Shown here: positions 1-64,000 of the stretch, one piece after another | Position numbering within the stretch: position 1 is the first letter of the stretch | Layout of the letters: every line of letters starts with the position of its first letter | Assembly: GCF_902498785.1 (NCBI RefSeq) | Contig: NZ_LR701493.1 | Span: 22,272-86,271 of the forward strand | Length of the DNA: 64,000 nt | Source: Sphingomonas sp. EC-HK361 | Lineage (GTDB): Bacteria; Pseudomonadota; Alphaproteobacteria; Sphingomonadales; Sphingomonadaceae | Reading direction: 5' to 3' | Translations under genes and position numbers: made by a program | The notes under the pieces: model-generated | What the model was told of the DNA's origin: nothing | The model's database searches: none | What the model saw: only the letters and a program-made list of their open reading frames with translations

Positions 1-2008
1 CGCCGGCCAGCGTGGCGGCCTGACGCTCCGCGCGCTGTTCCTCTTGATAGCCCTCGACCAAACCCCTGAGTGCCTCAAGATTCTGCAGGCGCTGCTCGGC
101 CTCGCCCCAGCGCAGGATTGTGTCGAGGACAGTGTCTGCGTGAAGCAACGCGTCGAGCACTTCGGCTGGCGTCAATTGCGGCGCACGCTCGCGGATCACC
201 GAGAGCGCTTCGGCGAACGGGAGCTGGGCGACGAGGCCCGCGCGTGCGTCGGCTTCGAAAACGGCGGCGAACCAGCCTTCGCCGTCTGTGCCGAGACGGG
301 CAAGCTCCGCGAGCGCGAGCGTGTCGCTGCCGTCGGCGATCCAGCGGAACGCGGAGAGCGCGAACTCGATCTCAGGTTGATCGAGAAGTCCCGAGCGCTC
401 GACGGCGACACGGACGCCGTGCGCCGCGAGCGCCGCCGCGAGATCGCTGACTTGCGCATTACTGCGGCAAAGCACCGCCACGTCGCCGCCGCGCGCACCG
501 CGCGTCGCACCACTCCGTTCGGTGACCGGCCAACCGGCGGGGTCGGCGAGCAGGCCGGCGATCCTGCTGGCGAGCATCGCCGTGCGCTCGTCCTTCCGCT
601 TGCCCGTCATCGGAAGGAAGGAAAGGGCGGCCGGGAATGCGGGATCCTCAGTCCGTGCGCATCCCTCGAAGCAGATCTCCTCCTCGGCCATGCCGACCCG
701 CAGCATGTTCGGGGCAATCGCGGCGTTCACGAAGTCCGCCAGTTGTGGCCGTGTCCGGAAGGAGCGGCGCAGATATGCCACCCCGCCGCCCGATGCTGCG
801 GTGATCGCCGCCGCCGCCGCCGTGGTGAGCGCCGGGTCGGCGTCGCGGAAACCATAGATCGACTGCTTCGGATCACCGACCCAGAGATTGCGGCCGGCAA
901 TGCGCGAAAGCGCGGTGAAAATGGCGATCTGGATCGGGCTGGAATCCTGAAACTCGTCGACGAAAACGGCACCGATCAGCTCGCGCAGTCGCGGGCCATT
1001 CGCCGGGTCGGAGATGATTTCGAGCGCAAGCATTTCCTGGTCGACGAAGTCGAGCAATCCTCGCGCACGCTTGTGCGCAGCATATGCCTCCATGCACCGC
1101 GCTGCGCAGTCGAACACAAGTTCGAGATAGCGACGGATGTCGGCTCTCAGCGCGGGATGACGAGGATGGGCAGCCGCAGCGGCGATCACTGCCGTGAACA
1201 GGCCCGCGTCGGCCTTGGTGGCGCCGAGCTTGGTGAGCCGCGCCCAGTCCGACCAGGGCAGCCTGTCGCCTGACGCCAGCGTCCGCAGGGTCTTCTCCAC
1301 GACGGGGACGTCCTTGGAGAGCGTCGTGGCCTTCAGACCTGCACGGCCACGCTCGACCTCGACCATGCACGCCTCGAGCGCTAGGCGGAGCGCTTGATCG
1401 AGGGCGTCGTCCGTTTCGCCCGCCGCCGCGGTGGGCAAGAGCGCGACAAGGCTCGCTGCCGAGCGCTCGGCGCAATGCGCGAGCCTGTCGGCGGCTATGC
1501 CATTAGAGCGCGCAAGGTCCACGGCGCGCCTGACCTCGTCATGCCATCCCCTGATAGTCCTGCCATGCATCGTGTAGCTGCGCGCCTGCAGGCCAAAGCG
1601 CTCGGCGACCTGCGCGATCGCCGGGCCACTCTCCTCGATCACGACGCCCACGGCGCGGGAAAACACCGCCGCCTGACGATCTTCGGCAATGATCTCGGCG
1701 ACCGGGGACCGTCCGAGCTCGAACGCGAACTCGGCAATCAGCGATCCGCACACTGAGTTCACGGTGCCGATGCGCGCCGAAAGCATCGCGGCCGCGAGAT
1801 CGGCGCGACCGCCCTCGATCAACCGGGCCCGGATACGTCCCGAGAGCTCCGCCGCGGCGCGCTTTGTGAAGGTTGTCGCGAGGACACGGTGCGGCGGTAT
1901 GCCGCCCATGACCTCCGCCACAATCTCTTCGACCAGGCGAAAGGTTTTGCCGGTGCCAGCGCTCGCGATGATCGTGTCGACCCTGTTCTGTACGCCAACC
2001 TCCGTCAT
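1..2008 (-). CDS. UvrD/AddA-type superfamily 1 DNA helicase (partial)
   Basis: The reading frame is open from the ATG at 2008 to the left edge, so the C-terminus is missing. The N-terminus has a Walker A motif ASAGTGKT at about residues 15-22. A DEFQDS motif II lies near residue 347 and a GDPKQSIYGFRD motif III near residue 377. These are hallmarks of UvrD/RecB/AddA helicases, which unwind DNA from ends using ATP. The start overlaps the stop of the upstream nuclease gene in an ATGA arrangement, so the two are probably translated together as an AddAB- or RecB-like pair. Whether a C-terminal nuclease domain follows cannot be seen. Inside an ICE the pair could serve DNA-end processing, recombination or defence; this is inference. 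Confidence 0.88.
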   Translation of the reverse strand, partial: MTEVGVQNRVDTIIASAGTGKTFRLVEEIVAEVMGGIPPHRVLATTFTKRAAAELSGRIRARLIEGGRADLAAAMLSARIGTVNSVCGSLIAEFAFELGRSPVAEIIAEDRQAAVFSRAVGVVIEESGPAIAQVAERFGLQARSYTMHGRTIRGWHDEVRRAVDLARSNGIAADRLAHCAERSAASLVALLPTAAAGETDDALDQALRLALEACMVEVERGRAGLKATTLSKDVPVVEKTLRTLASGDRLPWSDWARLTKLGATKADAGLFTAVIAAAAAHPRHPALRADIRRYLELVFDCAARCMEAYAAHKRARGLLDFVDQEMLALEIISDPANGPRLRELIGAVFVDEFQDSSPIQIAIFTALSRIAGRNLWVGDPKQSIYGFRDADPALTTAAAAAITAASGGGVAYLRRSFRTRPQLADFVNAAIAPNMLRVGMAEEEICFEGCARTEDPAFPAALSFLPMTGKRKDERTAMLASRIAGLLADPAGWPVTERSGATRGARGGDVAVLCRSNAQVSDLAAALAAHGVRVAVERSGLLDQPEIEFALSAFRWIADGSDTLALAELARLGTDGEGWFAAVFEADARAGLVAQLPFAEALSVIRERAPQLTPAEVLDALLHADTVLDTILRWGEAEQRLQNLEALRGLVEGYQEEQRAERQAATLAG

Positions 2009-4668
2009 GCGAGCCCCCTGACACGGCACAGCGTTGCATAGTCGCACCACCCGCAGTGCACATCGCGGGTGATGCCCAGTTCGGCGGGAATGCTGTCCTC
2101 AACACCTTGGACGCCTGTCGCGAGAATCGTCCCTGCCTCCGCTCCCGCCCGCCACGTCCGCCAACCCGCGAGGATCGCGGCCCAGGTGTCGGGAAAGGAG
2201 CGTGCCCCTTCGATGGGTCGCCCAACGAGGCCGCTGCCGACCAAGGTCAGGAACTGCCGCTGGTTCAACAGGAAGTAGCCAGCCCGGTAGGGTCCGCCGC
2301 CAGAGACCAGCGCGCCGTAGGTCGCGAGCTGGACTGCACGGCCCTTTGCAAGCTCGTCGACACGCGAACGGTCGCTACGCGTCCACTTCAGGTCCACGAT
2401 TACGGCGTTTCCGGAGCGGTCACGGGCGACGAGGTCGACCGACCCCTGCATCGCGAGCAGAGTCTCGAAAGTACCGCTGACCTGCTGCTCGGTCGCCTCT
2501 ACCGTCAGACCGTTCTCCGCGAGGCAGCTGGCGAGACTGGCCATGGCCGCAGGGAGTCGCCGGCGCGCCGAGTTCAGCTCCTCGGCGAACTCCGGGTGTC
2601 GGAGCGGCGCTGCCAGCTGGTCGATTCGTCCCTCGAGGAGAGCGGTCGCGCGCTGCTCAGCCTCCGCCAGTCCCGGTGGATCACCAGGCGCGAACACCTC
2701 GCGGGCGATCGCGTGAGCGAGATTCCCCAGCAGCTGATTGGCATCGGGAATCGAGCGGACGCGGCCGGGACGGAGCCGAGCCACATGCCGCAGGGCCCAC
2801 ATAAGCTGACAGGAGAAGAGATTCTCCAGCGACGTCGCGGACTCCGCCGTGTCGGCAACTCGCGCCGAAAACCCACTGGGCACGGACCAGGCGAATTGCG
2901 CAACGGGCAATGCTCGTGGCTCGATGGCCCGGCGCTCGATGGTCGTACCCGCGAGTTCGAGTGTCGGCCCGCGCAACGCTGCCTCGAGGGCAACCAGCGA
3001 CGCGATACGGTCCAGCGCAGGTTTCAGGCGATGGGCGAGCGGATGCGCCATCTCGTCCGCCTCACAACCCGGCCCGCCCGAGACGAAGACGATACGCTCG
3101 CGCGCGTTTATGACCGATCGCTCCCAGGCGGCGCTCGCGGCTCGGGCGGCCAGTGTCACGTCGTCGGCGGGACAGCCTGCGGCCGCGAGCTCCTGCCGCT
3201 CAGCTTCGGTCCACGGCGAGCGCGAGGCGCCCTCGCGCGTCGTGGAAAAATTCCACCAGACCACCGCGTCCCTCGGCGCCCAAATCGCACCCGGATGGGG
3301 GACGCTGCGCCATCGCGCGGCCTCGGCCTGTGAGCCGGGGTTCGGGTGCCCTGGGTCCAACGCTTGGTCTATCACCCGCTCGACCAGGAGACGCGGCACA
3401 AGATCTCGGCCAAGCGCTGCGAGCGCCGCACGCACCTCGCCCGACAATGTTGACGTCGAGGCATAGAGCAGGTCGCCGGTGGCAGCGTAGCGGCGGACCG
3501 CCCATGCGGTTACGCGCTCGCAGATGCCGAGCGCCTGGGCGAGCGGCATCCCGGAGGCCGCATCCGCCATTTCCAGCTCAGTCCACTCCCGCCACCGCGC
3601 CAGCCTGGGCTCGACGGCGGCAAGGGCGTCGGCGTCGCCTGCGGCGTACTCGCGCTCGGCAGTGGCGATCGCTTCCCATGCTTCAATCCATTCGGGGCCG
3701 CCGCGCCCGGGCGCCTGTTCGAGGGCAGAGGCGAGCCGCCGTGCTGCGCGCGGGGCGATGGGGGAGGCCGGGAAGATCAGCAGCTCCATCAGCGCCTGAG
3801 GATCGAAGGGTGCCCAAGACCCTCTGAAGGCCAGCAGCAAGAGCTGAAGGGAACCACGGTGGATCGACGACCGGCTCCGGCCAGCACGCGGTTGACCGAT
3901 TGCACTCAGCCCGTGGTCGAGGAGGTCAGTATCACCTTCCTGCGCGACCAGCGCCACCTCGCCGTCCTGACCGGCGAACCACTGACCCAGTACTTCGGCC
4001 GCGAGGGGCTCGCTTGCCGAGGTTGCCAAGGTCACGGAGCCGTCAGCACCGGGCTCGGGTACGATGCCATCGACGATCCACCTCTGCAGGCGGCCGAGCG
4101 ATGTGGCTGGCGCGGCAGCGGTACTGATCCCCACGTCCTCCACGATGCAACCGAGGGCTCGCAGCCGCTCCACAACGCGACGTAGCGGAGATGGGAGCAG
4201 GTGAGCGGAATCGATCAGACGGAGGCGAGTGATCGGCGAGGTGGTCAATCCGCCAAGCTTCGCGAGAATGGCGGCGATGCGATCAGCAAGGCCGGGAGCG
4301 AGATCCGTCGCCGATGTGGAGGCGATGGCAAGCTGGGTAAGCCGTTCACCACACCAGGATGCGTCGCCACGCCATCCGAGGCCGACGAGCTCGTCGCGCC
4401 AGCCAAGGAGGGTTCGCGCCGTAGCCCAAGGATCCATGGCGAGCGAGCGAGACCAGAAATAGTCGCCTTCGAGCGCTTCAAGAGTCGACTGGAATGCAGC
4501 GATCCGTACCACCTGGGGGCGGTGCGGACCGCCCAAGCCTACGGCCGTCTCAAGGATATCGACAAGGCCCACCGGGCCTACGACGGGCTGGCCTAGCGCC
4601 CCGGGCCCCTCGCCGCCGTGATCGGGGCTGGCGCCGCCATCTGCCCAAAGGCCAAACACTACGTCCAT
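2005..4668 (-). CDS. PD-(D/E)XK nuclease, AddB/RecB-like, with predicted Fe-S cluster
   Basis: This protein of about 887 residues has a C-terminal RecB-family nuclease core. A segment reading VIVDLKW carries the acidic and lysine residues of a PD-(D/E)XK site, followed by a QLATY motif typical of this family. It ends with CGWC-x5-C, and a fourth cysteine lies far upstream in FSCQLMW. This spacing matches the 4Fe-4S staple of AddB-type nucleases. The N-terminal part resembles an inactive helicase-like region. The ATG at 4668 was chosen because a GGGAGGG stretch precedes it; an in-frame ATG at 4695 lacks a ribosome site. The gene overlaps the downstream helicase gene by 4 bp. Family assignment is firm; the cellular role is inferred. 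Confidence 0.85.
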   Translation of the reverse strand: MDVVFGLWADGGASPDHGGEGPGALGQPVVGPVGLVDILETAVGLGGPHRPQVVRIAAFQSTLEALEGDYFWSRSLAMDPWATARTLLGWRDELVGLGWRGDASWCGERLTQLAIASTSATDLAPGLADRIAAILAKLGGLTTSPITRLRLIDSAHLLPSPLRRVVERLRALGCIVEDVGISTAAAPATSLGRLQRWIVDGIVPEPGADGSVTLATSASEPLAAEVLGQWFAGQDGEVALVAQEGDTDLLDHGLSAIGQPRAGRSRSSIHRGSLQLLLLAFRGSWAPFDPQALMELLIFPASPIAPRAARRLASALEQAPGRGGPEWIEAWEAIATAEREYAAGDADALAAVEPRLARWREWTELEMADAASGMPLAQALGICERVTAWAVRRYAATGDLLYASTSTLSGEVRAALAALGRDLVPRLLVERVIDQALDPGHPNPGSQAEAARWRSVPHPGAIWAPRDAVVWWNFSTTREGASRSPWTEAERQELAAAGCPADDVTLAARAASAAWERSVINARERIVFVSGGPGCEADEMAHPLAHRLKPALDRIASLVALEAALRGPTLELAGTTIERRAIEPRALPVAQFAWSVPSGFSARVADTAESATSLENLFSCQLMWALRHVARLRPGRVRSIPDANQLLGNLAHAIAREVFAPGDPPGLAEAEQRATALLEGRIDQLAAPLRHPEFAEELNSARRRLPAAMASLASCLAENGLTVEATEQQVSGTFETLLAMQGSVDLVARDRSGNAVIVDLKWTRSDRSRVDELAKGRAVQLATYGALVSGGGPYRAGYFLLNQRQFLTLVGSGLVGRPIEGARSFPDTWAAILAGWRTWRAGAEAGTILATGVQGVEDSIPAELGITRDVHCGWCDYATLCRVRGLA

Positions 4669-4730
4669 CTCAATATTCCCTCCCAAGGGAAGCATGTCAG
4701 TTCGATAGCGCTAGGCGCAACCGGCTTCGT

Positions 4731-4742
4731 GTCCGATCGGAC
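4731..4742. promoter_or_regulatory. 12-bp perfect palindrome upstream of the nuclease gene
   Basis: The sequence GTCCGATCGGAC lies about 60 bp upstream of the nuclease start, in the 286-bp gap between the nuclease and the NotI-like gene. Its position fits an operator for the nuclease-helicase operon, but no partner is known. The rest of the gap shows no convincing gene. Confidence 0.2.
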
Positions 4743-4954
4743 TCGGGTCAGTTGGGAGCAAAGCGAGCGCGACCTGACCACCGGTTTCATTCAAGTCTAA
4801 GCGAAGCGGATTACACCGATCGGAAAGCCGCACTGGATCCTGCAGTCTTTTTTGACGGGTAAGGGCGGCAACGTTTCGCATCGTGATCGAAAACCTCCCG
4901 TCTTTCCGCCCGATTGCGGGAGCGCTACGCCATGAAGTCGCCCCTTCGCTTCGA

Positions 4955-6220
4955 TCAGACGTCTGACGCGTCGCCCGAAACCGCGCCTTCGCTGGGGCCG
5001 CGATAGTCGGAGAGCCGTTCGGCCTCGGTCAAGGGAATCTCGGTATCGGCAGGTGTTCTGGTTTTCTTCGCCGTGCGCACCGCCGATGGCGTGGTAGCAA
5101 CCTCGGCCATCACCGTGCGTGCAAGCTCCGGCCAAAAGCGTTTCAGGCGTCGCGACAGCCCGGCAAGCAAGCCCAATTCGGAATCGATATTGGACAAGGC
5201 CGCCGCGGGTGCCACCTCCAGCGCCCAGTGCGAGATCGCCGCCGCGTCCGTGCCTATCATGGCGCGGGTGGTGATTGGCGATGGGGTCGCACCCGACGCA
5301 ACATCGGGTTCGAAGACGTAGATCCAAGCTGGACACGGATCTTGCCGTTTTCTGCCAGGCGCAAGCAGACTCACCGTACCATCGCCGGCATCGGTCAGCA
5401 CCGGCGATCCGAGATGGCGTTGCCAGCTATCCCAGACCGAAGTCGGGATGGCGAGCACGCAACCGGCGCAGCGCTCGTGATGGCCAAGCTGAAACTTGAA
5501 CATCATCTGGTAGAATGTGCGTTTGAACACATTGGCGATATTGGGCCCTTCGACACCCTCGGACAGCCACCATTGATTCTCCTGCACGGTCTTGCCGAAG
5601 TTGGTGGGATGCATGCGCAACCCCTCGCGCAGGTTACGCACGGCATCGCGGTATGAGCCGTGGAAATCCATCGTCTGTATCTCAAGAATACCGAACCGCC
5701 CGATGTGCGGATGGCCATTCTCCATCGTCATTTCGACGATGGTCACGTCGAATGAGAATTCCGGAGATTGGTCGGTCGCAGGGATAGAGAGTTCACCGCT
5801 CGTCTTCTTGTCGAAATAGATGAAAACCGGCTGGCCGGCGTTCAGGCGGGTCGCAATATCTTCGCGCACATCGTTATGTCGGAGCGTGAGCGCCGGCGTG
5901 ACATAGGGATCGATGTCTGGCGACAGCGCGAACAACTGGCGGGTTGCCTGCTTGACGAGGTTGTCGCTGAGCGCCCGGTACGGGCAGACGAGCCAATCCT
6001 GGCGCGGTCCGTTACTCACGCTACTGATCGTACAGACGCCGCGCGCCGCGTCGGCCTTGATGCACTGGCGCGTCTCGTTGGTCGCGTCGCTGAGAAACGG
6101 GCAACGCTCGCTTTGCTGATCGGCGACAGAATCTGAGGTCGTGATCACCGTGGGATGAACCCGGTGACCGAACCATTCGCTGACGAAATTCCCGGGTGCG
6201 CCCGATCGCTTCCCCGACAT
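4955..6220 (-). CDS. NotI-family type II restriction endonuclease
   Basis: The 421-residue protein resembles R.NotI over its whole length, as I recall that sequence. Shared blocks include FGHRV near residue 17, RGVC near 60, DWLVCP near 75, SPEFSFD near 152, LEIQTMDFHGSY at 179-190, EGPN, NVFKRTFYQM and RCAG. Four N-terminal cysteines (40, 53, 63, 79) match the set that binds a single iron atom in NotI. Asp158, Glu180 and Gln182 align, with an offset of two, with the NotI catalytic residues D160, E182 and Q184. NotI cuts GCGGCCGC; the same specificity is plausible here but not proven. The start codon overlaps the methyltransferase stop as TAATG, so translation is probably coupled. R-M genes are common ICE cargo. 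Confidence 0.9.
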   Translation of the reverse strand: MSGKRSGAPGNFVSEWFGHRVHPTVITTSDSVADQQSERCPFLSDATNETRQCIKADAARGVCTISSVSNGPRQDWLVCPYRALSDNLVKQATRQLFALSPDIDPYVTPALTLRHNDVREDIATRLNAGQPVFIYFDKKTSGELSIPATDQSPEFSFDVTIVEMTMENGHPHIGRFGILEIQTMDFHGSYRDAVRNLREGLRMHPTNFGKTVQENQWWLSEGVEGPNIANVFKRTFYQMMFKFQLGHHERCAGCVLAIPTSVWDSWQRHLGSPVLTDAGDGTVSLLAPGRKRQDPCPAWIYVFEPDVASGATPSPITTRAMIGTDAAAISHWALEVAPAAALSNIDSELGLLAGLSRRLKRFWPELARTVMAEVATTPSAVRTAKKTRTPADTEIPLTEAERLSDYRGPSEGAVSGDASDV

Positions 6221-7473
6221 TATTCAGCCGCCACCAGCTCGGGAATGCGATACCGTGAGCGAACGCGTGCGGTGCCATCGAGCGCGTTGCCGCTCAGCAG
6301 CGCATGCAGCGATTCACCAACCGCCTTGCCTAGCAACGGCGGAACTGCATTCCCCACCTGGTCGTACTGCTGCGAATGATTGCCTTCGAACACGAACCAG
6401 TCCGGGAAACTCTGTATGCGGGCCGCTTCACGGATGCTGATCGTGCGGTGCTGGTCGGGATGCGTATATTCGCCCGACTTGGGATCACGAAAACGCGTGA
6501 TAATCGAGCGTGCGACACCATCCCACTGCATGCGGCGATAGCGGCGCGTATGATCCTTGCGGTGCGCGCGCTGCATGCCGGGCGGCAGCAGATCATGCGG
6601 CAGATCGCGCCAGTCCTGTCCGGGTTTCAGCAGGCTGATGCGCGCGATGTTGGCTTCAGATAGCCGCGCAGCATAGTGATTGTGCAAGCCCGTCGATCCG
6701 CTGCGCATGGCAAGCTGGTAAGGGCCCTTGGGCTTCCTGTCGTAGGTTGACTGGAAGCCTCCCGCCGCGATCGCCGGTAGGTCGGCGATTGCCGCCTCGA
6801 TTGACACGAACCCTTCGGTATCGACCGGAGCGATCGTCCGATTGGGCACGAGTTCGCCAATGCCACGGCGTCCATGTGTAGGGAGCGGGAAGCCGCCATC
6901 GATGGGCTGATCCAGGCGCCAGCCGATAAAGAACATCCGCCAGCGCATCTGCGGCACGCCATATTGCGCGGCCAGCAGCTCAGCGCACTCGACCCGGTAG
7001 CCGGCTTCGCGAAAGGCTCGACCAATCTCTCCCAGGACAGCGCCGCCATTTAAGGTAGCGAGCCCGGGGACATTTTCGATGACGACGCAACGCGGTTGAA
7101 GGTCGGTCGCCACGTTGAGGAAATGTTTGAAAAGGCCGTTTCGGGGATCCCAAATTTCACGCTGGCCGATGATACTGAACCCTTGGCACGGCGGCCCACC
7201 GACCAAGAGATCGAGTGCACCGACATCAAGATCGGTGCGATCCATGATTTCCCGCGCACTCAGTTTGCTGACATCGGTCTGGACAAACGGAATATGCGGA
7301 AAATTGCGTGCGTGGGTCAAAGCGCATGCCGGATCGATGTCAGAGCCGAACACCACGTCGAACCCCGCATTGGCCAGACCGAGCGTCAAGCCGCCCGCCC
7401 CGCAAAACAAATCCACGGCCGTGAGCCGGTTCTCGCGCGGGGATGGCGGGGCCAGAAGATAACGCGACCTCAT
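6220..7473 (-). CDS. DNA (cytosine-5-)-methyltransferase of the NotI-like system
   Basis: This 417-residue enzyme is expected to methylate a cytosine at C5 using S-adenosylmethionine, protecting the host from the adjacent endonuclease. The motif order is that of C5 methyltransferases. Motif I (DLFCGAGGLTLGL) lies at residues 21-33. Motif IV (GGPPCQGFS) has its catalytic Cys at 96. Motif VI (ENVPG) is at 133-137. A QYDQVGNAVPP motif X lies near the C-terminus. The region between motifs VIII and IX, which sets target specificity, cannot be read for sequence preference. The start overlaps the end of the RHH gene (ATGA), giving a regulator-methylase-endonuclease order. Confidence 0.93.
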   Translation of the reverse strand: MRSRYLLAPPSPRENRLTAVDLFCGAGGLTLGLANAGFDVVFGSDIDPACALTHARNFPHIPFVQTDVSKLSAREIMDRTDLDVGALDLLVGGPPCQGFSIIGQREIWDPRNGLFKHFLNVATDLQPRCVVIENVPGLATLNGGAVLGEIGRAFREAGYRVECAELLAAQYGVPQMRWRMFFIGWRLDQPIDGGFPLPTHGRRGIGELVPNRTIAPVDTEGFVSIEAAIADLPAIAAGGFQSTYDRKPKGPYQLAMRSGSTGLHNHYAARLSEANIARISLLKPGQDWRDLPHDLLPPGMQRAHRKDHTRRYRRMQWDGVARSIITRFRDPKSGEYTHPDQHRTISIREAARIQSFPDWFVFEGNHSQQYDQVGNAVPPLLGKAVGESLHALLSGNALDGTARVRSRYRIPELVAAE

Positions 7474-7649
7474 GCCTGCGGTCCCCGAAACAGCTCTTGC
7501 TGAACGGCAAATCGCTCGCGATCGAGATGCTCCCGGATGAGCCGGGCGATCAGCGTCGATTTCTTATAACCCTTAACCTTGCAATAGGCCTCAAACCGAT
7601 CGCTTTCCGCATCGGGCAACAGCACATGCACGCGCGCATTCTTCGTCAT
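7470..7649 (-). CDS. Small ribbon-helix-helix protein heading the R-M operon
   Basis: The predicted 59-residue protein begins TKNARVHVLLPD, a likely beta strand. A helix around SDRFEAYCKVKG and a second around KKSTLIARLIREHLD follow, which is the pattern of RHH/CopG DNA-binding proteins. It is the first gene of an operon in which stop and start codons overlap the methyltransferase gene. A role as controller of the R-M genes is inferred, because dedicated R-M controllers are usually helix-turn-helix proteins. An alternative start 12 codons upstream at 7685 has an AAGGAG about 10 bp before it and cannot be excluded. Confidence 0.65.
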   Translation of the reverse strand: MTKNARVHVLLPDAESDRFEAYCKVKGYKKSTLIARLIREHLDRERFAVQQELFRGPQA

Positions 7650-7702
7650 AGCCGGTCCCCCAACGGCACCTACGGAATATGCCATACCAAGCCCACTCCT
7701 TG

Positions 7703-7747
7703 CTCACAAGTGAGTAAGAGTGTGCATTTCTGCGCCTGATCCGTCAA
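7703..7747 (-). promoter_or_regulatory. Putative promoter and operator of the R-M operon
   Basis: Read on the minus strand, TTGACG (7747-7742) is followed after 17 bp by CACACT (7724-7719), a possible -35/-10 pair. Just downstream is an inverted repeat CTCAC-TT-GTGAG (7714-7703), with an extra ACTCAC half site nearby. The palindrome would overlap or lie just past the transcription start, a suitable place for repression by the RHH product. Confidence 0.4.
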
Positions 7748-7749
7748 GA

Positions 7750-8179
7750 ACATAAATGGAACATTTCGTTTATAGCGCTCCGTTGGCAATTCAAAGTTCC
7801 CGTGTCAGGTGGTAAGCGCTGTCGTTTCCGTCTGTCCCACCCACAATTGGTCGCATGGCCTTAGCGGCGGATAAAACTGGCCACGCAATGTGTATGAATG
7901 ACCGTCTGGCTCCGGGAGCTGTCTGATGCCCCTAAGCGTCTATACCTGGGTCTTGGCAGCTTCAGTCGCCGACTAAACGAAGGTGCGCTTCCACGGCTGG
8001 CGCGCTTGACAACCTGACAGGCAGCTCACGGCCCACTTCCGGAAGTTGGTGAGGGTCCTGCATCCATCCCCGCTGTCCGGCGGGCCGTGAAAACGTATCT
8101 GGCGTCCCTAATCAGGCTCTGACGCGTTCGGCGTGATCAGCAGACTTTAGCGGCCGAGCCCGCGCAGACTGATTCTGGT
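7750..8179. other. Non-coding divergent region between the R-M and transfer operons
   Basis: About 430 bp without a convincing gene separates the leftward R-M operon from the rightward transfer operon. It is less GC-rich near 7745-7785. It should hold the promoter of the traG operon, but I see no clear consensus. Short ORFs here lack ribosome sites or recognisable products. Confidence 0.4.
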
Positions 8180-8195
8180 GCGGGCGGAGGCCCGC
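8180..8195 (+). promoter_or_regulatory. GC hairpin presenting the traG ribosome-binding site
   Basis: GCGGGC (8180-8185), GGAG (8186-8189) and GCCCGC (8190-8195) form a perfect 6-bp stem with the Shine-Dalgarno core as its 4-nt loop. It directly abuts the ATG at 8196. It is likely to limit translation of traG. Confidence 0.45.
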
Positions 8196-10232
8196 ATGAC
8201 CCCGACCAAATTACTCATCGGACAGATCATTGTCGTGTTCGCCATCGTACTGGCAGGCGTGTGGTTCGCAACCCAATGGGCTGCCGCCGAGCTTGCCTAC
8301 CAGCCCGAGCTTGGTCTGCCTTGGTTTGTCGCGTTCGGGCGTCCGATTTATGCCCCCTGGGCGCTGTTCGGCTGGTGGTTTTCGTTCGAGGCTTACGCAC
8401 CGACGATTTTCGAAGAAGCGGGCGCGATCGCAGCCGCGAGCGGCCTGACCGGATGCGCTGCGGCGATCTTCGGTTCCTTGTGGCGCGCCCGGCAGCGGCG
8501 AAACGTCACCACTTATGGGTCCGCTCGCTGGGCAATCGCCAAGGATATCCGCTTGGCCGGGCTTCTCACGGAAGCGGGCGTTTTCCTTGGCCGGACAGGG
8601 CCGCGCTATCTTCGGCATGACGGTCCCGAACATATCATGGCGTTTGCCCCGACCCGGAGCGGCAAAGGCGTGGGCCTGGTGGTTCCCACGTTGCTCGGCT
8701 GGTCCGGTTCGGCCGTCATCCACGACATCAAGGGCGAGAACTGGCAACTGACCGCCGGCTGGCGCCAGCGCTTCTCGCACTGCCTGCTGTTCAATCCGAC
8801 CGACGCACGCTCGGCGCGCTACAATCCGCTGCTCGAGGTGCGTCGCGGCACCGACGAGGTCCGCGACGTCCAGAACATCGCCGACGTCCTCGTCGATCCG
8901 GAAGGGGCGCTGGAACGCCGCAACCACTGGGAGAAGACGAGCCATTCGCTGCTGGTCGGCGCCATCCTGCACATTCTCTATGCCGAGGAGGAGAAGACGC
9001 TCGCCCGCGTCGCGTCCTTCCTGTCCGATCCGCAGCGCCCGTTCACCGCCACGCTGCGGCGAATGATGACGACCAACCATCTCGGGACCGCCGAAGCGCC
9101 GGTCGTCCATCCGGTTGTCGCATCCGCCGCGCGCGAAGTGCTCAACAAGTCCGAGAACGAGCGGTCCGGCGTCCTGTCGACGGCCATGTCGTTCCTCGGC
9201 CTCTACCGCGATCCGACGGTCGCGACGGTCACATCGCGCTGCGACTGGCGGATCGCCGATCTCGTCGAAGGCCAGTCGCCGGTCTCGCTCTACCTCGTGG
9301 TGCCGCCCTCGGACATCAGCCGCACCAAGCCGCTGATCCGCCTCGTGCTCAATCAGATCGGGCGCCGGCTGACGGAACATCTGCACGCCGAGCACGGCGC
9401 CAACGCGGCCGCTCGGCACAAGCTGCTGATGATGCTCGACGAGTTCCCGGCGCTCGGCCGCCTCGACTTCTTCGAGACGAGCCTTGCCTTTCTCGCTGGC
9501 TACGGCGTGCGCGCCTTCCTGATCGCTCAAAGCCTCAACCAGATCGAAAAGGCCTATGGCGAGCACAACGCCATTCTCGACAACTGCCACGTTCGAGTGG
9601 CGTTCGCGACCAACGATGAGCGGACCGCGAAGCGCATCTCCGATGCCCTCGGGACCGCGACCGAGCAGCGCGCAATGCGCAACTATGCCGGGCATCGTCT
9701 CGCTCCCTGGCTCGCCCATGTCATGGTCAGCCGGCAGGAGACCGCTCGCGCGCTGCTGACGCCGGGCGAGGTCATGCAGCTGCCCGCGACCGATGAGTTG
9801 GTCCTCGTCGCCGGCACACCGCCGATCCGGGCGACAAAACTGCGCTATTTCGAGGACGGGGCGTTCAAGGCGCGCGTATTGCCTCCACCGGCTCTCGCTA
9901 CCGGCGACTATGTCGATCGACCAGCCTCGCGGCCGGATGACTGGGCCGGCATCGTCCGTGGGATTGATGCGCGTCTCGGCGCCGCGAGCGATGAGGATGG
10001 CAGCGATAACGGCGGTGGGCTCGAACAGGCCCGTCATCCCGGCCAGGAACTTGATCGTCCGTCAGCGCCCGATCCGACCACTGCCGACCCGCTCGGTCTT
10101 GGCGCGGATGACGATGATGTCGCAGCCGACCAGCGCGCCATGGATCAGGCGCGCGCACTGGGCACGGCACGCACCGTCTACGCGATCGACGCCGCTGATC
10201 ATCGGCCCGGCGACCTGCAGCTGGACCTGTGA
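8196..10232 (+). CDS. traG: Type IV coupling protein, TraG/VirD4 family
   Basis: This 678-residue inner-membrane ATPase would link the relaxosome to the Trb secretion channel during conjugation. The N-terminus has a hydrophobic segment at residues 7-30 and another around 52-95, as in VirD4 proteins. Walker A APTRSGKG lies at 151-158 and a Walker B-like LLMMLDEFPALG is in the middle of the protein. The ATG at 8196 follows a GGAGG ribosome site at normal spacing; an upstream GTG at 8178 is less likely. The C-terminal 100 residues are acidic and low in complexity. The next gene starts on the stop codon (TGATG). The relaxase it would serve is not in the window. Confidence 0.93.
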   Translation: MTPTKLLIGQIIVVFAIVLAGVWFATQWAAAELAYQPELGLPWFVAFGRPIYAPWALFGWWFSFEAYAPTIFEEAGAIAAASGLTGCAAAIFGSLWRARQRRNVTTYGSARWAIAKDIRLAGLLTEAGVFLGRTGPRYLRHDGPEHIMAFAPTRSGKGVGLVVPTLLGWSGSAVIHDIKGENWQLTAGWRQRFSHCLLFNPTDARSARYNPLLEVRRGTDEVRDVQNIADVLVDPEGALERRNHWEKTSHSLLVGAILHILYAEEEKTLARVASFLSDPQRPFTATLRRMMTTNHLGTAEAPVVHPVVASAAREVLNKSENERSGVLSTAMSFLGLYRDPTVATVTSRCDWRIADLVEGQSPVSLYLVVPPSDISRTKPLIRLVLNQIGRRLTEHLHAEHGANAAARHKLLMMLDEFPALGRLDFFETSLAFLAGYGVRAFLIAQSLNQIEKAYGEHNAILDNCHVRVAFATNDERTAKRISDALGTATEQRAMRNYAGHRLAPWLAHVMVSRQETARALLTPGEVMQLPATDELVLVAGTPPIRATKLRYFEDGAFKARVLPPPALATGDYVDRPASRPDDWAGIVRGIDARLGAASDEDGSDNGGGLEQARHPGQELDRPSAPDPTTADPLGLGADDDDVAADQRAMDQARALGTARTVYAIDAADHRPGDLQLDL

Positions 10233-10651
10233 TGGTGGTCGAGAAAGTCCGTCACCAGCTGTTCCTCCCCAAGCCGGTTAGCGACCGTCTTGAAGCCCTC
10301 GCCGCAAAGCCGGGCGCGTCCAAGTCGGCGATCCTGACCGACGCCGTCACGGCCTGGTTGAACCGGCGCGGCGCCTCGGAACTCGAAGACAGGTTCGCCC
10401 TCCGGCTCGATCGCATGACGGCCGCGATCGGCAGGCTCGAGCGCGATGGCCATATCCAGATCGAGACACTGGCGCTGTTTGTCCGGTACGAACTGGCGAT
10501 CCAGGCTCCGCTCGCCGAGAACGATCATGCGGGCCGCGCGCTCGCGGCCAAGCGGTTCGAGGCCTTCATCGCGCAGGTCGGCAGGCAAGTCGCCGCCGGA
10601 CGACGGACAATCGCCGACGGGTTCGCCGGCGCCGCGGAGTCCGGCCAGTGA
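10232..10651 (+). CDS. RHH/CopG-like protein of the transfer operon
   Basis: The 139-residue protein starts with a strand (VRHQLFLPKPVSDRL) and helices (SKSAILTDAVTAWL) typical of ribbon-helix-helix proteins. A charged helical C-terminal half follows. Genes of this type sit between traG and trbB in Tn4371-like ICEs and are annotated as CopG-family regulators. A role in autoregulating the tra/trb operon or assisting the relaxosome is inferred. It overlaps traG by one base and trbB by four (GTGA). Confidence 0.75.
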   Translation: MVVEKVRHQLFLPKPVSDRLEALAAKPGASKSAILTDAVTAWLNRRGASELEDRFALRLDRMTAAIGRLERDGHIQIETLALFVRYELAIQAPLAENDHAGRALAAKRFEAFIAQVGRQVAAGRRTIADGFAGAAESGQ

Positions 10652-11637
10652 CCGCCGGCATTTCCGCGGAGCGCCGCCGCGCAATGCTGCGCACGGCTAT
10701 GGGGCCGGCAATCGCCGAAGCGCTTGCCGATCCCCGCGTCATCGAGATCATGGTCAACCCCGACGGGGCGCTGCGGCTCGACCGGCTCGGCGAAGGCCGC
10801 ACCGATACCACTGTCCGCATGGATTGCGCCCAGGTCGAGCGGATCATCCGCCTCGTCGCGTCCCACGCTCGCGCCGAGGTCCATGGCGACGCGCCGATCG
10901 TGTCGGCAGAGCTGCCGCCCCACATCGAAGGCCGCGCTGGCGAACGGTTCGAAGGCGTGTTGCCCCCCGTATCGACCGCGCCGTGCTTCTCGATCCGCAA
11001 GCCCGCAGAGCGGCTCTACAGCCTCGACGACTATGTCGCCGACGGCATCATGGGCCAAGCCGCCGCCGATCGTCTCAAGGCCTGCGTCACCCAGCGTTAC
11101 AACATCCTGGTCGCTGGCGGCACGAGCTCGGGCAAGACAACACTCGCCAACGCGCTGCTCGCCGAGATGGCCTGGGTCGACGAGCGCGTCATCCTGATCG
11201 AGGACACGCGCGAGTTGCAGAGCCCGGCCGCTGATACGGTCGCGCTGCGCACGCGGCCCGGCATAGTGACGATGGCCGACCTAATCCGCTCGACTTTGCG
11301 GCTGCGTCCCGACCGCATCATCGTGGGCGAGGTTCGCGGCCCCGAGGCGCTCGACATGCTCAAGGCCTGGAACACCGGGCACCCGGGCGGCATCGCCACC
11401 GTTCACGCCAATAGCGCGATGTCGGCGCTCTATCGCATTGAAGGCCTGGTCCAGGAAGCGGTGGTCACCGTGCCGCGCCGGCTGATCGCCGAAGCAATCG
11501 ACATTATCGTCTTTATCTCCGGCCGCGGCCTCCAGCGCCGGATCACCAGCATTGCGCGCGTCGCCGGGCTCGACCCGGACACAGGAAGCTACGCGCTCGC
11601 CGACCTCCTCAACCCCGCCAACCCCCAAGGAGAATGA
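10648..11637 (+). CDS. trbB: Conjugal transfer ATPase TrbB (VirB11 family)
   Basis: The 329-residue hexameric secretion ATPase is expected to work at the cytoplasmic base of the mating apparatus. It has a Walker A motif GGTSSGKT at residues 157-164. An Asp box (LIEDTRELQ), a Walker B region (RPDRIIVGEVRGPEA) and a His box (TGHPGGIATVHANS) follow. The GTG start overlaps the preceding stop codon and the next gene starts at its end (ATGA), so the operon is tightly coupled. Length is normal for TrbB. Confidence 0.95.
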   Translation: MTAGISAERRRAMLRTAMGPAIAEALADPRVIEIMVNPDGALRLDRLGEGRTDTTVRMDCAQVERIIRLVASHARAEVHGDAPIVSAELPPHIEGRAGERFEGVLPPVSTAPCFSIRKPAERLYSLDDYVADGIMGQAAADRLKACVTQRYNILVAGGTSSGKTTLANALLAEMAWVDERVILIEDTRELQSPAADTVALRTRPGIVTMADLIRSTLRLRPDRIIVGEVRGPEALDMLKAWNTGHPGGIATVHANSAMSALYRIEGLVQEAVVTVPRRLIAEAIDIIVFISGRGLQRRITSIARVAGLDPDTGSYALADLLNPANPQGE

Positions 11638-11975
11638 CCGTGCAACTTGCCAAGATACCGTCCCGCAGCTCAACCTTCCTCGTCGGCGCCGCTTGTCTGC
11701 TGACCCTCGCCGTCAACAATTCCGCGCAGGCGGCAGGGTCGGGAATGCCCTGGGAACAGCCGCTCCAGCAGGTTCTGGAATCGGTGCAGGGGCCGGTCGC
11801 CAAGATCGTCGCCGTCATCGTCATCATCGTCACCGGCCTGACTCTGGCGTTTGGCGAAAGCAGCGGTGGCTTCCGGCGCCTCATCCAGATCGTGTTCGGG
11901 CTGTCGATCGCGTTCGCGGCGTCGAGCTTCTTCCTCAGCTTCTTCAGCTTCGGCGGTGGAGCGCTGATCGCGTGA
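11634..11975 (+). CDS. trbC: Conjugal pilin TrbC (VirB2 family)
   Basis: This 113-residue protein is the presumed major pilus subunit. A signal sequence ends near residue 34 (SAQA), followed by a short soluble part and two hydrophobic segments at about 58-76 and 83-108. This is the VirB2/TrbC layout. In RP4 the TrbC pilin is cyclised; whether this one is cannot be told from sequence. It is flanked by trbB and trbD with 4-bp overlaps on both sides. Confidence 0.92.
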   Translation: MTVQLAKIPSRSSTFLVGAACLLTLAVNNSAQAAGSGMPWEQPLQQVLESVQGPVAKIVAVIVIIVTGLTLAFGESSGGFRRLIQIVFGLSIAFAASSFFLSFFSFGGGALIA

Positions 11976-12259
11976 TCGGTCCAAATTCCTTTCACGGCGC
12001 TCAGCATCTGGAAGGCTACGAGGCTCCCATCCACGGGAGCCTCGGTTCGCCGATCCTGCTCGGCGGCGCACCGCGCGGGATCGCGATCGTCAACGGCACG
12101 ATCGCGGCCGCGGTCGGGCTCGGCCTCCAGCAATGGATTGCCGGCCTGGTGCTCTGGGCGGTCGGGCACAGCATCGCCGTGTTCGCAGCGCGCCGCGACC
12201 CTGATTTCGCACCCGTTCTGATCCGCCACCTCCGCCAGAAGGGCTATTTCTCGTGCTGA
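11972..12259 (+). CDS. trbD: Conjugal transfer protein TrbD (VirB3 family)
   Basis: A GTG start at 11972 overlapping the trbC stop gives a 95-residue protein. It has hydrophobic segments around residues 35-70, including GIAIVNGTIAAAVGLGLQQW. The segment after them, FAARRDPDFAPVLIRHLRQ, is the family signature DPxF...R. TrbD is a small inner-membrane component that works with TrbE. The end overlaps trbE by 7 bp. Confidence 0.9.
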   Translation: MIGPNSFHGAQHLEGYEAPIHGSLGSPILLGGAPRGIAIVNGTIAAAVGLGLQQWIAGLVLWAVGHSIAVFAARRDPDFAPVLIRHLRQKGYFSC

Positions 12260-14691
12260 ACCTTGCCGAATACCGCCACCGAGCCGACCGACTGGCGGAC
12301 CATCTTCCCTGGGCGGCGCTGATCGCAACCGGCGTCATCCTCAACAAGGATGGCAGCTTCCAGCGCACACTGCGATTTCGCGGTCCCGATCTCGAATCCG
12401 CGACCGAAGCCGAGCTGATCTCCGCCTGCGCGCGGGCCAACAACGTGCTCAAGCGCTTCGGCACCGGCTGGGCCTTGTTCTTCGAAGCGGAGCGGCGTGA
12501 GGCGTCCGCTTATCCCGACAGCTCCTTTTCCGACCCGGCGTCCTGGCTGGTCGATCAGGAACGGTCCGCCAACTTCATGGCCGAGGGCGAGCATTACGAG
12601 AGCCGCTACTATCTGACGCTGACCTGGCTCCCGACGCCGGACAGCGCCGAGGCGGCGGGGCGGTCGCTGGTCGAACGTCCGGATGCCGACAAGGGTCGAG
12701 ACTGGCATGGTGCGCTTTCCAGCTTCATCGCCGAGAGCGATCGCGCGCTCGACCTGCTTGCGAGCTTCATGCCCGAGGTGCGCGCGCTCGATGACGCGGA
12801 GACGTTGACGTTTCTGCACGGGACGATTTCTTCACGCCGGCATCGTGTCGCCGTCCCGGAGACGCCGATCTATCTCGACGCGCTGCTCGCCGACACGCCG
12901 CTCACCGGCGGTCTCGAGCCAAGGCTCGGCGACGAGCACATCCGCACGCTGACCGTGCTTGGCTTTCCGAGCATGAGCCGTCCCGGCATTCTCGACGCGC
13001 TCAACCATCAGGACTTCGCCTATCGCTGGGTGACGCGCTTCATCGCGCTCGACAAGAGCGATGCGACCAAGGCGCTGACCAAGCTGCGCCGCCAGTGGTT
13101 CAACAAGCGCAAGTCGATCACCGCGCTGCTGCGCGAGATCATGTACAACCAGCCCTCGCAACTGCTCGACACCGACGCCGACAACAAGGTGGTCGATGCC
13201 GACCTCGCGCTGCAGGTTCTGGGCGGCGACCATGTCGCGTTCGGATATCTGACGACGACCATCACGGTGACCGACGCCGATCGCGCGGGCGTAGAAGACA
13301 AGGTTCGCCAGGTCGAGCGGATCGTCAACGGGCTGGGGTTCACGACAATCCGCGAGGGCGTGAACGCCGTTGAGGCGTGGCTCTCGTCGCTGCCCGGTCA
13401 GACCTATGCCAACGTCCGCCAGCCGCTCGTTCACACGCTGAACCTGGCCCATCTGATGCCGCTGTCATCGGTCTGGGCGGGACCGGCGCGCAACGCCCAT
13501 CTCGACGGGCCGCCATTGCTCCACGCCAGCACCGCCGGATCGACACCGTTCCGCCTGTCGACCCATGTCGGGGACGTCGGACACATGCTCGTGGTCGGGC
13601 CGACCGGCGCCGGCAAGTCCGTCCTGCTCGCGCTGATCGCGCTTCAGTTCCGGCGATACGCGGGCTCGCAGGTCTACATTTTCGACAAGGGATTCTCCGC
13701 ACGCGCCGCGGTGCTGGCGATGGGCGGCGCGCATCACGCGCTGGGATTGGGAGCCGACGCGGGAGAGACGCTGGCGTTCCAGCCACTTCGCCGGATCGAT
13801 GATTCCACGGAGCGGAGCTGGGCGGCCGAATGGATTGCCGCACTGCTCGCGCACGAGAAGGTCGCGGTCACTCCCGAGGTCAAGGATGCGGTCTGGTCCG
13901 CGCTCGGCAGTCTGGCGTCCGCGCCGGCGGAAGAGCGCACGCTGACTGGCCTAACCTTGCTGCTCCAGTCGAATGCGCTTCGAACTGCGCTTGGCGCCTA
14001 CACGCTCGACGGTCCCTACGGCCGGCTGCTCGACGCTGCCGAACAGCAATTCGCCTTTGCCGATGTCCAATGCTTCGAGACCGAGGCGCTGATGGGGCAA
14101 GCGGGCGTGGTCGCGCCGGTGCTGACCTATCTCTTCCACCGGCTCGAAGAGCGGTTCGATGGGCGACCGACCCTGTTGATCCTCGACGAGGCGTGGATCT
14201 TTCTCGATCATCCGCTGTTCGCCGCGCGCATCCGCGAATGGCTGAAGGTGCTGCGCAAGAAGAATGTCGCGGTGCTGTTCGCGACCCAGAGCCTGGCCGA
14301 CATCGCGTCGAGCAGCATCGCGCCGGCCATCATCGAGAGCTGCCCGCAGCGCATCCTGCTACCCAACGACCGCGCGATCGAACCGCAGAGCCGCGAAGCC
14401 TATGAGCGGTTCGGCCTCAACGACCGGCAGATCGAGCTGATCAGCCGCGCGAGCCCCAAGCGGCAATATTATCTGCAATCCGCGCGCGGCAACCGGCTCT
14501 TCGAGCTCGGCCTTGGGCCGGTCGCGCTGGCGCTGTGCGGCGCCTCCGATCCGGCCACGCAGACGCGGATCGACGCGATGATCGCCGATGGCGGTCAGGC
14601 GGACTTTGCGGCGCGGTTCCTGAGCGCCGCCGGCCTCGAATGGGCTGCCGACCTTCTCCCCGATTTCCCCGCCCACCAAGCAAAGGAGTAA
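12253..14691 (+). CDS. trbE: Conjugal transfer ATPase TrbE (VirB4 family)
   Basis: The 812-residue protein is the large ATPase powering pilus assembly and DNA translocation. The N-terminal CagE/TrbE domain starts with LNLAEYRHRADRL. Walker A GPTGAGKS lies at residues 449-456 and Walker B LLILDEAWIFL near residue 645, followed by VLFATQSLADI. The GTG start at 12253 lies within the end of trbD. Length and motif order are normal for TrbE. Confidence 0.95.
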   Translation: MLNLAEYRHRADRLADHLPWAALIATGVILNKDGSFQRTLRFRGPDLESATEAELISACARANNVLKRFGTGWALFFEAERREASAYPDSSFSDPASWLVDQERSANFMAEGEHYESRYYLTLTWLPTPDSAEAAGRSLVERPDADKGRDWHGALSSFIAESDRALDLLASFMPEVRALDDAETLTFLHGTISSRRHRVAVPETPIYLDALLADTPLTGGLEPRLGDEHIRTLTVLGFPSMSRPGILDALNHQDFAYRWVTRFIALDKSDATKALTKLRRQWFNKRKSITALLREIMYNQPSQLLDTDADNKVVDADLALQVLGGDHVAFGYLTTTITVTDADRAGVEDKVRQVERIVNGLGFTTIREGVNAVEAWLSSLPGQTYANVRQPLVHTLNLAHLMPLSSVWAGPARNAHLDGPPLLHASTAGSTPFRLSTHVGDVGHMLVVGPTGAGKSVLLALIALQFRRYAGSQVYIFDKGFSARAAVLAMGGAHHALGLGADAGETLAFQPLRRIDDSTERSWAAEWIAALLAHEKVAVTPEVKDAVWSALGSLASAPAEERTLTGLTLLLQSNALRTALGAYTLDGPYGRLLDAAEQQFAFADVQCFETEALMGQAGVVAPVLTYLFHRLEERFDGRPTLLILDEAWIFLDHPLFAARIREWLKVLRKKNVAVLFATQSLADIASSSIAPAIIESCPQRILLPNDRAIEPQSREAYERFGLNDRQIELISRASPKRQYYLQSARGNRLFELGLGPVALALCGASDPATQTRIDAMIADGGQADFAARFLSAAGLEWAADLLPDFPAHQAKE

Positions 14692-14695
14692 TGTG

Positions 14696-15442
14696 ATGCG
14701 TTTCTTCACCAGCAAATATCTGATCGCGAGCGCGCTCGGTCTGAGCGCCGCCAGCTCGCTCGCCATAGGCCTGAGCCTGACGACGACGCCGGCCCATGCG
14801 CAACTGACCGTGTTCGATCCGAGCAATTACAGCCAGAACCTGCTGACCGCTGCGCGGACGCTGACGCAGATCAACAACCAGATCCAGTCGCTCCAGAATC
14901 AGGCGCAAAGCCTGATCAACCAGGCCAAGAACCTGACGCGGATCGACTTCCCCGAGCTCCAGGCGCTGACGCAGACGCTCCAGCAGATCGACCGGCTCAT
15001 GGGTCAGGCGCAGGGTATCAGGCTCCAGGTTTCCGGGCTCGACCAGCAGTTCCGCCAGCTCTTCCCGCAAAGCTTCGGACAAGCGCTTCGGCTGAACGAC
15101 CAGGTGATCGCGGCGCGCGGCCGGCTCGATACCGCGATGACCGCTTACCAGCACACCATGACGGTGCAGGCGCAGGTCGCCGAAAACGTCCAGGCCGATG
15201 CGCAGACGCTCGCATCGATCGTCGCCAAGAGCCAGGGTGCCGAAGGGGCGCTGCAGGCACAACAGGCGACCAACCAGCTGCTTGCGCTGTCCGCCAAGCA
15301 GCAATTCCAGATCCAGAACATGATGGCCGCGCAATATCGCGCCGAGACGATCGAACGCGCCCGGGAGGCGCAGGCACAGATCGACGCCCAGGCAGCGACC
15401 ACCAAGTTCCTCGGTTCCGGCACCGCCTACACCCCCCAGTAG
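14696..15442 (+). CDS. trbJ: Conjugal transfer protein TrbJ (VirB5 family)
   Basis: This 248-residue protein is the minor pilus-tip or periplasmic component. It has a signal peptide ending in PAHA just before Gln, and long glutamine-rich helices (TQINNQIQSLQNQAQSLINQ) as in TrbJ. The ATG at 14696 was preferred because AGGAG lies 8 bp upstream; a GTG at 14693 is in frame. The gene is followed by a strong stem-loop and then trbL. A trbK entry-exclusion gene, often present at this point, is absent. Confidence 0.92.
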   Translation: MRFFTSKYLIASALGLSAASSLAIGLSLTTTPAHAQLTVFDPSNYSQNLLTAARTLTQINNQIQSLQNQAQSLINQAKNLTRIDFPELQALTQTLQQIDRLMGQAQGIRLQVSGLDQQFRQLFPQSFGQALRLNDQVIAARGRLDTAMTAYQHTMTVQAQVAENVQADAQTLASIVAKSQGAEGALQAQQATNQLLALSAKQQFQIQNMMAAQYRAETIERAREAQAQIDAQAATTKFLGSGTAYTPQ

Positions 15443-15487
15443 GCCTGGCCGGTCGAGGCGGCGGCGGTCCGCCTCCCGTCGCCGTCC

Positions 15488-15529
15488 GCCGCGGGGCGGG
15501 GCCTCGCTCCCCCGGTCTCGCCCCGCGGC
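15488..15529 (+). terminator. Stem-loop between trbJ and trbL
   Basis: GCCGCGGGGCG (15488-15498) pairs perfectly with CGCCCCGCGGC (15519-15529) around a 20-nt loop. There is no U-tract, so it looks more like an attenuator, an RNA processing site or a stability element inside the operon than a full terminator. Confidence 0.45.
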
Positions 15530-15557
15530 ATCTCTCCTCTCGCAGGACTTGTCCGAC

Positions 15558-16859
15558 GTGAACGATCTCAATGTCATCGACCGCTTCATGCAGGCGTTCA
15601 TCACTTACATCGACGCCGGCTTCGGGCTGCTGGGCGGTGATGTCCGCTTCCTCACCGTCACGTTGATCGGCATCGATATCACGCTGGCCGGGCTCTTCTG
15701 GGCGCTGGGCGGCGAGGACAACGTCATCGGCCGCTTTCTCAAGAAGATCCTCTACATCGGCGCGTTCGCGTTCATCCTGAACAGCTTCTCGACGCTCGGC
15801 GACATCATCTTTCGCTCCTTCGCGCAGGCGGGTCTTACCGCGGGCGGTGGCACGTTGACCGCCGCCGATCTTCTGAAGCCGGGGCGCCTGGCCGGGACTG
15901 GGTTCTCGGCGGCGTGGCCGCTGCTCCAGCAGGTGTCGCAGCTGATGGGGTTCACGACCTTCTTCGACAATTTCCTGACGATCGCCGTGCTGCTCTTTGC
16001 CTGGGCGATCGTCATCATCACCTTCTTCATCCTCGCGGTGCAGATGTTCGTGACGATCATCGAGTTCAAACTGACCTCGCTGGCCGGCTTCATTCTCGTG
16101 CCGTTCGCACTCTGGAATCGCACTAGCTTCCTTGCCGAGCGCGTGCTCGGCAATGTCGTCTCATCCGGCATCAAGGTGATGGTGCTCGCCGTCATCGTCG
16201 GCATCGGCTCGAATTTCTTCACCGAGTTCACCAACGCCTTGCAGGGCCAGGAGCCCGACATCGCGCAAGCCATGAGCCTGACGCTCGCCAGCCTGACGAT
16301 CTTCGGCCTCGGCATCTTCGGCCCCGGCATCGCGTCGGGCCTGGTCTCGGGCGCCCCGCAATTGGGTGCGGGCGCAGCGCTTGGCACAACTGTCGGTGCC
16401 GCCGGAATCACAATGCTCGCAGGCGGTGCGGCCGTCGGAGGCGCACGCGCCCTCGGCGGCGCTGCACTCGGTGCCGTTCGCGCCGGTACTTCAATGGGAT
16501 CGGCCGCCTCGACCGCCTATACGCTGGGCAAGGAAACTGCCGCAGCGCCGACGATGGGCGCAGGCCTGGGCGGCGTCGCACGGGCCGCAGGGAATGCCGC
16601 GCGTGATCGCGTTTCCAATGCCTTCGGCCTCCGCGAGGCGGCCTCGCAAGGGAGCGCTGCCGCGTGGAAGGCGCTCAATCGCACTGGCGGCGATGCTGCT
16701 TCTTCGGCCGCGGCCGACGACGGGGCACCCGGTTGGGCTCGCGACATGCGCAATCAGCAGACGGCCCGCCACCATCGTCAGATTGCCCTCCACACCCTCC
16801 AGCAAGGCGATCGCGGCGGCGCCTCCGCCACCCCCGACATCAAGGAAAGGGACGACTGA
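15558..16859 (+). CDS. trbL: Conjugal transfer protein TrbL (VirB6 family)
   Basis: The 433-residue polytopic inner-membrane protein has about six hydrophobic segments, mostly between residues 20 and 310. An Ala/Gly-rich hydrophilic C-terminal tail follows, as usual for TrbL. It forms part of the channel through which DNA leaves the cell. The GTG at 15558 gives the standard family N-terminus (NDLNVIDRF) and lies 10 bp after AGGA; a TTG at 15549 is too close to that site. Its stop overlaps the trbF start (TGATG). Confidence 0.93.
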   Translation: MNDLNVIDRFMQAFITYIDAGFGLLGGDVRFLTVTLIGIDITLAGLFWALGGEDNVIGRFLKKILYIGAFAFILNSFSTLGDIIFRSFAQAGLTAGGGTLTAADLLKPGRLAGTGFSAAWPLLQQVSQLMGFTTFFDNFLTIAVLLFAWAIVIITFFILAVQMFVTIIEFKLTSLAGFILVPFALWNRTSFLAERVLGNVVSSGIKVMVLAVIVGIGSNFFTEFTNALQGQEPDIAQAMSLTLASLTIFGLGIFGPGIASGLVSGAPQLGAGAALGTTVGAAGITMLAGGAAVGGARALGGAALGAVRAGTSMGSAASTAYTLGKETAAAPTMGAGLGGVARAAGNAARDRVSNAFGLREAASQGSAAAWKALNRTGGDAASSAAADDGAPGWARDMRNQQTARHHRQIALHTLQQGDRGGASATPDIKERDD

Positions 16860-17671
16860 TGATCTTCAAGCGCGCCGTCCAGCGCTATGGACGAACCCCC
16901 GAACCCGAGACTCCGTACCAGCGTGCAGGCCAGATTTGGGATGAACGCATCGGCTCCGCGCGAGTACAGGCACGAAACTGGCGTCTGATGGCCTTCGGTT
17001 GCTTGGCGCTAACCGGCGGCCTGTCCGCAGGTGTCGTCTGGCAGTCGATGCAAAGCCGGGTGACACCCTACGTCGTCGAAGTCGATCGGCTCGGCGAGGC
17101 GCGCGCGATCACCGAGGCCGAGGCCGGCTATCACCCGACCGATCCCCAGATCGCCTGGCACCTGTCGCACTTCATCGCGCATGTTCGGGGGCGGTCGCTC
17201 GATCCGGTCCTGACACGGCAGAACTGGCTCGAGGCCTATGACTTCACCACCAAGCGGGGCGCCCAGTTCCTCGGGGACTACGCGCGCGGCGCCGATCCCT
17301 TCGCCAATATCGGCGAGAAGACGGTCTCGGTGCAGGTCACCAGCGTGGTGCGCGCGTCCGATCGCTCGTTCCAGGTCAAATGGACCGAGACCGCCTACGA
17401 GCGCGGCGCCGAAGCGGGGACATCTCATTGGACCGCGATCCTCACGGTCGCGATGAAGCCGCCGAGCGATGCCGACACGCTCCGCCGGAATCCGCTCGGC
17501 GTCTATGTCCATGCGGTCAACTGGAGCCGCGAGCTCGATCCGCCACAGCAGCCGCGCCCATCCGCGCCGCCGACCTCCACGCCGCCGGTGCCCGCCGCCC
17601 TGCCGCTCGGATCGCCGCTCGATCCCAACCTCGCTGCGCCCGCGCAGCCCAGCACGGAGACCCGTCCATGA
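16859..17671 (+). CDS. trbF: Conjugal transfer protein TrbF (VirB8 family)
   Basis: The 270-residue bitopic membrane protein has a cytoplasmic N-terminus containing FKRAVQRYGRTPEPETPYQRA. A membrane segment lies around residues 43-62 and a periplasmic VirB8 domain with VTPYVVEVDRLGEA follows. The C-terminus is proline-rich. VirB8 proteins nucleate assembly of the core complex. The start at 16859 shares a base with the trbL stop. Confidence 0.93.
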   Translation: MIFKRAVQRYGRTPEPETPYQRAGQIWDERIGSARVQARNWRLMAFGCLALTGGLSAGVVWQSMQSRVTPYVVEVDRLGEARAITEAEAGYHPTDPQIAWHLSHFIAHVRGRSLDPVLTRQNWLEAYDFTTKRGAQFLGDYARGADPFANIGEKTVSVQVTSVVRASDRSFQVKWTETAYERGAEAGTSHWTAILTVAMKPPSDADTLRRNPLGVYVHAVNWSRELDPPQQPRPSAPPTSTPPVPAALPLGSPLDPNLAAPAQPSTETRP

Positions 17672-18597
17672 AGATGATCCTAGCCGCATCGGCGTTGGCC
17701 CTTTGCGTCACCTCCGCCGCCGCCCAGAATGCGGCGGCACCGTCACCGATAGCGCCCGTCGCCGCCGACAAGCAATCGACCCCGAAACCGCCCGTCCGTC
17801 ATGCACGGGTCAGAAGGCCGGTCAGTCCGGCGGTGGCACGAGTGGCAACAGCCAATCGCGCAGCGACGCAGCAACCGACGGCGCAGGCTTTCGTGAACGC
17901 CGTGCAGGTCTATCCCTTCTCTGATGGCACAATCTACCAAGTCTACACCGCGCCCGGCGCCGTCACCGATATCGCCCTTCAACCGGGAGAGAATCTCGTA
18001 GCGGTCGCTGCCGGCGACACGGTCCGCTGGGTCATTGGCGACACGACGAGCGGGGCCGGCGCCGACAAGCGCACGCACATTTTGGTGAAGCCGTTCGCCT
18101 CGGGACTTGCGACGAACATAATCATTACAACCGATCGGCGCAGCTATCACCTTCAGCTCACCGCGACGTCGCGCACCGCCATGGCTGCGCTGTCCTGGAC
18201 CTATCCTGCCGATCAGCTGATTGCGCTCAGACGTGCTGCCGAGCAGGCGGCCGCAGCGGCGCCGATCTCGGAAGGGCTCGCGGTCGACAATCTGCATTTC
18301 AATTACACGGTGAGCGGTGACCAGCCGGCATGGCGACCGCTGCGCGCCTTCGACGACGGCCGGCAGACCTTCATCGAGTTTCCTGCCAGCCTTGCAGTTG
18401 GCGATGCGCCCCCGCTCTTCATCGTCGGGCCGACCGGCGAAGCCGAACTGGTCAACTATCGCGTCCGCGGCCGCTACTATGTCGTCGATCGGATATTCGA
18501 GGCAGCGGAACTCCGGCTCGGCACGAAGAAGCAGCAGATCGTTCGCATCACCCGTGTCGCCGAAGGTCGTCAGGCCCGGAAGGGCAAGCGCGCATGA
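17668..18597 (+). CDS. trbG: Conjugal transfer protein TrbG (VirB9 family)
   Basis: The 309-residue protein has an N-terminal signal peptide (cleavage near SAAAQ) and a Pro/Ala-rich linker. The VirB9 beta-rich domain follows, with PFSDGTIYQVYTAPG and a C-terminal GRYYVVDRIFEAAELRLG motif. It forms the outer-membrane core complex with TrbI. The 4-bp overlap with trbF and with trbI shows operon organisation. Confidence 0.93.
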   Translation: MKMILAASALALCVTSAAAQNAAAPSPIAPVAADKQSTPKPPVRHARVRRPVSPAVARVATANRAATQQPTAQAFVNAVQVYPFSDGTIYQVYTAPGAVTDIALQPGENLVAVAAGDTVRWVIGDTTSGAGADKRTHILVKPFASGLATNIIITTDRRSYHLQLTATSRTAMAALSWTYPADQLIALRRAAEQAAAAAPISEGLAVDNLHFNYTVSGDQPAWRPLRAFDDGRQTFIEFPASLAVGDAPPLFIVGPTGEAELVNYRVRGRYYVVDRIFEAAELRLGTKKQQIVRITRVAEGRQARKGKRA

Positions 18598-19796
18598 CCG
18601 AGGCCGTCATTGCGCCCGCCCCGAAAGTGGATCCGGAGACGCTGGCGATCCGGGCAAGGCCGGCGCGCGCCATCCGCTTCCGCCGAGGCGTCATCGTCGC
18701 CATTGCCGCGCTTGGATCGATCAGCCTGATGGCGGTTGCCTGGGTCGCTCTCAAACCGCGCGTGTTCGGCTCGATAGCCGAGCGGCAGGAACTGTCCGAA
18801 CCGAGCAATCGGCCCTCGACGGACTCGCTGAACGGATTGCCGTCGACCTACGGCGATGTTCCAAAACTCGGCCCGCCGCTACCGGGGGACCTCGGTCGGC
18901 CAATTCTCGAGCACCAGCGTCAGATGGCTGCGGAGACCGGTTCGAGCGTGGATGCCGCCGGCCAGTCGGCGGCGCAGGAGCGCGACCGCCGGCTCGCGGA
19001 ACTGAAAGCTGCGCGAGAGTCCGGTGTCCTGGTCCAGGGACGCACGACATCGGCGCCCACGCCGGCGTCCGATGCCACGGCAATCCCAACCCCGGCATCG
19101 ACAGGAACGGCCAGCCCGGCACTCGATCCGGATCGCGATCCGAACGCGCAGGGGCGAAAGGCCCAATTCGTCGGCACCCTCGATCGGAGCGGCGACGTCA
19201 ATCCGCACACGCTGGCGGTCGCACCTTCGCCGTACCTCCTCTCCGCGGGCAGCGTGATCTCGGCGAGCCTGATCACCGGGCTTCGGTCAGACTTGCCCGG
19301 CCTTGTGACGGCGCAGGTGACAAGCCCGGTGTTCGACAGTCCCACCGGGCGTATCCTGCTCATCCCCCAAGGGTCGCGGCTCATCGGTAGCTACGACAGC
19401 GTTGTGGCCTTTGGTCAGAAGCGCGCGCTGGTCATTTGGCAGCGGATCATGTTGCCCGATGGCAGTTCGCTTCGGATCGACAATGTGCCCGCGACGGATG
19501 CATCGGGCTACGCCGGCCTTCAGGACAAGGTCGACTTCCACACTTGGGCGCTGCTCAAAGGCGTCGCGCTCGCGACGTTGCTCGGCGTCGGATCGGAGAT
19601 GACCGTCAGTGGCGAGAGTGATCTTGTCCAGGCGATCCGGGAGTCGACGCAGCAGAATGTGTCGCGGGCGGGCGATCAGCTGACCTCGCGAAACCTCAAC
19701 ATCCAGCCGACGATCACGATCCGGCCCGGCGCAACCGTCAGGCTTGTCGTCCACAAGGATCTCATCCTTGCGCCTTGGCGCGAGAAGGAGCGTTGA
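18594..19796 (+). CDS. trbI: Conjugal transfer protein TrbI (VirB10 family)
   Basis: The 400-residue protein has a short cytoplasmic N-terminus, one membrane helix near residues 31-52 and a long low-complexity periplasmic linker. The C-terminal VirB10 beta-barrel domain contains SAGSVISASLITGLRSDLPG and PQGSRLIGSYDS. It spans both membranes and opens the outer pore. The C-terminal block TIRPGATVRLVVHKDLIL is typical. Confidence 0.95.
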   Translation: MTEAVIAPAPKVDPETLAIRARPARAIRFRRGVIVAIAALGSISLMAVAWVALKPRVFGSIAERQELSEPSNRPSTDSLNGLPSTYGDVPKLGPPLPGDLGRPILEHQRQMAAETGSSVDAAGQSAAQERDRRLAELKAARESGVLVQGRTTSAPTPASDATAIPTPASTGTASPALDPDRDPNAQGRKAQFVGTLDRSGDVNPHTLAVAPSPYLLSAGSVISASLITGLRSDLPGLVTAQVTSPVFDSPTGRILLIPQGSRLIGSYDSVVAFGQKRALVIWQRIMLPDGSSLRIDNVPATDASGYAGLQDKVDFHTWALLKGVALATLLGVGSEMTVSGESDLVQAIRESTQQNVSRAGDQLTSRNLNIQPTITIRPGATVRLVVHKDLILAPWREKER

Positions 19797-19797
19797 A

Positions 19798-20013
19798 ATG
19801 GCTGACCTCAAGCTGCCCCAGCTTCCGGATCGCAATCCGGTGAAGCTCAACATCTCGGTCATGCCGGATTTGCATCAAGCACTCACCGAATACGCAGCGC
19901 TCTACGCCAGTACCTATGGCCGCGACGAGCCGGTGGTCGAACTGATCCCTGCGATGCTCGCCGCCTTTTTGGACAGCGACAGAAGCTTCACGCGCAACAG
20001 AGGACGGGGGTGA
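19798..20013 (+). CDS. DUF2274 domain protein after trbI
   Basis: This 71-residue protein matches the DUF2274 pattern, with KLNISVMPDLHQALTEYAALYA and an EPVVELIPAMLAAFLDSD helix. The gene is regularly found directly after trbI in ICEs of Tn4371 type. The layout, a strand followed by two helices, resembles small RHH proteins, so a DNA-binding role is possible but unproven. It starts 2 bp after the trbI stop, with a GGAG upstream inside trbI. Confidence 0.8.
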   Translation: MADLKLPQLPDRNPVKLNISVMPDLHQALTEYAALYASTYGRDEPVVELIPAMLAAFLDSDRSFTRNRGRG

Positions 20014-20016
20014 GAT

Positions 20017-20217
20017 ATGACCCGCCCCACAGAGCGGCAGTCTGACGCCGTCGTCATCGAGCCTCTTTCGGTCCGAATATCGACTGCGGTTCAACTCACC
20101 GGGATCAGCCGTTCGCGCCTTTACGAGCTTATCCAGTCTGGCGATCTTGAAACCGTCAAGGTCGGCCGATCGACCTTGATCCTATACAAAAGCCTCAAGG
20201 CGCTGACGGGCGGATAG
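20017..20217 (+). CDS. AlpA-like helix-turn-helix protein, probable excisionase
   Basis: The 66-residue protein contains a MerR-like winged helix (RISTAVQLTGISRSRLYELIQSG, then VKVGRSTLILYKSLKAL). This is the AlpA/excisionase form that binds next to att sites or activates integrase genes. It is the last gene of the transfer operon and lies just before the integrase, which reads the opposite way. The 3' end overlaps a convergent orphan gene by 23 bp. The excisionase role is inferred from family and position. Confidence 0.8.
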   Translation: MTRPTERQSDAVVIEPLSVRISTAVQLTGISRSRLYELIQSGDLETVKVGRSTLILYKSLKALTGG

Positions 20218-20560
20218 ATGGCCTTTCTGCCACGTCGGCATCCGCCCACGCGACCAGATGATCCCATGTCACAAGCGGTCGCCGCCGCTCGCCTTTCTTT
20301 TTCCTGCGAAGGGTGCGCCTGCTTTCGCCTTCCGAGGCTTTCTCAGCCATCGTCAGCAAATCCCGCGACGTGGTCTTTGCGGACGACATGAACATGCCTT
20401 CAAATGTGGTCAGCATGAGCCACCTGGCAACCCGAGGATCATCGACGTCAAATTCAACGCCGATGTCGTGCGCGGCGCGCACGGACATCTGAGCGATCTC
20501 AGCTATCAATCCGTCCAACGCCTTCTTCGCGGCTTCATATCGGTCGAGATCGCTCGTCAT
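20195..20560 (-). CDS. Orphan hypothetical protein next to the integrase
   Basis: I do not recognise this 121-residue protein. It begins TSDLDRYEAAKKALDGLIAEI and is helical. A very basic stretch (RRTLRRKKKGERRR) follows, and the C-terminus contains TWDHLVAWADAD. The ATG at 20560 follows GAGGA at good spacing; an upstream ATG at 20581 lacks one. It lies 33 bp downstream of the integrase stop on the same strand and may be cotranscribed with it. The basic patch suggests nucleic-acid contact, but no function can be assigned. Confidence 0.6.
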   Translation of the reverse strand: MTSDLDRYEAAKKALDGLIAEIAQMSVRAAHDIGVEFDVDDPRVARWLMLTTFEGMFMSSAKTTSRDLLTMAEKASEGESRRTLRRKKKGERRRPLVTWDHLVAWADADVAERPSIRPSAP

Positions 20561-20593
20561 GGTATCCTCGCAATTGCCCAAGTCGCTAGCGAG

Positions 20594-21817
20594 CTAACGT
20601 CGGACGCCGAAGTGCGGCCGAAGAATTTTTGCGCCGTCTCGTAGCTGCTCCAGATAGTGCGACCAGTGCTGCATCATCTTGACACGCTCATCCCAATACT
20701 CGCCACGGGTGTAGGCGCGGCGGACCATTGAGGTATCGAGATGAGCGAGCTGCTTCTCGATGGCGTCCGGATTCCAGATCCCCATCTCGTTGAGCAGGGT
20801 CGCGGCCATCGCTCGGAAGCCATGCGCCGTCATTTCTTCCTGGCTGTAGCCGAGCCGTCGAAGCGCCGCGTTGACGGTGTTTTCCGACATGCACTGCTTT
20901 GGCGAGCGGAAAGACGGAAAGAGAAATCGTCCGTCGCCCGTCAAAGCGTGGAGCTCTTCAAGCAATTCGAGCACCTGACGCGAGAGCGGCACTCGATGCG
21001 GCCGCCGCATCTTCATCTTCTCTGCCGAGAGCGACCAGACGGCTCCCTGCGTATCGAACTCCGTCCATTCAGCACTGCGCAGTTCGCCCGGCCGCACTAA
21101 CAGATGCGGTGACAGCCGAAGCGCGATGGCGGTGATCTCGTGACCGGTATAGCCTTCGATCGCGCGAAGGAGCCCGCCAGCTTCCTTCGGCGTTGTGATC
21201 GCCGCTAGGTGCTGGACCTTCGGCGTGATGAGGGCGCCGCGCAGGTCGGCTGCGACATCGCGATCGGCTCGTGCGGTCGCGATACCGTATCGGAACACCC
21301 GGCTGAGCACGCTGCGCATCCGCCTGGCGCTCTCGTAGCGGCCGGTCGCTTCAACCTTACGCAGGACGGCAAGGACCTCCTGTGGCGTGATCTTGGAGAT
21401 CGGTAGAGTGCCGATCATCGGGTAGGCCATGCCGAGCAGCCAGCGAATCTTGTCGAGCGTGATCGGCGCGCGCCCCTCCCGTTCGTTCTTGGCTACCCAT
21501 TCCTCGGCGATGGTCTTGAAGGTGTTGTCGGCGGCGACCTTGCGCGCGAGGGTTTCGATCCGCTTCTCGGCAGCGGGGTCGAGGCCGGCTGCGATCTGTT
21601 CCCGCGCCTTGTCGCGCTGCTGGCGTGCCGCCGCGATCCCCACTTCGGGCCAGGCGCCAAAATAGAGCGTCTTCTGCCGGCCGAGGTGCCGGTAGTTCAT
21701 GCGCCACAGCTTCGCGCCGTTCGGCTGGATGAAAAGATACAGCCCGTCAGAATCGGCCAGCTTGTAAGCCTTGTCCCGGGACTTCGCGTTGGTGATCTGG
21801 ATGTGATTCAGTGCCAT
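20594..21817 (-). CDS. int: Tyrosine recombinase, P4-type ICE integrase
   Basis: The 407-residue integrase should catalyse insertion and excision at the tRNA-Leu site. The N-terminal DUF4102 arm-binding domain has DSDGLYLFIQPNGAKLWRM. The catalytic domain carries the first Arg near residue 242 (RPGELRSAEW), the HGFR box near 330 and the nucleophile Tyr near 369 (RRAYTRGEYW). An open frame extends upstream through the tRNA, but the ATG at 21817 (ALNHIQITNAK) gives the family N-terminus. It reads away from the tRNA 3' end. Confidence 0.95.
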   Translation of the reverse strand: MALNHIQITNAKSRDKAYKLADSDGLYLFIQPNGAKLWRMNYRHLGRQKTLYFGAWPEVGIAAARQQRDKAREQIAAGLDPAAEKRIETLARKVAADNTFKTIAEEWVAKNEREGRAPITLDKIRWLLGMAYPMIGTLPISKITPQEVLAVLRKVEATGRYESARRMRSVLSRVFRYGIATARADRDVAADLRGALITPKVQHLAAITTPKEAGGLLRAIEGYTGHEITAIALRLSPHLLVRPGELRSAEWTEFDTQGAVWSLSAEKMKMRRPHRVPLSRQVLELLEELHALTGDGRFLFPSFRSPKQCMSENTVNAALRRLGYSQEEMTAHGFRAMAATLLNEMGIWNPDAIEKQLAHLDTSMVRRAYTRGEYWDERVKMMQHWSHYLEQLRDGAKILRPHFGVRR

Positions 21818-21891
21818 GATGGTGCCAGCTCCAAAGGGCTCGCCGGAACCATCAAAAACACCATCAAAGTTGATGGTATGCCGATGGTTCC
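21818..21891. promoter_or_regulatory. Cluster of GATGGT sites and nested inverted repeats ahead of int
   Basis: GGAACCATC (21845-21853) pairs with GATGGTTCC (21883-21891). Inside it, ACCATCAA (21860-21867) and TTGATGGT (21870-21877) form a second perfect pair separated by 2 bp. The hexamer GATGGT or its complement occurs five times in 74 bp, once directly beside the int start. This fits integrase arm sites, excisionase sites or an int autoregulation operator. Confidence 0.55.
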
Positions 21892-21990
21892 GGGTGGATG
21901 AACCCGGATTCCATTCGGCGATTCTCTCTGAAAAAGTGCTGGAAAACCAGCCGCTTGCTGGACAATCCCGGACGTTGCCGGAACAGCCGT

Positions 21991-22013
21991 TGGTGCCCAG
22001 AAGAGGACTCGAA
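21991..22013. other. Probable attachment site core (tRNA-Leu 3' end)
   Basis: The T-arm, acceptor strand and encoded CCA of the tRNA lie at the junction between the ICE and the chromosome. P4-type integrases commonly recombine within this part of a tRNA gene. The second copy would be at the left ICE end, outside the window, so the exact core cannot be fixed. Confidence 0.55.
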
Positions 22014-22077
22014 CCTCCACGGCCTTGCGACCGCCAGCACCTGAAGCTGGTGCGTCTACCAATTCCGCCATCTGGGC
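21991..22077 (-). tRNA. tRNA-Leu (anticodon CAG)
   Basis: Read on the minus strand, the gene begins GCCCAGATGGCGGAATTGG, has an anticodon stem CCAGC/GCTGG with loop TTCAGGT, a long variable arm and a TTCGAGT T-loop. It ends with an encoded CCA. The anticodon CAG lies at 22043-22041 and reads CUG. Class II length and pairing of the acceptor stem support a functional gene. Confidence 0.97.
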
Positions 22078-22203
22078 ACGGGGTAGGCCGGCGCCTGTAG
22101 GGGAGCGGGCGCGGCCTTGTCAACAGGGCGTATCGGGGGCACAGGCCTCACGCGTATTCGCCGGCGAAACGGCCGGCCGCTCATGATCCGAAAGAAGGGC
22201 GCG

Positions 22204-23151
22204 ATGAAGGACAGGCTTGTCACACTGGTGGGGGGCGGCGGCTTCCTTGGGCGCTACATTGCGCAGGCGCTGCTGGCGCAGGGCGCGCGGGTGCGGGTGG
22301 CGGAGCGCGATCCGCGCCGGGCCTGGTATCTGAAGCCGCTCGGCGGGCTCGGGCAGACGCAGTTCGTCGCGGCCGACGTGACCCGGCCCGACACCGTCAC
22401 CCGCGCGGTGCAGGGATCGGACGCGGTGGTGAACCTCGTCGGCAGCTTCACCGGCAATCTCCAGCGCATCCATGTTGCAGGCGCCGAGGCGGTGGCAAAG
22501 GCGGCGGCGCAGACGGGGGCGAGCGCGCTGGTCCACATCTCCGCGATCGGCGCCGATCCGCACGGCGATTCGCGCTATGCGTGCACCAAAGGCGAGGGCG
22601 AGGCGGCGGTGCGTGCGGCCTTTCCTGGCGCGACGATCCTGCGGCCCGCGACGGTATTCGGACGCGAGGACCAGTTCATCAACCGCTTCGCCGGGATGAT
22701 CGCGACGCTGCCGGTGGTTCCGGTGCTGAAGCCGGGCGCCAGGTTCCAGCCGGTCTTCGCGGGCGACGTGGCCGATGCGTGTGTCGCGGCGCTGGCCGAT
22801 CCGGATGCGCGCGGCGGGCACCTCTATGAACTCGGCGGTCCTGATGTGCTGACCATGATGCAGCTCCATAAGTGGATCGCGGACGCGATCGGGCGGCATC
22901 CGCGCTTTGCGCCGCTACCCGATGTGGCAGGTGGCGCTATTGCGGCGCTAGGCTTTCTGCCGGGTGCGCCCATCTCGTCGGACCAGTGGAAGCTCCTCCA
23001 GCACGACACGGTCGTGTCGCCGGGGGCCGAAGACCTGGCGACGCTCGGCGTGACGCCGACCCCGCTGGATGCGGTCGCGCCCGGCTGGCTCGTCCAGTAT
23101 CGCCGCGCCGGCCGGTTCGGTGCGCGCGCTGCGATCGACGCGGCCGCCTGA
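22204..23151 (+). CDS. NDUFA9-like NAD(P)-binding protein
   Basis: The 315-residue protein has an N-terminal Rossmann motif VTLVGGGGFLGRYIAQAL and a YACTKGEGE region. It matches the atypical SDR group related to the NDUFA9 subunit of respiratory complex I. In alphaproteobacteria these proteins are linked to complex I assembly or quinone metabolism; the exact role here is open. The ATG at 22204 begins directly before the Rossmann strand; longer starts back to 22117 run into the tRNA region and are less likely. It is the first chromosomal gene to the right of the ICE. Confidence 0.85.
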   Translation: MKDRLVTLVGGGGFLGRYIAQALLAQGARVRVAERDPRRAWYLKPLGGLGQTQFVAADVTRPDTVTRAVQGSDAVVNLVGSFTGNLQRIHVAGAEAVAKAAAQTGASALVHISAIGADPHGDSRYACTKGEGEAAVRAAFPGATILRPATVFGREDQFINRFAGMIATLPVVPVLKPGARFQPVFAGDVADACVAALADPDARGGHLYELGGPDVLTMMQLHKWIADAIGRHPRFAPLPDVAGGAIAALGFLPGAPISSDQWKLLQHDTVVSPGAEDLATLGVTPTPLDAVAPGWLVQYRRAGRFGARAAIDAAA

Positions 23152-23185
23152 CCCCACCTCCCCCCAGCGAAAGTAGCAAACGCCC

Positions 23186-23995
23186 GTGACCGATCTGCTG
23201 ATCGTCATCCTCCTCGGCATAGTCGAGGGCGTGACCGAGTTTCTGCCCGTGTCCTCGACCGGGCACCTGATCCTGGCCGGCGCGCTGCTCGGGCTGCCCC
23301 AGGCCGATGCGACCTTCGATATCGTCATCCAGCTCGGCGCGATCCTCGCGATCGTCGTGCTGTTCTGGGGGCGCTTCATGAAGGTGCTGTCCGGGCTGAT
23401 GGTGCGCGATCCCGGCGCGATCGCCTTCACCCGCAACGTGCTGCTGGGCTTCCTGCCGGCGGCGATCGTCGGCGCGATTGCCTACAAGGGGATCAAGGCG
23501 GTGCTCGAGGCGCCGACGGTCGGCCCGCTGGTCGTCGCGATCGCGCTCATCGTCGGCGGCATCGCGATCCTGTTCATCGAGAAGACCGCGCCCGTGCCCG
23601 ATACCGAGAGCGTCGAGACGATGGGCTGGCGCACCGCGCTGGGTATCGGCGTGGTCCAATGTCTGTCGATGATCCCGGGGGTCAGCCGTTCGGGCGCCAC
23701 GATCCTTGGTGCGCGGACGATGCGGGTCAGCCGGGAGACGGCGACCGAATACAGCTTCTTCCTCGCCATCCCGACGATGCTCGGCGCGACGACGCTCGCG
23801 CTGTGGAAGGGGCGGCACGAGCTTGGCGACGCGCACCTGACTTCGATCGCGATCGGGTTCGTGGTTTCGTTCATCGTCGCGATCGTGGTGGTGAAGTGGT
23901 TCGTCGGGTTCGTCAGCAAGCACGGGTTCGTGCCGTTTGCATGGTATAGGATCGGCGCGGGCATCGTCGCGCTGATCGCGTTAGCCTTGAGATAG
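23186..23995 (+). CDS. uppP: Undecaprenyl-diphosphatase UppP/BacA
   Basis: This 269-residue polytopic membrane protein dephosphorylates undecaprenyl diphosphate, recycling the lipid carrier for peptidoglycan synthesis. The signature EGVTEFLPVSSTGHLIL lies at residues 13-29 and a second motif PGVSRSGATI lies near 165-174. Its GTG start follows the preceding gene by 34 bp and the two may be cotranscribed. Length is normal. Confidence 0.96.
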   Translation: MTDLLIVILLGIVEGVTEFLPVSSTGHLILAGALLGLPQADATFDIVIQLGAILAIVVLFWGRFMKVLSGLMVRDPGAIAFTRNVLLGFLPAAIVGAIAYKGIKAVLEAPTVGPLVVAIALIVGGIAILFIEKTAPVPDTESVETMGWRTALGIGVVQCLSMIPGVSRSGATILGARTMRVSRETATEYSFFLAIPTMLGATTLALWKGRHELGDAHLTSIAIGFVVSFIVAIVVVKWFVGFVSKHGFVPFAWYRIGAGIVALIALALR

Positions 23996-24147
23996 GACCA
24001 TAGCGGTTATAATTCCTCGTGGTCCTCGCTGTCCAAGAGATCGTCACGCATGACTACGTGAAAACAATGGCAGTATAACTTACGTATCGATCGATTTTTG
24101 CGTGACGCGGCGCTCGCCTTGTGATTTAGGGCGCGTGAGGAGGCATC

Positions 24148-25593
24148 ATGGCGACCGAAACGATGCTGCGATTCGTCGAGCGGCAACAGGCTTATCCTGC
24201 CAAGCGCGAAGCGGAGATCCGTGCGGAGGATTTCCGGGAAATTGCCGATCGCTATGCCGTCGAGGGCGCCGAGGAGCAGGCCGCGCGCTGCTCGCAGTGC
24301 GGAGTGCCCTATTGCTCGGTCCATTGCCCGCTGCACAACCACATCCCGGACTGGCTGCGGCTGACCGCTGAGGGGCGGCTGCGCGAGGCGTATGAGCTGT
24401 CGAACGCGACATCGTCGATGCCCGAGATCTGCGGTCGCATCTGTCCACAGGACCGGTTGTGCGAGGGCAATTGCGTCATCGAGTTTTCCGGTCACGGTGC
24501 GGTCACGATCGGATCGGTCGAGAAGTTCATCACCGATACCGCCTGGGACAAGGGCTGGGTCGAGCCGCTCGTGCCCGGGCGTCCGACGGGACAATCGGTC
24601 GGCATCATCGGGGCGGGTCCGGCGGGGCTGACCGCGGCGGAGCAGCTGCGCGCTGCCGGGCATGACGTGCATGTCTATGATCGCTACGACCGCGCCGGCG
24701 GGCTGCTGACCTACGGCATCCCCGGCTTCAAGCTGGAAAAGCCCGTTGTCGAGCGCCGGGTGGCGCGGCTGGAGGCGGGCGGAATCCTCTTTCACCGCGG
24801 GTTCGCGGTCGGGCGTGACGCCAGCCTTGCCGAACTGCGCGCCCGTCACGACGGCATCCTGATCGCGACCGGCGTCTACAAGGCGCGCGCGATCGACGTG
24901 GACGGGCATGACCGCGCCGGGGTCGTCGCGGCGCTCGATTACCTCACCGCGTCGAACCGCAAGGGGTTCGGCGATGCCGTGCCCGCTTTCGACGACGGCT
25001 CGCTCGATGCCGCCGGCAAGGACGTGGTCGTCATCGGCGGCGGCGACACCGCGATGGACTGCGTGCGCACCGCGGTGCGGCAGGGCGCGAAGTCGGTGAA
25101 GTGCCTCTATCGCCGCGACCGCGCGAACATGCCCGGCTCCGTGCGAGAGGTCGCCAATGCGGAGGAGGAAGGCGTCGAGTTCGTGTGGCTCACGGCGCCT
25201 GCAGCCTTCGAAGGCGATGCGGCTGTGACAAACGTGCGTGCGCACGGCATGCGTCTGGGCGCGCCGGATGCAAGCGGTCGCCGAGCGCCCGAACGCGATC
25301 CCGGCGGCGAGCACGAGCATAGCGCCGATCTGGTCATCAAGGCGCTTGGCTTCGATGCGGAGGACCTGCCTCGTCTGTTCGCAGCGCCGGAGCTCGGCGT
25401 GACCCGATGGGGCACGGTGCTGGTCGATGCGAAGACCATGATGACGAGCCTGGACGGCGTGTTCGCCGCCGGCGACATCGTCCGCGGCGCAAGCCTCGTG
25501 GTTTGGGCGATCCGCGACGGCCGCGACGTGGCGGCGGCGATGCACCGGTATCTGAGGGCGAAGGCGGCGACTGGCGAGAGGAAGGCGGCGTGA
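24148..25593 (+). CDS. gltD: Glutamate synthase small subunit
   Basis: The 481-residue subunit passes electrons from NADPH through FAD and Fe-S centres to the large subunit. The N-terminus has Cys-rich motifs (CSQCGVPYC, CGRICPQDRLCEGNC). An FAD-binding GAGPAGL near residue 154, an NADPH-binding GGGDTAMDC near 295 and a C-terminal GVFAAGDIVRG follow. A GAGGAGG ribosome site precedes the ATG. A nucleotidyltransferase gene starts on its stop codon, separating it from gltB. Confidence 0.96.
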   Translation: MATETMLRFVERQQAYPAKREAEIRAEDFREIADRYAVEGAEEQAARCSQCGVPYCSVHCPLHNHIPDWLRLTAEGRLREAYELSNATSSMPEICGRICPQDRLCEGNCVIEFSGHGAVTIGSVEKFITDTAWDKGWVEPLVPGRPTGQSVGIIGAGPAGLTAAEQLRAAGHDVHVYDRYDRAGGLLTYGIPGFKLEKPVVERRVARLEAGGILFHRGFAVGRDASLAELRARHDGILIATGVYKARAIDVDGHDRAGVVAALDYLTASNRKGFGDAVPAFDDGSLDAAGKDVVVIGGGDTAMDCVRTAVRQGAKSVKCLYRRDRANMPGSVREVANAEEEGVEFVWLTAPAAFEGDAAVTNVRAHGMRLGAPDASGRRAPERDPGGEHEHSADLVIKALGFDAEDLPRLFAAPELGVTRWGTVLVDAKTMMTSLDGVFAAGDIVRGASLVVWAIRDGRDVAAAMHRYLRAKAATGERKAA

Positions 25594-25886
25594 GGCTTAC
25601 GGTGGAAGAGGTGCGCGCTATCAAACGTGCCGCGACCCTGACCTTCGGCAAGGACTCGGTTGTCCGCCTTTACGGCAGCCGCGCGTTCGATGATCGCCGC
25701 GGCGGCGACATAGACCTTCACATCGAAACCGTTGAGGCAGTCGATATCTTGCAGAAAAGGGCGGACTTTCTGGAGCATCTATTCGCCAGACTGGACTATC
25801 AGCGTGTCGACGTGATTGCGACGCAGCGTGGCTCGCAGCCGCGGCCCATTGAAGCGATCGCCTATCGCGATGGAGTGATCCTGTGA
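25590..25886 (+). CDS. MntA-like nucleotidyltransferase (antitoxin)
   Basis: The 98-residue protein is a minimal nucleotidyltransferase. It has the motif GSRAFDDRRGGDIDLHIE near residues 29-46 and a third acidic residue in RVDVIAT. The GS-to-DxD spacing is nine residues, one fewer than in MntA. In MntA/HepT pairs this enzyme modifies a Tyr of the HEPN toxin and silences it. The GTG start overlaps the gltD stop (GTGA) and the HEPN gene overlaps its end the same way, so the pair is tied into the glt transcript. Confidence 0.82.
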   Translation: MRLTVEEVRAIKRAATLTFGKDSVVRLYGSRAFDDRRGGDIDLHIETVEAVDILQKRADFLEHLFARLDYQRVDVIATQRGSQPRPIEAIAYRDGVIL

Positions 25887-26368
25887 CAGAAGATGGCGAA
25901 AAGGCGCTGTTGCGCGAATATTGCGGGACGTGCGAACGCCTCAGCAAGGGCTTTCGCGAGACGGCATCCTTGATTGCGCCGCTCATGCCCATCGGACCTG
26001 ACCGGATCGATGCGCTTGAACTCGGCGACGAGACGCTGGTGCTTGCCTATCTGAAGCGGTTCGAACAATTTGAGGACGCGCTTCACCGGACCTTGAAAGC
26101 CATTTCGAAGGTGATGGAGCATGGCCGGATCGAACGGCTGACATCGGTTGACGTCACCCGGCGCGCGCACGGACTGGGTATTCTGGAAAGTGAAAAAATC
26201 TGGGCGGACGCGGTCCGGACGCGCAACGCTCTTGCGCACGAATATCCGCTCAACCCGGCGAAGCGTGCCGAACAGATCGCCGCCGCTTGGAACTCGCGAA
26301 AGACACTGGATCATACGTGGTCGGCCATTATTCGGTTCATCGACGAAGAGCGCCTCCTCGATGATTGA
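25883..26368 (+). CDS. HEPN-domain protein, HepT-like toxin
   Basis: The 161-residue helical protein carries RNALAHEY at residues 114-121, an exact R-x4-H-x-Y motif. In HepT-type toxins the Arg and His form the RNase site and the Tyr is the residue modified by the partner enzyme. It follows the nucleotidyltransferase with a 4-bp overlap and overlaps the gltB start by 8 bp. The order antitoxin-toxin is the reverse of the best-known hepT-mntA pair. Family assignment is by motif and context; toxicity is inferred. Confidence 0.75.
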   Translation: MTEDGEKALLREYCGTCERLSKGFRETASLIAPLMPIGPDRIDALELGDETLVLAYLKRFEQFEDALHRTLKAISKVMEHGRIERLTSVDVTRRAHGLGILESEKIWADAVRTRNALAHEYPLNPAKRAEQIAAAWNSRKTLDHTWSAIIRFIDEERLLDD

Positions 26369-29300
26369 TCCGGGCTACCCCCATACCCACCTTGCCGAAC
26401 ACGGCATGTATCGCCCCGAATTCGAAGGCGATGCGTGCGGGGTCGGACTCGTCGCCGCGACCGACGGCCGTGCGGCGCGGCGGGTCGTCCAGTCGGCGGT
26501 GGATGCGCTGAAGGCGGTGTGGCACCGCGGCGCGGTCGATGCGGACGGCAAGACCGGCGACGGGGCGGGCATTCATCTCGACCTGCCGGTGCGCTTCTTC
26601 GACGATTGCGTCGTGGCATCGGGGCACAAGGTCCGCCCGAATCGGCTCGCGGTCGGGCAGATCTTCCTGCCACGCACGGATCTGGGCGCGCAGGAGACGT
26701 GCCGGACGATCGTCGAAAGCGCGATCATCGAGGCGGGCTATACCATCTATGGCTGGCGGCAGGTGCCTGTCGACGTGTCGGTCATCGGCCGCAAGGCGCA
26801 GGAAACGCGCCCCGAGATCGAGCAGATCATGATTGCCGGGCCGATGCCCGACGACATGGACGCCGACGAGTTCGAGAAGACGCTGTATCTCGTGCGCCGG
26901 CGGATCGAGAAGCGCGTCATCGCGGCGCAGATCAGTGGCTTCTATGTCTGTAGCCTGTCGTGCCGGTCGATCATCTACAAGGGGCTGTTTCTCGCGGAAT
27001 CGCTGTCGGTCTTCTATCCCGATCTCACCGATCAGCGCTTCGAATCGCGGGTCGCGATCTTCCACCAGCGCTATTCGACCAACACCTTCCCGCAGTGGTG
27101 GCTCGCGCAGCCCTTCCGCTGCCTGGCGCATAACGGCGAGATCAACACGATCCGCGGCAACAAGAACTGGATGCTCAGCCACGAGATCAAGATGGCGAGC
27201 ATCTCGTTCGGCGAGCATTCGGAGGATATCAAGCCGGTGATCCCGGCGGGCGCGTCCGACACCGCGGCGCTGGATGCTGTGTTCGAGGCGATCTGCCGCT
27301 CGGGCCGTGACGCGCCAACCGCCAAGCTGATGCTGGTGCCCGAGGCGCTCGATGAATGCAGCGCGGTGCCTGGGCCGCACGACGCGATGTATCGCTATCT
27401 CGCATCCGTTATGGAGCCGTGGGACGGCCCGGCCGCGCTCGCGATGACCGATGGCCGCTGGGCGGTCGCTGGGATGGACCGCAACGCGCTGCGTCCGCTG
27501 CGCTATACCGAAACCGCGGACGGCCTGCTGATCGTCGGCTCCGAAAGCGGCATGGTCGTCGTGCCCGAGAGCACGATTGTCGCCAAGGGCCGGCTCGGCC
27601 CCGGACAGATGATCGCCGTCGATCTGGCGGAGGGGAAGCTCTACCACGACCGCGAGGTGAAGGACCGGATCGCGGGCGAGCAGGATTACGCCGCGATGAT
27701 CGGCGAATTCCACACGCTTGCCGACTTGCCGCCGGCGCCCGAAGGGTCCGTGGCCAGCTATGACCGCGCAGAGCTCGCGCGTCGCCAGGTCGCGGCGGGG
27801 CAGACGCTTGAGGACATGGAGCTGATCCTCGCCCCCATGGTCGAGACGGGCAAGGAAGCGATCGGGTCGATGGGCGACGACACGCCGCTCGCGGTCATTT
27901 CCGACAAGCCGCGGCTCATCAGCCAGTTCTTCCGCCAGAACTTCTCGCAGGTCACGAACCCCGCGCTCGACCCCTTGCGCGAGCGCCACGTCATGTCCTT
28001 GCGCACCCGGTTCGGCAACCTCGCCAACATTCTCGATACCGAGGATCGGCGCGAGCGCGTGCTGGTGCTCGAAAGCCCGGTGCTGACCGGCGAGCATTGG
28101 GCGCGGCTGAAGGCGCATTTCGGATCGAGCGTCGCGGAGATCGACTGTACGTTCGAAGCGGGCGGCGGCCCCGAGCGGCTGCGCGCCGCGATCCAGCGCA
28201 TCCGCAACCAGGCGGAACAGGCGGTGCGAGAGGGGCGGACCGAGCTGTTCCTGACCGACGAGGCGATCGATGCGGAGCGCGTCGCGATCCCCGGCGTGCT
28301 CGCCGCGGCGGCGGTGCATACCCACCTCGTGCGGCGGGGCCTGCGTTCCTATGCCAGCGTCAACGTACGCACGGCGGAATGCCTCGACACGCATTATTAC
28401 GCCGTGCTGATCGGGGTCGGCGCGACGACGGTGAACGCCTACCTCGCCGAGGCGGCGATCGCCGATCGCCACGCGCGCGGGCTCTTCGACGATATGGCGC
28501 TTGGCGAATGCCTGAAGCGCCACCGCGTCGCGATCGAGGAGGGGTTGCTCAAGATCCTGTCGAAAATGGGGATCGCGGTGATCTCCAGCTACCGCGGCGG
28601 CTATAATTTCGAGGCGGTGGGCCTCAGCCGCGCACTGGTGAACGATCTGTTCCCAGGGATGCCGGCGAAGATTTCGGGCGAGGGCTATGCCTCGCTCCAC
28701 CTGAACGCCACGCTTCGTCACGAGGCGGCGTTCGACCCGGCCGTGGTCACGCTGCCAATCGGTGGCTTCTACCGCCAGCGCGCGGGCAGCGAGACGCATG
28801 CCTATTCGGCGCAGCTGATGCACCTGCTGCAGACCGCGGTCGCGACGGACAGCTACACCCAGTATCTGCAATTCTCGCGCGGGGTCAGCGATTTGCCGCC
28901 GGTGTATCTGCGCGACCTCCTCGAGTTCAACTTCCCGGCCGAGGGCGTGCCCGTCGATCAGGTCGAGGCGATCACCGAGATCAGGAAGCGCTTCGTGACG
29001 CCCGGCATGTCGCTCGGCGCGCTGTCGCCGGAGGCGCACGAGACGCTGGCGATCGCGATGAACCGGATCGGCGCCAAGGCGGTGTCGGGCGAAGGCGGCG
29101 AGGACAAGGCGCGCTACCAGCCCTATGACAATGGCGACAACGCCAATTCGGGGGTGAAGCAGATCGCGTCGGGCCGCTTCGGCGTGACGGCGGAGTATCT
29201 GAACGCCTGCGACGAGATCGAGATCAAGGTCGCGCAAGGGGCGAAGCCCGGCGAGGGCGGGCAGCTGCCGGGCTTCAAGGTCACCGAGTTCATCGCCAAA

Positions 29301-30881
29301 TTGCGCCACGCGACGCCCGGGGTGACGCTCATCTCGCCGCCGCCGCACCACGACATCTATTCGATCGAAGACATCGCCCAGCTCATCTACGACCTGAAGC
29401 AGATCAACCCGCGCGCGCGGGTCTGCGTGAAGCTCGTCAGCTCGGCCGGAATCGGCACCGTCGCGGCGGGGGTGGCGAAGGCGCATGCCGACGTCATCCT
29501 CGTCTCGGGCCATGTCGGCGGCACGGGCGCTTCCCCGCAGACCAGCATCAAATATGCGGGCACACCATGGGAAATGGGGCTGTCCGAGGTCAATCAGACG
29601 CTGACCCTCAACGGCCTGCGCGGTCGGGTGAAGCTGCGCACCGACGGTGGGCTGAAGACCGGGCGCGACATCGTCATTGCCGCGATCCTCGGCGCCGAGG
29701 AGTTCGGGATCGGGACGCTGAGCCTCGTCGCGATGGGCTGCATCATGGTGCGCCAGTGCCATTCGAACACCTGCCCGGTCGGCGTCTGCACCCAGGACGA
29801 GCGGCTGCGCGCGAAGTTCGGCGGCAGCCCGGAAAAGGTCATCAACCTGATGACCTTCATCGCCGAGGAAGTGCGCGACATCCTTGCGCGGCTCGGCGTT
29901 CGCAGCCTCGACGAAGTCATCGGACGCACCGAACTGCTCCGCCAGGTCAGCCGCGGCGCCGAGCATCTCGACGACCTCGACTTGAACCCGATCCTGGCCA
30001 AGGTCGATGCCGATGACGACCAGCGGCGGTTCAGTCTGACCACATGGCGCAACGCCGTGCCCGACAGCCTCGATGCGCAGATCATCAAGGATGCCGCCGC
30101 GGTCTTCTCGCGCGGCGAGAAGATGCAGCTGACCTATTCGGTGCGCAACACCCACCGCGCGGTCGGCACCCGGCTGTCGAGCGAGATCACGCGGACCTTC
30201 GGCATGGCGAAGCTGGCGGACGGGCATGTCACCGTGCGGCTGCGCGGCAGTGCGGGGCAGAGTCTCGGCGCGTTCCTGTGCAAGGGCATCACGCTCGAGG
30301 TGTTCGGCGATGCCAACGACTATGTCGGCAAGGGGCTGTCCGGCGGCACGATCATCGTGCGGCCTGCGGTGTCCTCGCCGCTCGCCAGCCAGGACAATAC
30401 GATCCTCGGCAACACGGTGCTCTACGGCGCGACCGCCGGGCGGCTGTTCGCGGCGGGGCAGGCGGGGGAGCGCTTTGCGGTGCGCAACTCGGGCGCTTCC
30501 GTCGTGGTCGAGGGCTGCGGCGCGAATGGCTGCGAATATATGACCGGCGGCGTCGCGGTGATTCTCGGCGAGGTCGGGCGCAATTTCGGCGCCGGCATGA
30601 CCGGCGGCATGGCCTTTGTCTACGATCCCGATGGCTGCTTCGACAGCCGGGCAAACCCCGATTCGATCGTCTGGCAGCGCGTGGCCACGCTCCACTATGC
30701 GGACCTGCTCAAGACGTTCGTCGGGGATCATGTCGCCGCGACCGACAGCAAGTGGGCCCGCGGGCTGATCGAGGATTGGGACCGCGCGGGGGGGCATTTC
30801 TGGCAGGTGGTGCCGAAGGAAATGCTGACCCGGCTCGCGCATCCGCTCGACGATGCAGAGGCGCTCGTCGCGGCAGAATAG
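26361..30881 (+). CDS. gltB: Glutamate synthase large subunit
   Basis: This 1506-residue enzyme makes glutamate from glutamine and 2-oxoglutarate. The N-terminal amidotransferase domain has its nucleophile at Cys26 (GDACGVGLV), so a propeptide of about 25 residues would be removed. The central domain, the FMN-binding synthase domain (SGEGGEDKARYQPY, HVGGTGASPQTS) and the Cys cluster CHSNTCPVGVC follow in order. A C-terminal GXGXG beta-helix domain ends the protein. The start at 26361 overlaps the HEPN gene. An antisense frame as long as the gene is a codon-bias shadow. Confidence 0.96.
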   Translation: MIDPGYPHTHLAEHGMYRPEFEGDACGVGLVAATDGRAARRVVQSAVDALKAVWHRGAVDADGKTGDGAGIHLDLPVRFFDDCVVASGHKVRPNRLAVGQIFLPRTDLGAQETCRTIVESAIIEAGYTIYGWRQVPVDVSVIGRKAQETRPEIEQIMIAGPMPDDMDADEFEKTLYLVRRRIEKRVIAAQISGFYVCSLSCRSIIYKGLFLAESLSVFYPDLTDQRFESRVAIFHQRYSTNTFPQWWLAQPFRCLAHNGEINTIRGNKNWMLSHEIKMASISFGEHSEDIKPVIPAGASDTAALDAVFEAICRSGRDAPTAKLMLVPEALDECSAVPGPHDAMYRYLASVMEPWDGPAALAMTDGRWAVAGMDRNALRPLRYTETADGLLIVGSESGMVVVPESTIVAKGRLGPGQMIAVDLAEGKLYHDREVKDRIAGEQDYAAMIGEFHTLADLPPAPEGSVASYDRAELARRQVAAGQTLEDMELILAPMVETGKEAIGSMGDDTPLAVISDKPRLISQFFRQNFSQVTNPALDPLRERHVMSLRTRFGNLANILDTEDRRERVLVLESPVLTGEHWARLKAHFGSSVAEIDCTFEAGGGPERLRAAIQRIRNQAEQAVREGRTELFLTDEAIDAERVAIPGVLAAAAVHTHLVRRGLRSYASVNVRTAECLDTHYYAVLIGVGATTVNAYLAEAAIADRHARGLFDDMALGECLKRHRVAIEEGLLKILSKMGIAVISSYRGGYNFEAVGLSRALVNDLFPGMPAKISGEGYASLHLNATLRHEAAFDPAVVTLPIGGFYRQRAGSETHAYSAQLMHLLQTAVATDSYTQYLQFSRGVSDLPPVYLRDLLEFNFPAEGVPVDQVEAITEIRKRFVTPGMSLGALSPEAHETLAIAMNRIGAKAVSGEGGEDKARYQPYDNGDNANSGVKQIASGRFGVTAEYLNACDEIEIKVAQGAKPGEGGQLPGFKVTEFIAKLRHATPGVTLISPPPHHDIYSIEDIAQLIYDLKQINPRARVCVKLVSSAGIGTVAAGVAKAHADVILVSGHVGGTGASPQTSIKYAGTPWEMGLSEVNQTLTLNGLRGRVKLRTDGGLKTGRDIVIAAILGAEEFGIGTLSLVAMGCIMVRQCHSNTCPVGVCTQDERLRAKFGGSPEKVINLMTFIAEEVRDILARLGVRSLDEVIGRTELLRQVSRGAEHLDDLDLNPILAKVDADDDQRRFSLTTWRNAVPDSLDAQIIKDAAAVFSRGEKMQLTYSVRNTHRAVGTRLSSEITRTFGMAKLADGHVTVRLRGSAGQSLGAFLCKGITLEVFGDANDYVGKGLSGGTIIVRPAVSSPLASQDNTILGNTVLYGATAGRLFAAGQAGERFAVRNSGASVVVEGCGANGCEYMTGGVAVILGEVGRNFGAGMTGGMAFVYDPDGCFDSRANPDSIVWQRVATLHYADLLKTFVGDHVAATDSKWARGLIEDWDRAGGHFWQVVPKEMLTRLAHPLDDAEALVAAE

Positions 30882-30964
30882 CCCGCGGACTCGCCGACAG
30901 ACTCGATTGCCGGGCCGACTGGTGCTATGAGGCGGGACTGTCATCGCTTTTCAGGTGATCCGTC

Positions 30965-31387
30965 ATGCGTATCCTGTTCGCTGCTCCGCTCGTGCTCGCC
31001 GCAACGCCGGCCCTCGCGCATGAGGCGCCGCCGCCGCGTTTGCCCGATGCCCGCACCGCCGCGACGCTGCTGACCGACCCGCGCGTCCAGGATGCGCTCG
31101 CGACGCTGGTCACCCGGTTCAGCGATGCGCTGCTCGATACCCATGTCGGCCCGCTCGCCGCGCTCGATCCGGACAGTGACGTGGCGCCCGGCGATACGCT
31201 CGGCGACCTCGCGGCGCGGCGCGATCCGCACTTCCGCCGGCATGTGTATGAGAATGCGCGGCGCACCGCCGACACCGCTGGCCGCACCGCCGGTGCCGCG
31301 GCGGCGATGTCGGACGAGCTTGCCGCTACCGCCGCGCGGCTTCGCGGCGTCATCGACCACGCATCGTCCGGCCTAGACGACCGATAA
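30965..31387 (+). CDS. Exported hypothetical protein
   Basis: The 140-residue protein has a signal peptide ending near ALAHEA, so it should be periplasmic. The rest is alanine-rich and helical with many charged residues (AARRDPHFRRHVYENARR) and no cysteine. I do not recognise a family. It stands alone between gltB and a GST gene, with 83 bp upstream. Confidence 0.65.
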   Translation: MRILFAAPLVLAATPALAHEAPPPRLPDARTAATLLTDPRVQDALATLVTRFSDALLDTHVGPLAALDPDSDVAPGDTLGDLAARRDPHFRRHVYENARRTADTAGRTAGAAAAMSDELAATAARLRGVIDHASSGLDDR

Positions 31388-31438
31388 ATCGCGCAGGCCC
31401 CGCTGGACGCGGCGCGCGCCTGCGATAAACAGGCGCGC

Positions 31439-32110
31439 ATGTGGCAACTCTATCAATTCCCGCTCTGCCCGTTCAGCCGCAAGGTCCGCACGCTCCTCAA
31501 TGAAAAGGACGTCGGCTATGAGCTGGTGCGCGAGGCGCCGTGGGAGAAGCGCGACGAGTTCGTCGACCTGAACCCGGCGGGGCAAACCCCGGTCATGGCG
31601 GACAGCGCGCGCGGCACGCTGCTGATCGATTCGATGGCGATCTGCGAATATTTCGAGGAGACGGTCGACAAGGCCGCGATGATCAACGGCACCGCGGCGA
31701 ACCGCGCGGAAATTCGCCGGCTTGTCGCGTGGATCGACACGCAATTCTACCGCGACGTGACCGCGCCGCTGCTGCGCGAGCGGATGGAGAAACGCATCGT
31801 CCACCGCGCGACCCCCGATGCTGCGGCGCTGCGCGAGGCGATGAAGTCGGCGATCGGGCATCTCGACTATCTTGACTATCTGCTCGATCACCGCACCTGG
31901 ATGGCGGGCGCGACGATCAGCCTCGCCGATCTGGCGGCCGCTGCGCAGATCTCGATCGCGGATTATCTGGGCGGCGTGGACTGGAAGGGGCATGAACAGA
32001 CCGCGCGCTGGTATCGCGGGATGAAATCGCGCCGTGCTTTCCGGCCGCTGCTCGCCGAGCGGATGAGCGGGATCGAGCCGCCGAAATATTACGAAGACCC
32101 GGATTTCTGA
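31439..32110 (+). CDS. Glutathione S-transferase family protein
   Basis: The 223-residue protein has an N-terminal thioredoxin-like domain with CPFSRK at about residues 10-15, which places a Cys at the usual catalytic site, and QTPVM with the cis-proline. An all-helical C-terminal domain follows, including WMAGATISLADLAAAAQ. The FSRK form suggests an Omega- or stringent-starvation-like GST. Its substrate is unknown. It is coupled to the next gene by TGATG. Confidence 0.9.
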   Translation: MWQLYQFPLCPFSRKVRTLLNEKDVGYELVREAPWEKRDEFVDLNPAGQTPVMADSARGTLLIDSMAICEYFEETVDKAAMINGTAANRAEIRRLVAWIDTQFYRDVTAPLLRERMEKRIVHRATPDAAALREAMKSAIGHLDYLDYLLDHRTWMAGATISLADLAAAAQISIADYLGGVDWKGHEQTARWYRGMKSRRAFRPLLAERMSGIEPPKYYEDPDF

Positions 32111-32481
32111 TGCATCTGGCGCACGATCCTGCGGCGCCCGCGGTGGAAACGACGACCTTCGACGATTTCCTGAAGGTCGACATCCGCATCGGCACGATCC
32201 TGTCCGCCGAGCCGTTCCCGCAGGCGCGCAAGCCCGCCTTCATCCTGACGATCGATTTCGGCAGCGGCGTGGGGGTGAAGAAGTCCTCGGCGCAGATCAC
32301 CGAGCATTACACGCCGGAGACGTTGATCGGGCGGCAGGTGGCGGCGGTGGTCAACTTCGCGCCGCGCCAGATCGGGCCGATCATGTCCGAGGTGCTGACG
32401 CTGGGGTTTCCGGATGAGGACGGCGCGGTGGTGCTGTTCGCGCCGGACCAGCGGATGGAGAACGGCGCGCGGCTGTTCTGA
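32110..32481 (+). CDS. csaA: CsaA-like tRNA-binding domain protein
   Basis: The 123-residue protein is an OB-fold tRNA-binding domain, with FDDFLKVDIRIGTIL near residue 17, KKSSAQITEHY and a C-terminal MENGARLF. CsaA proteins act as export-related chaperones in some bacteria and resemble the C-terminal domain of methionyl-tRNA synthetase. It follows the GST gene with a one-base overlap, so both are probably cotranscribed. Confidence 0.9.
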   Translation: MHLAHDPAAPAVETTTFDDFLKVDIRIGTILSAEPFPQARKPAFILTIDFGSGVGVKKSSAQITEHYTPETLIGRQVAAVVNFAPRQIGPIMSEVLTLGFPDEDGAVVLFAPDQRMENGARLF

Positions 32482-32953
32482 GGTGGCTCTGTCCTACACC
32501 GGGCCTTTTGGGCGATAACCGATATCGCTCTTTCACATCGTCGATCCCCGCTGTCCTACAGCCCGCACTTTATGCAACGCGCAGGCGCGCCCGCACACGC
32601 GCCTAGGTGTCAACCGTGTCAACCTGCGTCGATATCCGGCGATAATACAGGGGTATAGGCCGGTGCCGACTCGCCGCGCCGCGGCGAAGCCGCCCTTCGG
32701 CTGCCTGCCAAGGCAGGCGCTCAGAACACCTTTGCTCGGACCGCGCTTTTGCGCGTCGGCTGCGCCCGGAATGTAGGGCGGGCAGCCGCGCCGCCCTTGT
32801 GCAGGCACGCTTTTGCACCCATATCCACCGCGCTACAGTCGCATATCGACGGTCTTGGGTAGCTGCGGCTCCGCTTCCTTCTTTCCCTGCTGCGTGCGGC
32901 ACCGGGCGTTCCGGCAGTCGAAACGCCCTACGCAAACAAGAAGGACTATCCTC
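32482..32953. other. Long leader region upstream of the cold-shock gene
   Basis: About 470 bp without a convincing gene. It contains a tandem GTGTCAACC repeat near 32610-32630, several GC hairpins around 32680-32800 and a pyrimidine-rich stretch before the ribosome site. Cold-shock genes often have long structured leaders, so part of it is probably 5' UTR. Confidence 0.4.
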
Positions 32954-33166
32954 ATGGCCCAGACCGGCACCGTGAAATTTTTCAACAACGACAAGGGCTT
33001 CGGCTTCATTGCGCCCGATGGCGGCGGCAATGACGCGTTCGTCCACATCTCCGCCGTCGAGCGCGCCGGCATGGTCACGTTGAACCAGAACCAGCGCGTG
33101 AATTACGAGATGGAAGAAGATCGTCGCGGTCGCTCGAGCGCGGTAAACCTCTCGCCGGCCGAGTAA
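32954..33166 (+). CDS. Cold-shock protein, CspA family
   Basis: The 70-residue single OB-fold protein has the RNP1 motif KGFGFIAPD and RNP2-like AFVHISAV, so it should bind single-stranded RNA or DNA. The ATG at 32954 follows AAGAAGGA at good spacing and gives the usual GTVKFFNNDKGFGF start. Longer frames reach upstream but do not belong to the family. Members of this family act as RNA chaperones in stress or growth arrest. Confidence 0.95.
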   Translation: MAQTGTVKFFNNDKGFGFIAPDGGGNDAFVHISAVERAGMVTLNQNQRVNYEMEEDRRGRSSAVNLSPAE

Positions 33167-33228
33167 TCGGATACGGGGCGGCGTGGATTGGCCCCGCCGC
33201 CCTTCTTCATTTCAGACAGGAGCCCCGC

Positions 33229-33438
33229 ATGGCCGACGATCCCAGCACCTTTCGCGCCCGCGCCGCAGCCGAGCAGGCCAATGCGGATGCAGCGGCGCTC
33301 GACAATGTGCGGGAGCGCTGCGAACGCGCCGCCAAGGCCTGGACCGAAATGGCCGATCGCGCCGAACGCACCCAGGCGCAGCGGCATGCACGCGAAGCGG
33401 CGAGCGTCGCCGCGCGCGAGGCGGTCGTCGCTGAGTAG
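33229..33438 (+). CDS. Small coiled-coil hypothetical protein
   Basis: The 69-residue protein is almost entirely helical, rich in Ala, Arg and Glu (RARAAAEQANADAAALDNV and onwards), with no membrane segment. A CAGGAG ribosome site sits at proper distance from the ATG at 33229. No family is recognised. It follows the cold-shock gene by 62 bp. Confidence 0.6.
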   Translation: MADDPSTFRARAAAEQANADAAALDNVRERCERAAKAWTEMADRAERTQAQRHAREAASVAAREAVVAE

Positions 33439-33470
33439 GCGGCGCCTGATCCGCTTCAACTGAACTTTCA

Positions 33471-33574
33471 TTTCCGTTGGCTTCGAGCGTAGATCGAGCC
33501 TGTCGAGATCGCAGTCGAGAAGCGTTCTCGACAAACGCTTCTCGGCTTCGCTCGAAGCTGCTCGAACCAAACGG
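33471..33574. repeat. Intergenic repeat, copy A
   Basis: About 104 bp nearly identical to 43889-43993. It contains the inverted pair GAGAAGCGTTCTCGAC and GCTTCTCGGCTTCGCTCGAAG, and starts and ends with near-palindromic TTTCCGTTGG/CCAAACGG. It lies between convergent genes. It looks like a dispersed palindromic element of the genome. Confidence 0.8.
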
Positions 33575-33586
33575 TTGAGATTGGAC

Positions 33587-34375
33587 CTACGCGTCGATGC
33601 TCGTCCCCAGCGCCGCATTGACCAGCCCGCCATCACACACGATCGTGTCGCCGACGATGTAGTCACCGGCCCGGCTCGCAAGGAAGATCGCGGTGCCGGC
33701 CATGTCGGATTCGTCGCCGATCCGCTTCGCCGGGATGCCCTGCGCCACCTCGTCGCCGTGATCGCGTGCCGCGCGGTTCATCTCGCTCGCGAAGGCGCCG
33801 GGCGCGATCGAGGTCACGTTGATCGAATCCTTGATGAGCCGCGCCGCCAGCCGCTTGGTCAGGTAGATCAGCGCCGATTTCGACGCGTGATAGCTGTAGG
33901 TATCCCACGGATTGAGCCGCAGCCCGTCGATCGAGGTGATGTTGATGACCTTGGCGGGCTGCGCGCGGGTTCCGGCGGCCTTCAGCATCGGGTGGAGGGC
34001 CTGGGTCAGGAAGAAGGGCGACTTCACGTTCAGGTCCATGACCTTGTCCCAGCCGCTTTCCGGAAACTCCTCGAACGGCACGCCCCAGGCCGCGCCCGCA
34101 TTGTTGACGAGGATGTCGAGCCTGTCCTCATGCTCGGCGAGCTTCGCGGCGAGTGCCTTGCAGCCATCGACGGTCGAGACGTCCTGCGGCAGCGCGATGC
34201 AGTTCGGACCGAGCTCGGCCACGGTGTCCTCGCACGCCGCGGCCTTTCGCGACGAGATATAGACCTTCGCCCCCTGCGCGATGAACCCTGCCGCGATCAT
34301 CTTGCCGATACCCCGGCTGCCCCCGGTAACGAGCGCGACCCGGCCGTCGAGCCGGAATAGGTTGGCGGTGTCCAT
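33587..34375 (-). CDS. SDR family oxidoreductase
   Basis: The 262-residue classical short-chain dehydrogenase has TGGSRGIGK near residue 18, NNAG near 92, and the catalytic Ser, Tyr and Lys in NITSIDG and YSYHASKSA. It is NAD(P)-dependent, with unknown substrate. It lies 11 bp downstream of an acyl-CoA dehydrogenase gene on the same strand, which suggests a role in acyl or side-chain oxidation. The ATG at 34375 follows GGGAGA. Confidence 0.92.
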   Translation of the reverse strand: MDTANLFRLDGRVALVTGGSRGIGKMIAAGFIAQGAKVYISSRKAAACEDTVAELGPNCIALPQDVSTVDGCKALAAKLAEHEDRLDILVNNAGAAWGVPFEEFPESGWDKVMDLNVKSPFFLTQALHPMLKAAGTRAQPAKVINITSIDGLRLNPWDTYSYHASKSALIYLTKRLAARLIKDSINVTSIAPGAFASEMNRAARDHGDEVAQGIPAKRIGDESDMAGTAIFLASRAGDYIVGDTIVCDGGLVNAALGTSIDA

Positions 34376-34386
34376 GTCTTCTCTCC

Positions 34387-35547
34387 CTAACCGCCACGCT
34401 TCATCGTTTCGCGGGCGATGATGATCTGCTGGATCTGGCTGGTGCCTTCGTAGATGCGGAACAGCCGCACGTCGCGGTACAGCCGCTCGATCCCGTAATC
34501 GGCGATATAGCCCGCCCCGCCGAAGATCTGGACCGCGCGGTCGGCGACGCGGCCGACCATTTCGGAGGCGAAGTATTTGGCCGCGGCCGATTCCATGACG
34601 ACATCCTCGCCGCGGTCTTTCCGGTCGGCGGTTTCGAGCACGAGGGCGCGCGCGGCGAGCGCTTCGGTCTTCGAATCCGCGATCATCGCCTGGATCAGCT
34701 GGTGCTCGGCGATCGGCTTGCCGAATTGGTTGCGCGTCCCCGCATAGGCGACGCAATCGGCGATCAGGCGCTCGGCAACGCCGACGCACACAGCCGCGAT
34801 GTGGAGCCGCCCGCGGTCGAGGACGCGCATCGCGATCTTGAAGCCCTCGCCCTCTTCGCCCAGCCGGTTGACGGCGGGGACAGGAACATCGTCGAAGACG
34901 ACGTCGGCGACCTTCGCGCCCCTCTGTCCCATCTTCTTTTCCGGCTCACCGATCGAGACGCCGGGCAGATCGCGGGGCACGAGAAAGGCGGAGACGCCGC
35001 GCCCGCCCACTTCCTTGCCGGTGCGCGCCATGACGGTGAACAGGTCCGCCTTGTCGGCGTTGGTGATGTAGCGCTTCGTGCCCGACAGGCGATACACGTC
35101 GCCGCCATTTTTGTCCTTGGCCAGCACCGCGCGGGTCTTCACGCTGCCGGAATCGGAGCCGACATCGGGTTCGGTGAGCGCGAAGCTGGTGACGACCTCC
35201 CCACTCGCGATCCGCGGCAGCCACTGCGCCTTCTGCTCCGCGTTCCCCGCCATCACCAGGCCCTGCGATCCGATCCCGACATTGGTGCCGAAGCTGGAGC
35301 GGAACGCCGGGGTCGTGCGCCCCAGCTCGATCGCGACACGCGCCTCCTCGGCCATCGTCAGGCCGAGCCCGCCATGCTCCTCCGCGATCGACAGGCCGAA
35401 CAGCCCCATGGCTTTCATCTCGTCGATCACGTCGGCGGGGATCGCGTCGTCGGCCTCGACCTGCGCCTCCAGCGGCCGGAGGCGGTCGGTGACGAAGCGG
35501 CGGACCTGATCGATCAGCGCGTCGAAGGTTTCGGGATCGAGGGCCAT
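34387..35547 (-). CDS. Acyl-CoA dehydrogenase
   Basis: The protein of about 386 residues has acyl-CoA dehydrogenase blocks: FALTEPDVGSD, SGTKRYITNADKAD and RLYRDVRLFRIYEGTSQIQ near the C-terminus. It should oxidise an acyl-CoA with FAD. Two starts are possible, 35559 and 35547; the first abuts its AGGAG and the second is 12 bp away, so the choice is uncertain. The gene is followed by an SDR gene and faces a divergent SDR-transporter pair. Confidence 0.92.
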   Translation of the reverse strand: MALDPETFDALIDQVRRFVTDRLRPLEAQVEADDAIPADVIDEMKAMGLFGLSIAEEHGGLGLTMAEEARVAIELGRTTPAFRSSFGTNVGIGSQGLVMAGNAEQKAQWLPRIASGEVVTSFALTEPDVGSDSGSVKTRAVLAKDKNGGDVYRLSGTKRYITNADKADLFTVMARTGKEVGGRGVSAFLVPRDLPGVSIGEPEKKMGQRGAKVADVVFDDVPVPAVNRLGEEGEGFKIAMRVLDRGRLHIAAVCVGVAERLIADCVAYAGTRNQFGKPIAEHQLIQAMIADSKTEALAARALVLETADRKDRGEDVVMESAAAKYFASEMVGRVADRAVQIFGGAGYIADYGIERLYRDVRLFRIYEGTSQIQQIIIARETMKRGG

Positions 35548-35708
35548 CGGGGCATCCATCTCCTGTGCGTCGGCGTCAGCCCTAGCCAGACCCGCCGTCG
35601 GCGACAAGCGCCCTACCGTGTTTTCGAAGGAACGCAGATTGACGGTTGCAGGCCCCATACTATGCTGTCCAAAATAGAAAAATCAGTCCGGGTTATCAGG
35701 AGAGTGAC

Positions 35709-36536
35709 ATGCGCTTTGCGGGCAAGCGCGCCGTCGTTACCGGCGGCGCATCGGGCATCGGACGCGCGACGGTCGATCGGCTCGTCTCCGAAGGCGCCGA
35801 GGTTTGGATCGGCGATATCGACGAGGGTGCTGCGAACGACATGGTCGCGACTTCGAACGGCCGCATCCATTTCCGCCGCACCGACGTGACCGATGCCGAG
35901 GCGATCCGGGCGCTGATCGAGGAGGCGGACGCTGCGGGCGGGCTCGACATCCTGTTCAACAATGCCGGCGCGGGAGGCGCGCGCGAACCGATCGGCGAGG
36001 TCGCGCCTGAGGATTGGGACCGCACCCAGGCGCTGTTGCTGCGATCGGTCGCGATGGGCATCCGCTATGCAGCCCCGCTGATGACCGCGCGCGGCGGCGG
36101 GGCGATCGTCAACACGTCGAGCGTCTCGGCACTCGGCACCGGGTATGCGCCGACCGCCTATTCCACCGCGAAAGCCGGGGTGCTGCACCTGACGAAGCTC
36201 GCCGCGGCCGATCTCGCACGGCACAATATCCGGGTGAACGCGGTCGTGCCCGGCTTCATCATGACCAACATCTTCACCCGGCATCTGGAGGTGCCCGAAG
36301 ACAAGCGCGCCCAGGCGAACGGCATGATCGCGCACGTCGCCGCCGATTCGCAGCCCATCCGCCGGGCGGGGCGGCCGGAGGACATTGCCGCCGCTGTCGC
36401 CTATCTGGCGAGCGACGATGCCGCGTTCGTGACGGGCACGTCGATCCTCGTCGATGGCGGGCTGACGATCGGCACGCGCGGGAGTTGGGACCCAGCCGCG
36501 CCGTCGCTGTTCTCCGCATTAGAAGCGTTCCAGTGA
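35709..36536 (+). CDS. SDR family oxidoreductase
   Basis: The 275-residue SDR has TGGASGIGRATVD near residue 12, NNAGAGGAREPIG, and the catalytic Ser and Tyr-x3-Lys in NTSSVSALG and YSTAKAG. The ATG at 35709 lies 6 bp after AGGAG; a longer in-frame start is unsupported. The stop overlaps the start of the transporter gene (TGATG). The pair may import and oxidise one substrate. Confidence 0.92.
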   Translation: MRFAGKRAVVTGGASGIGRATVDRLVSEGAEVWIGDIDEGAANDMVATSNGRIHFRRTDVTDAEAIRALIEEADAAGGLDILFNNAGAGGAREPIGEVAPEDWDRTQALLLRSVAMGIRYAAPLMTARGGGAIVNTSSVSALGTGYAPTAYSTAKAGVLHLTKLAAADLARHNIRVNAVVPGFIMTNIFTRHLEVPEDKRAQANGMIAHVAADSQPIRRAGRPEDIAAAVAYLASDDAAFVTGTSILVDGGLTIGTRGSWDPAAPSLFSALEAFQ

Positions 36537-37999
36537 TGGCGAGCGTGGCGGCGAGCCCCGTAAACGTCCCGCCCCGGCGCCGGCTCTTGAACCGGACGAT
36601 GGCGAGCTACGGCTTCGGCGCGGTCGCATACGGCGTGAAGGATTCCGGGTTCGGCACGTTCCTGCTGCTCTTCTACAATCAGGTCGTCGGCTTGCCGTCT
36701 GCGACGGTCGGGCTCGTCGTGATGCTGGCCCTGCTGGCGGACGCGATGATCGATCCGGCGGTCGGCTTCTTCTCGGATCGGACGCGCAGCCGTTGGGGGC
36801 GGCGGCATCCCTGGATGTATGCGTCGGCGCTGCCGATCGCGATCGGCTGGATTGCGCTGTGGAACCCGCCGGCGCTCTCGGAGCCGATGACACTGTTCTG
36901 GCTGTTCGTGTGCGCGGTCATCACGCGCAGCGCGGTCAGCTGCTACGAAGTCCCCTCGGTCGCGCTGACGCCGGAACTCACCGCCGATTATGACGAGCGC
37001 ACGCGGATCATGGCGTATCGCTATCTGTTCGGCTGGGCGGGCGGCCTCAGCATGCTCGTGTCGGCGTATCTCTATTTCCTCGCGCCCGCGAATGGTGGCC
37101 TGCTGAGCCGATCGGGCTACGGCGCGTTCGGCATCACCGGCGCGGTGCTGATGGTCATCGCGATCCTGGTGTCGGCGCTCGGCACGCATCACGAGATCGG
37201 GAACCTGCCCAAACCCGCGATCATTCGCGGCACGCTGCGCGACAGCTTCAACGAATTGCGCGAGACGTTGAAGAACCGGGCCTTTGCGATCCTGATGCTG
37301 GCGGGGGTCTGTGCCTATACCGTGCAGGGGATCAGCTACGCGATGTCGAACTACCTCTACACTTATGTGTGGGGAATCAAGGGCAACACCTTCGCCTATG
37401 TGACGGTGGCGCTGTTCGTCGGGGTGATCGGCGCCTTCGTTGCGGCGCCCCGGATCGGCGCGCACGGTAACAAGGCGCGGTGGGCGATGCTGGCGGTGCT
37501 GCTGGCGGCGGCGCTGAATACCGCGCCCTATTGGCTGAGGCTGGTGGGCGGGTTCGCCGCGGTCGGCAGTCCGGCGATGCTGCCCGCGCTGCTGGGGTGC
37601 TTCATCCTTGGCACCGCCTGCTCGGTGACGGGGTTCATCCTCGGCGCGTCGATGATGGCGGATGTCGTGGAGGATTCGGAAGTGCGGACCGGGCGGCGGT
37701 CGGAAGGCGTCTTCTTCGCCGGATCGTTCTTCGTGCAGAAATGCACATCGGGGATCGGGATCTTCATCGCCGGCGCGATTCTGGCCTTTGCCGGCTTTCC
37801 GGCCAAGGCCGTGCCCGGACAGGTCCCGGAAGCGACGATCGACCGGCTGACGATCATCTATGCCGGCACGTGGGTGACGATCGCCTGCTTCGCTGCGTTC
37901 TTCTTCTTCCGCTTCCCCTTCGGCCGTGCCGAGCACGAGGCGCGGCTCGCGGCGCTGGCGGGCGCGGCGTCGGTCGATGCGGCACCACGCAAATTCTAG
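36536..37999 (+). CDS. MFS transporter, MelB-like (GPH family)
   Basis: The 487-residue protein has about 12 membrane segments. Its loop 2-3 motif DAMIDPAVGFFSDRTRSRWGRRHPWM is the pattern of sodium or proton symporters of the glycoside-pentoside-hexuronide family. Substrates in that family are sugars or glucuronides, but distant members in this clade take other compounds. It overlaps the upstream SDR gene by one base. Confidence 0.9.
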   Translation: MASVAASPVNVPPRRRLLNRTMASYGFGAVAYGVKDSGFGTFLLLFYNQVVGLPSATVGLVVMLALLADAMIDPAVGFFSDRTRSRWGRRHPWMYASALPIAIGWIALWNPPALSEPMTLFWLFVCAVITRSAVSCYEVPSVALTPELTADYDERTRIMAYRYLFGWAGGLSMLVSAYLYFLAPANGGLLSRSGYGAFGITGAVLMVIAILVSALGTHHEIGNLPKPAIIRGTLRDSFNELRETLKNRAFAILMLAGVCAYTVQGISYAMSNYLYTYVWGIKGNTFAYVTVALFVGVIGAFVAAPRIGAHGNKARWAMLAVLLAAALNTAPYWLRLVGGFAAVGSPAMLPALLGCFILGTACSVTGFILGASMMADVVEDSEVRTGRRSEGVFFAGSFFVQKCTSGIGIFIAGAILAFAGFPAKAVPGQVPEATIDRLTIIYAGTWVTIACFAAFFFFRFPFGRAEHEARLAALAGAASVDAAPRKF

Positions 38000-38166
38000 C
38001 GATTCGCGCTGAGGAGAACCGCAAGATATGGCCGTGACGCTGACCGGTCGCACCGTTCATCGCCGCGCAAACACCGCTGGCCGGAATTGGTTCCCACGGC
38101 TCTTTTCTTGTTAACCGTCCCCCCGTAGCCAACCTCAACAGTCATTCGCGGCCTTTGGGGGGCTCA

Positions 38167-38685
38167 ATGAAATTCGGTGGTTTTGCAGCGCGTTTTGCGC
38201 TGGTTGCAGCGTGCGGCCTGATGGCAACGACCCCCGCTTCGGCGACCTTCTGGCAGTGCGCGCCGTTCGCGCGTCTGATCTCCGGCATCAAGATCCACGG
38301 CAACGCCAACACCTGGTGGAGCCAGGCGGCGGGCAAATACGACCGTGGCGATACGCCCAAGGTCGGCGCCGTCCTCGCTTTCAACTCGACCGCACGTATG
38401 CGCGTCGGCCATGTCGCGATGGTCAGCAAGGTCGTGTCGGACCGCGAGGTTCTGCTGACCCACGCCAACTGGTCGCGCCGCGGCCAGGTGGAGCGCAACG
38501 TTCGCGCGGTCGACGTGTCGGACAAGGGCGACTGGAGCCTCGTCAAGGTGTGGTATGGTCCGCAAGGGGGCCTCGGCACCTCGAGCTATCCGACCAAGGG
38601 CTTCATCTATTCCGATCACGCCGCAGCCGATGTCGACGCGGCGGTGGCCGCTGCCGATAGCGCGGACCAGACTGCGGCTTCGTAA
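38167..38685 (+). CDS. CHAP-domain exported amidase or peptidase
   Basis: The 172-residue protein has a signal peptide (cleavage near PASA) and then a CHAP domain. The catalytic Cys lies in QCAPFAR, the His in GHVAMV and the Asn in HANW. Such enzymes hydrolyse peptidoglycan amide bonds. The C-terminus is an acidic Ala-rich tail. The ATG at 38167 directly follows a G-rich tract. The 167-bp upstream gap has no gene. Confidence 0.85.
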   Translation: MKFGGFAARFALVAACGLMATTPASATFWQCAPFARLISGIKIHGNANTWWSQAAGKYDRGDTPKVGAVLAFNSTARMRVGHVAMVSKVVSDREVLLTHANWSRRGQVERNVRAVDVSDKGDWSLVKVWYGPQGGLGTSSYPTKGFIYSDHAAADVDAAVAAADSADQTAAS

Positions 38686-38692
38686 TCCATTC

Positions 38693-38785
38693 GTCCCCAG
38701 CGAAGGCTGGGGTCGATCTCTGGCCCATGTGCCACCCCGATAGAGACATGGATCCCCGCCTGCGCGGGGATGACGGCTCCCGTCA
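38693..38785. repeat. Intergenic palindromic repeat downstream of the CHAP gene
   Basis: Two hairpins, CCCCAGCGAAGGCTGGGG and CCCCGCCTGCGCGGGG, lie about 50 bp apart between convergent genes. The form is that of REP-like elements and could end transcription from both sides. Confidence 0.55.
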
Positions 38786-39274
38786 GGCAGTGCCGGGCCG
38801 GAAGGTCATCGCGACACCGTTCATGCAATAGCGCTTGCCGGTTGGCTTCGGCCCATCATCGAACACGTGCCCCAGATGCCCGCCACAGCGCCGGCAGTGG
38901 ATTTCGGTGCGCTCCATCATCAGGCTGCGATCGCTCTTCTGCGCGACGGCGTTTGGCAGCGGCGCCCAGAAGCTCGGCCAGCCTGTATGGCTGTCGAACT
39001 TCGTCTTCGAACTGAACACCGGCAACGCGCAGCCCGCGCAGGAGAACCGGCCCTGCCGATGCTCGTCGTTGAGCGGGCTGGAATAGGGCCGCTCGGTGTC
39101 TTCGTGGCGAAGCACCTGATAGGCGGCGGGCGACAGCTTCTTGCGCCACGCCGCGTCGCTCATCGTCACCTCGAAGCGTTCGGCCGCGGTTGCAGGGCCG
39201 CTGCCGCAGCCGAAGAGCGCTAAGGCCGATCCGCCAAGGGCGGCGGTGGAAAGAAAGGCACGGCGGTCGAGCAT
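38783..39274 (-). CDS. msrB: Peptide-methionine (R)-S-oxide reductase, exported
   Basis: The 163-residue enzyme reduces methionine-R-sulfoxide in proteins. Zinc-binding CAGC and CRRC pairs and the catalytic Cys in RYCMNGVAM are present. The N-terminus combines a twin-arginine motif (DRRAFLS) with a lipobox-like LFGC, so it is probably a Tat-exported lipoprotein acting in the periplasm. It is convergent with the CHAP gene and divergent from proA. Confidence 0.95.
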   Translation of the reverse strand: MLDRRAFLSTAALGGSALALFGCGSGPATAAERFEVTMSDAAWRKKLSPAAYQVLRHEDTERPYSSPLNDEHRQGRFSCAGCALPVFSSKTKFDSHTGWPSFWAPLPNAVAQKSDRSLMMERTEIHCRRCGGHLGHVFDDGPKPTGKRYCMNGVAMTFRPGTA

Positions 39275-39410
39275 AGTGAATCTCCTGCTTCGTCCCGATC
39301 ATGTAGGTCGCGACGCTTCGCATGGAAGTTACGCTGCCAACGCACGGCGGACGCATGGTGCTCCGCGAACCCCTCCTGACGCGCGTTCGTGCGCATGATA
39401 TGCCGCCTTG

Positions 39411-40673
39411 GTGGCTGATACAGATTCTCCGCAGGCGTTGATCGCCGATCTTGGCCGTCGTGCGCGTGGCGCGGCGCGCGTGCTTGCAGGCTTGTCGACC
39501 GAAGCGAAGGCGAGCGGCCTGCGCGCGGCGGCGGCGGCGTTGCGGCGCGGGGCGGCTGCGATCCTCACGGCGAATGCCCTCGATATGGAGCGCGCCGCGG
39601 CGGCCGGCCTGTCGGCGGCGATGCTCGACCGGCTCAGGCTCGATCCGGCGCGGGTCGCGGCGATGGCGGCGGGGGTCGATGCGGTCGCCGCGCTCGACGA
39701 TCCGGTCGGCCGCGTGATCGACGAGACCGTGCGGCCCAACGGCCTTGTCCTGCGCCGGGTGCGCGTGCCGATCGGCGTCATCGGCATCATCTATGAAAGC
39801 CGGCCCAACGTGACCGCCGATGCCGCGGCGCTGTGTGTGATGGCGGGCAATGCGGTGATCCTTCGTGGCGGTTCGGAAGCGGTGGAGAGCAACCACGCGA
39901 TCCATGCGGCGATGGTGGCGGGGCTGGTCGAGGCGGGGCTGCCGGCGGAGGCGGCGTTGCGGGTCGACACGACCGACCGGGCGGCGGTGGGCGCCATGCT
40001 CACCGCGGATGGCGCGATCGACATGATCGTGCCGCGCGGGGGCAAGAGCCTGGTCGCGCGGGTGCAGGCCGAGGCGCGCGTGCCGGTGCTCGCGCATCTC
40101 GACGGGATCAACCACGTCTATGTCGATGCGTCGGCCGACGCGGCAATGGCGGAGCGGATCGTGGTCGATGCCAAGATGCGCCGCACGGGGATTTGCGGCG
40201 CGATGGAGACGCTGCTGATCGATCGCGCCTTTCCTGCGGCGGCGCGGCTGGTCGATGCGCTCCGGGATGCCGGCTGCGAGGTCCGCGGCGATGACGCGAT
40301 CCGTGCAGGCAATCCCGACGTGACTCCCGCGAGCGACGAAGATTGGGATACCGAATATCTCGACGCCGTCGCTTCGGTCGCGGTAGTGGACGGTGTGGAC
40401 GCAGCCTTGGCACATATCGCGGCGCACGGATCGCACCACACCGACGCGATCGTCGCGGAGAACGATGCGGTGGCGCAGCGCTTTATCGCTGCGGTGGATT
40501 CCGCGATCGTCTTGTGGAACGCCTCGACCCAATTCGCCGATGGCGGCGAGTTCGGGCTGGGCGCCGAAATCGGCATCGCCACCGGCCGTCTGCACGCGCG
40601 CGGGCCTGTCGCGCTGGAGGGGCTGACGACGTACAAATGGGTCGGCATCGGAACGGGGCAGGTGCGGGGATAG
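39411..40673 (+). CDS. proA: Gamma-glutamyl phosphate reductase
   Basis: The 420-residue enzyme makes glutamate 5-semialdehyde in proline synthesis. It has [17 protein letters not shown] near residue 120, and the catalytic Cys in [14 protein letters not shown]-terminal [15 protein letters not shown] follows. The GTG at 39411 was chosen; a TTG one codon upstream is possible. A ParDE-like pair follows within 40 bp. Confidence 0.96.
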
Positions 40674-40709
40674 GTTGAGCGACAGAGGCGCATCGCTTAT
40701 ATCCGCCGA

Positions 40710-40970
40710 ATGGTCAGTCTCCAGCCTATCAGCACCGAAATCGACACCGAGACGATGGTGCTCGTCGATCGCGTCGCGCAGCGTCGCGGCATCAGCAGCC
40801 GGCAGTTCGCAGCGGAGGCGATCAGGCGAGCGGCCGAGAGCGATGATGATTTCGATGCGTTTATCCAGGTCGGACTAGACGCGATCGAACGCGGTGAGGT
40901 CGTGTCGCACGAACAGGTGATGGCCGAACTCGACGGAATGATCGCCAAGCATCGCGCTCGATGCGCTTGA
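40710..40970 (+). CDS. ParD-like RHH antitoxin
   Basis: The 86-residue protein has an N-terminal ribbon-helix-helix (TEIDTETMVLVDRVAQRRGISSRQFAAEA is the fold region). An acidic C-terminal tail would bind the toxin. It is paired with a RelE/ParE gene that overlaps it by 10 bp, the usual antitoxin-first order. The RHH part should repress its own promoter. Confidence 0.82.
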   Translation: MVSLQPISTEIDTETMVLVDRVAQRRGISSRQFAAEAIRRAAESDDDFDAFIQVGLDAIERGEVVSHEQVMAELDGMIAKHRARCA

Positions 40971-41245
40971 TATGGTCGGCGCCGGCCCTCGACGATCTGC
41001 GCGGCATTGACGACTGGCTGACACGGGAAGCGAGCGCCGGCGTTGCTCTGCGAAATCTGGCAGCAATTCGATTTCGCGCGAAGTTTCTACAAGATTTTCC
41101 ACGCGGCGGCAGACCACTTCAGAATGGGCAGCGTGTCCTTGTCGTTTACGATACTCCCTATCTGATCCGCTATCAGATCATTGACAGGGTGGTATCGGTT
41201 GTCCGCGTTCATCACGAGCGTGAGGGTTGGTTGCTCGATCCGTGA
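40961..41245 (+). CDS. RelE/ParE-family toxin
   Basis: The 94-residue protein has the ParE pattern: WSAPALDDLRGIDDWL at the start, FPRGGRPLQNGQRVLVV in the middle and IRYQIIDRVVSVVRVHH near the end. ParE toxins block DNA gyrase and RelE toxins cleave mRNA; sequence alone does not decide here. The nadD GTG start overlaps its stop codon, tying the module to a housekeeping operon. Confidence 0.85.
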   Translation: MRLIWSAPALDDLRGIDDWLTREASAGVALRNLAAIRFRAKFLQDFPRGGRPLQNGQRVLVVYDTPYLIRYQIIDRVVSVVRVHHEREGWLLDP

Positions 41246-41874
41246 GGCGCATCGGCCTCCTCGGCGGATCGTTCAACCCGGCGCATCGCGGGCACCGGGC
41301 GATTTCGCTTGCGGCAATCCGGGCGCTTGGGCTGGACGAGGTGTGGTGGCTGGTGTCGCCCGGCAATCCGCTGAAGCCTGCCACGGGGATGGCACCCTTC
41401 GCCGCGCGGATTGCGTCGGCGCGGGCGATGGCGCGGCGGGCGCCGATCGTGGCGAGCGATATCGAGCTGCGGCTCGGCACGCGCTACACCGTCGATACCG
41501 TTCGCGCGCTCGTCCGCCGATATCCGAAAACTGACTTCGTGTGGCTGATGGGCGCGGACAATCTCGCCGAGTTCCACCGCTGGCGCGACTGGCGGCGGAT
41601 CGCACGCACGCTGCCGATTGCGGTCATCGCGCGTCCGGGCTATGATGCAGGCGCCCTCGCGGCCGACGCGATGGGTTGGCTGCGGCGTTTCCAGCGGCCC
41701 GCACGCCAGGCGAAACGTTGGACCGAGTGGAGTTTGCCGGCCCTGGTGCTGCTGCGCTTCCGCCCCGACCCGACTTCGGCGACCGCGCTGCGTCGCGCCG
41801 ATCCCGCCTGGTTCCGTCTTTACGCGGACCCGGAACATCCAGCCATCACCCCTGCCGCATCTCCGGCAAATTAG
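41242..41874 (+). CDS. nadD: Nicotinate-nucleotide adenylyltransferase
   Basis: The 210-residue enzyme makes deamido-NAD from nicotinate mononucleotide and ATP. It has the nucleotidyltransferase GGSFNPAHRGH motif near residue 8 and the LMGADNLAEFHRW motif near 98. The GTG at 41242 shares two bases with the upstream stop; a TTG at 41227 is less likely. It heads the conserved nadD-rsfS-rlmH run. Confidence 0.95.
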   Translation: MRRIGLLGGSFNPAHRGHRAISLAAIRALGLDEVWWLVSPGNPLKPATGMAPFAARIASARAMARRAPIVASDIELRLGTRYTVDTVRALVRRYPKTDFVWLMGADNLAEFHRWRDWRRIARTLPIAVIARPGYDAGALAADAMGWLRRFQRPARQAKRWTEWSLPALVLLRFRPDPTSATALRRADPAWFRLYADPEHPAITPAASPAN

Positions 41875-41882
41875 GAGCTACC

Positions 41883-42275
41883 TTGGCCACCAACCCCAAC
41901 GCTTACCGATCGCCCGATGCCGAGAGCGTCGCGGTGCTTCACAAGCTCGTGCTCGATTCGCTCGATGACGATCAGGCGGTCGACACGATCTCCATCCCGC
42001 TGGCAGGCAAGTCGTCGATCGCGGATCACATGGTGATCGCCAGCGGCCGCTCGACGCGGCAGGTCGCGTCGATGGCATCGAAGCTGGCCGAGCGGATCAA
42101 GGGTGAGACCGGCCGCTCGGCGCGCATCGAGGGACTGCCGACCGCGGACTGGGTGCTGATCGATGCGGGCGACGTGATCGTCCACCTGTTCCGGCCCGAG
42201 GTGCGCACCTTCTACAATCTGGAGCGGATGTGGTCGTTCGGCGACGCGCCTGCCCCGGCGGTCGGGCAGGCCTGA
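41883..42275 (+). CDS. rsfS: Ribosome silencing factor RsfS
   Basis: The 130-residue protein binds ribosomal protein L14 and blocks subunit joining in starvation. It contains the family blocks DHMVIASGRSTRQVASMA, DWVLIDAGDVIVHLF and the terminal FYNLERMW. The TTG at 41883 is the best start: TAGGAG lies 6 bp upstream and the N-terminus has normal length. It is followed by rlmH, as in many genomes. Confidence 0.94.
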   Translation: MATNPNAYRSPDAESVAVLHKLVLDSLDDDQAVDTISIPLAGKSSIADHMVIASGRSTRQVASMASKLAERIKGETGRSARIEGLPTADWVLIDAGDVIVHLFRPEVRTFYNLERMWSFGDAPAPAVGQA

Positions 42276-42293
42276 CCAGATACCCCGCGCGCG

Positions 42294-42716
42294 ATGCTGC
42301 TCCATATCGTCGCGCGCGGGCGAATCGCGCGGTCGCCTGAGGGCGAACTGGTCGATCGTTACCTGAGGCGGATCGCATGGCCAGTCCGCGCGACTGAACT
42401 GCCCGATACCGGCGGAAAGATGCCGGCTGAACCCCCGCAGACGCGCCGCGTCGTGCTCGACGAAAAGGGAGAGATGCTGTCGTCGATGGCCTTTGCCGAG
42501 CGGCTTGGGCGATGGCGTGATGATGGCGTGCGCGAGGCGCGGTTCCTGATCGGCGCTGCGGACGGCTTCGACGATGCGGCGCGCGCCGAGGCGGACCTGC
42601 TTCTCTCGTTCGGGCGGGCGACCTGGCCGCACATGCTGGCGCGCGCGATGCTGGCCGAGCAGCTGTTTCGCGCAACCGCGATCCTTGCCAACCACCCCTA
42701 TCACCGCGAAGGATAG
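42294..42716 (+). CDS. rlmH: 23S rRNA (pseudouridine1915-N3)-methyltransferase
   Basis: The 140-residue SPOUT enzyme methylates a pseudouridine in helix 69 of 23S rRNA. It has VVLDEKGEMLSSMAFAERL, FLIGAADG for SAM binding, and LSFGRATWPHMLARAMLAEQLFRA with the family C-terminus HPYHREG. Spacing to rsfS is 18 bp, so cotranscription is expected. Confidence 0.96.
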   Translation: MLLHIVARGRIARSPEGELVDRYLRRIAWPVRATELPDTGGKMPAEPPQTRRVVLDEKGEMLSSMAFAERLGRWRDDGVREARFLIGAADGFDDAARAEADLLLSFGRATWPHMLARAMLAEQLFRATAILANHPYHREG

Positions 42717-42720
42717 CCCG

Positions 42721-43881
42721 GTGCGTCGGGGGATCGCCATCGCTGCTGTGCTGATTGCCTGTATGGGCGGCGCGGGGGTGTGGGCGGCGACCGATCCGCT
42801 GATGGCGCAACGCCGCGCGCTGGCCGCGGCGCAGCGTCAATTGCAGGCGGCGGGCGCGCGGTCGGCGCAGCTCGAGCGGCAGGCGACGGGGGAGCGCGAC
42901 GCGGCGACCGCAGCGGCGCGGCGCAAGGCCGCGGTCGAGGCGCGGATCGCCGGCGCGCGGGCGGAGATCGTGGCGGCACGCGCTCGCATCGCGATCATCG
43001 ATCGGCTGCTCGGCGAACAACGCGCGCGGCTTGCCGTGCAGCAGGCGCCCGTCGCACGGCTGCTCGCGGCGCTGCAGTCGCTGGCACGCCGCCCGACTCT
43101 GGCGGCGGTCGTGCAGCCGGGATCGGTCGATGATCTTGTCCATGTCCGCGCGGTGCTGGGCAGCACGTTACCGGTCATTCGCGCGCGGACCATCGATATC
43201 CGCAGCGAAGTCGATCGTGCCCGTTTGCTCAGCATCGAGGCGACACGGGCTGCGGCTGCACTGCACAGCGGCGAGGCGCGGCTCCTCGACGAGCGGCGGG
43301 AGCTTGCAGCGCTGGAGCTGCTTCACGGTGCGCGGGCAAGCACCCTGCGACGCAGCGCGATCGCCGAATCCGACAAGGCGATTGCGCTCGGCGAGGCAGC
43401 GCGGGATATCGTGGACGACATGGACAGCGCGACCGACCAGCGCGCGACGCTGGCCGCGCTCGTCGATCTGCCGGGGCCGCCCGCAGGCATCGCCGCGCTC
43501 GCTCCGCCGCCCGTCTATCGCCTGCCGGTGCGTGGCCGCGTGGTGACAGGGCTTGGCGAGCTGTCGGATGCCGGATTCCGTGCGCGCGGGCTGACGCTGG
43601 CGGTCGCTCCGGGCGCGGTGGTGAAGGCGCCGGCGAGCGGCACGGTGCGGCTGGCCCGGCCGTTCCGCGATTACGGGACGATCGTCATCATCGATCATGG
43701 GCAGGGCTGGACGACGCTGGTCACTGGCCTCGGCGGGACGCAGGTCCGGCGCGGCGAGGCGGTGCGCAGCGGCGCAGTGCTGGGGCGTGCGCCCACCGGC
43801 GATGCGCCGCTGGTGACGGTCGAGCTCCGCCGTCAGGGCCGGCCGATGGATATCACCGCGCTTGCCGGGGTAGTGCCTTAG
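42721..43881 (+). CDS. EnvC-like murein hydrolase activator, degenerate M23 domain
   Basis: The 386-residue protein has a signal peptide and long coiled coils at about residues 25-100 and 160-230. A C-terminal LytM/M23 domain follows, with VKAPASGTVRLARPFRDYGTIVIID. The zinc-ligand pattern HxxxD expected before this stretch is absent (it reads FRARGLTLAV), so it should activate amidases rather than cut. The GTG start lies 5 bp after the rlmH stop. Confidence 0.88.
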   Translation: MRRGIAIAAVLIACMGGAGVWAATDPLMAQRRALAAAQRQLQAAGARSAQLERQATGERDAATAAARRKAAVEARIAGARAEIVAARARIAIIDRLLGEQRARLAVQQAPVARLLAALQSLARRPTLAAVVQPGSVDDLVHVRAVLGSTLPVIRARTIDIRSEVDRARLLSIEATRAAAALHSGEARLLDERRELAALELLHGARASTLRRSAIAESDKAIALGEAARDIVDDMDSATDQRATLAALVDLPGPPAGIAALAPPPVYRLPVRGRVVTGLGELSDAGFRARGLTLAVAPGAVVKAPASGTVRLARPFRDYGTIVIIDHGQGWTTLVTGLGGTQVRRGEAVRSGAVLGRAPTGDAPLVTVELRRQGRPMDITALAGVVP

Positions 43882-43888
43882 GCGTCTT

Positions 43889-43993
43889 TTTCCGTTTGCT
43901 TCGAGCGGAGATCGAGCGAAGTCGAGATCGTAGTCGAGAACGGTTCTCGACAGACGCTTCTCGGCTACGCTCGAAGCGGCGCGAACCAAACGG
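43889..43993. repeat. Intergenic repeat, copy B
   Basis: About 105 bp nearly identical to 33471-33574, lying between the EnvC-like gene and the S41 peptidase gene. Differences between the copies are mostly in the stems, some apparently compensatory (GAACGGTTCTC here and GAAGCGTTCTC there). Confidence 0.8.
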
Positions 43994-44110
43994 GGCAAAT
44001 TACCGCTCGCCGGCTGATTTTCACGCTCCGTTCATCGCGATGCGCGCTTTGCTAGCCCCCGGAAATCCCGCTAGGGTCGAGGGGAACACCGTATTCCTTC
44101 AGGACACGCC

Positions 44111-45460
44111 ATGAACCGCAAGCTGCTCCAGGCCACCGCAATCGCAGGCGCGCTCGCGCTCGTGCCGATCGCCACTGCGGCGATGGCGGCGGCGGACAGC
44201 GATACCTACAAGGAAATGGACAAGTTCCTCGACGTCTACAACCGCGTGAAGGCGGACTATGTCGACAAGGTCACCGACGCGCAGCTGGTGAAGGGCGCGA
44301 TCGACGGGATGCTCGCCGCGCTCGATCCGCATTCCTCCTATGTCGATGCGCTCGATTACGACAATCTCCGGATCATGACCGAGGGCAATTATGGCGGCCT
44401 CGGCCTCACCGTCTCGATGGAGGACGGCGCGATCAAGGTCGTGGCGCCGCAGGAAGATACGCCGGCGCAACGGGCGGGGGTGAAGTCGGGCGACTATATC
44501 ACGCATATCGACGGCAAGCTCATCTACGGCGACACGCTGGACGAAGCGATCACGCAGATGCGCGGCAAGCCCGGCACCAAGATCAGCCTCACCCTCGTCC
44601 GCCCCGGCCGCGACAAGCCGATCGACGTGACGATGATGCGCGAGGTCATCGTGCAGAAACCGGTGAAATGGGAAGTGAAGGGCGATGTCGGCTATATCAA
44701 CATCAACACCTTCTCCGAAAATACCGGCGCCGACACGCGCGCGGCGATCATGGCGATCGACAAGTCGCTCGGCCACCGCCCGCTCGGCTACGTCGTCGAT
44801 TTGCGCGAGAATGGGGGCGGGCTGCTGACCCAGGCGATCGCGGTCAGCGACGCGTTCCTCGACCACGGCGAGATCGTGTCGCAGCGCGGGCGCGAGAAGA
44901 GCGATATCGAGCGCTATTACGCCAAGCCCGGCGACGACGCGCATGGCCTGCCGGTCGTGGTGCTGACCGATTCCGGCACCGCATCGGCCTCCGAAATTGT
45001 CGCGGGCGCGCTCCAGGATCACCACCGCGCGCTCATCATGGGCGAGCGCAGCTTCGGCAAGGGATCGGTGCAGACGTTGCTCCAATTGGGGCCGACGACT
45101 GCGCTGCGGCTCACCACTGCGCGCTACTATACGCCGTCGGGCCGCAGCGTGCAGGAGGGCGGGATCGAGCCGGACATCGCGGTGCCGCAGCTGACCGATC
45201 CCGATTACAAGACGCGGCCCGTGTTCCGCGAGGCGGACCTGCGGCGGCACCTGATCAATGAGATCAAGCCCGACAATGCGGTGCTGGAAGAGGATACCAA
45301 GGACGACCCGCGCTTCACCGGCACGCCGGACAGCCTGAAGAAGCAGGGCATCGAGGACTTCCAGCTCTGGTATGCGCTGAAGACGGTCGCGAGGCTCGGT
45401 GGGCCGGCTCAGGTCGCCGCGGTCACCGCGTCGATGAAGAAGGACGTGGCCGCCAAGTGA
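44111..45460 (+). CDS. Carboxy-terminal processing peptidase (S41)
   Basis: The 449-residue exported protease has a signal peptide ending near AMAAA and a PDZ domain around residues 95-180. The S41 core carries the Ser in DSGTASASEIVAGAL and the Lys in GERSFGKGSVQT. Such peptidases process periplasmic proteins and cell-wall enzymes. Position after the EnvC-like gene is conserved in alphaproteobacteria and suggests a joint role in cell-wall turnover. The next gene overlaps by GTGA. Confidence 0.94.
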   Translation: MNRKLLQATAIAGALALVPIATAAMAAADSDTYKEMDKFLDVYNRVKADYVDKVTDAQLVKGAIDGMLAALDPHSSYVDALDYDNLRIMTEGNYGGLGLTVSMEDGAIKVVAPQEDTPAQRAGVKSGDYITHIDGKLIYGDTLDEAITQMRGKPGTKISLTLVRPGRDKPIDVTMMREVIVQKPVKWEVKGDVGYININTFSENTGADTRAAIMAIDKSLGHRPLGYVVDLRENGGGLLTQAIAVSDAFLDHGEIVSQRGREKSDIERYYAKPGDDAHGLPVVVLTDSGTASASEIVAGALQDHHRALIMGERSFGKGSVQTLLQLGPTTALRLTTARYYTPSGRSVQEGGIEPDIAVPQLTDPDYKTRPVFREADLRRHLINEIKPDNAVLEEDTKDDPRFTGTPDSLKKQGIEDFQLWYALKTVARLGGPAQVAAVTASMKKDVAAK

Positions 45461-45942
45461 GTCCGTCTCTCCACCGCGCCCGCCTGCTTGCCCTGCTTAT
45501 CCCCGCCGCGCTGCTTGCGGGTGCGTGGAGCTTCCAGTTGTTCGGCCATCTCTACCCGTGCGAGATGTGCCACTGGCAGCGCTGGCCGCATTACGCCGCG
45601 GTCGTCGTTGCGCTCCTCGCGTTCGTGGTGCCCGGGCGCAGCGGCAAGACGGCGATGGTCGCGCTCGCCGCGGTGCTCATTGCGGTATCCGGGGTGATCG
45701 GCGTGCTGCACGCCGGCATCGAATATCACTGGTGGCAGGGCTTCACCGCCTGCACCTCGACCGTGTCCGATCCCGGCGCGAGCACCGATCAGCTGCTCAA
45801 GGACCTGCTCGCCGCACCGATCGTGCGATGCGATGCGGCGCAGTGGACGCTGGGCGGCATCTCGCTCGCCGGGTTCAATGCGATCCTTTCGCTCGGCGGC
45901 GCGTTCATCATCGCGTGGCTGTTGTCGCGGAGGCGTGGATGA
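45457..45942 (+). CDS. DsbB-family disulfide bond formation protein
   Basis: The 161-residue membrane protein has four hydrophobic helices. A CEMC pair at residues 35-38 is followed by further periplasmic cysteines near residues 99 and 125. DsbB passes electrons from DsbA to ubiquinone. The GTG start overlaps the peptidase stop and the stop overlaps coq7, whose product makes ubiquinone. Confidence 0.9.
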   Translation: MSPSLHRARLLALLIPAALLAGAWSFQLFGHLYPCEMCHWQRWPHYAAVVVALLAFVVPGRSGKTAMVALAAVLIAVSGVIGVLHAGIEYHWWQGFTACTSTVSDPGASTDQLLKDLLAAPIVRCDAAQWTLGGISLAGFNAILSLGGAFIIAWLLSRRRG

Positions 45943-46472
45943 GCTGGAAGCCGGGAGACAGGAAGCGTGCGGTCGATGCGATGATCCGTGTCGATCAGGC
46001 CGGCGAATATGGCGCGACGCGCATCTATGCCGGGCAGCTGGCGGTGATGGGCGCACGGTCCGCCGCGGCGCGGTCGATCAGCGCGATGGCGCTGCAGGAG
46101 GAACGTCACCGCGCTTATTTCGACCGGCTGATCGCGGAGCGCGGTGTGCGGCCGACGCTGCTTCAGCCGTTCTGGAACGTCGCTGGCTTCGCGCTGGGCG
46201 CGGTGACGGCGGCGATGGGGCCGAAAGCCGCGATGGCCTGCACCGCCGCGGTCGAAACCGAGATCGACAGGCATTATGCCGAGCAGCTGGCGGCGCTCGG
46301 CGATGAGGAACCCGAACTTGCCGGTGCCATTGCGGAGTTCCAGGCCGAGGAACTGGAACACCGCGACACCGCGCTCGCCGCCGGCGCCCAAGAGGCGATC
46401 GCCTATCCGATCATGTCGGGGATGATCCGGCTGGGCTGCAAGGTGGCGATTGCGGCCGCCAAACGGATATGA
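45939..46472 (+). CDS. coq7: Demethoxyubiquinone hydroxylase Coq7
   Basis: The 177-residue di-iron protein catalyses the late hydroxylation of ubiquinone synthesis. The iron ligands appear in [29 protein letters not shown] and EELEHRD. The start at 45939 overlaps the dsbB stop (ATGA), and the following gene overlaps its end, giving a tight operon with the S41 peptidase. Confidence 0.94.
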
Positions 46473-46975
46473 GGACGACCATGCGTGCTTTGCCGATCCT
46501 GAGTCTCGCGCTCGCAGCGGCGCCGATCACAGCGCAGACGACGCCCGCGCCGCAACAGGCTCCCACGGCGGCGCAGGCACCGACCCGCGCCGCGCTCCCA
46601 GGCGCGACCCCCGCGCCCAAGCCGCAGGCGCCGGGGGAAGTTTCGCGCAACGCGCCCGTCAACGGCGTGCTGACGCTGTTCGGGAATGAGCGCTGCCCGA
46701 CGAACGCAAACGGCGAGGAGATCGTCGTCTGTCAGCGACGCAGCGCCGAGGAACAGTTTCGTATCCCCAAGGAAATCCGCAATTTCGAGGTGACGCCGCA
46801 GAACGAAAGCTGGGCGACGCGGCTGAAGGCGAATGAGGATGCAGGCGCGCAGGGGATCGGCAGCTGCACCGCGGTTGGCCCCGGCGGCGGCACGGGCTGC
46901 TTCCTGCAGAACGCCAAGCGGGCGAAGGCGGATACGCGCGCGCGCGAAAAGGCAGCGACCCCCGACCTGCCGTGA
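46469..46975 (+). CDS. Exported hypothetical protein
   Basis: The 168-residue protein has a signal peptide and a Pro/Ala/Gln-rich linker to about residue 60. The mature part has four cysteines (CPTN, VVCQRR, GSCTAV, GCFLQ), which may pair in the periplasm. No family is recognised. It overlaps coq7 by 4 bp, so it probably belongs to that operon; an internal ATG at 46481 is another possible start. Confidence 0.65.
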
Positions 46976-46990
46976 TCCTCGAACCCGCGC

Positions 46991-47629
46991 TCAGCCCTTC
47001 GGCCGCGCATTCAGCCCGCGTACGCGGTGCCAGATGTAGAAGGCGACCGCGGCGATCAGCACCAGCCCGATGATAAGATCGGCCTGGTGGAACGCCGCCT
47101 TCACGCGCGGGTCGCTGTTCCACTTGTCGCCCAGCTTCATGCCGACCCAGGCGAGCCCGAAGCACCACGGCCAAGAGCCGATGAAGGTGTAGATGTGGAA
47201 CGGCGCCAGCCGCATCCGCGCGACCCCTGCCGGGAAGGCAATGAACGAACGGATGACGGGCAGCAGCCGCCCGATGAGCACAGCAAGGCTGCCCCAGCGA
47301 TCGAAGAACCGGTCGGCGGCATCGAGCTCGCCCGGGCCGATCAGCAGATAGCGGCCCCAGCGCTCCGCGACCGGGCGCCCGCCGCGCTTGCCGATCTCAT
47401 AGGCGACGATCGAGCCGAGATTGCACCCGATCGCGCCCGCGGTCGCGGCCAGATACAGGTCGAACCGTCCGGTCGAGACGAGATAGCCTGCGAAGGGCAT
47501 GATGATTTCGGATGGCAGCGGAATGCACGCGCTCTCGATCGCCATCAGCACCGCGATGCCGGCATAGCCGCCGCTGGAAATGACCCAGATGGTGAAGGTG
47601 GCGAGGACGCCAAGGATCTTCTCGAACAT
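46991..47629 (-). CDS. DedA family membrane protein
   Basis: The 212-residue polytopic protein has the DedA signature ESACIPLPSEIIMPFAGYL near residue 32. It also has the glycine-rich GAIGCNLGSIVAYEIGKRGG and the F..R..PVIRSF..FPAGVARM region. DedA proteins move lipids such as undecaprenyl phosphate between leaflets. The ATG at 47629 gives the usual N-terminus. Confidence 0.93.
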   Translation of the reverse strand: MFEKILGVLATFTIWVISSGGYAGIAVLMAIESACIPLPSEIIMPFAGYLVSTGRFDLYLAATAGAIGCNLGSIVAYEIGKRGGRPVAERWGRYLLIGPGELDAADRFFDRWGSLAVLIGRLLPVIRSFIAFPAGVARMRLAPFHIYTFIGSWPWCFGLAWVGMKLGDKWNSDPRVKAAFHQADLIIGLVLIAAVAFYIWHRVRGLNARPKG

Positions 47630-47678
47630 GGGGATCAGCGCTTGTCGGAGGCTATGGCCGCGGTCAAGCGATGGCTGG

Positions 47679-48428
47679 CTACAGCGTGTAGCCGCCGTCA
47701 CTCACCAGCGTCGTGCCCGTGATGAGCGCCGCCGCGTCGGACAGCAGGAAGGCGATCTGCGCGGCGATTTCCTCGGGCTTGGCATAGCGGCCGAGCGGCG
47801 TCGCCATTGCGGCGAGTTCGGCAAATGCCGCGTCGCGCCCGATTTCCTCTGCCCGGTCGGAGAACATCGGCACCGCATCCCAGACGGGCGTCTCGACACC
47901 CGATGGTGCGATCGCATTGACGCGGATGTTCGCAGGTGCCCCCTCCTTCGCGGCGACCTTCACCAGATGGATCAGCGCCGCCTTCGATGCGCCATAGGCA
48001 GCCACGCCGGCCTCGGGTTTGATCCCGGCGGCGGATGCGGTGGCGACGATCGATCCACCTCGCTCGCCCATCGCCCGCATCGCGGCGCGCACCGTCAGGA
48101 ACGCGCCGTCAAGATTGACCGACAGGATGCGGCGCCATTCGGCGAAGTCGAGATCGGCGATGGCGCCCGCTCCCGCCACACCCGCATTGACGACCGCATG
48201 GTCCAGCCCGTCGAGCCGCACCGCTACCTGTCCCCAGAACGTCTCGTCGGCGACGTCGCCGGGCAGCAGATCGAGCGTGCAGGGCAGGTCGATCCGCGCG
48301 AGCGATTCGGCATCGCGGTCGATCAGGATGAGCCGCCGGGCGCCCTGTTCCACGAGGTAGCGCGCGGTCGCGAGGCCGATGCCCGAGGCGGCACCGGTGA
48401 TGAGGGCGGTCTTTCGGCTGAACGGCAT
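47679..48428 (-). CDS. SDR family oxidoreductase
   Basis: The 249-residue SDR has TGAASGIGLATARYL near residue 11, VNAGVAGAG, and the catalytic residues in ATASAAGI and YGASKAALIH. It ends with the usual LVSDGGYTL. The substrate is unknown. It is transcribed toward the dedA gene, 49 bp away, on the same strand. Confidence 0.92.
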   Translation of the reverse strand: MPFSRKTALITGAASGIGLATARYLVEQGARRLILIDRDAESLARIDLPCTLDLLPGDVADETFWGQVAVRLDGLDHAVVNAGVAGAGAIADLDFAEWRRILSVNLDGAFLTVRAAMRAMGERGGSIVATASAAGIKPEAGVAAYGASKAALIHLVKVAAKEGAPANIRVNAIAPSGVETPVWDAVPMFSDRAEEIGRDAAFAELAAMATPLGRYAKPEEIAAQIAFLLSDAAALITGTTLVSDGGYTL

Positions 48429-48476
48429 GGGCTGGATCGTAGCGCCCGGCGACGGTGGCTGCTAGGCGCGTCGGCC

Positions 48477-49172
48477 ATGCCCATCGACCTGATCTGCCTC
48501 GATGCCGACGATACGCTCTGGCACAACATGCGCTTCTTCGACCGCGCCGAGCAGGCGATCGTCGCGATGCTGGAACCCTTTGCCGATGCCGGCCTGACGC
48601 GCGAGGCGATGGCACGGACCGAGGGGCGCAACCTCAGCCTCTACGGCTACGGCGCGAAGAGCTTCACGCTGTCGATGATCGAGGTCGCGCTGGAGCTCGG
48701 CGGTGACGACCTGCCGGTATCGGCGGTGCGCGATATCCTCGCCGCGGGTCGCGATCTGCTTGCCCATCCGGTCGAGTTGCTCGAGGATATCGAAGCCACG
48801 CTGACCGCGCTCGCCGCGCGCGGGCGGCTGGTGCTGGTGACCAAGGGGGACCTGTTCCACCAGGAGGCGAAGCTTGCCGCATCGGGCCTGGGCGAGCGCT
48901 TCGCCGCGGTCGAGATCGTCAGCGACAAGAGCGCGGAGACGTTCGAGCGGCTCTTCGCGCGGCACGGCGTCGACCCGGCCCGTGCGATGATGGCTGGCGA
49001 TTCGATGCGGTCCGACGTTCTGCCCGCGCTCACGGCGGGCGCCTGGGCGGCCTTCATTCCCCAGCCGCTGGCGTGGAGCCACGAAGTGGCGGAGGCGCCT
49101 GCGGATGCGGCACGGTTTCGGCAGCTTTCCACGCTCGCCGAGTTGCCGGGGTGGATCGATTCGATTGGGTGA
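48477..49172 (+). CDS. HAD-superfamily hydrolase
   Basis: The 231-residue phosphatase has motif I DLICLDADDTLW (nucleophile Asp near residue 9), motif II VTKGD and the later MMAGDSMRSDV motif. A helical cap lies between motifs I and II. The DADDT form of motif I is that of a subgroup annotated as generic HAD hydrolases. It is divergent from the SDR gene with 48 bp between them. Confidence 0.9.
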   Translation: MPIDLICLDADDTLWHNMRFFDRAEQAIVAMLEPFADAGLTREAMARTEGRNLSLYGYGAKSFTLSMIEVALELGGDDLPVSAVRDILAAGRDLLAHPVELLEDIEATLTALAARGRLVLVTKGDLFHQEAKLAASGLGERFAAVEIVSDKSAETFERLFARHGVDPARAMMAGDSMRSDVLPALTAGAWAAFIPQPLAWSHEVAEAPADAARFRQLSTLAELPGWIDSIG

Positions 49173-49289
49173 AGTGAGTCGGTGGCAAGCCGCTTGACCG
49201 TTCGCCGGCAGGATGCGATCCCGTCGTCGGACACCGCTCCAGAACCCGGCACGCGCACCGCCGCCGCTGCCGCTTCAAGGGACACAGCG

Positions 49290-49670
49290 ATGACCGAATC
49301 CTCTATCACCGACATCCGCTTCGGGCGCGCCGCGCCGTGCGTCTGCGTGCGCGACATCGACGTTGCGCTGGCCTTCTATTCGGGCCTCCTCGGCTTCACC
49401 AAGGTCTTCGAAAATGGCGATCCTGTCGGGTTCGTCGTGCTGAAGAAGGATGCCGCCGAGGTTCATCTCAGCCTGAAGCGCGATCACCGGGCATCGACCG
49501 CGAACGTCCTGCATCTCTTCGTCGGCGACGCGAAGGCGCTTTACGCGCTGTGCGAGGCCGCGGGCGTGCGAGTCGTCAAGGCGCTGGCGGACAAGGATTA
49601 CGGCCAGCGGGCGTTCGTGATCGCCGATCCCGATGGCAACCGGATCGATATTGGCGAGCGGACGGGTTGA
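49290..49670 (+). CDS. VOC/glyoxalase-fold protein
   Basis: The 126-residue protein is a single vicinal-oxygen-chelate domain. It has VCVRDIDVALAFYSGLLGF at the start and AFVIADPDGNRIDIGE at the end. Members include bleomycin-resistance-like binding proteins and dioxygenases; no substrate can be named. The ATG at 49290 follows AAGGGA; the longer upstream frame is unsupported. Confidence 0.88.
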   Translation: MTESSITDIRFGRAAPCVCVRDIDVALAFYSGLLGFTKVFENGDPVGFVVLKKDAAEVHLSLKRDHRASTANVLHLFVGDAKALYALCEAAGVRVVKALADKDYGQRAFVIADPDGNRIDIGERTG

Positions 49671-49800
49671 GGAGCGCCTGCGGCGAAGCATGTCCTGAGC
49701 GCCTGCCTCTCAGCCAGTCGAAGGGCCGCCGTCGGACGGTCGGCGAAGCCGACCGCCGGCCGGGCTTGGCGCTTGCTGCGCAAGCGGCGCGGACGTGGCC
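49671..49800. repeat. Inverted-repeat-rich gap between convergent genes
   Basis: The gap contains the palindromic pair GGTCGGCGAAGCCGACC (49739-49755) and other GC-rich repeats. It may act as a two-way terminator between the VOC gene and the regulator gene. Confidence 0.4.
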
Positions 49801-49809
49801 TCGCCTAGC

Positions 49810-51231
<1,422 letters not shown>

Positions 51232-51421
51232 GCGCGCGGCTTCCGGCGGGCGGTGATGATGTCTGTCCCGTTCATGGACAGGCGGGATAACCGTCTTGGG
51301 TAAAAGTCCGCTTAAGCGTCGCCGCGCTTCATCAGTGTCGACAAAACATGCCAGGCACTTGAGGGTCGGGCGTTGCCCCGATATGCGTGGGGGCGAAACG
51401 GGATTGGGACGAGGACCGACA

Positions 51422-51544
51422 ATGGCCGGCGACATGGATCTGAAGGCGCACCGCGCCACCTATGAAAGCGTCATGAAGCTGCTGTTCTGGGGAACCATAG
51501 GCTGCGCGATCGTCGCCGCCGTCGTGATCTGGCTCATCGCATAA
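51422..51544 (+). CDS. aa3-type cytochrome c oxidase subunit IV
   Basis: The 40-residue peptide (AGDMDLKAHRATYESVMKLL, then one membrane helix ending in VIWLIA) matches the short bacterial COX subunit IV family found with alphaproteobacterial aa3 oxidases. It lies 12 bp before pntAA, so the two may share a transcript. An internal ATG at 51434 is also possible. Confidence 0.85.
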   Translation: MAGDMDLKAHRATYESVMKLLFWGTIGCAIVAAVVIWLIA

Positions 51545-51556
51545 GGGCCTGAAGTC

Positions 51557-52678
51557 ATGAAGATCGCCGTTCTCAAGGAAACGACAGACGGCGAGCAGCG
51601 CGTTTCCGCGACGCCGGAAACCGCAAAGAAGTTCATCGCGCTGGGTGCCGAGGTTGCGGTCGAGGCCGGTGCAGGTGCCACGGCGTCCATCGACGACGAG
51701 GCGTATCGCGCGGCGGGCGCGACGATCGGCGATCGGGCGAGCGTGCTGGCGGGGGCGGGGATCATCCTCGGTGTCCAGGGCCCGGACCCTGCCTCGCTTG
51801 CGGGAGCGGCGCCGGGGGCGTGGCTCGTCGCGGGGCTCAATCCGTTCGGGGAGCGCGCGCGGGTCGACGCCTATGCGAGCGCCGGGCTGGAAGCGCTGGC
51901 GATGGAGTTCATGCCGCGCATCACCCGCGCGCAGTCGATGGATATCCTGTCCTCGCAGTCCAACCTGTCGGGCTACAAGGCGGTGCTCGACGCCGCAGCC
52001 GAATATGGCCGCGCCTTCCCGATGATGATGACCGCGGCCGGCACGGTCAGCGCGGCGAAGGTCTTCGTCATGGGCGTTGGCGTTGCGGGCCTGCAGGCGA
52101 TTGCCACCGCACGGCGGCTGGGCGCGCAGGTTTCCGCGACCGACGTGCGATCCGCGACGAAGGAGCAGATCCAGTCGCTGGGCGCCAAACCGATCTTCGT
52201 CGAAAATGTCGCCGGGATCGAGGGCGAGGGCTCGGGCGGTTATGCCGGCGAGATGAGCGACGAATATAAGGCGGCGCAGGCGGAGCTGGTCTCCGCGCAT
52301 ATCGCCAAGCAGGATATCGTCATTACCACCGCACTCATCCCCGGCCGCGCCGCGCCGCGCCTGGTGAGCGACGCTCAGATCGCGACGATGCGCGCCGGCA
52401 GCGTCATCGTCGACTTGGCGGTCGAGCAGGGCGGCAATGTCGAGGGCGCGGTCGCTGGCGAGGTGGTAACGGTCCACGGGGTCAAGATCGTCGGCCACCG
52501 CAACGTGCCCTCGCGGCTGGCGGCGGACACCTCGGCGCTGTTCGCGCGCAATCTCTATAATTTCCTGTCGACCTTCTGGGACAAGGAGAAGGGCATGCCG
52601 GTGCTGGACGAGGAAATCGGCGACGCTGTGCGACTGACGCAGGGCGGGAAGGTCGTGAATCCGAGGTTGCTATCGTGA
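51557..52678 (+). CDS. pntAA: NAD(P) transhydrogenase subunit alpha, part 1
   Basis: The 373-residue soluble NAD-binding subunit has LKETTDGEQRVSATPE at the start, a Rossmann motif MGVGVAGLQAIATARRLGA and RSATKEQIQSLGA. With PntAB and PntB it forms the proton-driven enzyme that makes NADPH from NADH. The next operon gene, pntAB, is displaced by a palindromic element and a DUF559 gene. Confidence 0.95.
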   Translation: MKIAVLKETTDGEQRVSATPETAKKFIALGAEVAVEAGAGATASIDDEAYRAAGATIGDRASVLAGAGIILGVQGPDPASLAGAAPGAWLVAGLNPFGERARVDAYASAGLEALAMEFMPRITRAQSMDILSSQSNLSGYKAVLDAAAEYGRAFPMMMTAAGTVSAAKVFVMGVGVAGLQAIATARRLGAQVSATDVRSATKEQIQSLGAKPIFVENVAGIEGEGSGGYAGEMSDEYKAAQAELVSAHIAKQDIVITTALIPGRAAPRLVSDAQIATMRAGSVIVDLAVEQGGNVEGAVAGEVVTVHGVKIVGHRNVPSRLAADTSALFARNLYNFLSTFWDKEKGMPVLDEEIGDAVRLTQGGKVVNPRLLS

Positions 52679-52681
52679 TCG

Positions 52682-52815
52682 ATCCTCCCCTGGAAGGGGA
52701 GGTGGCGCGCTTTAGCGCGACGGAGGGGTGTCCCCGCTCCATTCGGCGCGCTCCCTCGCCAAGGCTTTCACCCCTCCGTCAGGCTTCGCCTGCCACCTCC
52801 CCTTGCAGGGGAGGA
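52682..52815. repeat. 134-bp palindromic element between pntAA and the DUF559 gene
   Basis: The left arm (52682-52730) and right arm (52769-52815) are inverted copies that share a 25-bp end block with one mismatch and an identical GACGGAGGGGTG block. Each arm also holds its own small hairpin. The whole can fold into a branched hairpin. It resembles small non-autonomous mobile palindromes. Confidence 0.8.
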
Positions 52816-52824
52816 TATTAGCTC

Positions 52825-53193
52825 GTGCTTCAGGGGATTGGAGACACACAGAGCCTTGCGAAGCGCTTGCGACAGGAAATGTCGCTGCCCGAAATCATGT
52901 TGTGGATGGCATTGCGCGAAAAGCCGCGTGGCCTAAAGTTTCGCAAGCAGCATCCCTCGGGGCCGTTCGTAGCAGACTTCTATTGCCACGAGGCACGCAT
53001 GATCGTTGAAGTCGATGGGGCGGCGCATAGCTATGGCCACCGGCCCGCGCATGACGCAGCGCGTGACCGCTGGTTCGAATTGCGCGGTCTTGCGGTTGTA
53101 AGAGTTCCTGCCACCGAAGTACTGCGGGATTGCGACGCCGTGCTGAAACACATCACCGCAATAGCCGTCGAGCGCGTTACCGATCAGGAGTAG
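52825..53193 (+). CDS. DUF559 endonuclease-domain protein
   Basis: The 122-residue protein has the DUF559 layout. RLRQEMSLPEIMLWMALR is followed by the nuclease core with the Asp of VADFYC and EVDG, then a C-terminal VVRVPATEVLRD. The fold is related to very-short-patch-repair nucleases. The biological role of DUF559 proteins is unknown. The GTG start lies just after a large palindromic element and the stop is 3 bp before pntAB, so it sits inside the pnt operon. Confidence 0.85.
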   Translation: MLQGIGDTQSLAKRLRQEMSLPEIMLWMALREKPRGLKFRKQHPSGPFVADFYCHEARMIVEVDGAAHSYGHRPAHDAARDRWFELRGLAVVRVPATEVLRDCDAVLKHITAIAVERVTDQE

Positions 53194-53196
53194 ATC

Positions 53197-53511
53197 ATGG
53201 ACTTTATCGCGATCCTGTCGATCTTCGTGCTGGCGTGTTTCGTCGGCTATTATGTGGTGTGGTCGGTGACGCCGGCGCTGCACACCCCGCTGATGGCGGT
53301 GACCAACGCGATCTCGTCGGTCATCATCGTCGGTGCGCTGATCGCGGCGGCGGCGAGCGGGGCGGGGGCGGGCGGCGCGACCTCGAAATGGCTCGGCCTT
53401 GCCGCGGTTGCGCTGGCCAGCGTCAACATCTTCGGCGGGTTCGCGGTCACGGCGCGGATGCTGGCGATGTACAAGAAGAAGGATCGGCCGGCGTTGGTCG
53501 CCAAACAGTAG
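53197..53511 (+). CDS. pntAB: NAD(P) transhydrogenase subunit alpha, part 2
   Basis: The 104-residue membrane subunit has three hydrophobic helices at about residues 4-24, 32-58 and 64-88. It has the family features [24 protein letters not shown] and [13 protein letters not shown]. It helps form the proton channel. The ATG follows AGGAG inside the upstream gene. Confidence 0.95.
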
Positions 53512-53514
53512 TTA

Positions 53515-53595
53515 CGTCACCCCGGCCTTGAGCCGGGGTCCCGCTACTTCAAGCGCGGGATAACAGCGGGACCCCGGCTCAAGGCCGGGGTGACG
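53515..53595. repeat. Perfect 31-bp inverted repeat between pntAB and pntB
   Basis: The arm at 53515-53545 begins CGTCACCCCGGCCTTGAGCC. Its exact reverse complement is at 53565-53595, separated by 19 bp. The motif is of the REP-like class and differs from the 52682-52815 element. It lies within the operon, 18 bp before pntB. Confidence 0.85.
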
Positions 53596-53612
53596 GTAGG
53601 GGGTAGAGGGTA

Positions 53613-55127
53613 GTGCACGAAGTCGCGGTCAATCCCTGGGTAGCGCTGGCGTATCTCGTCGCGGGCGTGTGCTTCATCCTCGCGCTGCGCGGGCTGTCGT
53701 CGCCGGTGTCGAGCCAGCGCGGCAATCGGTTCGGCATGATCGGCATGGCGATCGCGGTCGTGACGACGCTGGTGACGCATGTGCCGGTCTATCCTGCTAG
53801 CGAAGTGTTGAGAGATTCGGTTGGCCGCGCTTTGGCGATAACCCGGCCATTCCCGCATTTGGACATGATCGCCGCGATCGAAATCCTCGCCGCCATCGCC
53901 GTCGGCGCCGCGATCGGCATCGTTACCGCGCGGCGCATCGCGATGACCGCGATGCCGCAGCTCGTAGCCGCCTTCCACAGCCTCGTCGGCCTCGCCGCGG
54001 TGCTCGTCGCGTGCGCCGCGTTCCTCAATCCCGTCGCGTTCGGCATCGCCGATCTCGTCGTGCCGATGATCGGCCAGCCCTTCGCCGCGATCCACCAGGT
54101 CAGCCGTGTCGAGATGGGGCTTGGCGTCGCGATCGGCGCGATCACCTTTTCCGGCTCCGTCATCGCGTTCCTGAAGCTGAACGGCAATATGGGCGGCAAG
54201 CCGATTCTGCTGCCAGCGCGGCACGTCATCAACCTCACCGTCCTGGCGGCGATCCTCGGCCTCATCGCCTATTTCGTGACCGACCAGAGCGGGTGGATCT
54301 TCTGGACGATCGTCATACTCTCGTTCGCGATCGGCTTTCTGCTCATCATTCCGATCGGCGGAGCGGACATGCCGGTCGTGGTGTCGATGCTGAACAGCTA
54401 TTCGGGCTGGGCGGCGGCGGCGATGGGGTTCACGCTCCACAACAGCGCGATGATCATCACCGGCGCGCTCGTCGGCTCGTCGGGCGCGATCCTCTCCTAC
54501 ATCATGTGCCGCGCGATGAACCGCAGCTTCATCAGCGTGATCGCGGGCGGCTTCGGCGCGGTGGCGGATGCGGGCGGTGGCGACGCGAAGGAGCAGCGTC
54601 CGTGGAAGCGCGGCTCGGCGGAGGACGCCGCGTTCCTGATGAGCCAGGCCGAACAGGTCATCATCGTCCCCGGCTATGGCATGGCGGTGGCGCAGGCGCA
54701 GCACGTGCTGCGCGAGATGGCCGACAAGCTGAAGGCGGAAGGCGTCCGCGTGAAATATGCGATCCACCCGGTCGCGGGCCGCATGCCGGGGCACATGAAC
54801 GTGCTGCTCGCCGAGGCGAACGTACCGTATGACGAGGTCTTCGAGCTGGATGACATCAATTCGGAGTTCGCCCAGACCGACGTCGCGTTCGTGATCGGCG
54901 CGAACGACGTCACCAATCCGGCGGCAAAGACCGACAAGACCTCGCCGATCTACGGCATGCCGGTGCTCGACGTGGAAAAAGCCAAGACGGTGCTATTCGT
55001 GAAGCGATCGATGGGGGGCGTCGGCTATGCGGGCGTCGACAACGACGTGTTCTACATGGACAACACCATGATGTTGCTGGCCGACGCGAAGAAGATGGTG
55101 GAGGAGATCGTCAAGGCGCTCGATTGA
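53613..55127 (+). CDS. pntB: NAD(P) transhydrogenase subunit beta
   Basis: The 504-residue subunit has an N-terminal membrane region (RGNRFGMIGMAIAVVTTL, MPQLVAAFHSLVGLAA). The C-terminal NADP-binding domain has PGYGMAVAQAQH and KRSMGGVGYAGVDNDVFY. The start is a GTG at 53613. Residues about 60-84, between the first membrane helices, look inserted: they use codons rare in the rest of the gene (AGA, ATA, GTT, several TTG). The frame stays open. Confidence 0.95.
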   Translation: MHEVAVNPWVALAYLVAGVCFILALRGLSSPVSSQRGNRFGMIGMAIAVVTTLVTHVPVYPASEVLRDSVGRALAITRPFPHLDMIAAIEILAAIAVGAAIGIVTARRIAMTAMPQLVAAFHSLVGLAAVLVACAAFLNPVAFGIADLVVPMIGQPFAAIHQVSRVEMGLGVAIGAITFSGSVIAFLKLNGNMGGKPILLPARHVINLTVLAAILGLIAYFVTDQSGWIFWTIVILSFAIGFLLIIPIGGADMPVVVSMLNSYSGWAAAAMGFTLHNSAMIITGALVGSSGAILSYIMCRAMNRSFISVIAGGFGAVADAGGGDAKEQRPWKRGSAEDAAFLMSQAEQVIIVPGYGMAVAQAQHVLREMADKLKAEGVRVKYAIHPVAGRMPGHMNVLLAEANVPYDEVFELDDINSEFAQTDVAFVIGANDVTNPAAKTDKTSPIYGMPVLDVEKAKTVLFVKRSMGGVGYAGVDNDVFYMDNTMMLLADAKKMVEEIVKALD

Positions 55128-55283
55128 TGTGACGCCGGGATATACATCCGATCTGGATGGGTCTCTTGTGACACACTCGCCAACCCTCTGCGTTGTCTAA
55201 CCAAAATGGACGCGAATAGCCTGCGTCCGCGCGGCGAATTACGTAGTTTGCGTCACGGGGTCGCAAAACACAGGGGACGTCTG

Positions 55284-56243
55284 ATGCTCTGGGGAGCAGA
55301 GAGAGATTTGGGGGAAGACTCGGTCGGCAGCCATCGCGGCGGGGTGCTGGTTGTCGCCGCCAATGATTTCGTCGGCAGCCGCGTTCTCGCCGATGCGGAA
55401 ATCGCCAATGTGCGAATGTGCGGATGTGTCACCTGGTCGCAGGCCGCAAGCCGGATTGCCGCGCAGGCGAATGAACCTATCGTGTTTCTTGAGATGGGCG
55501 GCGCGCCGGACCACGTCATCGCCGATGCCCTGCCCGCGACGCTCGATGCCGCGCGTGCCGGTGGCAACCGGCTGATCGTCGCGTTCGACGCATCGCAGAT
55601 CGACCTCGCCGCCGCTCTCATCCCGCCACAGGACGAAATCCTGCTGTGCGATGCAACGCCGGCGGAGCGCGCGGCGGCGATGGCGCTGGCGGTCGCTGAG
55701 GCAGCGGACCACCGGCTGAACGAGCGCCTGCGGGACAACGATACCGCGAGACTGGCGCGCCTCAACGAAGAGGTCGCGCGGATCGCCGACGTGCTGAGCC
55801 GGCTAAGCCACCGTGGCAGCGTCGACGGGATGCTGGCGCGCGGTTATGTGTCGGACCGACGGCAGGGCTTCGATGCCGGCGTGACGGCGCCCGCGCCGAT
55901 CGATCCGTCGACGATCCGCCAAGCGATCCGCGCGCGGCGCCTGCGCGACCGGATCGTCGGCGAAGGCCTGTTCGAGGACCCGGCTTGGGACATGCTGCTC
56001 GATCTCTTCGCCGCACATCTGGAACGCGCGCAGGTTTCGGTATCGAGCCTGTGCATCGCGGCGGCCGTCGCGCCGACCACGGCGCTGCGCTGGATCGGGC
56101 GGATGACCCAGGCGGGGCTGATCGAGCGGCATCCCGACCCGTTCGACAAGCGCCGTGTCTTCATGGCGCTGACCGCGGATGCGCAGGCGAAGATGCGCAG
56201 CTATGTCGCGGCTCTGACTGCGCAGGGGCTGCCCGTGGTCTAA
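55284..56243 (+). CDS. MarR-type transcriptional regulator with receiver-like N-terminus
   Basis: The 319-residue protein starts with an alternating strand-helix region (GGVLVVAANDFVGSRVLADA to about residue 125) that resembles a CheY-like fold. At the phosphoacceptor position it reads FLEMGG. A helical linker and a C-terminal winged helix follow (SSLCIAAAVAPTTALRWIGRMTQAGLIERHPDPFDKR across the MarR domain). The ATG at 55284 follows AGGGGA; 55206 is an alternative. Regulated genes are unknown. Confidence 0.75.
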   Translation: MLWGAERDLGEDSVGSHRGGVLVVAANDFVGSRVLADAEIANVRMCGCVTWSQAASRIAAQANEPIVFLEMGGAPDHVIADALPATLDAARAGGNRLIVAFDASQIDLAAALIPPQDEILLCDATPAERAAAMALAVAEAADHRLNERLRDNDTARLARLNEEVARIADVLSRLSHRGSVDGMLARGYVSDRRQGFDAGVTAPAPIDPSTIRQAIRARRLRDRIVGEGLFEDPAWDMLLDLFAAHLERAQVSVSSLCIAAAVAPTTALRWIGRMTQAGLIERHPDPFDKRRVFMALTADAQAKMRSYVAALTAQGLPVV

Positions 56244-56346
56244 GGGGTGCGTTGGCCAGTCTCGGCGCAATGCTGAAGAGGGCAGCAGCGGTATCGCGTG
56301 GTGTCTTGACTGCGCTGTACACGAACGTTTGCCGGCTGGTTGTTCC

Positions 56347-57102
56347 TCAGCCGCCGACCGTCACCAGCACGAGGCTCACATTGTCCGACCCGTCGCGCTC
56401 CACCGCGCGGCGCAGGAGTTCGCGTCCCGTCTGCCCGGGGCGGGTGACCTCGCGGGCAAGGTCGGCGAGGGGCAGGCTGCGCGAGAAGCCGTCGGAGCAC
56501 AGCAGGAAGCGGTCACCGGGCAAAACATCGACATGCCGGTGCGCGATATCGACCGCCGGGCCGACGCCGAGCGCGCGGGTGACGACATGCGCACGCGGGT
56601 GGCGCTCGGCGTCTTCGGCGGCGATCAGCCCGGCATCGACCAGATCCTGCACGACGCTGTGATCGTGGCTGATCTGCTCTGCGCGGCCGGCGCGGATCCG
56701 GTAGGCGCGGCTGTCGCCTGCCCAAAGGATGTCGGCGCTCGATCCCTCGATCCGCAGCGCCACGATCGTCGCGCCGCTCTGCCCGCCGGTGCGCGCATTC
56801 TCCGCGACGATGGTCGCGTTCGCCGTGTCGATCGCGGCGCGCACACTCGCGCAGGTTATCTCGGGCGCGTCGGCTGCGGCTTGCAGCGCCTCCATCGCGC
56901 GGGTCGCCGCCAGATCGCCACCGCCATGTCCGCCCATGCCGTCCGCGACCGCCCACAAACCCCGATCCGGGCGATCAAGCAACCGGTCTTCGTTGACCTG
57001 ACGCACCAGCCCGACATGGGTCAGCGCCCCGGAGGTCAGTGTCGGCGTTGCGGCGTCGTCCATGATATCCTCGCGGCGCGCGAACAGGCGCGAGAGGCGC
57101 AT
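56347..57102 (-). CDS. PP2C-family Ser/Thr protein phosphatase (PppA-like)
   Basis: The 251-residue phosphatase has the metal-binding motifs VNEDRL, VADGMGGHGGGD, CSDGFSR and DGSDNVS. Together with the upstream FHA and kinase genes it forms the kinase/FHA/phosphatase cassette known from post-translational control of type VI secretion. The start at 57102 overlaps the FHA stop (TGATG); an ATG at 57063 has a stronger GAGGA site and would remove 13 residues. Confidence 0.9.
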   Translation of the reverse strand: MRLSRLFARREDIMDDAATPTLTSGALTHVGLVRQVNEDRLLDRPDRGLWAVADGMGGHGGGDLAATRAMEALQAAADAPEITCASVRAAIDTANATIVAENARTGGQSGATIVALRIEGSSADILWAGDSRAYRIRAGRAEQISHDHSVVQDLVDAGLIAAEDAERHPRAHVVTRALGVGPAVDIAHRHVDVLPGDRFLLCSDGFSRSLPLADLAREVTRPGQTGRELLRRAVERDGSDNVSLVLVTVGG

Positions 57103-58106
57103 CAGCCACCGTCCCGCGTGCGCTGTTCGGCCGCATCATAGGCCTTTACGAACGCCTGATCGAGCGAGCCGCTGGTGCCTTCGCTCAGCTGGCGGGTCAG
57201 GTCCGCGTGGCGGGTTGCAGCCGCCTGCACCTGGCGCGCGGCGCGGTTCTGGAGAAGACCGCCCTTGCCAGCGGCGTCCGACAGCGCGGCGGGCGAAAAG
57301 CTGTCGACTGCGCAGCGCAGCGACCCCTGAAGGCCGGCAAAGGTCGCAATCAGGTGGCGCTTGATGTCCTGAAACGACGTGCTGATCGCTGCCGATCCCG
57401 ACAGGAACCCGCTTGCGCCGCTGAGCAGCAGGTCGATTGCGAGGCGCTGCGTCGGCGCCCATTTGAACGGGTTGTTGCCGGTGCCGCCGATCGTCGTGCG
57501 CGCCAGGCTGTAGCGGCCGCGCGCACGGTCGCGCTCGGCCATCAGGTCGCCGATGCCGAGCACCATCTGGCGGTAGACCGCGCCGGCGCGCTGCATGATC
57601 TCGGCGGGGTCTTCGCTCGACAGGAGTGACGCGTCGAGGCCGGCACCGCGGCAGAACGCCTCGAGCAGCGAACCTTCTTCGGAACCCGGAAGCGGCGCCG
57701 GCGCGTCGGACCAGTCGGTCGGCACCCGGGTCGATCCGCCGAGCGGTGGGGTAAGCACCATCGTGCGCGTCACGTCCTCCGGCGAATCGTCGAGCATTGT
57801 GCGCGTTGCGGCGATCCGGAAGCGCCCCATCCGCAGCGTGAAGGGGACGGTGACGGGCACATCGACGAGATCGGGGAGGCGATCCCCGGTCGAATCGTCG
57901 AAGACGCCGTTGGCCCCGAGCGGGCGGACGATGAGCCCATCGAGCGCGGGCGCGATCTCGCAGTGGGCGCGCGAGATCATCCGGTCGGGATCGACGATCG
58001 GCCAGTCGCAACTGCCGTCACGCCCGATGCTGAGCGATCCATCGCGCAGCAGCCGCGCGTCGATCGGCTGCGCATCGCCTTCCTCGAATAGCTGGAGCAT
58101 GTACAT
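57102..58106 (-). CDS. FHA-domain protein, TagH/ImpI-like
   Basis: The 334-residue protein has an N-terminal FHA domain with GRDGSCDWPI and SRAHCEI near residues 28-52, which binds phosphothreonine. A C-terminal region, NPFKWAPTQRLAIDLLL and ISTSFQDIKRHLIATFAGLQ, is typical of type VI secretion-associated FHA proteins. It would be the switch read by the neighbouring kinase and phosphatase. GAGGAG precedes the ATG at 58106. Confidence 0.88.
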   Translation of the reverse strand: MYMLQLFEEGDAQPIDARLLRDGSLSIGRDGSCDWPIVDPDRMISRAHCEIAPALDGLIVRPLGANGVFDDSTGDRLPDLVDVPVTVPFTLRMGRFRIAATRTMLDDSPEDVTRTMVLTPPLGGSTRVPTDWSDAPAPLPGSEEGSLLEAFCRGAGLDASLLSSEDPAEIMQRAGAVYRQMVLGIGDLMAERDRARGRYSLARTTIGGTGNNPFKWAPTQRLAIDLLLSGASGFLSGSAAISTSFQDIKRHLIATFAGLQGSLRCAVDSFSPAALSDAAGKGGLLQNRAARQVQAAATRHADLTRQLSEGTSGSLDQAFVKAYDAAEQRTRDGG

Positions 58107-58117
58107 GGTGTCGCTCC

Positions 58118-59779
58118 TCAGGCCGCGAGCCGTGGTGCCGGCTCGACGCGGGTCGCGAGCAGCGCGGCCGGGTCGGGCGCCGAAGCACCCGCGAGGCGGG
58201 GCTCCACCGAATCGGCGAGCTGATTGAACGCGTCGAACGTGGCCCCGAACTCGTCGCGATTGCGGTGCGCGATCCGGATCGCGAAATCGGACGTGCGCGC
58301 ATCGGCCAGCGCGCGTTGCAGCCGGCGGAGCGGGCGCGCGACGATCGAGCCGCTGAGATAGCCGATGACGAGGACGACCCCCATCACGATCGCGGCGAGC
58401 GCGAAGAGCAGCCAGCGTGCGCCGTCGATGGCGGCATCGAGCGCGGCGCGGCGCACGACCAGATCGACGGTGCCGAAATCGGCGCCGGCATAGCGGATCG
58501 GGCGAACGAAGCGCAGCCCCGGCGCGCTACCGGTGTCGACCGCGGTTACAGCGGTTCGCTCGGTCGAATCGAGCGCGCGTTCGTTCGCCGGCGGGGCATA
58601 GCGCTTTCCGATCAACGCCGGATCGCTCGCGGCGCGGATGACGCCGCCGGCGTCGGCCACCACCACGTCGCGAATGCCCTGATCGCGCGCGGCACTGATC
58701 ACGAAGGCTTGCAGCGATGCCCAGTCCTGCTGCTCGGCCGGCAACCCTGCATTGTCGGCCGCGAGCACCGCGGCATTGCTCGTCACGAATCCGGCGATCG
58801 ATGCGCCCGAGGTGATCGCCATATGCTCCAGCGTGCGCTGCTGGCGCGACAGGATCGGCGAGATGCTGGCGAACAGCGCGACCGCGGTGAGGGCGACGAG
58901 GACGAGCGGCAGCTTGATGCGGATCGAAAGGCCGCGCCGGGCGACCGGGCGATCGACCGTCGCCGCCATCAACTCGCGCTGGAGGGCATCGTGGAGCGCC
59001 GTCGCGTCGGCAAAGCGCGCCTCGGGTTTCTTGGCGAGAAGCTTGTCGATGATCGCGCGCAACCCGGGGGGACAATCCGCGGCCGAACGGTCAATCGGCG
59101 CGACCTTTTCCTGCGCGATCTGGATGGCGAGAGTCGCCATGCCCGGTGCGTCGAACGCGACCTTCCCCGTCACCATCTCATACAGGACGACACCGAGCGA
59201 GAAGAGATCGGAACGGCGATCGACCGGCATCCCGAGCGCCTGTTCGGGGCTCATATATCGCGGCGTGCCGATCATCTGACCGGCCTGCGTGCGCGCCAGG
59301 TGATCGACCTCGCCCACGCGCGCGACGCCGAAATCGAGGAGCTTGGCGGTCCGGCCGTCCACGGACAGCAGGATGTTCGACGGCTTCACATCGCGGTGGA
59401 CGATGCCTTGGGCGTGCGCATAGCCGAGCGCGGACGCCATCTGAGCGCCGAGCAGTAGCACGCGTTCATAGGACATCCGCCCTTGTGCGGCGAGCACGTC
59501 GTCGAGCGGTTTACCCTCGACCAGTTCCATCGCGATATAGGGGACGCCGTCTGCTTCGCCGACATCGTAGATCGTCGCTATGTGCGCGTGGCTGAGCGCG
59601 CCAGCCGCCCGCGCCTCGCGCATGAAGCGTGCGCCGAGTTCGGGGTCGCGACGATAGTCGGGCTTCAGCACCTTGATCGCGACGGTGCGCCCGATGCTCG
59701 GGTCGTGCGCGCGGAACACGTCCGCCATCGCGCCTTCGCCGAGACGCCCCTCGATCCGATAGCGGCCGAGCATGTCCAT
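58118..59779 (-). CDS. Ser/Thr protein kinase with C-terminal sensor and HAMP domain
   Basis: The 553-residue protein begins with a Hanks-type kinase domain (LGEGAMADVFRAHD, VAIKVLK, HRDVKPSNILL, LDFGVARV, GTPRYMSPEQ) over residues 7-265. A membrane helix near 288-305, an extracytoplasmic region of about 140 residues, a second helix near 455-475 and a HAMP domain (SIVARPLRRLQRAL) follow. No output domain comes after HAMP. The ATG at 59779 follows AGGA at 8 bp. It is presumed to act with TagH- and PppA-like neighbours. Confidence 0.88.
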   Translation of the reverse strand: MDMLGRYRIEGRLGEGAMADVFRAHDPSIGRTVAIKVLKPDYRRDPELGARFMREARAAGALSHAHIATIYDVGEADGVPYIAMELVEGKPLDDVLAAQGRMSYERVLLLGAQMASALGYAHAQGIVHRDVKPSNILLSVDGRTAKLLDFGVARVGEVDHLARTQAGQMIGTPRYMSPEQALGMPVDRRSDLFSLGVVLYEMVTGKVAFDAPGMATLAIQIAQEKVAPIDRSAADCPPGLRAIIDKLLAKKPEARFADATALHDALQRELMAATVDRPVARRGLSIRIKLPLVLVALTAVALFASISPILSRQQRTLEHMAITSGASIAGFVTSNAAVLAADNAGLPAEQQDWASLQAFVISAARDQGIRDVVVADAGGVIRAASDPALIGKRYAPPANERALDSTERTAVTAVDTGSAPGLRFVRPIRYAGADFGTVDLVVRRAALDAAIDGARWLLFALAAIVMGVVLVIGYLSGSIVARPLRRLQRALADARTSDFAIRIAHRNRDEFGATFDAFNQLADSVEPRLAGASAPDPAALLATRVEPAPRLAA

Positions 59780-59880
59780 ATACGCGGTCCTCACTTGGTC
59801 CAGCGACCGCGTTTACGCCGCTTGCGTTAAGCAACTCTTCCAGTGGAGGCGCACAAAATTGTAAATAATATTAATCTGGA

Positions 59881-60609
59881 TCAACGCCGAGCGCGGACGG
59901 TGGTCGCGATCCGCTCGGCGCGGGCGAGATCGCGCGCGATCAGCGGATTGGTGGGGTCGAGCGCGCGGGCGCGGCGCAGCAGGCCGACGGCGCGCGCGAC
60001 GTTGCCCTGGTTGAGCGCGGCGAGTCCGGCGGCACGTGCCTGCCGCGCTGCGACGGGGTTGGCGGCAGGAGCCGCCGGCGCGGGCTTGGTCGCGGGCTTT
60101 GGACGCTCGGCTTGCGGTTGCGGGCGAGGACGCGACGGTTCAACCGACGCCCGCGGCGGCGCTGCCCGGGGTGCTTCTCCGGGAATGCGGAGACTCTGGC
60201 CGGGCGCGAGCGTCGCCGGATTGTCGATGCCGTTGTAGCGCGCAAGCTGATATGCTTTCAGCCGAGTGCCGAGGAAGCGCTGCGACAGATCGAGCATCGT
60301 ATCGCCCGCGCGCACCGTGTAGGCAAAGCTTTCCGCGCCGAGCTGCGCCTTCGCATCGCCATCGATCGCATTGCGCAGGACGAGCGCCGACGCGTTCATC
60401 GGATCGCGCTTCAGCACGGCCTTCAGCCGGCTGCGCGCGGCCTTGGTGTCGCCCTGCATCAGCAGGGCCTGGATCGCATCGATCTCGTCGGTCGTCGGCG
60501 CGACGGCGGTCGGAGTCTGCGGGCGCGGCGTGTGCCCCGAACAGGCGGCGAGCACGCCGAGCGCGGCGGCGGGAAGCAGGCGGGCGATGCGCCGGGCGTG
60601 GAGGGTCAT
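59881..60609 (-). CDS. LysM-domain lipoprotein with TPR-like ends
   Basis: The 242-residue protein has a lipoprotein signal (LGVLAACSG, lipid-carrying Cys near residue 23) and an N-terminal repeat-like helix pair. A LysM domain follows ([18 protein letters not shown] to [15 protein letters not shown]), then a Pro/Ala linker and C-terminal TPR-like helices. LysM domains bind peptidoglycan. It is coupled to the EAL gene by a 4-bp overlap. Confidence 0.82.
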
Positions 60610-62249
60610 GCGGTAAGCCTTTTACTGATGCTGGTCTGGATCGCGGTCGGATCGACGGCGAGAAGGGCCGCGAGCGTATCGGGCGCGCGGACGAATGCCT
60701 CGAAATCGGCGGGCGGCATCGGTCGCGCGAAATGAAAGCCCTGGAAATGGGTGCAGCCGTGCTGGCGCAACCACAGATATTCCTCGCGCCGTTCCACCCC
60801 TTCCGCCAGCACTCGCGCACCGAGCCCGCGGCCGAGCGCGATGATGCTCTGGCAGATCGCCTGACTGTCGCGGCGGCGATCGACCTCGGTCACGAACTGG
60901 CGGTCGATCTTGATCTTGTCGAAGGCGAGCGTGCGCAGCGCGGTGAGGCTGGAAAAACCGGTGCCGAAATCGTCGATCGCGATGGTGACGCCGAGTGCGC
61001 GCAGCGAGTCGAAGAGCGCGCGGGTATGCTCGGTATCCTGGGTGGCGGCGCTTTCGGTGAGCTCGAGCTCGAGCGCGCTGGCGGGCAGGCGGTGGCGGCG
61101 AAAGCTGCGCTCGACCAGCGCGCGCACATCGGGTCGGGCAAGCTGGTGCGCCGATGCGTTCACCGCGACGCGCAAAGCGCCGAGGCTCGCAGTCTGCCAG
61201 CGCCGAGCCTCGCGGCAGGCGCTGTTCAGCACCCACAGGCCGATTTCCTCGGAAAGCCCGGCGTCTTCCATGATCGGGATGAAGGTCGATGGCGGCACCA
61301 TGCCCCGCGAGGTATGGGTCCAGCGCAACAGCGCCTCCGCGCCGCAGACTCGCGCGTCGGCCGAATCGATGAGCGGCTGGTAATGGAGCGAGAGTTCGTG
61401 GCGCGCGATCGCCTGGCGCAGGTCCTGTTCGATCGCGAATCGATCGCGCACTTCGGCGATTGGATCGGCGCTGACACGCGCGCCTTCGGGGGCGGCGGGG
61501 CCAAGCGTCGCGGCCGCGCGGGCGCGGGCGAGGAGCGCGTCGGGTGATGCCGTGTCGGCCATCCGCGCATGACCGCAGCGGATCTCGGGAAGGATCTCGC
61601 GCCCATCTTCGGTGATCGCGCTGCCGAGGGCGTAGCGCACCGCCTCCAGTTCGGTGACGGCGTTCGACGCATCGCTGTCGGGGCCATACCAGATCGCGAT
61701 CTGACTGCGGTCGACATGGGCGACCATCCGCCGCGACACCATGCGCGCGGTGCGGTCGGCGAGGATCGTGCAGAGGCGGTCGGCGAGCGCGGTGTCGAAA
61801 GCGCTCAGCCGCTCGACATCGGGAAAGAAGAGGATACCGAGCGTGCCGTCGCCATCGGCCGCGATTCGCGCCAGCAGGGGTTCCCGGGTCGGCAGCCCGG
61901 TCAGCCGGTGGCGCTGGCCGAGCCGCTCTTCGTTCGCGGCGAAATGGCGCTCGACCGATCCGACCAGCGAATCAAGTGACCGCCCGTCTGCCTGATCCAG
62001 GGCGGCAAGCCGTCGCAGGCGCCGGACCGCGCGACCGATCGCGGCCTCGCGCAGCACCGAATGGCCGAGACAGGCGGCGGCGACCCCCACGAGCAGCAAC
62101 GTCGCCGCCCCGAGATTCTCGTCGGATGTCGCCAGTCGAACGAAGAGCAGGCTGACGAGCAGCAGGACGACGGCGGGCAGGGCGTGCGGCTGCAACCGCG
62201 CGATACGCGCGGCGAAATCGCCAGAGGTCGCCGGTCCAGTGCGCCGCAT
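60606..62249 (-). CDS. EAL-domain cyclic-di-GMP phosphodiesterase with degenerate GGDEF
   Basis: The 547-residue protein has two membrane helices in the first 75 residues and a GGDEF-like region whose active-site motif is lost (WYGPD at that place). A complete EAL domain follows: [35 protein letters not shown] and EGVE are all present. It should break down c-di-GMP, with the GGDEF part perhaps sensory. It is the first gene of a leftward run and overlaps the LysM gene. Confidence 0.9.
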
Positions 62250-62366
62250 CAGGCCGGGGTAAACGACATTTCCCTACAACTGCTTAAGGCGCGTGGCGGG
62301 CCTCGTCATTGCTTTGCGGACGAAAGCGGGATGGCGGCGAGCGTCGCGCGCATTAGGGTGCGGAGC

Positions 62367-63164
62367 ATGACGAATGCACCCATTCGAATCGGTATCGGCG
62401 GCTGGACCTTCGAGCCGTGGCGCGGCCCCTTCTATCCGCCCAAATGGCCGATCAAACGCGAGCTGGAATATGCCGCGTCGAAGCTGACCGCGATCGAGGT
62501 CAACGGCACCTATTATAGCGGGTTAAAGCCGCAGACCTTCGCCAACTGGCGCGAGTCTGTGCCCGACGGCTTCGTCTTCACGCTGAAGGCGTCGCGCTTC
62601 TGCACCAACCGCAAGGTGCTGGCGGAAGGCGGCGAGTCGATCGCCCGCTTCGTCGGGCAGGGCATCGTCGAACTCGGCGACCGGCTTGGGCCGATCCTGT
62701 GGCAGTTCATGGCGACGAAGAGGTTCGACGCCGACGACTTTCGCGCCTTCCTCGCGCTGCTTCCCAAGAGCGAAGCTGGCGTGGCGCTCCGCCACGCGGT
62801 GCAGGTGCGGCACGAAAGCTTCGCGGTGCCCGAATTCGTCGCGATGTGCCGCGAGGCGGGGGTGGCGATCGTCTATGCCCAGTCGGACGCCTATCCCGCC
62901 ATCGCCGACATGACCGCCGACTTCGTCTATGCGCGGATCGAAACCGCGGTCGAGGACGAACCGCTCGGCTATTCGGACAAGGACCTCGATCGCTGGGCGG
63001 CCTCGACGCGAGCATGGGCAAGGGGAGAACAGCCTGCCGGCCTTCCCTATGTCGGCGGCGAAACGCCCGCCAAGACGGCGCGCGAGACGTTTCTGTTCTT
63101 CATTGCGGGCGCCAAGGTCCGCAATCCGCTCGCTGCGCAAGCGCTGATCGCGCGGCTCGGCTAG
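62367..63164 (+). CDS. DUF72 domain protein
   Basis: The 265-residue protein matches the DUF72 TIM-barrel family. It has RIGIGGWTFEPWRGPFYPP at the start, TAIEVNGTYYSGLKPQTFANW, and FVFTLKASRF in the middle. The biochemical function of the family is unknown. A long in-frame extension upstream is not supported by a ribosome site; CGGAG lies just before the ATG at 62367. Confidence 0.9.
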   Translation: MTNAPIRIGIGGWTFEPWRGPFYPPKWPIKRELEYAASKLTAIEVNGTYYSGLKPQTFANWRESVPDGFVFTLKASRFCTNRKVLAEGGESIARFVGQGIVELGDRLGPILWQFMATKRFDADDFRAFLALLPKSEAGVALRHAVQVRHESFAVPEFVAMCREAGVAIVYAQSDAYPAIADMTADFVYARIETAVEDEPLGYSDKDLDRWAASTRAWARGEQPAGLPYVGGETPAKTARETFLFFIAGAKVRNPLAAQALIARLG

Positions 63165-64000
63165 TCCGCTGCGGCCGGTTGCGGCGCGGGGGTTGCCTGG
63201 CCGAGCAGCGCGGTGCCCTCCAGCGTGTCGAGCGCCTGACGCGCGGCGATGTAGCGCCGTGCCGCGGTCATCCAGTTCCCGGCGCGCGCCGCGCCCGGCA
63301 TCCGCGACACCTCCGCCAGCGCCGCCTCGGTATGACCCGCGTCGATCAGGCGCCGCGCCCGCGCGAGCCGATCGGCGGGAAGCGGCGACGGCGTGCCTTC
63401 CTTGTGGAGCACCACCAGATTGCGCAGCGTCCGGCCAAGGTCGCCGATGAAGCCGCTGTCGCCGGACACGAGCTGCTGGCCGATCGCATCGAGTCCGTCG
63501 CGCAGGTCCTGAAGCGTCACCGGCTGGCGCCCCGCCTGGATGACCATCAGCGTCGCACGCGGCTGGGTCGCGCCGAAGCGGCTGCGCAGCTGGTCTTCGA
63601 TATAGCCGAGCGGCGTGCCGCGATCGAGCGCACGCCGGGCCGCGACGGTGACGAGGGTCGCCTCCGCGCGGCCGGCATTGCCCGATGCCGCGTTCGCATC
63701 ATTGGTGATGATGGCGGCGCGCGCCTCCAGCGTCGCGATCTGCGCCGAAAGCTGCGCCTCGCGCGTGACGAGGAGGTTGGTATCGACCGCCGGCTGCACG
63801 GCGCGCGCGGGAAGCTGCGGCGTCGCGGGTTGGGCCGTGGTCTGCGCCTGCGTGGTTTGCGTGACGGTCGCCGGCATCATCCAGCGGCCGAGCGGCCCGC
63901 GCATGGCGATCGCCATCGCGATCAGCCCGATGAGAAACGCCAGCGCGACGATGATGAGGATCGAGCGGAGGCGCGGCCCGCGGGGCGGGTTGCCTGGGGG
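63161..64000 (-). CDS. Mic60/mitofilin-like membrane protein (partial)
   Basis: The open frame runs off the right edge, so the N-terminus is missing. The visible part begins PGNPPRGPRLRS, then one membrane helix (LIIVALAFLIGLIAMAIA). A helical region follows, and the C-terminus has ARARRLIDAGHTEAALAEV and GNWMTAARRYIAARQALDTLE. This layout and C-terminus resemble alphaproteobacterial Mic60 homologues (COG4223), which shape inner membranes. An internal ATG at 63916 would delete the membrane helix start and is unlikely. The 3' end overlaps the DUF72 gene by 4 bp. Confidence 0.6.
   Translation of the reverse strand, partial: PPGNPPRGPRLRSILIIVALAFLIGLIAMAIAMRGPLGRWMMPATVTQTTQAQTTAQPATPQLPARAVQPAVDTNLLVTREAQLSAQIATLEARAAIITNDANAASGNAGRAEATLVTVAARRALDRGTPLGYIEDQLRSRFGATQPRATLMVIQAGRQPVTLQDLRDGLDAIGQQLVSGDSGFIGDLGRTLRNLVVLHKEGTPSPLPADRLARARRLIDAGHTEAALAEVSRMPGAARAGNWMTAARRYIAARQALDTLEGTALLGQATPAPQPAAAD

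Follow-up and report, generated by a model that had tools for sequence, protein, structure and literature searches.

A NotI-type restriction endonuclease and its adjacent m5C methyltransferase in the setting of an integrative conjugative element

Introduction

What kind of enzyme stands behind a NotI-like reading frame on a bacterial mobile element, what would protect host DNA from it, and which site would it cut? NotI is in standard use as a rare cutter, a single structure family has been solved for it, and its target is taken here to be GC^GGCCGC. Relatives of NotI are candidates for enzymes with a different sensitivity to methylation, and intact relatives accompanied by two classes of methylase offer a test case from nature for the re-pairing of a restriction enzyme with its protector. 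The locus considered here lies in a window of 64,000 nucleotides (the whole stretch of DNA that was analysed). A first-pass annotation had described the gene as a close R.NotI homologue with few relatives, carried on a conjugative element, and had considered that carriage notable.

The endonuclease and its match to R.NotI

The reading frame is as annotated, and its assignment as an R.NotI homologue holds. In a phmmer search (E up to 1), R.NotI (3bvq/3c25) is the sole PDB match of the encoded protein, at E 4.1e-88, with no unrelated family appearing; chance resemblance is ruled out by this value. The match is full-length (query 10-369 on R.NotI chain 12-369). Cysteines 40, 53, 63 and 79, together with D158, E180 and Q182, were correctly placed; they align with C42, C55, C65 and C81 and with D160, E182 and Q184 of NotI, the latter three forming the catalytic D...E-x-Q in which Q replaces K. 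For NotI itself, a review (PMC4081073) describes iron as required in the Cys4 motif and Q where the catalytic K is usual.

The word "close" was too strong, as 158 of 356 aligned residues are identical between the window endonuclease and R.NotI (~44%), and R.NotI shows 38-45% identity to each homologue in a comparison of 29, the window's included. At the same time, NotI has the same residue at 66 of the 71 positions that do not vary among 28 homologues, including all four cysteines and the D/E/Q residues. As far as its sequence tells, the window endonuclease is a genuine full-length R.NotI homologue, intact and with the metal-site and catalytic residues conserved. No model was matched in Pfam (E up to 0.1; scanned minus the first residue), NCBIfam (E up to 1) or PADLOC (E up to 0.001), so surveys using those libraries may overlook the endonuclease and report the methylase alone.

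The operon and its small gene

Two adjacent genes, which the first-pass annotation missed, encode an m5C methyltransferase and a small ribbon-helix-helix (RHH)-like protein (Table 1). The methyltransferase stop and the endonuclease start share one base (TAATG), and the end of the 59-aa frame overlaps the methyltransferase start by ATGA. As in Type II restriction-modification (R-M) systems, a separate DNA methyltransferase gene thus adjoins the endonuclease. This m5C methyltransferase would supply the protection of host DNA; from linkage in 11 loci we infer that it protects the endonuclease's target. Compared with the related loci L001 and L002, changes in all three genes are concentrated at third codon positions, with an excess of about threefold over first and second positions in the endonuclease; all three coding sequences are under constraint. 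GC content is 61% in the R-M genes, compared with 66-68% in the transfer genes and in the DNA beyond the tRNA on its right. Promoter-like and terminator-like sites number two each, against 1.0 and 3.0 in shuffles.

Table 1. Features of the R-M operon and its surroundings in the window
Feature	Position	Strand	Evidence and remarks
UvrD-like helicase, cut by window edge, neighbouring cargo	1..2050	-	PF00580 E 5e-38
PD-(D/E)XK nuclease, 896 aa, neighbouring cargo	2005..4695	-	PF12705 E 4.3e-23
NotI-type restriction endonuclease	4955..6220	-	421 aa, ATG start; phmmer to R.NotI; Cys4 and D/E/Q kept
C5-cytosine DNA methyltransferase, 417 aa	6220..7473	-	PF00145 E 9.5e-62
Small ribbon-helix-helix-like protein, 59 aa, putative operon regulator	7470..7649	-	Homologues in same place at related loci
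TraG/VirD4 coupling protein	8178..10232	+	PF02534 E 1.1e-101; 78% identical to L033 TraG
Trb conjugation operon (trbB, C, D, E, J, L, F, G, I)	10648..19784	+	Pfam; tblastn to L033 genes
Tyrosine integrase	20594..21817	-	PF00589 E 4.1e-21, PF13356 E 2e-23
tRNA-Leu (CAG), probable integration site at element's right end	21991..22077	-	ARAGORN; placement inferred

Homologues of the small gene occupy the same place at 6 of 10 related loci (L001, L002, L003, L005, L008 and L028; tblastn E 4e-15 to 1e-23). At L004 a different ORF, which passes the Pfam RHH_1 cut-off, takes its place, and no small RHH-like gene is seen at L006, L007 and L010. The 11 m5C-clade loci, window included, are therefore divided into seven with the same gene, one with another and three with none. 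The window's own protein matches Pfam RHH models weakly and under every cut-off (RHH_5 E 0.056); its weak matches are DUF6290 and ribbon-helix-helix models, none of them helix-turn-helix, and the plasmid collection holds no match to it (E 0.01). At L003 (1365-1580) the frame of the RHH-like gene is broken in the assembly, with methyltransferase and endonuclease intact.

The mobile element

The conjugative element proposed around the gene is borne out by TraG, the Trb operon and an integrase beside tRNA-Leu. Type IV secretion genes stand with a coupling protein, and the integrase lies at a tRNA gene, both of which are expected of an integrative conjugative element (ICE); the placement of the R-M operon on such an element is well supported. 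The traG/trb proteins are 67-86% identical to annotated genes of the Sphingomonas plasmid L033 (the copG-like gene 44%), and among plasmids the transfer region is matched best by one from Sphingomonas, at 77.7% identity over 44% of 16 kb, which points to an alphaproteobacterial origin; the called starts of trbF and trbG are uncertain. To the right of tRNA-Leu follows a gene of ordinary chromosomal type. On the left the element runs off the window edge, so that its left end is not within the window; no attachment repeat was found in 1-23500, and no relaxase was seen in the scanned part of the window's gene calls to the left of the integrase. On the far side of the R-M operon (1-4695), the UvrD-like helicase and the PD-(D/E)XK nuclease make up an AddAB-like pair, for which PADLOC returned only helicase-domain matches, such as GajB.

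No ICE synteny with other R-M loci was detected in flanks of at most 10 kb a side. Two relatives also occupy mobile settings. L003 adjoins a DUF6538 protein, presumably carrying a recombinase-associated domain, and in L008 (15-17612) the NotI-like operon is surrounded by an island that contains helicases, two serine recombinases and Vsr together with two methyltransferases, one a second m5C enzyme and the other of the N6_N4 type; a terminase-like gene lies nearby.

Relatives and their partner methyltransferases

NotI-type enzymes are more numerous than had been supposed. The homologue set contains 29 members, 27 of them loci from a scan of GTDB species genomes and two from a scan of viral contigs; a second viral-contig scan returned the same two carriers, L029 and L057 being one contig. 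To these are added 20 plasmid records with divergent relatives, 14 of which are annotated as "NotI family restriction endonuclease", and six further records annotated in the same way. Fourteen of the 20 plasmid records are typed conjugative, and conjugative carriage is less notable than first thought in the wider family. Divergent NotI-type systems are already common on plasmids, and novelty of mobile carriage was rejected. Phage records gave one weak match to the endonuclease (24.8%).

The window endonuclease is 75-43% identical to its homologues (the L027 fragment aside), and these fall into two groups by partner. An m5C methyltransferase homologous to the window's stands beside the endonuclease at 10 of the 29 loci as well as in the window, and a methyltransferase with an SPPY motif (N6_N4_Mtase) is the partner at 18; L027 is a 65-residue fragment with no partner visible. 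Judging from the motif, the SPPY enzymes probably produce m4C. Their gene lies directly upstream of the endonuclease in 15 of the 18 loci, is cut by the contig edge in L016, and is found 1.2 kb downstream on the other strand in L022. In L026 (8981-11125) it is fused in frame to the NotI-like endonuclease, giving a protein of 714 aa whose endonuclease part keeps the four N-terminal cysteines. PF01555 (N6_N4_Mtase) was matched by this fusion and by the three SPPY proteins scanned, and the SPPY proteins form one family, that of L009 being 62-95% identical to 15 others compared.

The endonuclease was found in 5 of 295 Streptomyces genomes, three already in the set; among 385 genomes of the class of L003 (E up to 1e-10), it was found in L003's own genome only. 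In 397 genomes of one actinobacterial order the single match was an already-known one (42%), and neither these genomes nor the plasmids offered a close NotI orthologue that would reveal NotI's own methylase. In a literature search covering few subscription journals, neither a NotI methyltransferase nor a NotI-type system on an ICE was found described, and no methylome data on GCGGCCGC came up.

Across the wider NotI family the m5C pairing is widespread. The window methyltransferase has 40-44% matches in seven plasmid records that were opened (H42, H45, H46, H72, H22, H24 and H26), and in all seven a "NotI family restriction endonuclease" gene neighbours the methyltransferase, convergently in H72. 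Eight weaker matches of 31-37% (H68, H69, H71, H73, H74, H75, H77 and H80) had no NotI-family gene annotated within 2-3 kb, in a gene table that is incomplete. There were also three genome matches: L053 adjoins a NotI-family enzyme, the contig edge truncates L054, and no such enzyme was found near L055. In L037 (plasmid pBN5, 2650-5461) the NotI-family R-M pair has an annotated very short patch repair gene as its neighbour, as is expected for an m5C methylase.

Phylogeny of the two enzymes

The endonuclease tree (37 rows) was rooted on the plasmid enzymes, seven of which, all divergent, form one group (100/100). R.NotI, included as had been suggested, branches outside the rest of the core (85/82). 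The 11 m5C rows make up one group (93/97, not starred). The SPPY rows require two changes on this tree, and a single SPPY clade is compatible with the data (p-AU 0.45; 0.37 with NotI included). The class of the companion methylase follows the endonuclease tree, which is new in the present analysis. Between endonucleases paired with different methylase classes there is hardly any difference: a single aligned position, 144, is fixed differently in the m5C and SPPY clades (L vs I). In the methyltransferase tree the 11 core rows are grouped (90/99), and the plasmid NotI partners are grouped with L054 (96/93); no single clade joining core m5C rows and plasmid NotI partners is resolved in it.

The target octamer

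The octamer GCGGCCGC, cited earlier as present in the window, occurs there 14 times. The site at 12104-12111 was given correctly, and the second one lies at 46452-46459 rather than 46453-46460. Shuffles of the window have a mean of 18.8 occurrences, and 85 of 100 have at least 14, so this presence is at the level of composition.

In host genomes GCGGCCGC was counted against an expectation from its 7-mers and inner 6-mer. Eighteen genomes were covered (18 of the 27 genome loci, plus L012, which shares the genome of L009), leaving out the hosts of L013, L015, L016, L018, L019, L023, L026 and L027. The octamer is not depleted in nine m5C-clade hosts (observed/expected 0.75-0.94, median 0.82), and site depletion was rejected as proof of specificity for this clade. 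Seven SPPY-clade Streptomyces hosts (five of the 18 counted and two found in the Streptomyces scan) gave 0.10, 0.17, 0.22, 0.47, 0.71, 0.77 and 0.93, and four other SPPY hosts 0.50-0.86. The value 0.22 belongs to the genome that carries two NotI-like R-M systems (L009 and L012) on separate contigs. As controls, 40 of the 290 Streptomyces without a match had a median of 0.82, with two at 0.11 and 0.19. Values below 0.25 were thus seen in 3 of 7 SPPY Streptomyces vs 2 of 40 controls (Fisher p 0.019; Mann-Whitney p 0.017 for the same comparison), both tests being weak, after-the-fact statistics picked once the first counts had been seen. The two depleted controls, G430 (0.19) and G433 (0.11), yielded no NotI-like endonuclease; a profile search, run with no positive control, found no NotI-like gene in 16 controls, these two included.

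These counts mildly support GCGGCCGC as the target of the SPPY group. For the window's group, whose own hosts give no trace, the same octamer is a plausible target and the simplest guess, because NotI lies outside both groups. Both m4C and m5C are able to protect sites from restriction enzymes generally, according to a paper that makes no mention of NotI (PMC4705667).

What the operon may do

We consider it likely that the three genes form a Type II R-M operon (RHH-like regulator, m5C methyltransferase and NotI-type endonuclease), carried as cargo next to traG on an ICE by tRNA-Leu, and that this operon methylates and cuts GCGGCCGC and serves both in defence and in the killing of element-free cells. 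As a module it appears functional, both for defence and for its own maintenance. The element would deliver the regulator, methylase and endonuclease on one message; the methyltransferase would put 5-methylcytosine into GCGGCCGC, shielding host and element, and the endonuclease would cut the unmethylated octamer as GC^GGCCGC. On entry to a new cell, methylation would be kept ahead of cutting by translational coupling and by the RHH-like protein, a putative autorepressor by analogy with Omega and PaaR. Phages and rival elements would then be restricted, and cells losing the element would be killed.

At 44% identity to NotI the specificity can differ, and the operon might be a NotI-fold R-M system for a related target, such as CGGCCG, the hexamer inside the octamer, or some other palindrome rich in G+C, its m5C methyltransferase being matched to that target. 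This would suit the distance from NotI, a companion methyltransferase of another class than that of the SPPY clade, the undepleted octamer in nine hosts, and the 42-44% relationship of the window methyltransferase to those of divergent NotI-type systems. We nevertheless regard a different target as unlikely, since NotI has 66 of the 71 invariant positions in common, one position distinguishes the m5C from the SPPY enzymes, CGGCCG has an observed/expected of 0.86 in the window, and the m5C clade is flanked on the plasmid-rooted tree by NotI and by the SPPY clade, with GCGGCCGC depleted in three of seven Streptomyces hosts of the latter. The operon could also act mainly in stabilising the element by addiction, with little effect on phages. 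Its position as cargo of a conjugative element and a gene order like that of RHH-antitoxin-toxin operons fit such a role, and phage genomes that are small or A+T-rich seldom contain a given 8-bp site. Addiction is compatible with defence rather than exclusive of it, and the octamer is frequent in this G+C-rich setting (14 per 64 kb), so phages of like composition would be targets; as the main function, addiction seems rather unlikely to us. Some conjugative elements are known to carry methyltransferases that shield incoming DNA, and the endonuclease might be decayed or silent, leaving a methyltransferase that guards the element from NotI-type enzymes of recipients. With the frame intact, every catalytic and metal-site residue kept, and the roughly threefold excess of third-position differences in the endonuclease gene, this is very improbable.

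Returning to the preferred reading of a complete R-M operon directed at GCGGCCGC, it is possible, and put forward tentatively, that an octamer-reading lineage swapped the chemistry of its protector with the endonuclease nearly unchanged, having m5C and an RHH regulator in the mobile proteobacterial systems and an SPPY, m4C-type enzyme in actinobacterial and other ones. If this exchange took place, either of two marks on a single site blocks NotI-type enzymes, and the m5C branch represents a transferable form under regulation, with the architecture of toxin-antitoxin operons of the Omega or PaaR type.

Comparison with known systems

The nearest characterised enzyme, R.NotI (PDB 3bvq, 3c25), is like the window endonuclease in the full-length match, the Cys4 metal site and the D/E/Q catalytic residues, and differs in sequence (~44% identity) and in a C-terminal extension of about 50 residues. 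The SPPY-partnered systems of Actinomycetota and others have the same invariant residues in endonucleases that are 43-54% identical (best segment), whereas their companion is an N6_N4_Mtase with an SPPY motif instead of an m5C enzyme, and no RHH-like gene was recognised by eye upstream of the methyltransferase in 15 loci. The divergent "NotI family" systems of proteobacterial plasmids, often conjugative, come nearer in their methyltransferase, which is of the m5C class and 40-44% identical to the window's across the seven records opened, with 42-44% for the three that were aligned; an RHH-type ORF precedes it in L030, L032, L036, L037 and L053 and was not seen in L031 and L034. Their endonuclease is the part that differs, being shorter (~281-344 aa) and about 25% identical over 61-64% of the query.

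In regulation, the operon resembles C-protein-controlled R-M systems in having a small regulator gene. C proteins bind via helix-turn-helix, as stated in a review (PMC3874152), whereas the window gene looks ribbon-helix-helix and its function is putative. The same review (PMC3874152) describes Omega and PaaR as small RHH proteins, strictly repressors, encoded ahead of antitoxin and toxin genes. With these toxin-antitoxin operons the window shares its gene order, in which an RHH-type gene comes first, then the protector, and then the toxin or, here, the endonuclease.
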